Origin: Argopecten irradians
Taxonomy: Eukaryota; Mollusca; Bivalvia; Pectinida; Pectinidae
DNA length: 64,000 bases
Assembly (NCBI RefSeq): GCF_041381155.1
Contig: NC_091137.1
Span: 21,621,655-21,685,654, forward strand
Direction: 5' to 3'
The notes under the pieces are model-generated. The model was not told the DNA's origin, did not search any database, and was given only the letters and a program-made list of their open reading frames with translations. A program made the translations under genes and the position numbers. Of this stretch, positions 1-64,000 are shown in pieces; positions within the stretch are counted from its first letter, which is position 1, and each line of letters starts with the position of its first letter.

Positions 1-517
1 GAACTAGCCTGCAAAATCACTATTATATGCGATCATTTTAGCAAGACGCTTTCAAACAAACGCCTAAATTGCAAGTCTAGTTTCATATGTCATTTCTTGA
101 CCACATCAGACATTGGACAGAAATTTCCTTTTAGCATTAAAATATCCTTTTAGCATTAAATGTCATTTAAGTCACCTTATTATATCACTTAAATTAATAT
201 AAGAAAGTAATATCCTTCCATCACTGTCGGACCCGGTGGACATGGTTAAAGTGAATTTACAGATAGTTGTCCAACCCAAAAGCATGCTTTATGCTTTCCA
301 TTCATGAATGCTATTCATCACATATAACACAGGCAAAGGTAATTCTATGTTGCCATTGTCTATATTGGATTTGTCATGGTTGAATGCACATTGGTAGAGT
401 TACCTGAGCTCATAGACAAAGGCAAAAAATTGGCTTATATAAGAAATAAAAGGGTACTTTATTAGCAAAAAGGCTTGCTATGTTTTAAGTTAGAGATAAG
501 CCTCAAACTGTACATGT

Positions 518-588
518 ACAATATGTTGGAGAAAGAACAGATCTCGGTCCTGACGGGCATCGATACAGTTCTTTCTCCAACATATTGT
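518..588. repeat. Perfect 21-bp inverted repeat with 29-nt loop
   Basis: Arms 518-538 and 568-588 are exact reverse complements (core ATATGTTGGAGAAAGAAC). The loop 539-567 is GC-richer than its surroundings. It could be a folded-back transposon end or a transcribed hairpin; the function is unknown. Confidence 0.85.
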
Positions 589-1364
589 AAAGTTTTCGGC
601 TATCTCCATAACTTACAAGAAAATCACACAGACTCTTACATTCACTGACACATTTATCATACAATTTTTCTTAGATATACATCTGTTAATAATTAAAAGA
701 TGTAAAGCAGTTTACATGCACTCCTAATTCATAAAGTTTAAATTCCATAGTTTAAACCCATATATACAGTCAATCTTACTATACGCATGCAATCACTTAC
801 ACATTGGGACATAAAAATAAGATAAGATTTAGAAAAAGGATGAAGTTAAGAGCATTGAAAGTCCTGTTGAAACAGTTTTATATACAGAATAAATGAAATA
901 TGAAAAAAGGCGCGATAGAGAAAAAAAGAAAGGAAGATGGAAAACCCCTAAATATTTTCTATGCCAACACGTTGGCAGGGGGAGTTGGGTTGAAAACGTA
1001 AATGTAAAGATGTAAAGGTTACAAGGACTATATGAATATACATATGACAGAGGGAAAATATCAATTGCAACAACTGAATACAATAAATAAACATATCTTA
1101 ACCAAATAGTTGTATTATCTTTTCCCACTTCTTTCACTCATTTAAAAACTTATGTTTTATAAGCTGGCCTTTCTTGTTGGTAAATTATTTTTGTTCTTTA
1201 TTAATCTACAAAAGAGTACAGAAAAGATGGAATATTTAAAGATTTATGTAAACATCGGCACCTATAAATGTACTGCTTTAAAAGCAAAATAATTTGATTG
1301 CCAACTTTGAAGGCTGGACTATTGTTATTATCTAGCTTACCAAATAACAGAGTACCCAGTATGT

Positions 1365-1655
1365 TTATATATAATTATTTATTGTAAAAGGAATACAAAG
1401 TGTAACCAACACCTCATCTAGAATTTTGAGAAAATTTTGTACCTCGTCACACTCCCAAAATAAATGCACAGTTGTTTCTCTTTCACAATTGCAAATATTA
1501 TATTTTGACACAAGTGGTATTGAATTGCTTTTATGTACATATGTTTTACCAACACATATCTCATTATTCATTGGAAACACAAAGGGAGTAAAAATATTGT
1601 ATGAATTATTAAATACCAAAGAAACACTATTAGCAAGGGAAAATGTGAAGAACAC
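1365..1655 (-). mobile_element. LINE reverse-transcriptase C-terminal fragment (zf-RVT-like)
   Basis: The minus-strand frame contains ICNCERETTVHLFWECDEV, the Cys-Cys-His-Cys finger and HLFWEC motif found at the C-terminus of several LINE reverse transcriptases. Only about 95 residues remain, so this is a dead fragment in an intron of the MBD5-like gene. Confidence 0.65.
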
Positions 1656-1804
1656 TTATGCGAAGAATATTATGGTGAAGATTGAATTTCTATTTATACT
1701 CTTCCTTATATACAAGAAGAAAGTTTTTGAGCTTATATCTTTTACAAAAATCACTAATGAGATACACACCTTTTTCATGCCAGTTTCATGCCCCAATGTT
1801 TATT

Positions 1805-3510
1805 AGCCCACCATCATCAGATGGTGGGCTATTCAAATCGCTTTTTGTCCGTGGTCCGTGGTCCGTCCGTCCGTACCTCCGTCCGTCCGTCTGTTAACAA
1901 TTCTTGTTATCGCTATTTCTCAGAAAGTACCGAAGGGATCTGTCTCACATTTCATATGTAGGTTCCCCTAGGGCCCTAGTTGTGCATATTGCATTTTGGG
2001 ACCAATCGGTCAACAAGATGGCCGCCAGGCAGCCATCTTGGATTTTGATAGTTAAAGTTTGTTATCGCTATTTCTCAGAAAGTACTTAAGGGATCTTTCT
2101 CAAATTTCATATGTAGGTTCCTCTAGGGCCCTAGTTGTGCATATTGTATTTTGGGACCAATCGGTCAAAAAGATGGCCGCCAGGCAGCCTTCTTGGATTT
2201 TGCCCACCATCACTGGTGCTTCAAATCGCTTTTTGTCGTGGCCGTGTCGTCCTTCCTCCGCCTTCTCGTCGTCGTCGTCGTCTTCCTCCGTCGTCCTCTC
2301 CTAAAAGTTATCGCATTTCAAAAGTACTGAAGGGATCTGTCTCGTATTTCATATGTAGGTTCCCCTAGGGCCCTAGTTGTGCATATTGTTTTGGGACCAA
2401 TCGGTCAACAAGATGGCCGCCAGGCAGCCATCTTGGATTTTGATAGTTAAAGTTTGTTATCGCTATTTCTCAGAAAGTACTTAAGGGATCTTTCTCAAAT
2501 TTCATATGTAGGTTCCTCTAGGGCCCTAGTTGTGCATATTGTATTTTGGGACCAATCGGTCAAAAAGATGGCCGCCAGGCAGCCTTCTTGGATTTTGATA
2601 GTTAAAGTTTGTTATCGCTATTTCTCAGAAAGTACAGAAGGGATCTGTCTCAAATTTCATATGTAGGTTCCCCTTAGTTTGCGTTTATTTATTTGACTGG
2701 CCCAGACCTTGGATTTTGATAGTTAAGTTTGTTATCGCTATTTCTCAGAAAGTACAGAAGGGATCTGTCTCAAATTTCATATGTAGGTTCCCCTAGGGCC
2801 CTAGTTGTGCATATTGCATTTTGGGACTAATCGGTCAACAAGATGGCCGCCAGGCAGCCATCTTGGATTTTGATAGTTAAAGTTTGTTATTGCTATTTCT
2901 CAGAAAGTACTGAAGGGATCTGTCTCAAATTTCTTATGTAGGTTGCCCTATAGGGCCCTAGTTGTGCATATTGCATTTTTGGACCTATCGGTCAACAAGA
3001 TGGCCGCCAGGCAGCCATCTTGGATTTTGATAGTTAAAGTTTGTTATCGCGATATCTCACAAACTACTGAAGGGATCTTTCTCAAATTTCATATGTAGGT
3101 TCCCCTAGGGCTCTAGCTGTGCATAATGCGTTTTTGGACCAATCGGTCAACAAAATGGCCGCCAGGCTGCCATCTTGGATTTTGATAGTTAAAGATTGTT
3201 ATCACTATTTCTCAGAAAGTATTGAATGAATCTGTCTCAAATTTCTTATATAGGTTCCCCTAGGGCCCTAGTTGTGCATATTTCGATTTGGGACCGATCG
3301 ATCAACAAGATGGACGCCAAGCACCCATCTTGGATTTTGATAGTTGAAGTTTGTTACTGCTGTGTCTCAGAAAGTACTGAAGCAATCTGTCTCAAATTTT
3401 ATATGTAGTATGTTTGCAAAAGTTTTAAAAGCAGAGAAAAGATCCCTCTTTACATTGTCAGACATAGATTATTCATTGGTGGGCGCCAAGATCCCTCTGG
3501 GATCTCTTGT
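1805..3510 (+). mobile_element. Pearl/Helentron-like non-autonomous element with ~155-160-bp core repeats
   Basis: Left end: a perfect 10-bp stem (AGCCCACCAT / ATGGTGGGCT, 1805-1830), then CGCTTTTTGTCCGTGG and a CCGT/CCGTCTG microsatellite. Core: about nine partly degraded units containing GTTATCGCTATTTCTCAGAA, CTAGGGCCCTAGTTGTGCAT and CAAGATGGCCGCCAGGCAGC. Right end: GGGCGCCAAG and a short stem AGATCCC-TCT-GGGATCT (3489-3505). A second, related left end with a TCG-rich run lies inside at about 2203-2310. This architecture matches published bivalve pearl/HINE repeats as I know them. Confidence 0.75.
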
Positions 3511-3733
3511 ATTGTTATTATACCAGACTTGGTATACCAAAATATGTTAAAAACTAATTAAGAAACTGAAAAGTTCTTTATATAGGCAGATGAGCATTAA
3601 GACCTGTTGGGCTCCTTGCATAATATACAGCTTCATTATTAAGTTTTTAACAAATACCTTAGATATTTTTAGTTAATTCTATTTGAGTTCATTGTGAAAC
3701 ATATTGATCAGTGTTACTTTGTTTTACTTTCAG

Positions 3734-6700
3734 AAAGCAAGGGGAAGAAGAAAAAGGGAAGAAGTGGCAGCCAAAATCCATATGACCGCCTCCTAGTCTC
3801 TGAGCTTTTGGCACAGAGGGAAAAGCTTAAAAATTCTGCACTTCAGGCTGCCAACAAGGAGAAAATTACCAGTCCCAGCACCTCAGAATCTCTGACATCA
3901 GGAATGAATAAGACTAGCCAGTGTGAATTGAATGAAGGTGGACAGAGCGCAGGTGATCCCATCATTGAACAGTTACCAGATCACAAACAGGACAGTAAAT
4001 CACCGGGTGCTGCAAGTGATGTATCACATGTGAAATCCGGGTCATCTTGTAGTGATCCCAGTGATGATCTTGGGCCGATCAGTTCAAGTAAGGTGGTAAA
4101 GCTAGACTTCAGTCAAAGTGATCAGGACAGTTGTGGTGGTCATCCCGGGTCCAGTATACCTACAGACAGTAGTTCTGGACACACAGGTCACTTTCTACAA
4201 CACCAGAATCAGCTGACTGTTCAGACAGTGTTCTCTCAAGAACATCTCAAGGAACAAGTATTTATTCAGCAATCTCCTACTAACCCATTGCGGAGCTCAC
4301 CTGGCTATGGATTCATTCCCCCAAACCATACTCTCCCTTGTGGCAACTATGGTTCTAACATCCAGTGTGGAAGTTCTCCTGTCAATGTTCCACAGAATAT
4401 GGGTATGGTTGTACAAGGTGTTCACCAGTCCAACTTTCCTGTGTATCAGGTCCAGAATACATCCAGTAGATTCATGAGCCAACAGCTTGATCAAAACCAT
4501 ATCATGGCTGGCCCGCCATATCACATTAATGCTATGCACGGTATGGGGTTCGGAGGGCGGTCTCCATTTAGTGTAAGTCCCCAACAATCAATGTATCCTT
4601 CACCTAACCCTGTGTTTCAGTCTGTTGACCCTATATGGACAGAAAAAAAGAAGAACAAACCTAAGAAATCAAAAGCAAAAAAGGAGAAACAAAAGGTGAA
4701 CAGTGTATTTGAAAGTGATACCCCTCCCCCAAATGTTGATGTCAGTCAACTTCATGATCAGGGAAGAGGACCTATTCCAAAAGTCAAATCATCTTCATCA
4801 TTTCTAGAAAATCCAACAGCTTTTTTGGCGGAACAGACAGCCCTAATTAGTAATTCTATGACATCTACGCTTTCTAGTCCAACTTGTTCGACAGGCAATA
4901 CGTCTGAAGGTACTTCTACTTCTGTCAGTAAAGATGGAAAAAATGACACTGTTGATGGTGAGGTTATCGTGAAGGCCAAAGCTTTGTCTCAGGCATCCTC
5001 CAGTTCGGTGATGAACACAACTAGCATTTCATTTCCAAATCCCATATTTACCTCGACACAAGCATTAGCATCACTATGTGGAGGCTCAGTTTCTAAAGAA
5101 TCTTCTTCATTTATCAAACCTCCACAGCATCCACTGGAGAATACCAGAATATTTCTGAAGTTACCCAACACAGGATCTGAATCACATATGCAACTCCCTG
5201 ACACCAATCAGGATATGTTCACTAAGGACCGTTGTGAATCTCTGTCGCCAGACTCGGGCAGTGAAAGTTTGGTGTTTACAGAGACAATCACACCAAGCTC
5301 TGTTGTTCACCACACACCATCAAACACTGAGGAAGACAGTGAGAGTAAAAGTAATCCACAAACAAAAGACAAAACGTTCCACATGGATAAAACTGTAGTT
5401 ACATCACAATCTCTAAATATACCCGGTCACAATGTGTTGGTGCCGGGTAAAACTGGGAATAATGACCAGGAGAAAACAGGAGATAACAACCTGACGAGTG
5501 GATCAAGATTTAACAGGAATACTGGGACAAACCTGATACAGCAGATGCTGGGACATCAGAGTGCAACAGAATTTCCGGCCAGTAATCTGTTGTCAGCTGC
5601 CGCCAGGGCACAAATGGTACAACAACAACAACACAACCACATGAACATCATGATTAACCAACAACAACCTGTTCCTAATATTCAGATCAGTCAGTCATTT
5701 CCAATGGGCATTAACCCCGGACCTGTAGGGGTGGACGGAAAACTAGTCCCTACCTCCACTTTGATCGGAGCAGAAGGCAATCAGTTACTGGTCAGTCAAA
5801 GTTTACCTGGTGGTCAAGGTAGTGTCAGCAATCCATCACAATCAACTAGTATTGTGTCTACACTACAAGGCCAGCCCTCAACAGATAGTACTTCATCATC
5901 AGCCACTCCACTTGGTAAAAGCCACAGTGGTGCTGAACCAGACTCAGATACTACAAGCACAGATACAATTTCAAAAATCCTAGCACAACCAGTGAATGGT
6001 ATCAACACAACAGCATTACTTAAACAAGGTCATTTTGATGGTAATTTGATGAAGCATCTTGGCAGTTTGCCTGCACAGTCTATGATGGGACAGACTGGTA
6101 TGAATTCCTTAGAGCATGTTCAAGCTAATAGTGTTAACACACCTATGCCACCTATATCCCTGCCTCTGGTCACAGCTGTGACCAACTCGCTCACACAAGT
6201 TATTCCAGCAATAGGAACCAACGGGTCACAGAACCTTCTCAGTCAGCAGGCTATGATGAATCTGTTCAACAACCTGGGAATCAACACAATGCAAAATAGC
6301 TCTGCAAATGGTCAAGGTGCCCAAATGTTGTTGACAGGTCAGGTGCTTCCACAAGATAATATGTCCGTTCTTGTGAACAACGCAGTTGGCCAAAATACCT
6401 ATCTCAACGGCATGAATCAGTCCAACTTCCCGCGTTTCATTGGTTGTAACAACCTTACACAGAACGTTGACATGGGCAATATGGTCCAGGGCCAACGTAA
6501 TCTGATTGATCCAAATCTTCTCAATAAAGCTGGATCAACAATGACACAGTTGATAACATCAGAACATCAAGGATGTGCCATGCAAATGAAATCAGCCATG
6601 GCATCACAACCTGATGACCTTCAAGATCAAGTCAACAAGATGCAGATGCCATGTGAACAGGTGCTTCCTTCTGCAACTTCTACATCGGGCCAGATGGTGC

Positions 6701-9700
6701 TACTCCCAAATGTACAAATGCCGTTGTTGCAAGTGCTGAGTGCCAACCAGTTGTCTGCAGCCTCTAATCCTACTATGCTGGAAAAGACACCTGGCTGTAA
6801 CATCCAACAACAGCCCTACCCAATACAGAGCCAGGCTGATATACAAGCACTGATTGGTCAGCTTCAGGCAGGTCTCACCCAGGTGGGCACACCTCTGAAC
6901 ATGATGAACGTCCAACAGGTGTGGAACAACCTGACCACGGGCAGCAACCTGACTGCAATGCAACTGCAGACCTTGCAGCTTCAACAACAGTTACTACAAC
7001 AGATTCAGCAGCTACAAGGGATGCAGACCCTTATCAGTCAGTTTAACATGCAGAGTAACCCAAGTAACCCGATCAGTAGTGTGGCTAACAAGACTGCCAC
7101 CACCACAGTCAGCAATGGCCTGTCAGCTGTAGCCATAACTACAGGAAATAATACAGACACCTGTCTTACCATGGATGGCAAAACTTTTCTCACTCATCAG
7201 GTGACAGGAGGAGAAAGCATTGTTCTGCCTGTGAGAACAGATGTAACTGTGCCAGATCTTAAGACGGACATACCAACATCAAGAGTTGTGAGCAATACAG
7301 TTAATAAATCCGACTCTTTTGATACTGCATTTAAGAGAGAAGAAGCCCAAATAAGTGAAAGTGAAGATGGCAAGCCTAATGTGAGTTCTTCAGTACTGGA
7401 ATGTAATAGTTCACTTTCTTCAGACATGCTGCCAAGTGTACAAACATCTGAAGTGCCAACTTCTACTGCTGCATCTTTCTGCAGTACACAGTCCACTCAA
7501 TCAACTGCAAGTGTCGAGGCCTGCCATTCTGTCCTCTCTTGCACTGGTAGCCATAAGATGTCCGCAGATGATTCTATCAATGGTACACAGTGCTCACTTG
7601 TTACAACTTCTTGCATCACAGACCAGGACCTGTCTCCTCAAAGTAGCAATAATTCATCTGTTTCTGTCAATTCCAATAAAGCAGAAGATTGCAGTGCTTT
7701 GGATGAGAATATGGATATCTCGGATAAAACTGTATTGCAATGTAAACCATCAACATCAACAGAGAAGCAGTCCAGTTGTGACAGAATGTCTGACAGTAGA
7801 ATCTCAGTCTCACCCAGGTCATCAGAATCAGTGGTTAAACAGACTCCAAACAAAGACACGTCATGTCATTCCACCTCTAAATGTGAAGATTTCCTCCAAA
7901 ATTCAAGTACTAAAGTTAGCAAGGATTCCTCTCCAAGTACGACACCACAGATTGCAGACCCATGTAGAATATCAGACTCCTCAAATCTAGAAATCAGGGA
8001 TGGAATCCAGGAAAATCACCCACGTCCTCAATTAGGTACTGTGTCCTCAACAGTTGGAGCCATCAACAAGACGGACAAGATTCGTCCAAAATCTAGTCCA
8101 GAACATGATCCCAGCATCGCTGAGAAACCAAAAGAGGCTAACCTTCCCTCAGATGTTGCAACCAAGTCTGACCTTGGTCACCGGGTCGAGGTCAACTTCT
8201 TCCAAGCCAACCATCTACTGAACACGGTGGAGCTCTCCAGTGAACGTGCTCAGAAAGCTGCTGATGCTCTCACTCTCGTCAACAGAGCGAGCAAGCGATC
8301 ACGCGAGATAGACACAGACTCCTATGATGATGGTATGTAAAAGATTATGTTATTGAAGATTCCTTATTGATAAAAATAATGTTAAAATATGTCTTCAAAT
8401 AATAATAAATTTGACCGAGACTTATTATGATCTCAAAATATGGAATCTGTACAAATTCTATAGCTGTGCCAATTTCATTTAAAAACCATAATTCTGTAGC
8501 ATATCTAAATCTATCAATATTGAAAATATCATATCATCTACAGTGTAATTTCCCGAAACGGAACGTTCTCAAAACCGATCACCTCTATTATTTACCTATG
8601 TAGTTGTCAGATAACGTAAATTATCTGTATGAAGAAACCAGAGCCATGTATTGTTTTATCATATAATGCCCGGCATTGACTAATCATCGTGTAAATAGAC
8701 CATATTTAATTTGATTCTTGACGTAACCGGAAGTGATCTGCAGTATGTAGGTTAGGTAATTCAGGCGAGAACATCCCCAAGAATATTCACGCAACTAACT
8801 ATGTTTATAAGCGGTAACAAAGTCAAGATTGTTGTAATCTATTCCTTTTAATCGTATGATTTTCTCTTTTGTGATAACATTTACATTAACAATTAATATC
8901 TGTCGGTTATAATGAACACTGGGCAGTATAGTGTAGTGTAGAAAACGACTTCTGATCAATAAAATCCAGATCGTAATGATCAATATTCAGTTCACTTCTC
9001 CAAACCGAACCCTCTCTAAAATGGCCGAAATTTTATGCACCGACCATGATCGGTTTAGGGAAGTTCCATTGTAGTATGGGGGACAATTGGTAACCATTTA
9101 ATTATTCACTATAGCAGAATAATTCATAATTGTTTTGTCCAGCATGTCAGTATAGTGGAATATTATTACATTATACAGAGGACAGTTCCTCATCAGAGAT
9201 GTCCCCTTCTTCCTACCCACACAACTTCACTACGGGCGACCTAGTATGGGGACAGATCAGAGGCTTCCCATCCTGGCCTGGCAAGGTCGTGGACGAGAAA
9301 GAAGTGAAGGAAGGCCACACACCTGATGCTGGCAAGGTAAACTTACACATACACCAATACTTCTATCCTCAGTGAAAATGACTGTCATCGGCGCTAACAT
9401 TTGTGTTTGACAAAGTTATTCACATCCGCATTTGGTCAAGTTACTTCTGTATCAGTCAGTACACATAAACAAAGATAAAAACGGGCATTCAATATTTGGG
9501 AGGTTGGGGTAGAAAACCCAGAAATTTGAGAATTTGCAATTAAATTCTCTTTTGACAATATTAATCACATCCAATTGAACTGAAACTTTTGTCAGGTTTT
9601 GTCAGAACACATGAGCAAAGACATTGTTAATATTGAAGGACTTAAGATTTGATTTACAGCTACAAAAGAAACAAAATAATTTGTGTTACCTCTTGGTTTC

Positions 9701-10317
9701 AGTGCTGGGTGCAGTGGTTTGGCGACCACACATTCACAGAGGTTGAACCAGACAAACTGAAAAGTCTGTCCGAGGGTCTGGAGGCACACCACCGTGCAAG
9801 GAAAAAGTACAGAAAGTAAGGCCAGAAAGTCACATCATTGACAGCAAATCTTGGTTGAAAAAACCTTTTTACTGCACGGTTCTTTTTTGAAGAACCTTGT
9901 ACTATTTGTATGACTTGGATGGCTTAACCTGTTAGAATTTAGGAGGTATATGTTGAGCCTCATTAGCATTTTAAAATGAGCATTTTAAAATGACATTTTA
10001 AAATGTCACAAATGTTTCAGGATATTGTTAAGTTCATAGTTGGTGTACTAAGGTGTTGCTGTGTTTGGTTATCCTGTCAAATTGTATAACAAACTCTTTT
10101 TTTTCTTTTTTTTTTGTGATGAAATTTTGGAAATTCAATGAAAGTTTCATTCCAATTTTGTTTTTTTCTCAGGGGAAGAAAGATGAACTCAAACCTTGAG
10201 GCGGCTATTCATGAAGCCATGACTGAATTAGACAGGCAAGCACAAGAAACTGAGAATAAAATCCAGGCTAAGTCAGTCATTCGAGGCAAGACCAACAAAA
10301 AACGGAAGGTCAGATGA
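3734..10317 (+). CDS. MBD5: MBD5-like methyl-CpG-binding-domain family protein, 3' part of gene (4 exons)
   Basis: Exons 3734-8332, 9179-9336, 9703-9815 and 10173-10317 join in frame with GT-AG introns and end in TGA, giving about 1,670 residues. The first exon opens mid-codon after a good acceptor, so earlier exons, including the one for the MBD, must lie left of the window. The giant exon is low-complexity: rich in Ser, Gln, Asn and Met, with a Lys-rich patch (about 4648-4695) and Gln tracts (about 5617-5668 and 6970-7020). The last three exons encode a PWWP domain (GDLVWGQIRGFPSWPGKVV, then CWVQWFGDHTFTEVEPDKL) and a tail (SEGLEAHHRARKKYRK, NLEAAIHEAMTELD) that closely resembles the C-terminus of vertebrate MBD5 as I recall it. 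The tail ends in a basic NLS-like stretch. MBD5/6 proteins are nuclear chromatin factors linked to the PR-DUB (BAP1) complex. Family identity is strong; orthology to MBD5 rather than a shared MBD5/6 ancestor is inferred. Confidence 0.92.
8541..9071. mobile_element. TA-flanked MITE (pogo/Tigger-like ends) in an MBD5-like intron
   Basis: Ends CAGTGTAATTTCCCGAAACG and (reverse complement of the right end) CAATGGAACTTCCCTAAACC are imperfect inverted repeats. Both flanks are TA (8539-8540 and 9072-9073), consistent with a TA target duplication. There is no transposase ORF in its 531 bp. Confidence 0.7.
9179..9815 (+). CDS. MBD5: PWWP-domain exons of the MBD5-like gene
   Basis: Two exons (9179-9336 and 9703-9815) carry the PWWP fold. 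The first holds the GDLVWGQIRG strand and SWPGKVV, the family's PWWP signature variant (SWPG). The second begins exactly with CWVQWFGD, the next aromatic strand, followed by the acidic EVEPDKL segment. The phases agree: exon 8332 ends with one base of a codon completed by the first two bases at 9179, the break at 9336/9703 is between codons, and 9815/10173 splits a Lys codon. PWWP domains usually bind methylated histone lysine and DNA; the aromatic positions are present here. Confidence 0.92.
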
Positions 10318-13300
10318 CCATGTGGTTGTCTAGGTGGTGGAATTAACACTATTTAATCTCAAAGAAGTAGTTCTGCAGATATTTTACCCTAAATATTCAA
10401 TGTCTAAGCATTTGTAAGACAAATGTGAACATGTTTCAAAGTATGTGAGATGGAATTATAATGAAGACATAATATTGATTGTTGAATTATGATTTTGGAT
10501 TTAGAAATTTCATATCATGATGAGTTGGTTGATTACATAACCATATTTGTGATAGTTGAAAGTGAGATTACAATTGTGGGCCCTCGTTCTGGTTCCTGTG
10601 ACTTATAGAGATACCATAATGTATAGACATTTACAGTGTGTGTACAGTGTTACAAACCAGAAATGGTTAATTGATTTTCTGATCATGTGCTGCACAGTTA
10701 TAACAGTCATTGTATGTGGCCAGCATTATAGAGACAATTTACCTGGTACTTCCTTATTTATTTCCCCCTTCACATCAACTACAGCCATATTAATGTTGCA
10801 ATAGTGAGTAGAATATTTTATCAACTGATAATGAAATTTTCATGATTTGCTTATATATAGGACGAAAAGAAATCTATTCAGAAAAAAATGTTAAGATCTG
10901 CATTAGCAAAGTCAAATTATAGTAAAATTTATTTTCAATAGAATTGTAGACTATCATTAAAGAAACAAATCACACAAAATAAAGACCTTCTCATATTAAT
11001 TTCATTTTAAATATGGATTATCATGTTGAATTAAATCTTGTGCTTGCCAAACACTCCAGATTGCATAAAGAAACCCCAGTTTGTAAGACATCACTGCATG
11101 GTCAAAATTGTAAATGGTATGACCAAGGTGTACATAACAGCCCATTGAGAACACTGACTGCAAGTCCATTAGTAGATTAGAGTAGACCTACTATTTCTTA
11201 TATTTTGTGTTGATTGTCACAAAACCATAGCATTTGTTCCTGGTGCTTCAGGTTCTAACTGCAAAGATTGCTATGAAAATTTAAATATCAAATTGGTATA
11301 AACCTTGTTTGTTTTGTTATATATTTATTAATTGCTAAAACCTTAAAAGCATTTCATTGTTTTAAACATTGTAAATGATGTATGATTTTATTTGGAATTC
11401 TATTTTTTAGTAAATTTGCTTATTTAATTATTTGGTAGAACAATAACATGATCTTAAAGTGATTTCAGAAGTGAGAAACAATGAGTTACGATGGACTTGT
11501 GATTAATTTAAGTAATGCCTTTTGAAATATGAAATATTTCTTTGATATGACTAATTTTGTATATATACAACAGTGCTTTTCATCATCATGCTTACAGCTT
11601 AAATATCGTATATTCACTAGTGCTAATATCCTCAATATCATTTCATGAAATCTAGTTTAGGTAATAAAATGATGCAATGTTTTGTGTTTACAATGATAGA
11701 ATTTAGTAATTGCAAGGATACACTTTTAGTTATTATACCAGATTGTTTCAATAATTGGATATGCTATTAACATCAAAATCTGACATTCTATCACAATTTG
11801 TAGCTTTGTAATAATGAGTTTAATTTAAGATGATACTTTGAATTACCAGATGATTTCTAGTGCTGGTCTATGCTGTAGAATGATAGGTCATTCTAAATGA
11901 AATTGTCATTTAAAAGGCACCCTTGACTTGCACCAATTGTCTTTCTGTCAGTTTCTTTGTTTTATAAAAAAAGGTAATTCGAAGGGTTTTGAGGTAGTTT
12001 ATTTGGATTATGAATTTCAAAATCTCTATTGAAAGAAATTAAATGATAGCTTCTTACATAGATAATTTGATTGTTTCTCGCTTTATTAAAATATTTTCTT
12101 AATTATTATGCATTACAATGTACATGTAGTATTTTTACTGTATTACTGATAACATACCGTATTTTCCGGAGTATAAGTCGCAATTTTTTCCCTGAAAATA
12201 TGGAATGCGACAAATAACCAGTGTGACTTATCTGTGGACAAAAACCAAAATCTGACGATTTTTTTGCATTATTACGTCATGATTCTCGTGTGAAAATTGT
12301 AAGTATGTATGTATCTGGCCGCAAAACTAGAAACTACAACAGTGCATTATCATCATACATATAGAACTTGGGTGAATGTTTGGGCCAACTGGTTATTCTG
12401 TTTTCATGTTTATATTGTTTGGTACAAATTAAAGGTGGTTATGGGAATTAAATAATATAAATCTAAATCAATTTGTAGTAAGAGAGGAAGTCATATTTCC
12501 ATATCCCAGAGTTATCTGCCTTTCATATAGGTATTGATTGTTACATCATGTGTTTGTGAGTATCACATCATATGTTTAGACAAAACAATGTAATTTCTCT
12601 CACAAACTATTGATGTCACAATCAAAACCTACTTGGGCAGATGCACCTTGGTAATATACAAAGATGGAATATGAGTGTGAAAAATAAACAATACCATGAG
12701 TTTGGGAAGTTTCAGTTTTGTGTGACTGTAGTAAGCTATTACAGACAGTATCATTCTGATTAAGATTTAGATTCCTTATTCTCGTCCTTTAGGGAATCAG
12801 AGATCTCCTAGGTAATAGTGTGAGAATGAGGATATCTGTGTAATCAGATTGAGACTGTGTATATGTTCTTGTCATTCATATTTACACATTGAGCCCCATA
12901 TTTGGTCTCCAAAATGTTAAAAATACCATAAAATTACATGTTGGATTTTAAGATGGGATCGTGTCAAGAAGAAATAATGTAAAACAATGTTTTGGGATGT
13001 CTTTGGTGTGGAATAAACACTTTTTTTTCCACATCTTAGTTTTAATCAGCAGTAACATGCTGTAATACAGATCCAGTATTGATCTTGTAATGTTAGGATC
13101 ACAATTGTAATCACCATAAAAAAACCAATATTGTTATTTTAAGAAAAAATGCTTGCTTGTAGATTTATTGTTTTAGATAATGAACAGAAGTGCTCCTTTA
13201 CCTTAGTTGTTTTACTTTTGTGTAGATTGCCACAATAGCCGAGGGAAGAATTTTATGTTTCTTATAACATTGTTATCATTGGAGACTAGTGCCATATTAC

Positions 13301-14260
13301 CTTACTCTTTGTTATATATCTATATATATTGTGATTTTCAACAAACTAGTGCAATTTGATATAATAAAGCTATGGTAGAAAATAGCCAAAATTACTGTTA
13401 AGGATCTGAATTTTTATTGTGATGTTCAGTAAAACATGTTTGAACATTTTTAAGACTTCATGGTTGCAAAGTATCCAAAATTGTGGATTTTAGCAAGACT
13501 TTGTTGATATTGTAAAAATACAACTTAAAGTTTGTTTTTAAATGTCTTATTTCTAGAGCTTTAGAACATAAGATTTTAAAATGTTGTAGATTGGTTTCCC
13601 GATATGCTTTTTGCCTTCAAGCGGCCTTTTGATTTGATGAAAGTTGTGTTCTAAAGCTTTAGGATTAAGTTTTGTATATACTCCTTATTGTGCTGTTGAC
13701 TGGTACACCATATAGATTGTTACTGATGTATATATACTGTATCTCTGAGTGCTGATAGGAACTACACAAACTTATATATATATAAACTTATAGACCTGTA
13801 TATAGGATGAATGGGAATGCCTAGGGCAGGCGAGTGTTACAGTGTATTGTTGTTGATTTGTTTCTTGTGATGTTAATGGGTACTTGTAAAGTACAGCGCA
13901 AGTGGATAGCGATGACCTTGCAATATTTGCAGTGCTGCGTTTAAATTATTTTGTTATTGTTATGTGAAAGTTGTGATACACATTATATATAGGTATGCAG
14001 AGGACCATATCTTAAATCCTCGCTCTGGCGAAGTGTTGCCACTGCCATACCTACTAATTTGACGGTTTCGATAAGCAACATAAAATATGGTCAATATGTT
14101 AGTTTTATTTGTCTGTACAATTGTATTTATCTTGCATTTATATTTTTTGCTTGGCAGATTTTGCCATTAATTCTTTTTACATGAAAGTTAAAAGTATGTT
14201 AAGCTTTATAAGATAATAAAACCACTAAATAAATGGCTCTCTGAGAGAAAAAATATATTG
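10318..14260 (+). other. Probable long 3' UTR / downstream region of the MBD5-like gene
   Basis: Almost 4 kb of AT-rich sequence follows the TGA with no exon-like reading frame. AATAAA hexamers occur at 12683-12688 and 13012-13017, with others near 13365 and 14213. A transposon-end fragment (12157-12310) lies inside. Vertebrate MBD5 also has a long 3' UTR, so transcription to one of these hexamers is plausible, but the cleavage site cannot be chosen from sequence alone. Confidence 0.4.
12157..12310 (+). mobile_element. Single-ended pogo-like transposon fragment
   Basis: Starts after TA with CCGTATTTTCCGGAGTATAA, then GTCGCA and TTTTTTCCCTGAAAAT. It is the same family as the inverted copy at about 20586-20731, sharing further sequence such as GTCATGATTCTC. 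No matching second terminus was seen nearby. Confidence 0.7.
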
Positions 14261-14639
14261 ATGAAAAGCATTTTTTGTGTAACTTTACCATTCTATATTT
14301 CTGTTGTTTATGTCCAATATCATTCAATATATATTGTTCTAAGGAACCCCTATTTTAAGCATTGGGAGTATACTACACAATGTGCACTGGAGTTGTGCAT
14401 AATGTTATAAAATTATCAAAAGCTGATGATTTGTTTTACGTCTTGTTTTTTGGTTTCCAGCATAACTTTGATCAGAAAAAAAACGACATTGGTCACACAC
14501 AATATAATCTCTATCAGATACAAATTTGACATTTTTAGTCAAAATTTTAAGAATTTTCTTGATTAAAACCAAAACTCCCAAGTTTTAACTTGATATTATA
14601 AGTTTGATCAGACCAAGAACATTGTCAAGATATCTGTAT

Positions 14640-15545
14640 GACCTTGACCAGATAATGATATGTCCTTGATCAGCTACTGGTATGACCTTGACCAGATACT
14701 GATGTGACCTCTTAATAATTATCAGCTACTGGTATGACCTTGATCAGCTACTGGTATGACCTTGACCAGATACTGATATGACCTCTTATTAGCTATTGGT
14801 ATGACCTTGACCAGATACTGATATGACCTCTTATCACTACTGGTAAGACCTTGACCAGATACTGATGTGACCTCTTATCAGCTACTGGTATGACCTTGAC
14901 CAGATACTGATGTGACCTCTTATCACTACTGGTAAGACCTTGACCAGATACTGATATGACCTCTTATCAGCTACTGGTATGACCTTGACCAGATACGGAT
15001 GTGACCTCTTATCACTACTGGTAAGACCTTGACCAGATACTGATATGACCTCTTATCACTACTGGTTCACTACTGGTAAGACCTTGACCAGATACTGATA
15101 TGACCTCTTATCAGCTATTGGTATGACCTTGACCAGATACTGATATGACCTCTTATCACTACTGGTAAGACCTTGACCAGATACTGATGTGACCTCTTAT
15201 CAGCTACTGGTATGACCTTGACCAGATACTGATGTGACCTCTTATCACTACTGGTAAGACCTTGACCAGATACTGATATGACCTCTTATCAGCTACTGGT
15301 ATGACCTTGACCAGATACGGATGTGACCTCTTATCACTACTGGTAAGACCTTGACCAGATACTGATATGACCTCTTATCACTACTGGTTCACTACTGGTA
15401 TGACCTTGACCAGATACTGATGTGACCTCTTATCAGCTACTGGTAAGACCTTGACCAAATACTGATATGACCTCTATCTGATATCTGTTGACTTTGTATG
15501 ACCTCTAGCAGATACTTATATGACCTTGACCAGATACTGATGCAT
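14640..15545 (+). repeat. ~45-bp minisatellite with a 322-bp internal duplication
   Basis: Units of TATGACCTTGACCAGATACT + GATGTGACCTCTTATCAGCT + ACTGG alternate with a 43-bp form containing TCACTACTGGTAAGACC. A block carrying the rare variants GATACGGATG and CTGGTTCACTACTGG occurs twice with an exact 322-bp offset (14991/15313 and 15061/15383). Degenerate units continue to about 15970. Confidence 0.93.
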
Positions 15546-15970
15546 GTATCCATGATAGTCAAGGAGTTACTATCAGTATTGTTATAATATCCACAACTTG
15601 ACCATCTCATTAAAGCTGAAGACTTCAGGAGAAAAACAAACTAACCAATCACATACCTACTGAGATTTCCTTGAAGATTACAGAGAGAGTGAGTCCAAGT
15701 TCAAAGCAACACAGTCGACCACAGTGTACCTAATTTGATTCTTATGATGAACAGAAAAGGACCAAACAAATAGCCCTTGGTTTTGTTATGACATAGTGCA
15801 GGGGAGATATAACGGCAGTACCGAGAATACCGGTATGATGTTGGTCATATACTGATATGACCTAGACTAGATGCTGATGTGACCTTGATCAGATACTGAT
15901 ATGACCTTGACAAGATGCTGATGTGACCTCTATCATATACTAATATGACCTTGATCATATACAATATGTA

Positions 15971-17293
15971 ACTTAGATAATACGATAAGTTTGACATACG
16001 TGTACAAATATGATCTTAAACAGATTCAAATGACCAACGATGTTCAAACGGGACATTCGAGGAAAAGTCAAATGTGTGTTCTAACTTGGGGGAAAAAACT
16101 AGACACATGCAATAAACCTATGTTGAAAAGGAGAAGAAAGAGGCAGACCAACAGAAAGTGAAATCCGAACCGAAGTCAAGGCCAACAGACCACATATATA
16201 CCGGCAAGCCAAACACTCCAAAAAAGAATCCCATGAAAGCACCAGTAAGCAATTAAGCATATTTTATTGTTAATTAAACAACTTAGCGAAGTTGACAACT
16301 AACTTTTGTAGTATTAGGCACAAATTGTCACAACTTAAATACGTTTTTTTCTCTCGTAAATAATTCCATATTAAATATGAATATGCACTGTACAATAAAT
16401 CCAGGGACGTAGATCTCACATACATGTGATGGAAATGTATTTACTAAAGATGCTACACCGCTGACGAAATGTTTTTTTTTTCTTCAGTTACAAAAGTTAC
16501 TCACTTTACACTATTACCATCATTGAAAAGTTTCAGTTTCTTGTTTCACTTCAAGATAAAAATATTTAAAATAATAAGATCTAAAACTCCATGGCACTAT
16601 GAAGTGTACCCAAAGCAAAATAAATTATTTAGGCCTATAGGGTTATGTATTTTTTGTATTAACAATATTAGACATACATGTATGCTCATATGAATTGGTA
16701 TTGTTGGTGGAGCATCCTTAATGGATACTTTAAAAATAGTCAGCTAAACCTACCTATATTTTTTGCGTTTATACGGACTTCTTTCAAAACAACGGTAGGC
16801 CTAGCGTTATGGTATTTTAGTTTAAGCCAGAAACATATATATGTAGCTGTGTATGTTTCTGTTTGAAGCACATATTTCAGAACTATCAAATATTAGATGA
16901 CATATGTATACATTCGGGCTACGCTCTGATCCACCATGTGCGTTCTTACGAAATACGAACCAATATATATATACAGTAGGGCCGTTTTCGTTTATTCGGA
17001 ACAACCGGTAATTATTCCAAGTATAAATCCTGACGTACCTGCAGTTTATGATACAGGCCTGTGAGGGCTTTGTCAAAGCTCGCCTGAAATTAATATAAAA
17101 TCACCAGGTCCGTCTTTAATTCATAAACGAACAACTAAGTTCAATCGGTCAAACCGCATAATCGAAAACGGCCTAGGCCTAACCAATCTTTCCCGAGAAG
17201 GGGAGGCAAACCAGTTGCAAGCGTTCCGTTGATCATGAAATGAGCGTGTATTAGACATTGACGTTGAAAGTGAAAGTGCGTGTGTTGACGAAA
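15971..17293. other. Intergenic DNA before AARSD1
   Basis: There is no clear gene. A 45-codon Lys/Pro-rich frame ends with TAA near 16253 (see findings). The last 200 bp before 17294 are GC-richer than the surroundings and should include the AARSD1 promoter and 5' UTR. Confidence 0.4.
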
Positions 17294-20200
17294 ATGGCTT
17301 TGGCATGCCAAAGAAACAGCTATCTACGAGAGGTAAGCTTTTGTAACAAATTCCGTGTTTTTTCTTTAAGATATATCTTATGTTAAAAATCTTCTATCCA
17401 GCTCAGAGTCATGACAAGGAAGGATTAACATAACCCCGATTAGACTTGTCAAAAATTTCACCAGATGTACAGTAAGAGCTGTTCTGAGCAACTCAGGTTA
17501 ACATAAGATCATCTGGTATTTTGTTATGCACAACATATCTGCATATTTATATATAGGTAACAGTATTATGGTATTGATAGTTGTCAATGTTGAGACGATT
17601 AAAACAATAATTTGAACTATGAAAAACTTATAATATGAACAATTACATATATGGGTCAGAGATGCCTATTGCACATTTAAAGATCTCGACGACATGTCTC
17701 AGGTATGTAACGTTACTTACTTAAGTTGGGTAAAGTTAGCCATAAATCAATTTGAAAAATAAATATAATAAATCAACTTTATGGTAATAATTTTTCCCCA
17801 TAATTTTTTTAATATCACATTCTATCTATAATTTTAATAGCCTAAAATTGTAAATATAAGGTATAAGTGAGTATGATCAAGGCCCTGAACAGTGGTGAGG
17901 GATGTTTATACAATCTAATTGAAATTTTATCAAGTCTTTGTCGCTCCCCGTACACTGTAGTGTCCACTTGTAGAAACTCGAGCGACATAGAAGATCTGTT
18001 TTTAATTAGATTGAACACTTATAGGTCATGAGCCTAGATAATGTAGTCTGTTTTGATAGAATTATTCCAATAATATTAAACGTCAATATTGAGAAACTTC
18101 TCATTTGATGGGCAATATACATGACGTAGTGATCAAAAGTGTTTTGTCGTGCTATACCTCTAACATTGTTGGAGTAGGATAGAATGTGATTATATCATAC
18201 ACATATTACATTTGTATTTGTAAAAATGCAGTAGAGCAATGGAGGGTATTATCGTCGGGTTAAGGATCTTTGGGTAGAATGTAATTATATCATATACATA
18301 TTACATTTGTATTTGTAAAAATGCAGTAGAGCAATGGAGGGTATTATCGTCAGGTTAAGGATCTTCGGGTCATAACAAAGTCATGTCACACAGTTGACTT
18401 AAAAATGTGATACTGCTGTCTTCATCATTATCCGTGTTTTTAATAAGTGCGCTCGTTTTCAGCTATATCGTGATAATAAGGGAGAATTCATTATTTGCAC
18501 TTCCGTTGAATGGAAGCAGTTATCGTCACATGAAGGCAGTTATCTTCAGTCTTTGTTATTTCACCTATTAAAAGTACATTTTCTCACCTTGTGCCACGTT
18601 TGTAAACTGATTCATGTAAATATTGCATACACAATTTGAAGACAATGTTGATATTTACTGGTTCTGGTTTATTGATGACAATTGACACATATTAGTGAAA
18701 CCACGATTCACCAGAGGTATTTTGTTGACAGAGACTTCCTCAGGTACATGTAGTTAATACATCAAATAATGAATCCTTTCTTGCATTTATAAATATTGGC
18801 AATGAAATGCTAGTTTATGTAGTTCTACACTCACATTTATTAAAAACAAATAGTTCATTTAATTTCCAATGAAAAGTTGTTAAATAATATAAGTTAATAA
18901 TTATGTTTATGTAAAATCATGTGCTCTGTTAAAGAAACATAGACCATGGTATATGGTTCTAATATAAGCTTGTATATCCATTCAATGCCATTCTGATCAT
19001 GACTTGAGCAGTATTTATTTTTACAAGACGATAGCTTTATGGACATCATGACATATGGATCTGTCTTTATTAATCATAATTTGTAAACCAAATAAAAAAT
19101 TCCATTTTTTTTCCAATGGTAGGATTCATTCCTACTGCCCATATGATAATTTTCCTTTAGAGACATTCCATCTTTAAGTTAGAAAATAAACCATAACAGA
19201 AAACATGATCTATTTAACATTAACTATATAATTAGATGTATTTATTGACCTTTTTTGTTTCTCATTGTTACATCGCGAACTTCATGTAGATATAGATGCC
19301 AAATACCTACGTGCATTTGGTCCAAGACATGAAAGTGAAAGTAAGGTTCCAAATATAGTAACATTTCTCTACTTTATGTCCAATAATTTAAGATTACAAG
19401 TATTATTCCCTTTGATTTCATTAATTTTTTTTTTTTTTTTTTTGAGAATTGTATATATTGAGATCCTTCTTTTTTTAAACATTTTCTATTTAATTTAGAA
19501 AACTGACGATAACTGCCTCCAATGTACGATGTGAGTTAGTTATCGCCATGCCCATTTACAGCATTGAGGTAGCCTGGATGTACACAGAACGCTAGTCAAT
19601 TTAGCAGACGCTCTAGAACTTGGCATAGATAATGTATATTCTTGCATTTGTTTTACGATTTTGATCTCTTAAGGAAATTAAAAGCATTTTTGACTGACCT
19701 TATGTAAACGTATATAAAGGTTTGAACATCAAATTACAAACAGATAAAGCTTTTCCTGAATGACAGTAGGGTCAGAAAGTTTCTGGAGGAACAACATTTT
19801 GTTTTGATGAAAACTATAGCGACCGAAGTGTACCATTTATCAAAATAATTTTAAATTAAGGAAAAACTGCCGCTGACGATAATACCCTCCATTGCTGTAT
19901 ATATTTTTATTTGGTACTATGTATCTTTTATTTAACTACATATCTAAATTTAATGGGTTAAAACATTATTGTACATTATTTTAAAGTTCAAATCAAGGGT
20001 GAAAAGTTGCACCCCAGCAGAATCTACACTGGTGACCAATGGCAAAAAGGATAAAGTCAAAGGTTTTCATGTCATTTTGGAAGATACCATTCTGTTTCCT
20101 GAAGGGGGTGGTCAGGTATATTTTATCTTTTCTTTTAAGAAAATACCAGTTAAATGTCATTCATACACAATTCTTTAAAAGTGATACAGTTCATGTATTA

Positions 20201-23200
20201 AAGAAATCCAAATATCATTTTGCAAACCTCATATTGTAGTGAATTTTAGATGAAATTTCAGAAGTTCAATGTTTTTTAAAAATGATACATTTCTTAAGTA
20301 CATGTATTTCTTTATTGATGATATTAAGGAAATATGGTTTTCTATTTCAGCCTGATGACAGAGGAATTGTACGTATACAAAACAATAACTTTTTAGTGTC
20401 ATGCAGTTCATATGCATGTAGTACTGTTAGGAAGATTTGTAAATCACCTTCATCAATTGCATTGAAACAATTTTATATTGAATAAGAAAAAAATCTGAAG
20501 AACTATTGATATTTGACCAAATGCAAATTCATACAGATTGAATATCTTTTGTGACTGTATTTAATGTCTTGTATAACGTAACTAAACTAAAACTTACGAT
20601 TTTCACATGAGAATCATGACAGAATAATAAGCAAAAACATCATCAGATCCATGGATAAGTCGCAGTAGTGTAGAAGTCGCACTCCCGATTTTCAGGGAAA
20701 AAAGTCGCAACTTATACTCCAGAAAATATGGTAAATCAAATTCAATGAAAGGCCATCAAAATCATGCTCAACAAGAATTTGATATTGATTTGGGATACAT
20801 TTCAGTTCGGTCAGTAAGCCACTGCTAACCTATACAACTGACAGAGTGAGGGAAGTATAACTGATATTGGATCCATTTTACAATCATTCTCTTACAACAG
20901 CAATGCAAACAGGGTTGACAAGTAAATGATGCATGTCCCTTCAGCCTCTTAATACATACAAATAGATAGTAAAAGATATACTGGTAGGTAGTGTTTATTT
21001 GATAAGTTTTTTAATCTTTAAAGAGACAATTCACTCAGGCAAATTCTTTTACATAACCAATAAGCAAACTATAGCATAAATGTATTGTTCTACATTTCTT
21101 ATGAAACATATAACGTAAAACATTGACAAATTCTACAACTTTGTTAAGTATTTTAATTAATATCGTTGAAATATCAAATCGTTGATCAATACGATTAAGC
21201 AGGTACAATATTAACTCTGTACCCATACCCAAGCCAAAGTCACGCACGTTAAACAAATGAACTACATAACCACTGAGAAGGTGATAAAATGATTTTTAGG
21301 CAAGACAATTCACCTAATAAGGTAAACACACTACTGTCAGAGCGATTTCAGCAGTTCTAGCCAAAAGTTGCATTACTTTACGAGCAAGGGACAGGGTTCG
21401 GCATACAAGAAGTTCGACCACAGTGTGTAATGGCGGACAGCGAGCAAGTTTGAATATTTCACACATGTGTCACCACCATAGGCGTTTCAGGCATATCACA
21501 GTAAAACCAACTGATGTAATTTCCATTAGAACTGGGTTTTTTCTGATATATATACAAATTTTAATGTTCTCTTAGACTGAATTGTCCCTTTAAGTTAAAT
21601 TCACATAATAATACATGTACATAGATGACAGATATATAGATTATGATGTTTTTAATGGAAGGGCTCTTTTCATGGCAAACAGATAAACAACATAGATGTT
21701 CTACGTATCACAAGGAAAGGGGCAGAGGCTTTGAATTTTGTGACAACAGAAATCGCTGTTGACACTGAGGTGGACATGAAAGTCGACTGGACACGAAGAT
21801 TTGACCACATGCAGCAGCACACAGGTAGGTAAACCAAATGGTGTCAGATCTGAAAACATAGACAAAACGGTGTCAGATCTGAAAACATAGACAAAATGTT
21901 GTCAGCACTGAAAACTTGGACAAAACAGTGTCAGCACTGAAAACTTGGACAAAATGGTGTCAGATCTGAAAACTTGGACAAAATGGAGTCAGCACTGAAA
22001 ACTTGGACAAAATGGTGTCAGCACTGAAAACTTGGACAAAATGGAGTCAGCACTGAAAACTTGGACAAAATGGTGTCAGATCTAAAAAAAACATAGGCAA
22101 AATAGTGTCAGATCTGAAAACATAGGCAATATGATGTTAGATATGAAAACTTGGATAAAATGTTGTCAGCACTGAAAACTTGGACAAAATGGCGTCAGAT
22201 CTGAAAACAAAAACAAAATGGTGCCAGATCTGAATACATAAACAAAATGGAGTCAGATCTGAAAACTTGGACAAAATGGTGTCAGATTTTAAAATTTAGG
22301 TAAAACACAATGGGAAGCTATAATGACTCTAACCTTAAACATCTACGATATGTGAGGGGAACGAGGGATATAAAGTCTACTAGTTTGCCTGTTGTAATTG
22401 TGTAATTGAACATAGATAATAGTATATTGATTAAGAATTTATTTGTTGCTTTGGCTTTAGGTCAACACCTCATCACTGCTCTGGCAGAACAAATGTTTGG
22501 CTGTGCAACTACCTCTTGGTAAGTAGAAGATGACAACACCTTCATCACCTTCATTATTAACCCCCCTCAACAAAGTTAAGAGTTGAGATGGGGTAGAGAG
22601 CATATACTGAATTCAAGTTGTCCATTTGTCTGTCTGTAGACAATGATAATCCAACTACGCCTCCTAAACTACTCAAGAGATTTCAGTAAAACTTGTGTTT
22701 TAGACTACCACTACTAAACTACTAGAGGGATTTCAGTGAAACTTGTTTATGCATATTAGATAGGATATTTATCTTCTATTACAATACCTGCAGGTGTTTG
22801 GGTGAGAGGACATCATTTATAGAGTTAGATATTCCAAACCTGACTGAACAGGATGTTGCCAAACTGGAGGAAGTAGTCAACGAAAAAATTCTGGCAGAGA
22901 TTCCAGTCACTCCTCATGTGTTTGAGGATAAGAATGATCCCAAATTAAAAGAAGTAAGGAACTTGTCCAACAATCACTCATTATGATAATTGCAATATTT
23001 AATTTATATGTGTGTTGAATATCTAACAACCATTTCATTACAGTGGAGATATCCTGATCATGATATTAAGTCATTTAAAAAGCAGGTTATGGATTTTTGG
23101 GTGTCAAGATGAACAACAGAAAGAAAGAGTTATAGACATAAGGTTGAGAAAGTACAGATTGAAAGCAAATGTTGTTGATCTCAAAGATCAAATGTAAAGA

Positions 23201-26200
23201 ACAGTGGAGACATTTTGCTTTTACTTGTACTCCCTCCCCCGCAAGATAGTATGGGGAGATGGGTGGGGAGGGGAGTATACGGGATTCAAGTTGTCCATTA
23301 GAGTTTTGCCCCCTTGTTAAAAAAATGATTAAAAGATTATTCCTCCTAAACTGCTGGAGTGATTTTATTGAGACTTTATGGCAATGATTCATCTACAGTG
23401 AAGATATATGTAATTTATATTAGATTGAGTGATCGTAATGATAGCTAAGACAAATGAAGTTTCAATATGATATACAACTTTTTCTACCAACAGTACCGTT
23501 GTCGAGGGTTACCAGATGACCACGTGGGACCAGTCCGAGTATTGGACATTGAGGGGATTGATGGTGGCACACTATGTTGTGGAACCCATGTTTCGAATCT
23601 CTCACATTTACAGGTTAGTGATAACATTTTTAAGCTTTTTCTTGTTACAGTAAATACTTGAATCAAATGACAATTTCAGATATAACATGGTTTAATAGCA
23701 AATATTAACTGAGATCACTAGTTACATAATCTGTTATTATTTAAAGTTGTATGGTGAGCATTGAAAAGGCGATTGTTATGTTTGATTAATCATAAGTATG
23801 CACTATCCATGTACCTATATTCTGCAATTTGCAAAATTGAATTTGAATTTGAACTTGGTGTCTGATTCATTTTGCAGCTGATAAAATTGCTTTTCTCAGA
23901 AAAAGGGAAAAAGAATAAGACCAACCTACACTTTGTTGCTGGAGGCCGTGTGAGGAAATACCTGTCTCGAAGTGTACAGACGGAGCGATCACTTACAGGA
24001 TTGTTAAAGTATGGTCATACATCATATTATGTATGATATCTGAAAAATGTAATGGATTATAAAGTATGATATGGTCATAAATCTTTTTCATGTAACTGAT
24101 CTGTTCAACCATGTAATACGACCATGTCATAAATATTGTAAAACACATGTTTAATAACATTGTTGTGACTTCACATGTTATAATGATGTCATTTTCAAAA
24201 TATGATGTCGCACAAGTCTCGGTAGATTGAAACTTCAAATCTGAGCCTGATTTGGTCATTTGTTATTTACATGGTATATGTTATTTCAATACCATCAATG
24301 GAATATCCAGAATTATTTTTGTGTATTATTGTGTTTCGTCTCCTTATCTTGTTTAACTGTTAACTTCAGGTTTCCGAGAAAAATTGGATGAAATATGTTT
24401 GGAATTTCTTCATTATTAACATCCGGTCTTACACATGTGGTTACATAATATGATACTTATGAAAGGAGCTAATTATTGAACTTATTCAAAAAATTTCATA
24501 TTACATAGCCACTCATGTAAGGTTCTCTATAGGTAAGTGTCTTAAACTTGTAAAGGATTTCTTTGACTTAACTTTAGACGGGAAATTGACCAATAGTCAT
24601 TGTCTCTATATATCAGTTTTGGCTGAAGCAAATAAATTCTTCTTTATTGCTGTTCAACAGATAAGCAGCACAGATCTATTTGGCCTGTTGTGTCAAATTG
24701 ATGGAAACACTGTTACTCGTAATAAAATATTGTCAACAACTCTGATCATATACAATCCTAATTTAGTAGAGAACTTATAGACTGATAAATGTTGTTCAAT
24801 TCGTTTCTTTGTGAATAAAATATACCGGTAGTTGAAATTGAATAAAATTATATTAAAATATGTTAGCCTATAATGCCCATCATGTATAGATCCCACAATT
24901 ACCTATTTAGTACTATTTGATCTGTGTGCTGTAAATGATGTTGTATATTTCAGAGGTCCATTAGATCAGCACTTCGACTTAGCTGACAAAGCAGTGAAGG
25001 GATTTAAATCCTGTCAAAAGGTAAATATGTCTCCTTCGCACACTATATAAAAAAAAGTAAAATAGTTCATTATTCAGAATTCATGGTTGGATAAATATTC
25101 TGAGTGTTTTGATTTTAGGCGATACCTGTTTGTTTTGCTTTAGTTAATAACATATTTAAGGTAATTTTTCACTGCAAAATATCGAAAGCACAAAGTTTAA
25201 TCAAAGCTTTCTTAATCATGGGATTTAGCATTTTCATAACCACATGTAGAAATTTTACAGAATATGAATAATTTACACATTGTTTTTATGAAATGAATGT
25301 GAATATTTAACACTTTTGTTTGACAGATTGTGAATAACTAACATTTTTTTTATGAAATTAATGTGAATAAATTACACTTTGTTTTACAGAATGTGAATAA
25401 TGTACACTTTGTTTTACAGAATGTGAATAGCTTACACTTTGTATTACAGAATATGAATAATGTACACTTTGTTTTACAGAATGTGAATAATGTACACCTT
25501 GTATTACAGAATGTGAATAACTTACACTTTGTTTATAACTTACATTCTGTATTAGAGAATTCGAATAATGTACACTTTGTATTACAGAAAGTGAATAACT
25601 TACACTTTGCTTTACAGAATGTGAATAACTTACACTTTGTATTACAGAATGTGAATAATTTACACTTTGTTTTACAGAATTTGAATAACTTACACTTTGT
25701 TTTAAAGAATTTGAATAACTTACACTTTGTTTTACAGAATGTGAATAATGTACACTTTGTATTACAGAATGTGAATAACTTACACTTTGTTTTACAGAAT
25801 GTGAATAACTTACACTTTGTTTTACAGAATGTGAATACCTTACTGAAAGATCTGGCTGTATTAGAAGCCCAGAAATTCAAGTCTCTGAGTGAGCCTGATC
25901 AACTGTTCGTGTTGCATCGGTAAGTTGTGTAAAAAGAGAATTGCTGTTTTATAAACACAGAAATAAAAATCTCTGACTGACCCAGATCCAATGAATGTGC
26001 CTCGGGCAACAGTTGTCCATAGGTCTTCCCTGCTTCCATATATTTTATCTACATGGCTTTTATTAAATGTGGATTTTAAAAATATATATATATATTAAAG
26101 AAATCATGAAAAGATAACTTCTATTTTAATCTGCCTCAGTACTTATTGATGAGTTTCAGTTGGGTGAATAGATAAGGTCAATTTTTTCAAGAAAATATCA

Positions 26201-28689
26201 CTACTTTGTCAATGATATTGTGCTAATATCTTTTTGTCTTATTCCTGTTTTAACTTGTTCATGTAATGAAAACCTAATTAAGTTAAACTAGCACCTAATG
26301 ACCTGTAGATATGATTTATCATTCAACAGGAGAGAAGGTGACAATGACTTCATGAATATTGTTGTACGAGAAATCAACGACAAGGTAAATTTCATCACGA
26401 GACACACCTTGACTCTTATACTGTACAATTGTTACAGGATATGTTTTTCACTACACGAAGACAAACCAAGCATGTCAGCTATGAACATGTTTCTATAATC
26501 TAGAAAATGTTGTAGTTGAAAGGGACAATTCAGTCTAAGAGTACATTAAAACTTGCACATATTCTAGCAACAAATTAGTTCTAATGGAAATTAGATTAGT
26601 TGGTTTTACTGTGATATGCCAGAAAAATCCACTGTAGTGAAAAGTATGTGAAATGTTCAATTGCCATTACACATAGTCTTGTATGCCGATCCCTGACCCT
26701 TGCCTGTGTAGTAAAGAATTTTGTGTCTAGAACTACTCAAATCGCTCTTACAGTTGTATTAACATTGTTAGGTGAATGTTCTTGTCTAAAAATAATTTCA
26801 TCTACTCCTCAGTGGTTATGTATTGCATTTGTTAAACGTGCATGACTTGACTCGGGTAAAGGTACAATGTACATGTTGTACCTGCTTAACCGTATTGATC
26901 AACAATTTGGAGTTTCAATGGTATTAATCACAATACTTAACGATGTTGAGGAATTTGTCCCTTTTTCCTGTCATATGTTTCATAAGGAATGTAGAACAAT
27001 ACATTTATGTCACATTTTGCTTCGTGGTTATGTAATGAATTAGCCACACTGAATTGTCCCTTTAAGGAAACATATAAATATGGATTTCCAACATTATAGA
27101 CAAACTTTCTGTTCACAAAATGTTTATAATACAATAGCTAACCTCTTAAACATTTGACTATTCATTACATATTATTCTGGTAAACAAACTGAACATTATT
27201 TAGATACACTATTTCACATCTGTTGCAAAGGTATATATATATATATCAAAAATGAAAAAAACTTGAGACTTCATTTCAAGGCCTTTCTGCCTTCACAGGC
27301 GCCTTCAGGTGGATGTATATAATAAAATAACAGCACTACAGAACGAGAAAATCATATTGATCACACGTCATATAAAGCCGACTTTTTATTGAGATTGCTT
27401 CCTTGGAAGAAATACAAAGCTTACTTTCAAGTGTTGCCTATTTTCAAAACCGGCATATTTTCAAGATGCATTTGATTGTAGGAAACATTTGATTGTAAGA
27501 AATACAAGGCTTATTTTCAAGGCCAGCCCATTTTTTATTTAGGCTTATTATCAAGATTTTAGGGTATATGTACGTGTAAATTAGTACTTGAGATATTAAT
27601 GCACATACTTCCCCATTACAGAATGTCAACTGCTACTTGACAGTTGGGGATGATAAAGGGGCTGGACTGTTCCTTCTGTCAGGGCCAGAGGATATACTAA
27701 AGGAGGTGGGGCCAAGGTAAGGGATATCTGTGTGAGGTGGGGCCAAGGTAAGGGATATCTGTGTGAGGTGGGGCCAAGATAAGGGATATCTGTGTGAGGT
27801 GGGGCCAATGTAAGGGATATCTAAGTGAGGTGAGGCCAAGATAAGGGATATCTATGTGAGGTGGGGCCAATGTAAGGGATATCTAAGTGAGATGAGGCCA
27901 AGATAAGGGATATCTGTATGAGGTGAGGCCAATATAAGGGATATCTGTGTAAGGTGGGGCCAATGTAAGGGATATCTAAGTGAGGTGGGGCCAAGATAAG
28001 GGATATCTGTGTGAGGTGAGGCCAAGATAAGTGATATCTGTGTGAGGTTGGGCCAATGTAAGGGATATCTAAGTGAGGTGGGGCCAAGATTGGGGATATC
28101 TGTGTGAGGTGGGGCCAAGGTAATGGGTATCTGTGTGAGGTAGGGCCAAGGTAAGGGATATCTGTGTGAGGTCGGACCAAGGTAAGGGATATCTGTGTGA
28201 GGTGGGGCCAAGGTAAGGGATATCTGTGTAAGGTGGGGGCCAAGGTAAGGGATATCTGTGCAAGCTAGATATGGCCAAGGTAAGGGATATCTGTTTGAAG
28301 AGGAGTTTAAGTAGTGAGTCAATTATGTCTGCTTCAACATTATTTATTGATTAAAAGGTTTAAATTTTGATCAACCTGAAACAATGTCTTCTTTAACAAA
28401 AATTCTGAAAATATACAGGAAGTGTCAGCTTCACTGTTTTGGATAATTGCTAAATACCACAAAATGTTATCACAAACAATAAATACGGTATTATTGTCTG
28501 TGATGTATTTAATACCAGTAATAAATATTGTCTCGTAGGATGGCAGAGATCATGGACGGCAAGGGGTCAATGAACCGTGGCAATTTTCAAGGAAAGGTCA
28601 ACAAACTAGGTCAAAGACACAAGGCAGAGAAAATCCTCAGAGAGTTTCTGCAGCAAAGTCAACAACAGAGTCAAGCCAATGAGAGCTAA
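17294..28689 (+). CDS. AARSD1: Alanyl-tRNA editing protein AARSD1 (AlaX-type), complete, 13 exons
   Basis: Coding exons: 17294-17332, 19987-20115, 20351-20368, 21683-21824, 22461-22518, 22794-22953, 23494-23613, 23878-24008, 24954-25020, 25828-25919, 26330-26384, 27622-27716, 28539-28689. They join in frame to 418 residues, near the ~412 of the human protein. AARSD1 is a free-standing editing factor that hydrolyses mischarged Ser-tRNA(Ala) in the cytosol. Visible motifs: N-terminal MALACQRNSYLRE; LEDTILFPEGGGQPDDRG (about 45-61); zinc ligands HMQQH (104-108) and the C-C-G-T-H motif (210-214), which form the HxxxH...CxxxH site of the editing/SAD domain; and the C-terminal GDDKGAGLFLLSGP segment. 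All zinc residues are intact. Three introns carry minisatellites at exon borders, and introns 1, 3 and 11 carry transposons. The start is the first ATG before a good donor and matches the family N-terminus. Confidence 0.97.
18181..18365 (+). repeat. 95-bp tandem duplication of a transposon left end
   Basis: The segment beginning TAGAATGTGATTATATCATA recurs 95 bp later with few differences (GTCGGGTT/GTCAGGTT, CTTTGGG/CTTCGGG), duplicating the terminal GCAATGGAGGGTATTATCGT. Confidence 0.85.
18320..19902. mobile_element. DNA transposon-like element with 23-bp perfect inverted termini in AARSD1 intron 1
   Basis: 18331-18353 (GCAATGGAGGGTATTATCGT + CAG) is exactly reverse complementary to 19873-19895. 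Subterminal motifs (GCAGTTATCGTC, GACGATAACTGCCTCC) are also inverted. No transposase frame is visible. The left end is tandemly duplicated: a 95-bp unit gives a second left-terminus copy at 18236. The family was not identified. Confidence 0.65.
20351..20368 (+). CDS. AARSD1: 18-nt micro-exon 3 of AARSD1
   Basis: The exon follows TCTATTTCAG and ends before GTACGT. It encodes PDDRGI. Joining exon 2 (ending FPEGGGQ), this exon and exon 4 (starting INNIDVLRI) aligns without gaps to the human protein as I recall it (GGGQPDDRGTINDISVLRV). Skipping it would stay in frame but remove six residues of the conserved loop. Confidence 0.88.
20586..20731 (-). mobile_element. Second single-ended pogo-like fragment, inverted, in AARSD1 intron 3
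   Basis: The reverse complement reads CCATATTTTCTGGAGTATAA, then GTTGCGACTTTTTTCCCTGA, and continues similar to 12157-12310 for about 145 bp. It is flanked by TA at 20732-20733. The two copies differ by scattered substitutions, so neither is recent. Confidence 0.7.
21017..21594 (+). mobile_element. MITE copy 1 (~575 bp) in AARSD1 intron 3
   Basis: Ends TTAAAGAGACAATTCA and TGAATTGTCCCTTTAA are inverted repeats. The interior matches the copy at about 26520-27066 in the opposite orientation (for example CTTAGACTGAATTGTCCC and ATCACAGTAAAACCAACT). No coding frame. Confidence 0.8.
21834..22300 (+). repeat. ~29-bp minisatellite beginning next to AARSD1 exon 4 donor
   Basis: Tandem units such as GGTGTCAGATCTGAAAAC + TTGGACAAAAT (variants GCACTGAAAAC, CATAGACAAAAC) start about 10 nt into intron 4, whose donor is at 21825. 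The units do not copy the donor itself but abut it. Confidence 0.9.
22600..23390 (+). repeat. Two related ~130-bp dispersed repeat copies in AARSD1 introns 5 and 6
   Basis: Around 22610-22740 and 23270-23375 both contain ATTCAAGTTGTCCATT, then a spacer, then CTCCTAAACT followed by a GATTT(C/T)A motif. The copies flank exon 6. Family unknown. Confidence 0.5.
25252..25845 (+). repeat. 30-bp minisatellite repeating the 3' splice site of AARSD1 exon 10
   Basis: Roughly 17-19 tandem units of 30 bp lie in the end of intron 9. Each unit is close to AATGTGAATAAC followed by TTACACTTTGTTTTACAG, that is, the first bases of exon 10 joined to the pyrimidine tract and CAG of its acceptor. The last unit is the real intron/exon junction at 25827/25828. 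Units near 25260-25380 are more diverged. The period is a multiple of three and the array is open in the exon's frame, encoding repeats like NVNNLHFVLQ. Confidence 0.95.
26520..27066 (-). mobile_element. MITE copy 2, inverted relative to copy 1, in AARSD1 intron 11
   Basis: Starts AAAGGGACAATTCAGTCTAA and ends CTGAATTGTCCCTTTAA. Internal matches to copy 1 read in reverse complement over most of the length with moderate divergence. Confidence 0.8.
27690..28290 (+). repeat. 31-bp minisatellite repeating the 5' splice site of AARSD1 exon 12
   Basis: About 18 units of 31-32 bp run from the end of exon 12 into intron 12. The unit reads GAGGTGGGGCCAAG then GTAAGGGATATCTGTGT. The first copy is the true exon end (donor GT at 27717), and most later copies keep the donor consensus CCAAG/GTAAGG, some with AAGATAAGG or CAATGTAAGG. 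The array ends about 250 bp before exon 13. Confidence 0.95.
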
Positions 28690-29150
28690 CCAGCAGCAAA
28701 TGACAATTGATGATAACTTGATGTAGCCAATGAGAGTGAATATGACAACAAAATGAAGCCAATGAGAATGAATATGACAACATGATGTTTATATAAACAC
28801 AAATTTATGCTATAAACATGGAAGATTTACTTAAAAATCTACAAAGGCTTTTGTATGGAAAACGTGTTTTGATGTGTGATATACAAGTTATTTATGATCC
28901 AGCTTAGGAGTAAAACAGATAAAGAAAATTAATCCTGAGATACACCACCTAACCTACCCCCTCTCACACTGTCAACAAAACCAGTCATTTGTATCATTCT
29001 TAAGTGGTCCTGGTACATGTCATGTGTGATATTTTAGATCTTAATATAAAGATTTGTGTAATTTATGTATGTGTCTTTAGATCTCTTTAATTTTTTTAAC
29101 TAAGAACTTTATCAAAATTTTGAAAAAAGTTTCTTTCCAATAAAAATAAG
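28690..29150 (+). other. AARSD1: 3' UTR of AARSD1 with poly(A) signal
   Basis: Non-coding sequence follows the TAA at 28687-28689. AATAAA at 29139-29144 is followed by a T-rich stretch, so cleavage near 29,160 is likely. Two related ~25-bp segments (AGCCAATGAGAGTGAATATGA-like) sit just after the stop. Confidence 0.6.
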
Positions 29151-29229
29151 GTTTGTATCTTAATAATCTGTGTTTTTTTTTGGGGTCTTCCGTCACATTT
29201 TATTGATACTAATGTCCCCTACCTCATAG

Positions 29230-32200
29230 TCGTAAGTGATACTAAGGTCTACACGCGACAGACATGGAGAGAGGACGTATTGTACGTTATAAACTTCTCG
29301 ACATAAGGAGAGATATAACCAGTTCATGCCTTGATCTCTTCTGCTGCCTCACGTGGTCCATCCATGATATTAGTCCAGACGGGTGTGCTGTCTACAGTGA
29401 CTTCTTGGGGTTACAGAGGTATCTCGGGGAGGATTTTGATTCTTGGTCCTCAACACAGACACCATGTCAATACGTATTGGTTGCCACTTTGACCCTGTGT
29501 TTCCATTTGTCCTTTGGTAAGAGGGTTATCCAGACGATCAGACGCCGATGGTAATGAATATCTTGCTAACAGATGCGGCACGTGTGCAAACCACATATTA
29601 CTGCTGCTGTTCTTGATTGCTAACTGACGTCTGGCAATGTCATACTCAGCTGAGTTCTTTTGTCTGAAGGTGGAACCAAACTAAGTAAGAGCCTTGATGT
29701 CAAGAGCGATATCGATGAGAGTTGCACCTAGGAGCACATAGGTTGCTGTATTGCCGCAGCGGTCTGGTAGAGATTAGAGTCTTTTGCTCAGATGTACGGA
29801 GAGTTGAGATTTATTAAGTTGTCCGATGTGTAGTTTTTAGCCCATATATGGCCCTTGGTCTGTTGAAGACAGTGTACATTTTGTAGGAGATAAGAGGGTT
29901 GAGTTCATTTTTCCCATGCATGCCAGCCCCAAACATAGCATACAGGGCTTTCCGTCCCTCCGTTATCCGTTCGTCTATGCCACCAAACCCTTTACTTGAG
30001 GATCTGATCTGAGAATACCTTGGTGCGTAGCAGTTTTAGCTTCAGGAGTTGTATTGTTACCTATTGCACAAGTCTGTTCTCTGTTTTAATGTTGTTGTAT
30101 ACCACTATCTCACTTTTGACAGTGTTGATAGTGAAACGATTCCTGCTGGAGAATTAGTGGTTACCATATGAGTCCTGTCTGAAGATCTATTGGCACGTTT
30201 GCCAAAAGGGCGATGCCTTCTGCTACAGTGGGAGCCCCTATGTAGGTCGTCCATATACTGGCGCCAATACTATGTCTCGCCGATGCATTGGGTAGATCGT
30301 TGTTGTATGCCTTATATAGGGTGGGTGACAGCTTGGTTCCTTGTTGGATGCCCTGTAAGTTTATAAAGGTGTCGGAGAGTTGGTTAGACCACTTCACTCG
30401 TGTTGAGCCGCTAGTCTGAATGTTGATTTGGTCAAGTTTTATTAAGTAGGTGTTCCTGCCACACTACGTCAAACGCCTTAGCTGAATCCAAAATGTCAAA
30501 TGCCGGCGGGATGTTACGATCCTTAGATTTAGATTCATTATTAGCTTCTGTAACTAGAGCGCAGCGTTGTTGCTTGAGGTGTTGTTCGTGAAACCACGCT
30601 GGAGAGGGTTCTGCGTAGATGTGACGCTTGCCTCAATGGAGGGATGGATAGCTTGTCTCTAACACTTTGGATATTGCTGGAGTAACAGTGATTCCCCGAT
30701 AGTTTCCTGATAGAGTTTAGTCTTTCTTCAGAACTGGTGTAAAATTCCGGTTTTCAGTAGTGAGGAAAGTTTCCTTAAGTCGATGATATGGTTGGATATG
30801 TCTGTAAGGCGGTGAATGATAGGCTGTCCTCCATATTTGAGGTGTTCTGCAGTGATGCCTAGATGCTCTGCTGCCATGTTGTTGGTGAGTTCATGTACAG
30901 CTTTGTGGATGATATCTGGTGTGAATATCTCTATCCGACTAGAATAGATAATGTAGCATATATATATTTTAGACTGTAGCACATTAAAAAGTACTTTGTC
31001 GTAGAAGGTAGCGTCAAAATGTGCTTTTGATGAAGTCGTGACAAGGGCTTCGTAGTGATCTTTCCAAACCATAGTAATTTCTTCTTCGCTATTCAGCTTT
31101 TGCCGTCATAACCGGCCGTGTGTGGTGGGCCGGTTTTCCGTTGCATGGTTATGGTTTTATTCGCTCAGTATTCGCTCAGTTGACATCATTGGTTAGCTGA
31201 GGCTAGCTTGTGGAGATGTATTAAAAGTTTCTTCAAACAATGACATAATGTACTCCTAACGCGTACTATGGACTTCCGGTTATATATACAGCCATTTCAT
31301 TAATGTTGGGATCCGTTTCCGTCGATAATGGAAACATGAGATACATGTATATATTGAAGATACTGATACAAATATAAGTGCCAGACACTGATAAAATAAA
31401 TTCACGGGTTAAAAAGTTTCCATAGATTTATAGAATATCAAAGCGTTTACTGTCCATTCCTGTGGGTATCCTTTTTTCAGATTTGTACAATTTTCTCAGA
31501 AGAATGGCTGAAATTTTGCTGGGTCGTTTTTCCAGTACACATTGATTCTTGACTTGAAGGTGTTTAGAGATGGTGAACACACCACTTCCTCTGGTAGAGA
31601 ATTCCAGATGTTGATAACTCTGTTGCTTAAGAAATGGCCCGATTTTCTCAGTCTAAATTGCCTCTTAAAGAGTTTTCTGGAGTGCCCCCTAGTTGAAGTT
31701 CGTCCGATTTCATCGAATAATGAGTCAATGTTCAGTATGTCCAAATTATTTAGAATTTTATTAGTTTGGGTGGTATCTGCCCGTTCTCTACGATATTGAA
31801 ATGTTGGTAGACTCAAATTTTTTAGGCGATTTTGGTAAGGAAGATGTTTTAAACACTGTATCCTTTTTGTTGTTCGCCTTTGTACGTTTTCAATTATGAT
31901 AATGTCTTTGACCAGGTGAGGTGAGGATACTGGTGTTGCGTATTCCACAATTGGATGATAAGGAATTTGTAAAGTGCCAGGAACATTTGAGGGCTCATAT
32001 ATGAGAAAGATCTAAGTAATAAACTGATGATTTTTGAGCTTGACGAGTTGGTATGAATTGAGAATTGCAGGTTTGGTCAATGTTCACTCCTAAGTCCTTT
32101 TCTGATCCCACTTTTTGTACTGGTATTGCGATGCCATCTTGCCTAATAGTATAATCATTGTTTCCCTGAGATCTGCCAATCTCCAGGTATTTACATTTGG

Positions 32201-33430
32201 ATGTGTTTAGTTGCATGAGCCAGGTCTGTGTCCATCTACACATTTGGTCTATGTTGTACTGCAGGATTTGCCTATCAACTTTGTGTCATCAGCGAAAAGT
32301 TTAATTGTACAGTTTAGTATGTCTAGCATGTCATTGACATAGATCAAAAAGAGGACTGGTCCTAGTACACTCCCCTGTGGTACTCTACTTGTAACTGGAT
32401 GGGGTTCTGATATTGCTCCATTTACCAATACTCGTCCAGTCATTTTGTCAAGAAAAGCTTTGATCCATCCCAACATTTTACCATTGATTCCGTAATGTTT
32501 TAATTTATGCAGAAGGAATTTTTTGTTAGGAGTGAAGAGGTTGTTGGTATCCATATAAGCTACAATTTCATCCCTTACTATCCATTGCAAGATTAGATGG
32601 AACTGATGATTAGCTAATTGTTCTGTAATTGCTAGGATCATTTTTGCTCCCTTTTTGAATAATGGAGTGACTATGTCTTCTTCCCATGCTGATGGTAATT
32701 TACAGTTTTGTTGGGACTTCTTAATAATTTTTAAAGGTCCTTCCTTTAAGTTCTTCTGCTGTCTCGGTTATGAACACTCTGTTATCCTTCTCGGAGGCTT
32801 GCATTATATCAGAATTTAACTTCGTACGATTCATTGTAATGTGAGTTCTAACTTGGCGCTGCAGCTAGCGTTTACTACTTATGAACAGAGCGGGGGTTAT
32901 TTGGGTCCTATAGACTTACCAAGTTTCTTCCAGGCTTTATGAGCCTTCCTAGACAGTTTACTGGCTAAAGCTATCTTTTCAGCCCAATGGATGGAGCTCT
33001 TCTTCCGAATAGTGTTGGATCTCCTGCCCTCCCTCCCAGAGGAACAGTCAGCTACTGCGTGTATGGGTCTATGGTAACGCAGATTATGATTTTGTAAGAT
33101 GTGGTATACTTCGTGGCTATCTCCTGCAACTCGTTGATAGTATATTTGAATTGAATCACTGAACTGACTCTGCCTCTGAAGGGAAGGTATGTTGTTACCA
33201 AGCAGATTTTTAGTTCCCATAGTGGTAAAATTTTGCAGGCAGCAATCTTTGTCCTTCCTCCATGGTATGGCAACCCCTCCATAAACTCGTGTACCTGTTA
33301 CCTGTCGTCGAGGTCTATTATCATAGTAATATAGGCGGTCGTCGCCTCTCTGACAGTATTTCTTACTTGCGATACGCTCCATATGGGAGAGAGGATGATC
33401 GTCTTCTAGCCTAATGATCTAATTATACAC
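29230..33430 (-). mobile_element. Degenerate non-LTR retrotransposon (LINE A), interrupted by a second LINE
   Basis: On the minus strand, 33382-32897 encodes an endonuclease-linked segment (GGVAIPWRKD ... AEKIALASKLSRKAHKAWKK). Reverse-transcriptase pieces resume at about 31105 (EEEITMVWKDHYEALV, AEHLKYGGQPIIHRL), then GIQQGTKLSPTLYKAYNNDL (30161-30397), where the usual catalytic ADD is degraded to GAPTVAEGIALL. The C-terminal part (YSLPSASDRLDN, CVEDQESKSSPRYLCNP in shifted frames) extends to about 29230. Stops and frameshifts are many; the copy is dead. Confidence 0.8.
31110..32860 (-). mobile_element. 5'-truncated CR1/jockey-like LINE (LINE B) nested in LINE A
   Basis: Minus-strand frames 32641-32249, 32243-31995 and 31948-31496 are consecutive parts of one reverse transcriptase. 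Motifs: VPQGSVLGPVLFLIYVNDM, the catalytic FADDTK, thumb-type NTSKCKYLEIG ... EKDLGVNID, and the C-terminal LFKRQFRLRKSGHFLSNRVI and IWNSLPEEVV. Two frame breaks separate them and the 5' endonuclease part is missing. LINE A sequence lies on both sides, so this insertion is younger than LINE A. Confidence 0.8.
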
Positions 33431-34713
33431 GAAACGTCGGAGAATGACACAATAGTAATGTCTTTTAATTGTTCATCGTTGCAATTCACTTAATTCCAAA
33501 CAGAGAAAAAACGGGTAGATTTTTTTTCATGGAGCATGTCAGAATGGAGTGCTGCTGATTTTTATCAAATAGGTGACCTTGACCTACCATACAATTCACA
33601 CTACCCTCTTGTTGAGACCAACGAAAGGAACATATAGGTGAAAATCTACATACTCGAACAAATAGTAACCACAGACGCATGCGTCATTAAAACACAATAC
33701 AACAGCAAAGATCTGAAACATAACCCTGAAAAGTCCATTGTAAAATCGGGAACCTTTGCACTATAAAGAGAACATATGCCGTGAATGGCACACGTGCTCA
33801 AATCCCGTTACTGTACACAGAAACATATACTTATATTCTGCTGTAAAACGTACATTTTTTAGTAATAATATTTACAAATGTTTATCTATCTATCGTTGCA
33901 CAAATTACCGCATGCCATTAATAAAGACAAATCCTTATAACCATTGTTTTCTGGCTAAATTATTTACATAAACTGTGAATGGCATTCGTTCAATGAAGTT
34001 TGCAGTCATGTGAAAAAAATAATTTGCAGTTTTTATATTCTAAGTAATAGGCGGGAAACATTTTAAAATGACAATACTTTTGGAGAGGAACATAGTTTTC
34101 AAGCTGTAAACCTCCATACTCTAGCCGACACTGCTTATAATTATGAGTTAGTAGAAATCAAGGACGAGGATCCCAATCCTTGGTTGAAATAAAATAATTT
34201 GGTATACAATGTACCGTATTAAAATTTTAATTTATCGACATTGGTTTTGGACCTGCTATATTTATATTGAATTTCGTTGTATGGTAATTCGGTAAATGCG
34301 AAATTTGAAAATATACCCAACCCAGGCAATATGTAAAGGCCCGCTACCTTTCCGAAGCGAAATTTAAAAGTTTCTTTAAATTAATAAGAAAATACAATAT
34401 GGATGGCCTAAGATGAGGTAATAGCACCAAACAGTCCTACGTAATATATGATAACTGTGGAGATTCATTTCGCTGTTTTGCCGTCTGGCGCAGTAATATT
34501 CAACTACCGCGCAGTATCTAGGACGACGGCGGGAAACATAAAACGACCCGCGTTATGAAAATTAACATTTGATTCATTTTAAGTATTTTTTCTTCAAGAA
34601 ATGATAATGAATGCAGTATTAACGCTAAGTTAATAAATTATGTGCCTCTACAAAATTATCGATCTTGTTTTACATTCCAATTTTAAAAATAAAAAGCCGC
34701 TTCGGAAAGGTCC

Positions 34714-34748
<35 letters not shown>

Positions 34749-37660
34749 CGTCCGTCTGTCTGTAACACTTCGTTTCCGTGCAACAAATGTAACAAATGTA
34801 AACCGATTTTCTTCAAACTTAGTGACAAGGTTAAATGCCTTAAGGGCTCGGCCAAGTTCGATCGCGACTGTCGATGGACCTTATTTAGCGGAGTTATGGC
34901 TCTTTGCTTAAATAAAAAAAAAGTCAGTTTCTGCCACTTCCATACAATATAACTGTAATAAATATTAACCGATTATCTTTAAACTTGGTAACAAGGTTGA
35001 ATGCCTTAAGTGCCTGGCCAAGATCGATTGCCACGGCATGTTTCAACCAAGGTTAACGTATGTTTATTAATTTCCTGTATATATCTAGGTAAATCAAATC
35101 GTTTACTTAATAAGGCGTAGAATGCTAAATTTGAAATAGTCCGCTTAACCTGCCTCAATCTGATTAAAATACCATGATCTGTATTTTCATCAGACTGAAC
35201 CTGTCATATTTATTAGGATTGTGCACGGTCACTTGGGCGTGTCTATGCGTTGATGGGAGACAACTCTTGCATGATGTTCAAAAGTATGTATCCGTGCTGC
35301 AATTTGAAATTACAAACTTAAATATTTCATGACTTAAGAAAAAAACAATCAAATTACTGACGAATACAAGATTTTTATAAGATTGAAGACAAATAAGTGT
35401 ATATAACTTAAAAGGGACTGGTCGTTTCCGTTGTGGACACTTTGCATTCCTTCAATGACTCACCTGAGAATTTTATACCTGCGCGCATGCGTACATCCGT
35501 ATTATTGTTAGCGTTGATTTCCGCTGGACGATTGAAGAAATGTAAAATCCAGAGGATGAAAGTTGAAAATAAGCATTTCTTCACACATACTATCTTACGT
35601 TGATGATAGAGATTGGAATATCTACAGGTAAATTACAACACCTATGTGCATTATCTTTGCATTACTCACCTGTACGAAGCTAGGCGTTGATTGTTGGTTT
35701 TAAAATCACGTTACCGCGCCATTCACTTCCTAGTTTTTCTCCATATTTGTTTTTGCTCTAATTATGGTGCTTAATTTCTCTAAACCAGCCATGCAACTTA
35801 AAACACAAAATTTAATCAGTATTTGTGACAAAGGTACAATCAGCCAAACGATCGGTGGGTAAAAATTCGACTTTCTGTTAGACGTGGTGTAGTATATATA
35901 TTGGTGTTCGTGATTCGCCATGTACATATACATATATATTAGACTAAATTACACATATTGCTCACAACCATTAGAAATGTTTAAACCATTATAATTTTTA
36001 ATGTCCAACAACTTTATATTTCATGGTACGTACCTGATATCCAATTTGCAAAAATTCGGAATTTCTTATCCCTACGTATAATGGTACTGCTCCCCCCATT
36101 CAACAAAGTATATCAAATTATATAACATCACAGTTATGTTTATATAGCTAGGATAAGTACTGTAGGGATTATTTATGTAATTCTAGATCTGCTAGAATAT
36201 TGAATATGTATCAGATATTAAAACTTTCTAATATGATTTATAGTTTTCTAAGATATTGCTTAGAATTAATCAATTTGTCACTTAGTTATATAAGTGTTTA
36301 TATATATATATATGTATATATGATAAATTTAAAGAAAAATCCTTACGGACGAAATCTATAAGAAATAAAAACAATAATATTATTGTTTTTATATGTATAT
36401 ATATACATTTGTGGTGATTTTTGTTTGAAACAATACTTTTAACTGCATTTGTTTCTCTAAACTATTTAAAAAAAATGCAAAAACAACATGGGTATGTTGT
36501 GACAATGATCAATAATTTTGATGATGAGTATCATTTTATAAATTAAATGCAAACATTCAGAAAACAATGTCAAAAATATCATTAAAATAAAAAAAAACCC
36601 AGACTCAATAAAACTTCTTATTACAGTTTTCACAGTAAATATAAGGTTTTACACCTGTGAACCTATGTACTTCACTCCAGAAAAAATATCACCAATCAGA
36701 ATGCAGCATTGGCAGTGAAAACCTCATTAGTTTGTGCACAAAAAGGATTAATCTCTTACTTTAATTTGTTTTTGAGTTATGCGATGATTATAAAGCCAAT
36801 GCAGCATAAGGTAAATTGCGTAAACATGAAGCGTTTACGTACAATTTACCGACTGCTCCATTGGGTTTATCATCTCATAAACTAAACAAAGTATGAGGTT
36901 AATCCTTATACATTTACAATATTTTCTGTAAACAATGAAATCAACCAGAATGTCAAATACAATCATTTACTTTGTGTTTTTGTCATCAAAATTATACTGC
37001 CGTCATGTTTAGCCATGTACAACAGCCATTCAAAAAAAGCACGCTGTTGATTGACAGCTTAATCCCACCCTTTTAATTATTGCATGATGCCACAAAAAAT
37101 TGTTTTCAGGACAAATAGCAATAACACATGTACATTAAAAAAATTAAATCTTTTTTATTTTATTGTATGTCTCCAGTTGTCTCGTACATGTGTAACTGTT
37201 ATTTGTTAAAATTGACACATGATTTTGTGGAATGTCAAAGTAATTCTACCAATATTGACGTGTATTTACATGTATGCATACACAACGAATCGGGTCACGT
37301 GCTGCACTCAAGTTTTTGGGAAATAAATATATCTGTCCAACTAAGTCTATTGATACAGAAACAGTGGCTATTGTAAATATAACGTTATAATCACAAGGGC
37401 AAATAACTGTAAAATAGTATACAATGGCAAAACTAGAAGTGATGGTCTTCTGTCCATGGAAGCAAGAAGAAAATGTAATAAAAATAGAATATTCCTTGAA
37501 TTTCATCTTGTGAGGTGGAAACTTTGATGTTTTTCACTTATTCTTCGCATTTAAGTGTTCACCTCACTGCATGAAAAATAACTGGTATTCATCAAGAAAC
37601 AAGGAATTTTTATTCGTGTACTGTAGAGTAGTTGATAACCAATCCTGTTTTCCCCCACAG
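33431..37660. other. Intergenic / probable 5' UTR intron of the dispanin gene
   Basis: Apart from the element at 34690 no gene is visible. A possible non-coding first exon lies around 35500-35629 (ends ATCTACAG/GTAAAT), near a GC-richer stretch at 35440-35530. Pure TA microsatellite at about 36296-36320. Confidence 0.3.
34690..35060 (+). mobile_element. Short pearl-like element with GTCT/GTCC microsatellite
   Basis: GCCGCTTCGGAAAGG precedes a (GTCT)n(GTCC)n run (34711-34762), then two related ~125-bp units sharing AAACTT(A/G)GT(G/A)ACAAGGTT and AATGCCTTAAG, each followed by GGCCAAG. A 14-bp inverted match to the start (ACCTTTCCGAAGCG) lies at about 34347. Confidence 0.55.
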
Positions 37661-37686
37661 AGATTCACCACCTATAGACAGCCAAC

Positions 37687-38852
37687 ATGTCTAATTATCC
37701 ACCCGGACCAATGGACGCCAATTACTTTGACGATGGCCGAGGCAACCGCCTAGAGTCTGCCTCAGAGCTTGGCAGTGCTTATGAGCTCCGTCGCCTGGGA
37801 GATTCTCGATACACTTCCCAAGCCAGTATGACAATGTCCTTATATGGAAGTCGGAGTATCCTGTCTATGTACACGCCGTCCCAGGCGTCATACATCCTCC
37901 CTGTTGTAACTGATGCACCCGACCCGATCAAAAAGCCAGCAGATAACTGGGGCTTCGCCTGCTGTTCTATATTTATTAACCCTTTATTTGGCCTCATTGC
38001 TGTGTTATTAGCAGGTAAGATTGTAATATTTGTACTGACTATATTGACAGAATGTGTCAGTCAATTTGAGATACAGATAATTTGGACATACATATCTTAA
38101 TCAAGCTGTTATACTGTAAACAAACTAAGTTTCTTGTGTGATTAAATTTTGCGATAAGAAACTGCAAAAATGTTCCAAGGTGGAATGATGGATCCGTATA
38201 ACTAAATAATTGCAGTAAAAGAAAATCATTAAATATGGAAATGCAAAATTAAGTTGCCATGGAAATAAGTTGAGTTACAGTATGAGCAGCAAGTGAATCA
38301 TAAAGACTGTAAAATTAATAGAAACAGTTTAATACAAACACTGCATTTTGAGAATTTATTGCGTACAGGTAAACCAATTTAATGTATATAAATCACTTAG
38401 TTGAAGGTGCACAATTCACTGCTCTAATCCATATACATGGCTTGTCTTTTTTCTTTGAAAGCTGAGAAACAGACTGGTCACTGCTGTTTTAGTGTCATTT
38501 TAGACAAGACTTGGCACTTATTTGATTCACAACACTCAAAACTATAGGACTTCTATGATGTGATGGTTCATCATATATATATTTACTTTTCTGTTAGTTT
38601 TATGTTGATTTGTACATGTTTTCTGTTTGTTTTATATGATAATCTGTACATAGGTGTCTTTATAATATTTCTGTATTTTTTTCCTGAACAGAGATGTCCA
38701 AGGATTACTTTAATCGCTGTAAATACATCCAGGCCTCAAAGTATGGAGCTTACGCCAAAGGTGTCGCAGCTGGAGGGATCGTGTCCATGATTGTTGTATT
38801 GGCTCTGATTGTAGCTCAAGTGGTGAACTACCATCTCAAGTTTTATTACTGA
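37687..38852 (+). CDS. CD225/dispanin-family two-helix membrane protein (IFITM/PRRT/SynDIG-like)
   Basis: Coding exons 37687-38014 and 38692-38852 join in phase 1 to 162 residues. The exon with the ATG starts at 37661 after TTTTCCCCCACAG, so a short 5' UTR piece is in the same exon. Residues 1-85 are a polar Ser/Tyr-rich N-terminus. NWGFACCSIFINPLFGLIAVLLA (about 87-109) is the re-entrant or first helix with the paired cysteines typical of the family. CKYIQASKYGAYAKG is the conserved basic loop, and GGIVSMIVVLALIVAQVV (about 138-155) is the second helix, with a short C-terminal tail. The intron splits the CD225 domain after the first helix, a common placement in the family. Dispanins are membrane-trafficking or antiviral modulators; which subgroup this belongs to is not decidable here. 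Confidence 0.9.
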
Positions 38853-41425
38853 CCTTAACATTCATTCTTATCTACAAATATTTTGTTTCGTTTATAAAAA
38901 AATGACACTCCTTTAGTTTCGACAATAAGAAGAAAAGAAAAAAAGAGGCCCATGGGCAAAAATAATAAGATTTGGTTCGAACTTAAGTGCTTACTATAGG
39001 AAAGACCAAAAGGTCTGTGTTGTGATGTTATGATAAATATGAAGTGTTATCAGATTTCTGTTTACAAATCTAATCACTTATATACTCAAACTCGAAATTA
39101 TACGATAGGAGTGCTATAAGACTTGAGACAGTAGCTTGTTTGGAAAAACATTTCATATATCAGCTAGTCAACAGTATCTCTGCAAGTCAATGTTTTACCG
39201 AAATTCACTATGAAGCACATAAATATTTGTTTTGAAGAAAAGGTTAGATAAATCTTGCAATGTCAGATTATGGATTTTTTTCTTCGTAACGTTTGAAAAA
39301 ATTGTAAGTATGGACAAGTGGAAAGGAAGCACAGAGAAGGGAAAGAAAATTTGCTGCATGTTTCTGATTTAAATATTTTAGTCAATTTTTTTATACATAA
39401 TGCATGTACAATGTAAATAGATCAAAGTATAGATATATATTTTTGTATGACACTAGTGTATAGAAAGCAGTGTGTATATCGTATATAGGTATCATCAGAC
39501 ATCCTATCTGTATGGCCATTCTTTTTCTTTTTGTACATATTTCATGGAAACTTTATACTGTTTTTTTAACACAGTAAATTGTTTGACGAAAGCACATTCC
39601 ATTGTCATTTGAAGTGCTAAATTAATGAAAGTTACACATACACAAAAAAAATCCAACATAAAGAAAAATGTTGTAAAGTCTGCGTTATCAAAAAAGATGT
39701 CTTCCATTTATTTTTCTTTCACTCCTAGATTTTTTGTTTGTTAAAAAATACATCATCAACAAACTTTTTCCGTGATAAAGTAACGCATCTGTGTTGGTTG
39801 TATAGGTACTGAAAATGTCAAATGTAGGTATCATTAAAGAAAACGCATGGATTAAAACCATTTATATCCCTGAACTGTCAATGTTTTCTGGCTTTCGTAT
39901 TACACACTGTATACCTCAATATGTGGATGTTCAGGACACTTAGCAATAGGTAGATACATAGGACAGTAATATTACATTTGTACTTTCATTTCATTTTTTG
40001 TAAATATTTTCTGATTTTGTCTTGTGCCATACTTATCATCATCATCATACTTTTTCCAGATATATGCAGTGTTCAGTAATTTTCTATCTGAAAGTAAGAA
40101 ATTAATCGTGGAAGTATCAGCACATCATGATTACAAAGTGAACAAATAATTACAAAGCAATAATATAGGAAACTTAAGTTTAAGTTGAATTGATTCAGAA
40201 TATTAAACTCAAATAACCTCCTTTTCAAACTTTTGAGCAGAATTGATTTTGCAGTATTCAGTAGGATGTCTGCAATGTTGAAGCAGGTTTGTTTAGATAT
40301 ACTAAGATACTATGTATGTATCTTGAATTATAAGGCATTATACTCCTTACAATGTTAAAATGGTACCAGGTGGAAGTTACATGTACTAACAAATGATTTC
40401 CTAGTAAATATTGCATTAATAAATGAGTTGTTCATAAAATATTGAGGTGCAATGAAATGCACATCATCAGAGATTCACGGTTTATTTGATAAGTGTAATG
40501 TAGTGCAGTCAACCGTGGTCTCCAACAATGTGGAACACTCAAAGGAATAGAAAGTTAAACTTTTGTAATGGTAAAAGGAAGATGTTGGTACTCAATTTTG
40601 ATTCCTTTTGTTTTACTATTTAATCAAATCTTGAACTAGTATAGTATAACATATAGGTCTTAATTGTAGATAATTCATGTTTCACAGAGCATATTACATG
40701 TATGTGTGATTTTATAATATTACTTGGGGATAATTTTTATGTATTTTACCAGGAGAAAATCATATTTGGAAAATTGATGGGCACATTTAAATGAGGAATT
40801 AAAGAAATAAAGGTATATATAAGATGTTTATGTTACAAAAGACTTCAAAAATCATGTCCCTAAATTATTCATAAATTGAATCTCTTAATAGTTTTAATAC
40901 TTAAAAAAATTACAGCTGATTGTTTGCTAGGGCACAATAAATGTCCATGTATTCTGTACCAAACAACTATATGATGCTGGCTAAGGGATATTTGTTTTGT
41001 CATCACCCAAGTCAAGGTGCAATTACATATATAGTTGTTTGAATCAATCATTCTCATTGAATATTCGTAAATATTTTTCATTTTCTAAATATCAATAATT
41101 TTATTTTATATAGAAATGAGATGATCATTTTAACAAAATTTTAAATGATTTTAGAAATTAATACATGTACTAATGATTATGTAGCATTCCAAATGAATTG
41201 TAATGAATCTATTGAAGATAAATCTTCATGCACAAATTTGATTTTTTGTTAAAAAATTACAACAAATGTTTGACCTTTGTTAGAATTGACGGTAATTTAG
41301 GCTGCCTTCAAAGAGCTGCCCATTGTTAACTGGTATTATAAGCTAGAATCTGTTACAATGATATACTAAGGAATTACAGAACATTGTATGTTACATAAAT
41401 TGATAAATAAATGAAAATTTATATG
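38853..41425 (+). other. Probable long 3' UTR of the dispanin gene
   Basis: About 2.5 kb of AT-rich sequence with no exon-like frame follows the TGA. AATAAA hexamers occur near 40805 and at 41406-41411. The boundary is an inference. Confidence 0.4.
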
Positions 41426-41749
41426 CTATGTTGATTTATATCTTTTTACATCATGTGACTGGAAGGGTCAAATGACGTAATGCCATGGTGTTTTGTCTGT
41501 TGTCCAGAGTCTGTGAACACGTTTTAAACACTTCTCCTTTCATGGTCATGCCAAAGCAGATTTGGCATAAAACATTATTAGGGCATAGCAATCATTTACA
41601 CTATATAAATTGGTCTGATACCTTAACAGCAGCAGATAGCTCAAGAAGGCAAACTTTAAATGCTGAGATTTGGTTTAAAAAGGCTACTCCATACACAGTT
41701 ACTAATGATTGGATTACAGCCAAATTGAAGTATAAATAAATACAAGAGC

Positions 41750-43825
41750 TTGTTCTGATAGACTAGGAATGTACTCGTACATTACTGCATAAAAACTTAT
41801 AGACTAGGATTGTACCCTTACATTATAGTAGACAAACTTATAGACTAGGAATGTACTCGTACATTACTGTAGAAAAACTTATAGACTAGGAATGTACTTG
41901 TACATTACTGTAACTAGACAAACTTATAGACTAGGAATGTACTGGTACATAACAGTAGACAAACTTATAGACAAGGAATGTACTCGTACATTACAGTAGA
42001 CAAACTTATAGACTAGGAATGTACTCGTACATTACTGTAAACAAACTTATAGACTAGTAATGTACTCGTAAATAACAGTAGACAAACATAGACTAGGAAT
42101 GTACTCGTACATTACTGTTGACAAACAAAGACTAGGAATGTACTCTTTTTATTACTGTAGACAAACTTATAGACTAGGAATGTACTGGTACATTACTGTA
42201 AATAAACTTATAGACTAGGAATATACTCGTACATTACTGTAGACAAACTTATAGACTAGGAATGAACTCGTAAATAACAGTAGACAAACATAGACTAGGA
42301 ATGTACTCGTACATTACTGTAGATAAACTTATAGACTAGGAATATACTCGTACATTACTGTAGATAAATTTATAGACTAGGAATATACTCGTACATTATT
42401 GTAGATAAACTTATAGATTAGGAATATACTCATACATTACAGTAGACAAACATAGACTAGGAATGTACTTGTACATTACTGTAGACAAACTTATAGATTA
42501 GGAATGTACTCGTACATTACTGTAGACAAACTTATAGATTAGAAATGTACTTGTACATTACTGTGGATAGACTAGGAATGTACTTGTAAATAACAGTAGA
42601 CAAACATAGACTAGGAATGTACTTGTACATTACTGTAAACAAACTTATAGATTAGGAATGTACTGGTACATAACAATATACAAACATAGACTAGGAATGT
42701 ACTCGTATATTACTGTAGACAAACTTATAGACTAGGAATGTACTCGTACATTACTGTGGATAAACTTATAGACTAGGAATATACTCGTACATAACTGTAG
42801 ACAAACTTATAGACTAGGAATGTACTTGTACATTACTGTAGACAAACTTATAGACTAGGAATGTACTTGTACATTACTGTAGACAAACATAGACTAGGAA
42901 TGTACTTGTACATTACTGTAGACAAACTTATAGACTAGGAATGTACTTGTACATTACTGTAGACAAACATAGACTAGGAATGTACTTGTACATTACTGTA
43001 GACAAACATAGACTAGGAATGTACTTGTATATTACTGTAGACAAACATAGACTAGGAATGTACTTGTACATTACTGTAACTATATATATGAGACAAACTT
43101 ATAGACTAGGAATGTACTCGTACATAACAGTAGACAAACTTATAGACTAGGAATGTACTCGTACATTACTGTAGACAAACATAGACTAGGAATGTACTCG
43201 TACATTACTGTAGACAAACATAGACTAGGAATGTACTCGTACATTACTGTTGACAAACAAAGACTAGGAATATACTCGTACATTACTGTAGATAAACTTA
43301 TAGACTAAGAATGTACTCGTACATTACTGTAGACAAACTTTGATACTAGGAATGTACTCGTACATTACTGTTGACAAACAAAGACTTGGAATGTACTTGT
43401 ACATTACTGTAGATAAACTTATAGACTAGGAATGTACTCGTACATTACTGTAGACAAACTTTGATACTAGGAATGTACTCGTACATTACTGTAGACAAAC
43501 ATAGACTAGGAATGTACTCGTACATTACTGTAGACAAACATAGACTAGGAATGTACTCGTACATTACTGTAGACAAACAAAGACTAGGAATATACTCGTA
43601 CATTACTGTAGATAAACTTATAGACTAAGAATGTACTCGTACATTACTGTAGACGAACTTTGATACTAGGAATGTACTCGTACATTACTGTTGACAAACA
43701 AAGACTAGGAATGTACTCGTACATTACTGTAGATAAACTTATAGACTAGGAATGTACTCGTACATTACTGTAGACAAACTTTGATACTAGGAATGTACTC
43801 GTACATTACTGTAGACAAACTGATT
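41750..43825 (+). repeat. ~39-41-bp minisatellite, about 50 units
   Basis: Units combine ACAAACTTATAGACTAGGAA with TGTACTCGTACATTACTGTAG. Shorter units have ACAAACATAGACTAGG. A block with the rare variant ACTTTGATACTAGG is itself duplicated with an offset of about 319 bp (43331/43650, 43452/43771). It lies between the dispanin 3' UTR and the Ig gene. Confidence 0.95.
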
Positions 43826-44039
43826 TTTTCACTGATTTGTTTTCGCGTTTTCTTGTTTGTTCTTTTTCACGGTGATATGATTTCACGATTTAAAGTCATT
43901 TGGATCAATACTTTACCTATTGTCAGAACAATTCGGCAGCCATTACCAGTAATTATTGTGATTTCTAATCGCCCTAAAAATAAGCAAGATCTAATTACAA
44001 ACTAAAATAAGTTGATATACACAATTGTAGAATTTAAAT

Positions 44040-44170
44040 ACATGTTTATTTAGCATTAATTTCAATTCAAAAACATCAAAGAAAACATTGCTTATATATG
44101 TTAAACCTTTATAACAAATGGGAGTTTCTTTTTCTGTTCTAATATCACATCCATGTAGATTTTACTGATG
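44040..44170 (-). other. 3' UTR and poly(A) signal of the Ig-domain gene
   Basis: On the minus strand the TAA (44171-44173) is followed by about 120 nt and an AATAAA (44045-44050 on the plus strand as TTTATT). Confidence 0.55.
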
Positions 44171-47100
44171 TTACAAATTAGATGAGCTGACTCTCCGAGC
44201 ATTGATGCTTGCCAGTAAGGCATTTCTGTTCGGTGTTGTAGGTGGTCTGTCTGTATTGGCACCACCCCCGGGCTGGGGAGGCCCTCCCATGGGGGGTGGG
44301 CCACCCATTGGCTGAGGGGGCCCTCCAATAGGTGGTGGTGGGCCGCCCATAGGCTGGGGAGGGGGTGGGGGCATCCTAGTCATAGACTGGTAGGATCTGT
44401 GGGGTGAATGTTGGGTTGGACCAATGGAGGTGTAGGATGTCTGCCTGTGAGAAGACAAGTGAGTCTTCAAGTTTCTAGCTGATCGAGATGTTCCCGTCTT
44501 GGATGATTTCCTCTCAGTTAAGTTGGTATCTGATTTTTTTTCTTTCTATAATTTGAAAAAACAATACATCAATTTTGTCTTAATTAAAATGAGTGGTGTG
44601 CTACAGTAAGTGGAAAACAAGTATTTATTTACACATACGTTTGTTATGTTAAGTTTATTATGAGGAGCAATATTGAAAAGATACAGTAAAATAAGTACAT
44701 TTTTTACTGAAAAAGCGTGCTTTTGCAGTATTGCTACTGCCCGGATGACCCACTAATTTAAATGCGATTGACCTCTCATTTGCATGCGATTTTTTCTCTT
44801 TTCCTCTTTCTAGAACAAATATGCTGCCATAGTGCAGTTTAATTGTAATAAACAACTTCTATGGCATTTCATTAAATAGAATAGTTTCAAACATGTCTAC
44901 AAAAACTATAGCATGAACGTCTATAATTGAAAAATAGTGAGGATAATTTGCATCAGTGGTAGCGATAGGTGGCCTAATTCTCGCCAGTCATTTGCATATA
45001 TTTATGTAAACATCCGGTTTGGGTAACACTAAATAAAGGAATTGTCAGGATTTTGGTATGTAAGTATCTAATTGTACGTTGATGTATACATTCATAATCT
45101 ATTATATAATGACAATTTTTTTATTTCTGTAAGACAAGTAACTTAATGTTATAAGAAGATAAAGACTTACCTTTGCCTTGGTAGCATTTTTCTGATGACG
45201 CACACAGCTGCAACAACAAAAGAGGCTCATGTAAAGATCAACAACAGTCTGAGTAAATAGTTTGATTTTGGTTTAGTATTCTATTGCTTACATTGTCATA
45301 GCAAGGGTCATTTAGGGTAGAAGGTGGAGGGAAGCCAGAGTATCTGGAGAACTACAACCTGAACTGTCATCAGCACCTGGTAACTACTAGAACATGGGAA
45401 TCCAACTCGCGACTAAGAGAGGAAGGGCTTGACTTGTTGTAATATGTCTAAACCCTCAAATAATTAAAATCAAGATAATTCTCATGAGAATGTAATATAT
45501 GTACCCCGCCCAAGGCTGCGGCATCATTGCCCTTAGAAGTGATGTGGAAATGAAGATAGCGCTGCGAGGTGTCCATTGACTTGCTTCTGTTACAATGACA
45601 TAAAAAGATCTGATGTGAGTGTGATGTACTAACCTCATTATGGTCTGGTTAAGATGCCACTATTACCTTTCTGATGTGAGTGTGAAACTGTGTGAAGTAC
45701 TAACCTCATTATGGTCTGGTTAAGATGCCACTATTACCTTTATGATGTGAGTGTGATGTATTAACCTCATTATAGTCTGGTTAAGATGCCACTATTACCT
45801 TTCTGATGTGAGTGTGATGTACTAACCTCATTATGGTCTGGTTAAGATGCCACTATTACCTTTCTGATGTGAGTGTGATGTACTAACCTCATTATGGTCT
45901 GGTTAAGATGTCACTATTGCCTTATAGTATGTATTGTCTAGTGCTGGAATCCCTCAACAATACTAGACAATAGCCTCTCTCAACCAGGCCATAATAGATT
46001 AATAGAATCTTACATGGGCTTGTCAAGAGGACAGGGATATCTCAACCCGAGTGAAATATTTTGGCTGGTCAACCCGAGGCTTGGCGGGAGTTGATGGCCA
46101 ATATCTTTCACGAGGGTTGAGATATCCCTGTCCACTTGATAGACCCATGTTTGATTCTTTTTCTCCCATACTTTCACAAAGCATTATGAAAATGAAATTT
46201 TAGAAACATTTCCAAAGCGCCGCCATCATTGGACAGTTGCAGTGTGTCAAAATTATTGAAGCCGCTGATGATAGACGCTGCATGCATGTCTTGATGTGAC
46301 TTAACATATAGCGGCGATAATCAGCATGTGTCTTGGTGTGACTTATCATATAGCGGTGATAATCAGCATGTGTCTTGGCCAGACTTACCATATATAGCGG
46401 TAATAATCTGCATGTGTCTTTGCCAGACTTACCATATAGAGGTGATAATCAGCATGTGTCTTGACCGGACTTACCAAATAGCGGTGATAATCAGCATGTG
46501 TCTTAGCCAGACTTACCATCAAGTGGTGATAATCAGCATGATGTGACTTACCATATAGCGGTGATAATCAGCATGTGTCTTGGCCAGACTTACCATATAT
46601 AGCGGTAATAATCCGCATGTGTCTTTGCCAGACTTACCATATAGAGGTGATAATCAGCATGTGTCTTGACCAGACTTACCAAATAGCGGTGATAATCAGC
46701 ATGTGTCTTAGCCAGACTTACCATCAAGTGGTGATAATCAGCATGATGTGACTTACCATATAGTGGTGATAATCAGCATGTGTCTTGGCCAGACTTACCA
46801 TATATAGCGGTGATAATCAGCATGTGTCTTGGCCAGACTAACCATAAAGCCGTGATAATCAGCATGTGTCTTGGCCAGACTAACCATATATAGCGGTGAT
46901 AATCAGCATGTGTCTTGGCTAGATTTATCATATAGCGGTGATAATCAGCATGTGTTTTGTTGTGACTTACCATATAGCGGTGATAATCAGCATGTGTTTT
47001 GTTGTGACTTACCATATAGTGGTGATAATCAGCATGTGTCTTGTTGTGACTTACCATATAGTGTTGATAATCAGCATGTGTCTTGTTGTGACTTACCATA

Positions 47101-50100
47101 TAGCGGTGATAATCAGCATGTGTTTTGTTGTGACTTACCATATAGCGGTGATAATCAGCATGTGTCTTGGCCAGACTTACCATATAATCGTTATTACCAG
47201 GATGATAATTAGTACAAAGATGGCAGCCAGTTCTGTGACAGCCAGATCAGCATAGTTCACATTTTCATCCTCAAGGATAGTAGCCACAGCTGATGGTACA
47301 TGTTTGGGTGAATTCGGCTGGGTCAAGGTCAGTTTACCTTGTAATAAAATTTTAAATTTTTTTTTAAAAATTGTCAAATCTCCTTAATTTGTTGAATTAC
47401 CATTCCTTGATTTCACATTAATGGCATCCATAGTTAAATCTACATATTATATTTAACTTGGTAACAATCAAAATCGATGTAAATTAGCATTTTTCCATAT
47501 ATCAATAGTAGTGTGAAATGACCTCAGTACAGCAATAATTAACAAATAGAACTATAATCACTAGTGGTGTGTAAAAACATATTTACCACAAACAAGAGTC
47601 ATGTTAAATCTAAACACAACATCATCCTTCTTTGGCTTTGTGCTCTTGCTTTTATAGGAAAAGTGGACACATTTGAAGAGTCCCTCGTCTTCACAAGGTA
47701 GGAGTGGGATGTGTAAGGTGAAGGATGCGGTATCACCTGGAAAATACAGGAAATCAACATCACATGGTAATCCTGTTCATCAACACTGTCCAACGAGGAA
47801 ATCAACATCACATGGTAATCCTGTTCATCAACAGTCCAACGAGGAAATCAACATCACATGGTAATTCTGTTCATTAACACAGTCCAACGAGGAAATCAAC
47901 ATCACATGGTAATCCTGCTCATCAACACAGTCCAGCGAGGAAATCAACATCACATGGTAATCCTGTTCATCAACACAGTCCAACGAGGAAATCAACATCA
48001 CATGGTAATCCTGTTCATCAACACAGTCCAGCGAGGAAATCAACATCACATGGTAATCCTGTTCATCAACACAGTCCAACGAGGAAATCAACATCACATG
48101 GTAATCCTGTTCATCAACACAGTCCAACGAGGAAATCAACATCACATGGTAATCCTGTTCATCAACACAGTCCAACGAGGAAATCAACATCACATGGTAA
48201 TCCTGTTCATCAACACAGTCCAATGAGGAGATCAACATCACATGGTAATCCTGTTCATCAACACAGTCCAAGAGGAAATCAACATCACATGGTAATCCTG
48301 TTCATCAACACAGTCCAACGAGTAGATCAACATCACATGGTAATCCTGTTCATCAACACAGTCCAATGAGGAAATCAACATCACATGGTAATCCTGTTCA
48401 TCAACACAGTCCAACGAGGAAATCAACATCACATGGTAATCCTGTTCATCAACACAGTCCAACGAGTAGATCAACATCACATGGTAATCCTGTTCATCAA
48501 CACAGTCCAATGAGGAAATCAACATCACATGGTAATCCTGTTCATCAACACAGTCCAAGGAGGAAATCAACATCACATGGTAATCCTGTTCATCAACACA
48601 GTCCAACGAGTAGATCAACATCCCATGGTAATCCTGTTCATCAACACAGTCAAATGAGGAGATCAACATCACATGGTAAACCTGTTCATCAACACAGTCC
48701 AAAGAGGAAATCAACATCACATGGTTATCCTGTTCATCAACACAGTCCAACGAGTAGATCAACATCACATGGTAATCCTGTTCATCAACACAGTCCAATG
48801 AGGAAATCAACATCACATGGTAATCCTGTTCATCAACACAGTCCAACGAGGAAATCAACATCACATGGTAATCCTGTTCATCAACACAGTCCAACGAGTA
48901 GATCAACATCACATGGTAATCCTGTTCATCAACACAGTCCAATGAGGAAATCAACATCACATGGTAATCCTGTTCATCAACACAGTCCAACGAGGAAATC
49001 AACATCACATGGTAATCCTTTTCATCAACACAGTCCAACGAGTAGATCAACATCACATGGTAATCCTGTTCATCAACACAGTCCAATGAGGAAATCAACA
49101 TCACATGGTTATCCTGTTCATCAACACAATCCAACGAGGAAATCAACATCACATGGTAATCCTGTTCATCAACACTGTCCAACGAGGAAATCAACATCAC
49201 ATGGTAATCCTGTTCATCAACACAGTCCAGCGAGGAAATCAACATCACATGGTAATCCTGTTCATCAACACAGTCCAACGAGGAAATCAACATCACATGG
49301 TAATCCTGTTCATCAACAGTCCAACGAGGAAATCAACATCACATGGTAATCCTGTTCATCAACACAGTCCAACGAGGAAATCAACATCACATGGTAATCC
49401 TGTTCATCAACACAGTCCAACAAGGAAATCAACATCACATGGTAATCCTGTTCATCAAAACAATCCAACGAGGAAATCAACATCACATGGTAACCCTGTT
49501 CATCAACACAGTCCAACGAGGAAATCAACATCACATGGTAATCCTGTTCATCAACACAGTCCAACGAGGAAATCAACATCACATAGTAATCCTGTTCATC
49601 AACACAGTCCAACGAGGAAATCAACATCACATGGTAATCCTGTTCATCAACACAGTCCAGCGAGGAAATCAACATCACATGGTAATCCTGTTCATCAACA
49701 CAGTCCAACGAGGAAATCAACATCACATGGTAATCCTGTTCATCAACAACAGTCCAACGAGGAAATCAACATCACATGGTAATCCTGTTCATCAACACAG
49801 TCCAACGAGTAAATCAACATCACATGGTAATCCTGTTCATCAACACAGTCCAACGAGGAAATCAACATCACATGGTAATCCTGTTCATCAACACAGTCCA
49901 ACGAGGAAATCAACATCACATGGTAATCCTGTTCATCAACACAGTCCAACGAGGAAATCAACATCACATGGTAATCCTGTTCATCAACACAGTCCAACGA
50001 GGAAATCAACATCACATGGTAATCCTGTTCATCAACACAGTCCAACGAGGAAAATCAACATCACATGGTAATCCTGTTCATCAACACAGTCCAACGAGGA

Positions 50101-53100
50101 AATCAACATCACATGGTAATCCTGTTCATCACAGTCAACGAGGAAATCAACATCACATGGTAATCCTGTTCATCAACACAGTCCAACGAGGAAATCAACA
50201 TCACATGGTAATCCTGTTCATCAACACAGTCCAACAAGGAAATCAACATCACATGGTAATCCTGTTCATCAACACAGTCCAACGAGGAAATCAACATCAC
50301 ATGGTAATCCTGTTCATCAACACAGTCCAACGAGGAAATCAACATCACATGGTAATCCTGTTCATCAACACAGTCCAATGAGGAAATCAACATCACATGA
50401 TAATCCTGTTCATCAACACAGTCCAACGAGGAAATCAACATCACATGGTAATCCTGTTCATCAACACAGTCCAACGAGGAAATCAACATCACATGGTAAT
50501 CCTGTTCATCAACACAGTCCAACGAGGAAATCAACATCACATAGTAATCCTGTTCATCAACACTGTCCAACGAGGAAATCAACATCACATGGTAATCCTG
50601 TTCATCAACAGTCCAACAAGGAAATCAACATCGCATGGTAATCCTGTTCATCAACACAGTCCAACGAGGAAATCAACATCACATGGTAATCCTGTTCATC
50701 AACACAGTCCAACGAGGATATCAATACTGCATGTTGTTCTGTCACACTGACAATTAATATTCTATCCAGGAGCTCAGGGACTTACTTACACAAAAAAAAA
50801 ATCACAATTTTTTGTTACCAATGTAACAGTTTAAATTTGCTATAGCGATAATTTTCTATTTTCTAGCTTCATACTATAAAGAATTTCCCTATAGGTCCGT
50901 TGACAGAGCAGCAGACCAGTGATGTAAGGGGTCGCACACCACTCCAAGTAAAAATATTACCAGGCTTTTTTGAATGGAGAGGGAATTAACGTAGATAAGT
51001 GTGTGTTCATGAGCAAACACAATTGAAACGAGTTAGTAGTGTAGCAGGTTTGATTCATAAATAAGTAGCTGGGAGGATTTTCCCTATAGTCCAGGGTTAC
51101 AGATTTGATCCCCGCTGGCTGCATACTACTCTCACGCTGTCACACCAACAGAAAGCCACATCATGTTAATAATACAAAATGCAGATTGAGGAAAGAGAGG
51201 TGATTAACCATTACTAATGTAACTAAAAATAATAAATAAATAAGATAGAGTGATATTACATTATGTTGAGATATGTTTCACTTTAAAAAAATAAAAAACA
51301 TCCTTTGTCTGTATATGTACATTAAATATAACTGTTTATCTTACCTTGGGTGACGTCTCCCTCCAACAGCTGTTTATCCTTTATATGCTGATACTTCCTC
51401 CAGCCGATTTCACCCTGTACATCATCGGGCCATATTACAGCACCAGATTTTGATACCTTTGCCAGTAACTTGAATTGTGCCTGCCCTTGTCCCTTTCTCA
51501 TCCAGTAGAAAACATGGGATGATTTGGCTGGTGACCTGGCCAAGCATTTGAGATCCAATGAAGGAGTACCGTCATTTAAAACACCTTTAGAGCTGTGTAC
51601 TGTTACTGATGGTGAGCCTAATAATCATAAACAATCATTATTTCTAATTTCACGTTTTGATTTACACATGGGTTTTCCCATCCTCCATACTCTTTTTTAC
51701 TCTACGTGTTATATTCTTTTGATGTATATCAAAGGATCAAATTATACCTGTGTCATCTGTTGCCTCAAGTTTTGCTATGAGATAGTCCAGGGGTGGATAT
51801 AACGTTCAATAATAGTAACCTCTGGAGAATCGAGGATGGGGTTTGATACTTTTGAAAGACACATTAAAAACCATTATGGTGAATGAAAAAAAAATCACAT
51901 ATAAGAAACATTTTAAAAAGATACATGTATGTAGTTCTAAGTTCTTAGCACTACAACTTACCAAATTGATCCCCAAATTCTCCTGTGACCTGGCTCTTGG
52001 TAGCACTTATTGAAGTCTGGCTTATTACTGCTGGAGCATTTACAATTGGGCCATTATATTTCTGAAGAAAATGAACATAAATTCTGATTAAGAAATAAGG
52101 CCAGATGTTACATCTTATTCTAATCAGTCCTTTAGTACAACCAGTCTAGACTATGTAATTGCTTATGACGTTCAATCACAACTAATTTTATATCAGTACA
52201 TGTATACCAGATCTAGTAATGTTAGCTAGCATGGTCTGACATTCTTTTGAATTAAAATTTGCTGACAGTTCGATGATTTGATGTGACACTTTTAATTGCT
52301 TACATCAAATATCAATTTAATTTTCAAACCAACTTCCAGAACATGCAACTGCATGTTTCAGAACCTATTGTTGTATCTAATGTTATTACTACTCCAAGCT
52401 ATGTTCACAGAGATTTGGCACAACTTTTTTTAACCAACAGTATGTATTATAAATTCCTTAGGAGCCATCACGAAATAGTTAAAGTACTATCAAACGTGAG
52501 TTGAGTTTTATTTTTATATACAATTCTGATATGTATAGGCCTACTGTTGGTTAAAAGATTTTTTGCAAGGTCATTGTAGCTATATTCAATTTAAATCATT
52601 TATTTGCATTTTTACATCCACAAACAAGGATCGATAGCAAATTACAAAGATAACATTACATGTATAACACAATAACAATAAAACAAGAACAACTTATGCA
52701 TTCAGCAAGCCCGCTTTCCTCAGTTCAAACGACTTTTTAATGAAGTGGCCCAAATCCCGCAGAAGTTGTGGTTCATTAACGTTAGATGACAATAACTTTA
52801 TAAATTTTTCATAGACTGTGAACAATAATATTTAGATAAGAAAGTTTGAATTAATGTAAAATACACGTTTTGTAAGACAATTTCTCACCTGCTGATTTTA
52901 CACTACAGGTATTAGGAAGTTTGCAAATCATATCCCAATAAATATAATCATGTTTCCTACCACCATGTGCACTTGATCATTGATGATCAACAATGATGAT
53001 GCTGGTGATTAATGATGATGATGATGATGATGAAGCATATTTAGATCTGTAATTTTTCTATAATGAATCATATTTCCATAACACTGATGTAAATATCAGA

Positions 53101-53510
53101 TATTAAAAATCTACACTATTACAGTAAGCTTAAATACCTTTTTATGCGGCTCTTCCTCTGTCAATGCTGTAGCTAGCAAGAAGACACCTACAATGCGTAA
53201 AGGGCGTAAATTTTATTTGGGTTACTTCCCTTTCATCGCTTCGCCAATTTAGAAATGTTCCAAGCAACCAACTTTTATCAGACGATAGCAATGTTATGTC
53301 TAGATCTACCTTTATTTCAAGTCGGTACTGTACAGTACATGTATCAACACATGCCAACTTCAACATTTTTTAAAAGGAGAATACCCAGAAAGGCAGGATT
53401 TTTTTTTTTTTTTTAAATAAACGGAATTCTTGGAGATTACTTATGATTAAAATAAATTTGTATCATAGATCTATGATGAACTTACCGTAAAGAAGAAAAA
53501 TACGGAACAT
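44171..53510 (-). CDS. Single-Ig-domain type I membrane protein with proline-rich, WH2-like tail, complete, 8 exons
   Basis: Minus-strand exons in order: 53486-53510, 53138-53187, 51962-52061, 51345-51617, 47587-47736, 47181-47337, 45171-45207, 44171-44545. All introns are GT-AG and phases fit, giving 388 residues. Residues 1-17 (MFRIFLLYGVFLLATAL) are a signal peptide. Residues about 60-198 form an Ig-like domain: B-strand Cys83 (LDLKC), C-strand Trp97 (FYWMRK) and F-strand DEGLFKC with Cys172, plus an extra Cys164. NMTLVCG and a stalk follow, then a transmembrane helix (about 236-253, ELAAIFVLIIILVITIIC). The cytoplasmic tail has CCVRHQKNATKAK, a basic/Ser-rich part, a Pro/Gly/Met-rich run (about 322-355) and the end PNRNALLASINARRVSSS. 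I do not recognise a named family. Cell-surface adhesion or immune recognition is an inference from architecture. Confidence 0.88.
45305..45425 (+). repeat. Dispersed invertebrate repeat fragment
   Basis: The stretch GTAGAAGGTGGAGGGAAGCC then AGAGTATCTGGAGAACTACA resembles a widespread invertebrate repeat whose hallmark is a GGAG...CCGGAGTACCCGGAGAA pattern. This copy is diverged. Confidence 0.35.
45600..45930 (-). repeat. ~60-bp tandem repeat in intron 6 of the Ig gene
   Basis: About five units of the type TGATGTGAGTGTGATGTACT + AACCTCATTATGGTCTGGTT + AAGATGCCACTATTACCTTTC (plus-strand reading). Units are near-identical, with one insertion near 45680. No exon border is included. Confidence 0.9.
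46012..46150. mobile_element. Fold-back (palindromic) MITE-like element
   Basis: ACATGGGCTTGTCAAGAGGA + CAGGGATATCTCAACC on the left is mirrored on the right (GGTTGAGATATCCCTG + TCCACTTGATAGACCCATGT). Arms of about 62 bp with scattered mismatches enclose a short centre. It lies in intron 6 of the Ig gene. Confidence 0.75.
46286..47190 (-). repeat. 42-bp minisatellite repeating the 5' splice site of Ig-gene exon 6
   Basis: About 21 units fill the start of intron 6. Read on the gene strand each unit contains TATATG/GTAAGTCTGGCC followed by AAGACACATGCTGATTATCACC. The first copy is the real exon end (exon base 47181, donor at 47179-47180). Variants replace GTCTGGCC with GTCACAACA, but most retain a usable-looking GGTAAGT. 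Confidence 0.93.
47749..50735. repeat. 48-bp minisatellite, about 62 units, intron 4 of the Ig gene
   Basis: Unit, plus strand: GAGGAAATCAACATCACATG + GTAATCCTGTTCATCAACAC + AGTCCAAC. It starts about 12 nt from the acceptor of exon 5 (exon first base 47736 on the minus strand) and runs almost 3 kb. Because 48 is a multiple of three, both strands stay open in several frames. These are not genes. From about 48300 to 49140 three unit variants (ACGAGTAGA, ATGAGG, ACGAGG) cycle as a 144-bp higher-order repeat. Confidence 0.97.
52694..52817 (-). mobile_element. LINE 3'-end fragment
   Basis: The minus strand reads VYEKFIKLLSSNVNEPQLLR, then DLGHFIKKSFELRKAGLLNA and a stop, resembling the extreme C-terminus of molluscan LINE reverse transcriptases. 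It sits in intron 2 of the Ig gene. Nothing upstream is recognisable. Confidence 0.5.
52981..53035 (+). repeat. GAT/ATG trinucleotide microsatellite
   Basis: GATGATGATGATGATGATGA preceded by imperfect AATGATGATG runs in intron 2 of the Ig gene. Confidence 0.85.
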
Positions 53511-54869
53511 TGCAAAATGTCAGTGTTACATTTTAGCCGTCGTTTATTTGTTTTGTGACGTCATCAAAATGAGGGAAATCGACGTAACGTGAACGTTTGT
53601 AAATTCGCGGGAAAGAAGATCTTCGAACACGTGTCATTCGTTCAAGATGAAGTTTTTCTATACTAACTTTAATAATGATTTGTTAGCCTTCTGACTTTAG
53701 TCTATTGTTGTAAAATCGTCGGTTTAAGGATATAAGCTTTTATACTGAATATGAAAGGGGTGTAAACTTGAAATTAACCATTTTTTTTAGTTTATTCCCA
53801 GTCTAAAAAGTATTTTAATTGCGCTAGAATAATGCGAGTGTACAGCTCGTATGATATTGACAGTCCTTTCTGTTGACTGAATACACAGACTACAGGCCTT
53901 TCTATAACCAATAATAAACAAATAAATAAAGTATCCTAATGTTAATTAGAATTGTTAAAGAATACTGTTACATATTTTCGGAAACATACATTAGATATTT
54001 AGGTATTTTAATTCCACGAAATATCCAGTCATCTCGGCAACTCGGAAACTTTTCTATAAATTTGTGGCCATTATCCATGAACACAAGAACATCTATTAAT
54101 AATCCTTTTTGAACATTACAGAATATTTTTCTAAAAAGAAATCGCTCAAGTCTTGAGTATGCTGATTTGTAATTCTTTAATTTTAGCGCGTTTGCGTCAG
54201 CGAAATTGATTTTTACCTTTTACAAGACTTCCCTTCCGTTTGTGACTCGATCAAAATTATCGATTTTGGATGATTCATCGTAATAGGTTACGTCTTGTGC
54301 GTTTAAATGAAAACTTTATCGGCTTTAAATAGGCTAGCGTGTATATGTACATGCGTTTTGATTTCATTTCTTTAAATTTCCATCCAGTGGCATATTCATG
54401 CAGTGCGATGTAGTTTCCTCCAAAATCTTTAAAAACGGAGCTCGCAGAGAATGTACGCATTCATGGGTATATTACGTTGATATCTGTTGGTGTGTATTCA
54501 TACACTGCAATTTAGTGCTATGCAGTCTGTTATGTCATGAGAAACAGTTGAGGCTGCGCTCCCTATTCACCAAATGTAACCGCCCAATTAAATACTTCGC
54601 ATGCGGGCTACGATGTGTCTAAAGAACACTTTAGACGGTCTGGTGTTGAGAGTTGAGTGACAAACCTGTGATAAAAATAAACTGACACTTTTTCACTGGT
54701 CTTTGGATTTATCAGTATCTTCTGTTTTAAAGTGGTGTTCTAAATCCGACCGCAGACTAAGCATTTTGCCAAGTCGGAGGGGAACCAGTGAAAGCGTTCG
54801 GAAGACACGGACTAGCTAGGATTATAGATAAACAGACAAGGAGATAGAGGGAGATCCCTCGCCACAGTT
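53511..54869. promoter_or_regulatory. Intergenic region between divergently oriented gene starts
   Basis: The Ig gene starts leftwards at 53510 and the candidate signal-peptide exon starts rightwards at 54870. The 1.36 kb between them has no exon-like frame and contains a local CpG-bearing stretch (about 53535-53640) upstream of the Ig gene start. A shared or paired promoter region is an inference; no TATA box was identified. Confidence 0.3.
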
Positions 54870-54924
54870 ATGGTTCCTCTATGGCTGTTTACAGCTAGCT
54901 TTGTAGGAGTTTTACTTCCAGAGG
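54870..54924 (+). CDS. Candidate first coding exon with signal peptide; rest of gene not found
   Basis: ATG opens a short frame encoding MVPLWLFTASFVGVLLPEG, a typical signal peptide, which runs into a strong donor (GAGG/GTAAGT, GT at 54925). The upstream sequence holds GC-richer, 5' UTR-like DNA. No convincing second exon is visible up to 64,000, where introns would be filled by the arrays described below. A secreted or membrane protein is likely if the exon is real. A chance hydrophobic ORF is the alternative. Confidence 0.4.
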
Positions 54925-56613
54925 GTAAGTTTTTATTCTATTATTTGATATACTTCCGAACAACTGTCGAACCTGATCCGTCATTATTTCGTTTGAAGCA
55001 ACCGAAGTGCATTTTGTTCATTGACCGACATTCGATAGACCGTAGACTTCTAGCACTGATTCAGACTATTCTTTATTTCAATTTTGTTATGTTTCTGTCG
55101 CATTCGATTTTTAGTTATATTGTGTAATTATTCAAGTTATTATTTGTTTCCTCTCAATTCCTAATATTACACTGCTAGTTTTGTTTGGGTTTAGAACGCT
55201 TGGTCGGCCTAATCGACACACAGGTAAAGGTAAAGGTCATCGTGTCGCCGTCTAGACGGTTCAATTAGGAACACCTCAGGCAAAATATTGAGCGAAAGAA
55301 AACAAAATTACACCCGAACTAAGTTTATGCTATTCCCAAGAACATGCTCTATGTCGTATTTGCATTTAGTAATATGTCGAAATGAAATCTGTTTCTGTAG
55401 TATAATACCATGATTTTATATGGCAATTATAACTTGCAGTGTTTATTGACAATGACATGTTGTGTGAACATGCACGGTTAGAGTTGACTTTTGTACTGTG
55501 TGTAAGCTCATTTAGTTGATAATAAACTCATGTCCACATATAGATCTATATGTAACCTATTGACAACACTATGGAAAATATTTATCACCAGCCATTATAG
55601 TACAGTATTTAGCTAAAAATTAGCTTCCATAAATGGCTTAGTTGCTTTATTTTAAGAGGAACGTCTAGACACTAGTGAGATACTCTACTGATTTTCTACA
55701 GTAACTTAGATACTGACAATATTAATTGACTGTTATAATTAATTAGTAATTTTTTCTTTATCAGTTAAGAAGTCTTGGCCCGATTATTCAAGTTTGTGTA
55801 TATTTTTTGTATTTCCATAGAAATTTGGTAAAATACAGTACATTCAGCTCATTACATAAGATGACTTTCAGTTAATCTTATCCAAATTGTCGACGTTATT
55901 TAAGCATTTAAAACACAGTTCCATTCTGTTTTATAACACTTACAAAAATGAACCCTTCATAATGTTAATTCTAAGACATTAAAAACATCGTCTGAAGATG
56001 CGGGCAACCTTGAAAGTGTTAGCAATATGAAATTGATCTTTTTGTATTGTTGATTCGCTCAGTTGACATCGTTGGTAAGCTGATATTTTTATATTCAATA
56101 TATACAGTACTACCAATAAGGATTTGTTCTGATAAAAGTGTTAATGTTTATAACAGATATTAATATGCTAGTACACATGACCTGTGTAGCTAAAGACAAT
56201 TACTCCTTACAGTTTTCACTTAATGGTATAGTGCTAATTTCCTTGTGTGGTAATGAATCAGGTTATATTTGTATCGTATACACATATCCTCGTTTGACTT
56301 TGGACCTAGCCTCAGTTTATACGTTTATAGGTTAAGTCTCTGTCCTAATTTTAACACAATAACAAAATATCACCCTAGCACTGTACATGTCTATAGATAT
56401 GATTATATGTTTACATCTAGATAGTTGTTAATTGGACGTACATTTAACTATGGTAGTATGTCCTAATATCTATACAGGACATTATTCAAGGGAGGCCATC
56501 CTAAACTCTTTCTGTATTGTTGTTGACTAGGTTTTACCCTCTTTTCCTTTCTCCATATTCTCACTATTTCCTGTTGTCAACTGTAGTTGACACCAATATC
56601 AAGGTATTTTGAC
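54925..56613. other. Non-coding stretch after the candidate signal-peptide exon
   Basis: Intron-like AT-rich DNA without convincing exons. TTGATTCGCTCAGTTGACAT (about 56048-56067) also occurs near 31170-31190 just outside LINE B, so it belongs to some dispersed repeat. Confidence 0.4.
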
Positions 56614-56621
56614 ATTTATTC

Positions 56622-57822
56622 TAGAGCTGTCATCGTTACAAACGATATTGATGTATCGACGATTTTCATCTTCCGATACCATATCGCTTCCTATTTTCCG
56701 AAATCGATACAATGACCGAAATTGTACTTTTTGACCTACCTATGACCTGCCTAGCAACGTTGGAATTTCAAGTGCCGGCAAATATTGTATTATTTTTTAC
56801 AGTATACCAACTGTAGCATTATTATTTTGTAAGTTTCTTGATCATTTTATCTCATGTCTGTCCTTTAACAATTCTTGTTACCGCTATTTCTCAGAAAGTG
56901 CAAAAGGGATCTTTTTCAAATTTCAGATGTAAGTTGTGCATATTGCATTTTCGGACCCATCGGTCAACAAGATGGCCAACCGGCGGCCATCTTTAATTTT
57001 GATAGTTAAAGTTTGTTACCACTATTTCTCAGGAAGTACTGAAGGGATCTTTCTCAAATTTCATATGTAGGTTCCCCTAGGGCCCTTGTTGTGCATATTG
57101 CAATTTGAGACTGATCGGTCACAAGATGGCCGACCAGCCGCCATCTTGGATTTTGGTAGTTAAAGTTTGTTACCACTATTTCTCAGAAAGTACTGAAGGG
57201 ATCTATCCAAATTTCACATGTAATTCCCCTAGGGCCCTAGTTGTACATATTGCATTTTGGGACTTATCGGTCAACAAGATGGTCACCTGGCCGCCATCTT
57301 GGATTTTGATAGTTACCGCTATTTGTCTTGAAATTACTGAAGGGATATCACTCAAATTCCATGCATAGGTTCCCCTTGGACCTTAGTTGTGCATCGTACC
57401 GTTGGGACTAATCTGTCAACAAGATGGCCAAGCGGTCACCATCTTGGATTTCACCACTGTTTCTTAGAAAGTAATGAAGCAATCTGTCTTAAATTTCATA
57501 TGTAGTATGTTTGAAAAAGTTTGAAAAGCAGGGAAAAGATCCCTCTTTCCATTGTCAGACATAGGTCATTCTTTGGTGGGCGCCAAGATCCCTGTGGGAT
57601 CTATTGTTCACATTTACCCTGAATTATATATGAAATACTCAGAAATAGTTCCCGAGTAACATTCATTGTTTTTGTTCCTAAACCCATTATGTAATACACA
57701 AAACAACCGTTCCAGATTTCATCTTTTTCTCAACAACATCATTGTTTTGATATATATCGATACATCATGATATTTTCTTTTCTCTATATCAATGCTTAAA
57801 ATTTATATCATGGGCAGCTCTA
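56622..57822. mobile_element. hAT-like non-autonomous element with perfect 8-bp target duplication
   Basis: ATTTATTC flanks both ends (56614-56621 and 57823-57830). Termini TAGAGCTGTC / (reverse) TAGAGCTGCC are inverted repeats. Subterminal DNA on both sides contains CGATA/TATCG-rich motifs. The middle is occupied by a pearl-like array, so the element carries or acquired a second repeat. Confidence 0.8.
56867..57606 (+). mobile_element. Pearl-like core-repeat array inside the hAT-like element
   Basis: About four ~150-bp units share CTATTTCTCAGAAAGT, CCTAGGGCCC and CAAGATGGCC with the array at 1.9-3.5 kb, and the right end again has GGGCGCCAAGATCCC-TGT-GGGATCT. The left hairpin end is missing, suggesting truncation or capture. 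Confidence 0.75.
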
Positions 57823-57883
57823 ATTTATTCTTTGAAAACAGCAGTTGTTATAGACAAATGTTTAATGGAAGAACTTACCTGCT

Positions 57884-60286
57884 CCCAGATCACACAGTAC
57901 TACTAGGAGACATACACTGGATACATTGACAGAGTTATCTGAGTGAGCTTACCCACTCACAGGCCACATGTTACTACTAGGGGACACACACTGGATACAT
58001 TGACAGAGTTATCTGAGTGAGCTTACCCACACACAGGCCTCACAGTACTACTAGGAGACATACACTGGATACATTGACAGAGTTATCTGAGTGAGCTTAC
58101 CCACTCACAGGCCACATGTTACTACAAGGAGACACACACTGGATACATTGACAGAGTTATCTGACTCATGTGGCTGTGAGTGGGTAAGCTCACTCAGATA
58201 CTATCTGAGTGAGCTTACCCACTCACAGGCCACATGTTACTACTAGGAGACATACACTGGATACATTGACAGAGTTATCTGAGTGAGCTTACCCACTCAC
58301 AGGCCACATGTTACTACAAGGAGACACACACTGGATACATTGACAGAGTTATCTGACTCATGTGGCCTGTGAGTGGGTAAGCTCACTCAGATACTATCTG
58401 AGTGAGCTTACCCACTCACAGGCCACATGTTACTACTAGGAGACATACACTGGATACATTGACAGAGTTATCTGAGTGAGCTTACCCACACACAGGCCAC
58501 ATGTTACTACTAGGAGACATACACTGGATACATTGACAGAGTTATCTGAGTGAGCTTACCCACTCACAGGCCACATGTTACTACAAGGAGACACACACTG
58601 GATACATTGACAGAGTTATCTGAGTGAGCTTACCCACTCACAGGCCACATGTTACTACTAGGAGACATACACTGGATACATTGACAGAGTTATCTTAGTG
58701 AGCTTACCCACACACAGGCCACATATTACTACTAGGAGACATACACTGGATACATTGACAGAGGTATCTGAGTGAGCTTACCCACACACAGGCCACACAG
58801 TACTACTAGGAGACACACACAGGATACATTGACAGAGTTATCTTAGTGAGCTTACCCACACAGGCCACACAGTACTACTAGGAGACACACACTGGATACA
58901 TTGACAGAGGTATCTAAGTGAGCTTACCCACTCACAGGCCACACAGTACCACTAGGAGACACACACAGGATACATTGACAGAGTTATCTGAGTGAGCTAA
59001 CCCACTCACAGGCCTCACAGTATTACTAGGAGACACACACTAGATACATAGACGGAGGTATCTGAGTGAGCTTACCCACACACAGGCCACACAGTACCAC
59101 TAGGGGACACACACTGGATACATTGACAGAGGTATCTGAGTGAGCTTACCCACACACAGGCCACACAGTACCACTAGGAGACACACACAGGATACATTGA
59201 CAGAGTTATCTGAGTGAGCTTACTCACTAACAGGCCACACAGTACCACTAGAAGACACACACTAGATACATTGACAGAGTTATCTGAGTGAGCTTACCCA
59301 CTCACAGGCCACACGGTACAACTAGGGGCCACACACTGGATACATTGACAGAGTTATCTGAGTGAGCTAACCCACTCACAGGCCACACAGTACCACTAGG
59401 GGACACACACTTGATACATTGTTATCCGAGTGAACTCACTCACAAACAGGCCACACAGTACCACTAGGAGACACACATTGGACGCATTGACAGAGTTATC
59501 TGAGTGAGCATACCCACTCATAGGCCACAGAGTACTACTAGGAGACACACACTGGATACATTGACAGAGTTATCTGAGTGAGCTAACCCACTCACAGGCC
59601 ACACAGTACCACTAGGGGACACACACTTGATACATTGACAGAGTTATCTGAGTGAGCTTACTCACTCACAGGCCACACAGTACCACTAGGGGACACACAC
59701 TGGATACATTGACAGAGGTATCTGAGTGAGCTTACCCACTCACAGGCCACACAGTACTACTAGGGGAAACACACTGGATGCATTGACAGAGTTATCTGAG
59801 TGAGCTTACTCACTAACAGGCCACACAGTACCACTAGGGGACACACACTAGATCCATTGACAGAGTTATCTGAGTGAGCTTACTCACTCACAGGCCACAC
59901 AGTACCACTAGGGGACATACACTGGATACATTGACAGAGTTATCTGAGTGAGCTTACTCACTCACAGGCCACACAGTACCACTAGGGGACACACACTTGA
60001 TGCATTGACAGAGTTATCTGAGTGAGCTTACTCACTCACAGGCCACACAGTACCACTAGGGGACATACACTGGATACATTGACAGAGTTATCTGAGTGAG
60101 CTTACTCACTCACAGGCCACACAGTACTACTAGGGGACACACACTGGATACATTGACAGAGTAATCTGAGTGAGCTTACCCACTCACAGGCCACACAGTA
60201 CTACTAGGGGACACACACTGGATACATTGACAGAGTTCTCTGAGTGACCTTACTCACTAACAGGCCACACTGTACTACTATATATA
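57884..60286. repeat. ~74-bp satellite array, left block
   Basis: About 32 units built from ACTAGGAGACACACACTGGA, TACATTGACAGAGTTATCTG, AGTGAGCTTACCCACTCACA and GGCCACACAGTACT. Two palindromic junctions lie at 58167-58236 and 58359-58429. Confidence 0.95.
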
Positions 60287-60287
60287 T

Positions 60288-61806
60288 ACCATATTTCACC
60301 GCAAATAAGACCCCCTTCCCAGAGAAGAAATAAAGGTCAAAAGTGGTGGGGGGTCTTATTTGCGGACAACCCGCCTGATAACATCGATCTATGAGGTCGC
60401 TATCTTGGATTTTTTAATATCCTGTCATTGTTGTAACAGTCGTATGACAGATGGGTAATAGCAAGATGTTCAAATATTGATAATAATTATGAAGACGTAT
60501 GAGTAAAATTAAATCAAATGTTATGACAAATTAAAATATAAACTAAACTAGGGCAGTTGTAACGTAAGTCTGAAAGGGAAACGCACATTTTTGCAAGAGT
60601 CACGCGGACATTCACCAATGAAACAAAACGAAGAAACAGCATCATAAGCAATGTCATTTTAATCCAGAAGTTTTAATAATCGTATAGCTATATTAAAATA
60701 TTCAAATTCGGTTATTGTTTACGATCACAACTACATCTCCGTCTTAGTAAACACGTGAATCAATCGCCGTGAATCGGAAGGACAATCGCCGTTCAGGCTC
60801 AGGTCTATTCAAAATTCGCTGCAAACGTTTACATACCAAATTCTTTCTTAAGCAGAAGAATTTACGTACATTTGTCTCAGCCAAATGAGCAAACGATCGT
60901 GATTTAACTTCAACATGCCGACATGCACTGATGCAGTTGTTTGTAACATCGTACACACATGTGTAGGAAAATGGCGCCGGGTTGAAGCCATACTTTCACA
61001 TTTTCACACCGGGTCGTGTTTGGGAATTTGATCGGTATTGCTATTGATACGACGATAGTTTGATAATATTTCAGAACTTAATCCAAGTATTAACTGCATT
61101 AAAACATTGTAGCAAGTATTTTTGTATCCAGAGTAAAATACAAAACTTTGCGGCAATCATATTATACTGACTGCGTAAACAAAACATGGCGGCCGAAAAG
61201 TAAAGCATGGTTTCTCCAACTGATCGTGAACTACAGGTACGTTTCGTTCACAAATAAACATATTTGAAACTGTAAATGCCTTAAGTAGATATTTTAGGTA
61301 ATGATTGTATTGAGTTAGAATCCATGACTGCAGAAACGATTCGCATCAATGACGAATATCTTTGCCGATTCATGTAAAAAATGACAAGCCCTACGAACAA
61401 TAAACGTGTTGACCATGCCGATATGAAGTGTTCATGGAAACATATATCGGCGTATTTTGTTGAAAATAAGCTCAAATTAAATATGAGCACTGTCCACAAT
61501 TCGAAGTTATTGGTAGTTAATAAAATCACCAGTGAATTAACTTGAATTAAATGACAAAAATAACAAGCACAGAAACAGTTGTTTACTACGTGATTTTTCT
61601 ATGACGATAAAACAAACAAAAATAAGTCCCGATACAAAGTCTTTTGTTGATATTTTTAATTACTTCATTGCTCAATTCCATCATCCAGTAAACTGAAAAA
61701 GTGGTGGGGGGTCTTATTTGCAGACATCCCCCCTAAGTCTGAAAATGTGTCAAAATAGGTGGGGGGTCTTATTTGCGGGAGGGGTCTTATTTGCGGTCAA
61801 ATACAG
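60288..61806. mobile_element. ~1.5-kb inverted-repeat DNA transposon inserted in the satellite
   Basis: Left terminus CCATATTTCACCGCAAATAA + GACCCCC matches the reverse complement of the right terminus (CTGTATTTGACCGCAAATAA + GACCCCT). The motif GGGGGGTCTTATTTGC recurs in inverted form near both ends, so the left end alone folds as a hairpin (60299-60364). No transposase ORF is visible. An unoccupied counterpart of the target (ACTATATATATAGCTAGG) exists in a neighbouring unit at about 62622-62642. Confidence 0.8.
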
Positions 61807-63150
61807 AAGCTAGGGGACACACACTGGATACATTGACATCTAGGTATCTGAGTGAGCTTACCCACTCACAGGCCACACAGTACCACTAGGGGACACACAC
61901 TGGATACATTGACATCTAGGTATCTGAGTGAGCTTACCCTCTCACAGGTCACACAGTACTACTAGGGGACACACACGATACATTGACAGAGTTATCTGAG
62001 TGAGCTTACCCACTCACATGCAACACAGTACTATTAGGAGACACACACTGGATACATTGACAGAGTAATCTGAATGAGCTTACCCTCTCACAGGCCACAG
62101 AGTACTACTAGGGGACATACACTGGATACATTGACAGAGTAATCTGAGTGAGCTTACCCACTCACATGCAACACAGTACTACTAGGGGACATACACTGGA
62201 TACATTGACAGAGTTATCTGAATGAGCTTACCCTCTCACAGGCCACACAGTACTACTAGGGGACATACACTGGATACATTGACAGAGTTATCTGAATGAG
62301 CTTACCCACTCACATGCAACACAGTACTACTAGGGGACATACACTGGATACATTGACAGAGTTATCTGAATGAGCTTACCCTCTCACAGGCCACAGAGTA
62401 CTACTAGGGGACACACACTGGATACATTGACAGAGTAATCTGAGTGAGCTTACCCACTCACAGGCCACAGAGTACTACTAGGGGACACACACTGGATACA
62501 TTGACAGAGTTATCTGAATGAGCTTACCCTCTCACAGGCCACAGAGTACTACTAGGGGACACACATTGGATACATTGACAGAGGTATCTGAGTGAGCTTA
62601 CCCACTCACAGGCCACACAGTACTACTATATATATAGCTAGGGGACACACACTGGATACATTGACAGAGGTATCTGAGTAAGCTTACCCTCTCACAGGCC
62701 ACACAGTACTACTATTTATATAGCTAGGGGACACACACTGGATACATTGACAAAGGTATCTAAGTGAGCTTACCCTCTCACAGGCCACACAGTACTACTA
62801 TTTATATAGCTAGGGGACACACACTGGATACATTGACAAAGGTATCTGAGTGAGCTTACCCACTCACAGGCCACACAGTACTACTATTTATATAGCTAGG
62901 GGACACACACTGGATACATTGACAAAGGTATCTGAGTGAGCTTACCCTCTCACAGGCCACAGAGTACTACTAGGGGACACACGCTGGATACATTGACAGA
63001 GGTATCTGAGTGAGCTTACCCACTCACAGGCCACAGAGTACTACTAGGGGACATACACTGGATACATTGACAGAGTAATCTGAATGAGCCTACCCTCTCA
63101 CAGGCCACACAGTACGACTAGGAGACACACACAGGATATATTGATAGTTA
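61807..63150. repeat. ~74-bp satellite array, right block
   Basis: Same unit as the left block, about 18 units. A sub-family carries an extra TATATATAGCTAGG or TTTATATAGCTAGG insertion (about 62622-62910). The last unit near 63100-63140 decays into unique sequence. Confidence 0.95.
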
Positions 63151-64000
63151 TGTGATGCCTGTGTGACATACTTGTACTTGATTCCTTTCCTAGTTAGTTC
63201 TATTTTGCTGTTCAGCAGCTACTTGTGTGTCTATGAGTGTTAACTTGATAGTCCTTTTATCCTGTGTTTGTGATATGCAACTTTTCTACAGTGTTTCTTT
63301 AATTGTGGCACCAAAGTTTATTTCCATCACGAACTGATCACATGATATATACCAGTAAACTCTTTTGAAATTGGATTTCTTTTTTGTTTGATATAATCAT
63401 CTATATGGTTGAATTGTTATTCATAAGATGTTTTCTCTATAATTCATGATGCAATTTTTTAAATTACATTGTGCATGTATTTTGAAAACAAAATTGAGGC
63501 CTTGAAGGCGATTCTCCTGGAATTAATGTTTGGTTTTTCTAAACATTCAGAATATTTCATCAGATAATAGTTAATTATCTGCCCCTGGAGAAATCTCCTG
63601 TACTTTGGTTTATTTTGTTTAACAGCCATGATTATTTAAGGACATACCAGACGGTTTACTATGTGGCAGAAAGCTGTAGTATCTGGAGAAGAAACTGACC
63701 CACAGTTAGTAGTTTTCATTGCCTATAGTACAGTTACTGTTATAACAAGGTGATAGAGACATGTACAGAGTATACAATATCAAATTGTTTTATTGACAAT
63801 ATAGAGATTAACATTTAATAGTACAGATTTATATTTAACTAAGGTAACGTGTATAGGATTGGACAGCTGACTCTATAGTCTATATCAATCATTTTCGCTG
63901 TGAGTGTATATTTATTATGTTAATAATAATTTTTATTGTAAAGAGACTTGTTCTTGTATGTTATAATGATGCAACTGATAGTTTTATAAACCAACATATG
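63151..64000. other. Unique AT-rich sequence, nothing recognised
   Basis: No exon, repeat or RNA gene was recognised on either strand. Confidence 0.4.

Follow-up and report, generated by a model that had tools for sequence, protein, structure and literature searches.

Tandem repeats spanning exon-intron boundaries have been named 'mirages' in amphioxus, where they occur in Adh3, in the globin genes BflGb6 and BflGb9, and also in PGBD5 and troponin C, according to two reports (PMC3087553, PMC3902484). The mirage of BflGb6 lies on the acceptor side, comprises 3 units in one haplotype and 6 in another, and is homogenised inside but not at the edges of the cluster; its transcripts seemed by RT-PCR to be spliced regularly, and mirage units were proposed as a source of new introns (PMC3087553). 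Internal tandem repeats in human segmental duplications are also located at exon-intron boundaries and are described as mainly exonic and either spliced out or kept (PMC2812944).

Here we describe a 30-bp minisatellite which repeats the intron 9/exon 10 junction of an AARSD1 gene of the bivalve Argopecten irradians, situated in a stretch of 64,000 nucleotides of contig NC_091137.1 (the window). Like the amphioxus mirages, it has units that span a real boundary, on the acceptor or donor side, many of them with AG or GT, and like BflGb6 it is an acceptor case. The host is a bivalve and not a lancelet, the unit of 30 bp is inside the range for Adh3 (10-72 bp) and far shorter than that of BflGb6 (150-160 bp), and there are 17 copies compared to 3-6 in BflGb6. 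In addition, amphioxus mirages were examined through transcripts and haplotypes, whereas the AARSD1 array is known from the sequence of one assembly. The human repeats share with it units of approximately 30 bp at exon-intron boundaries that are able to change splicing, but they belong to recent primate duplications and are backed by transcript evidence (PMC2812944). No report of mirage arrays in molluscs was found among the few papers retrieved from an open-licence library.

The exons of the gene span positions 19984-28650 of the window (219984 to 228650 of the joined stretch), with an uncertain exon 8/9 border, and encode a conceptual protein that is partial, lacking exon 1. This protein is matched by tRNA_SAD (2.6e-07) and, over residues 25-397, by the solved AlaRS structure PDB 3wqy (3.4e-13). 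A match to TIGR03683 (archaeal alanine-tRNA ligase; 2.9e-34, residues 25-389) scores under that model's own cut-off, which is where a fragment-like relative is expected to fall. The exons map one by one onto a presumed human AARSD1 sequence. The following features are located around the array on the plus strand (slashes mark exon-intron borders):

25023..25827, +, intron 9 of AARSD1, GTAAAT...TTTTACAG
25253..25827, +, 30-bp minisatellite at the intron 9/exon 10 junction, 17 copies ahead of the exon
25324..25797, +, 13 upstream acceptors of ordinary strength, by percentile against reference acceptors of the same genome
25826..25827, +, AG of the acceptor yielding the conserved protein
25828..25843, +, part of exon 10 common to the repeat unit, 15 of 16 nt matching the consensus
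25828..25919, +, exon 10, 92 nt, NVNTLLKDLAVLEAQKFKSLSEPDQLFVLHR, donor CATCG/GTAAGT

Together with the shared exon start, the array extends from 25253 to 25843 with a period of 30 bp, on which Tandem Repeats Finder and a second repeat finder agree; the former gave scores of 315-739 against a threshold of 50, which rules out chance and bears out the presence and position given in the preliminary description. Intron 9 is 805 nt long, of which the array occupies 575. That the unit is the junction itself also held true, while the exon part, put at about 10 bases in that description, turned out to be 16 nt long (AATGTGAATAACTTAC; the counterpart in exon 10 itself is AATGTGAATACCTTAC) and is joined to 14 nt of the intron end. 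In the frame of the exon the consensus unit reads AAT GTG AAT AAC TTA CAC TTT GTT TTA CAG, and each of the 17 copies consists of a polypyrimidine tract, usually CAG, and the 16 exon-derived nt. The true junction, TTTTACAG/AATGTGAATACC, lies at 25827/25828. With 25360-25840 as the query and very common words skipped, a search of the 846-Mb assembly at the DNA level revealed no second locus. Stable DNA hairpins are absent from the array, which folds worse than its shuffles (z +2.2).

The array constitutes a ladder of acceptors. Thirteen upstream AGs, ending at 25326, 25389, 25419, 25449, 25479, 25509, 25587, 25617, 25647, 25677, 25737, 25767 and 25797, score between the 49th and the 75th percentile of reference acceptors, and the true acceptor is at the 70th, so the claim of more than a dozen near-identical acceptors upstream of the true one stands. 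The matrix was built from 67 reference acceptors (58 from myosin loci and 9 from AARSD1) whose borders were set by homology and score, not by RNA. Four other AGs upstream fall between the 1st and 9th percentiles and are weak, the degraded ones being at 25260, 25555/25557 and 25707; many units, but not all, thus carry the splice signal, as in mirages. Because the 13 upstream sites are equally good, acceptor score cannot account for the choice of site. Use of the last acceptor gives K/NVNTLLKDLAV, which is in register and without insertion with K/NNLNLLRDLAV of the presumed human protein, the insertion point being at residue 288 of that presumed sequence, compared with 289 given in the preliminary description; this acceptor is therefore indeed the one that yields the conserved protein. 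The editing-domain matches in Pfam and the PDB stop near residue 235 and the exon 10 junction corresponds to residue 278 of the partial protein, which places the array, as previously suggested, between the editing domain and the C-terminal part.

The reading frame could point to a coding role. As had been noted before, the exon frame runs open through the array: 480 nt (25348-25827) joined to exon 10 are free of stops, while the other two frames stop repeatedly, and the copy spacings (66, 33, five times 30, 48, eight times 30) are all divisible by 3. The unit carrying an 18-nt insertion was translated as it stands and is stop-free; the two farthest-upstream copies (25261 and 25327) are decayed, with in-frame stops in their stretch. 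The absence of stops in the exon frame compares to approximately 1.3 expected (P 0.27). The 14 core units show 30 differences from the consensus. Of these, 18 fall in the 16 nt derived from the exon, or 0.080 per site per unit, and 12 in the 14 nt derived from the intron, or 0.061 per site per unit. Both halves thus diverge alike, and there is therefore no sign of coding constraint. Synonymous changes account for 11 of the 30 differences compared to approximately 7 expected, mostly due to one dimorphism common to several units, and this excess leans slightly toward constraint. The two units adjoining the exon are identical to the consensus and divergence climbs upstream, with the far units decayed, which indicates that the array is youngest near the exon. 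Exon 10 has a C at position 11 that all 17 copies lack, so that homogenisation between the exon's copy and the array has not occurred since this change.

We consider it probable that the array is a 'mirage' minisatellite, that is, a 3' splice site which was duplicated, expanded and pushed into the intron, and whose copies are mostly silent. Its unit spans a genuine exon-intron boundary, exon 10 being supported by homology, and its inside is homogenised with the edges left out, as seen from the consensus units near the exon, the decayed far units and the C at position 11. The array therefore has the testable features of a mirage and is of a kind already known, now in another phylum. According to this explanation, 14 nt from the end of intron 9 and 16 nt from the start of exon 10 would have been duplicated in tandem, perhaps through slippage at the junction or unequal exchange across it, and then expanded, so that a whole 3' splice site with branch-point-like A's, pyrimidine tract, AG and exon start would have been copied into the intron; growth would have taken place at the exon end and decay at the far end, a direction that we infer. 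Each upstream acceptor is a good site locally but has just 16 nt of exon behind it before another pyrimidine tract starts, and the last acceptor alone heads the full 92-nt exon with a donor. For this reason, exon definition should pick the last acceptor and the copies would be mostly silent. In minigenes of Reed and Maniatis, duplicated 3' splice sites with truncated exons reportedly lose to the site with the full exon. Judged from the sequence, bulk use of the last acceptor only is most likely, and a last acceptor that is always chosen, one of the two options raised in the preliminary description, would be a better bet than a ladder of isoforms. Three points count against the mirage explanation, namely the upstream sites that score as well as the true one, the 480 nt that are open and in frame, and the slight excess of synonymous changes; a coding role would give the last two as well.

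The last two points, together with 13 upstream acceptors of ordinary strength and spacings that are all multiples of 3, are what could be expected if upstream acceptors were used and multiples of NVNNLHFVLQ were inserted in the linker, with the number of repeats varying between individuals. We nevertheless regard such length-variable isoforms as unlikely, and the idea that the in-frame openness points to them is not supported: the period is divisible by 3 in 5 of 14 junction arrays, as chance gives, the stop-free stretch is also chance-like, and within the unit the exon-derived half shows no greater conservation than the intron-derived half. Moreover, sister arrays with periods of 31, 34, 37, 43, 62 and 89 would break the frame if used, which indicates that this class of arrays as a whole is not built for isoforms. 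The open frame joined to exon 10 would equally fit a coding repeat, with exon 10 starting at an upstream acceptor and the repeats always being part of the protein, but the last acceptor gives a protein like the presumed human one without any insertion, the units contain a pyrimidine tract and CAG, and their exon-derived part is not constrained; this explanation is highly improbable.

Alternatively, the copies might act as decoys that titrate U2AF and slow or regulate the removal of intron 9, with the length of the array tuning AARSD1 expression via intron retention. Fourteen competing acceptors, including the true one, would be suited to this, but nothing in the sequence calls for such a role and similar arrays are present in many unrelated genes, so that we would give it little credence, if somewhat more than a coding repeat. 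Finally, tandem arrays are prone to mis-assembly, but an artefact is hardly conceivable for 17 copies which differ mutually and show graded decay, in an arrangement that recurs in unrelated genes with unrelated units. The mirage explanation also implies that the array is in frame probably by an accident of its period and pyrimidine tract and is not a device for isoforms.

AARSD1 contains a second array at a junction, and another one was found further along the window:

27622..27717, +, exon 12 of AARSD1, NVNCYLTVGDDKGAGLFLLSGPEDILKEVGPR, donor CCAAG/GTAAGG
27703..28298, +, second AARSD1 array, 31-bp unit GAGGTGGGGCCAAG/GTAAGGGATATCTGTGT, 19 copies across the donor of exon 12
46298..47186, -, 42-bp array, 21 copies, over the donor ATTATATG/GTAAGTC

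The 31-bp array, with its boundary at GAGGTGGGGCCAAG/GTAAGG, covers the last located donor of AARSD1 and fills 581 of the 821 nt of the intron after exon 12. The human gene 6-16 (IFI6/G1P3) contains a minisatellite with multiple splice donors (Nucleic Acids Res, 1995, cited in PMC2572611). Some of its copies are reportedly used. Like the AARSD1 array at exon 10 it multiplies a splice site at an exon border; being donor-sided, it is the nearer parallel to the donor array at 27703-28298. The exon at the 42-bp array has a hydrophobic, membrane-like end, is based on an open frame only, and gave no family match in a profile search. Within the 200 kb left of the window, a 43-bp array is situated at the donor of an exon that resembles an aminotransferase (Pfam 0.0033, narrowly missing the cut-off) and a 62-bp array at the donor of an ACE exon (9.1e-21). 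A further 43-bp array, at an aralar/citrin donor, comprises 119 copies of GGAGGTAGGT and nearly fills an intron of 6,675 nt; this aralar/citrin-like intron (111575-118249 of the 264-kb stretch; L014-L015, G000 C4) was also seen to consist almost entirely of approximately 155 copies of its own donor junction.

In 264 kb, at least 6 of 37 arrays span splice junctions. Donor sites of at least 9 bits are present in 8 of the 37 array units compared to 1.6 in letter-shuffled units, and donor sites of at least 10 bits in 6 compared to 1.0, as scored with a generic donor matrix and mononucleotide shuffles; among the eight units at 9 bits, r1 214723 and r1 261810 have no abutting exon, and r1 19266 shares the ACE intron with another. 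After inspection, the window arrays at 57891, 61810, 45690, 47748, 21836 and 14628, the r1 arrays at 19266, 29057 and 191147, and the arrays at L033 3585, L037 6221 and L039 2920 were not counted as junction-spanning. The 29-bp array at 21836-22294 (approximately 16 copies) begins 10 nt into the intron after AARSD1 exon 4, without the donor. Two 74-bp arrays with related units (57891-60280 and 61810-63144) contain a donor-like GGGTAAGC on the minus strand and have no adjoining coding exon.

Since the ACE, aralar and aminotransferase genes had been named owing to their arrays, we sampled ten myosin loci (L031-L040; 77.4 kb), picked by compactness alone from 82 myosin matches. Local tandem copies were found at 7 of 126 junctions in these loci, and the following arrays were recorded:

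L032: acceptor array, 43 bp, 6 copies
L033: donor array, 63 bp, 4 copies
L035: donor array, 37 bp, 11 copies
L036: donor array, 123 bp, 2 copies
L038: donor array, 34 bp
L040: small exon with an array on each side, 89-bp acceptor array of 8.6 copies and 34-bp donor array of 7.6 copies, 2996-4081 (G000 C10:30866800-30873600)

Two more donor arrays, decayed and recognized by eye, are located in L032 and L035. The two copies of 123 bp in L036 (1-330, minus strand) each repeat a donor together with 25 nt of exon, which is what the first step toward a junction array would look like. L035 also contains a near-perfect 118-bp duplication within or beside a myosin exon (3303-3545; LAGGFISHYLLEKSR...), and as 118 is not divisible by 3, its two copies cannot share a reading frame.

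Six exons added by hand, mostly noticed through an array, account for twelve of the 126 junctions, and 4 of the 7 array junctions are among these; for junctions found automatically by tblastn and score, local tandem copies occur at 3 of 114. We therefore put the rate at a few percent; junctions with ladders likely amount to this, with no finer estimate. Whether arrays are enriched at junctions depends on how they are counted. By coverage, where a 24-mer at a junction was scored as repeated if another copy with no more than 6 mismatches lay within 300 nt, there is no enrichment, neither in L031-L035 (3 of 70 junctions versus 5.3-5.9% of 10,719 other positions) nor in L036-L040 (4 of 56 junctions versus 16% of 11,701 other positions). 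Counted as arrays, 7 of the 19 in these loci include a junction, compared to an expected 1.7 (P 0.002), or to 2.0 once approximately 24 junctions of exons that escaped location are added (P 0.005), and with the 114 automatic junctions alone there are 2 spanning arrays compared to 1.55 expected (P 0.46). As only some of the 37 and 19 arrays were inspected at both ends, these junction-spanning counts are lower bounds. The excess depends on the exons added by hand, and preferential seeding of arrays at junctions is thus unproven. It is doubtful, though worth entertaining, that a few percent of junctions carry ladders and that arrays start there preferentially, which would link splicing or transcription to the birth of minisatellites.

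Several other features of the window and the assembly were noted. An open frame of 1,555 codons with a high content of Q and S extends over 3673-8337, and downstream of it, near 9175, lies an exon that we take to be PWWP-like. Broken reverse-transcriptase-like frames of a retroelement were recognized by eye on the minus strand at 30164-33418, and a 154/155-bp tandem repeat with the core AAGATGGCCGCC is present in two places (1904-3408 and 56932-57315). A precursor encoded in the assembly, whose contigs sampled here measure 39-76 Mb, carries six RPGW repeats and three APGW repeats. According to the literature, APGWamide predominates in gastropods and cephalopods, the first residue is variable in the precursors of bivalves, and one scallop precursor contains six RPGW, two APGW and one SPGW. 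The precursor thus points to a bivalve host and away from a lancelet. COX1 gave no match, nor did GFP, for which a negative carries no weight, and a non-muscle myosin exon was not discriminating as to the host.

The AARSD1 array shows that the arrangement known as 'mirage' from amphioxus is not confined to lancelets. Should ladders prove as frequent as they are in our samples, a single animal genome would contain many series of near-identical splice sites differing only in position, and RNA-seq could show how the spliceosome chooses among equals, be it by transcription order, exon definition or distance to the partner site. Through the route from mirage to intron proposed in the amphioxus study (PMC3087553), such ladders also bear on intron gain. 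If preferential seeding at junctions were true, each ladder would amount to a natural experiment on how splice sites are chosen and might also give rise to new introns.
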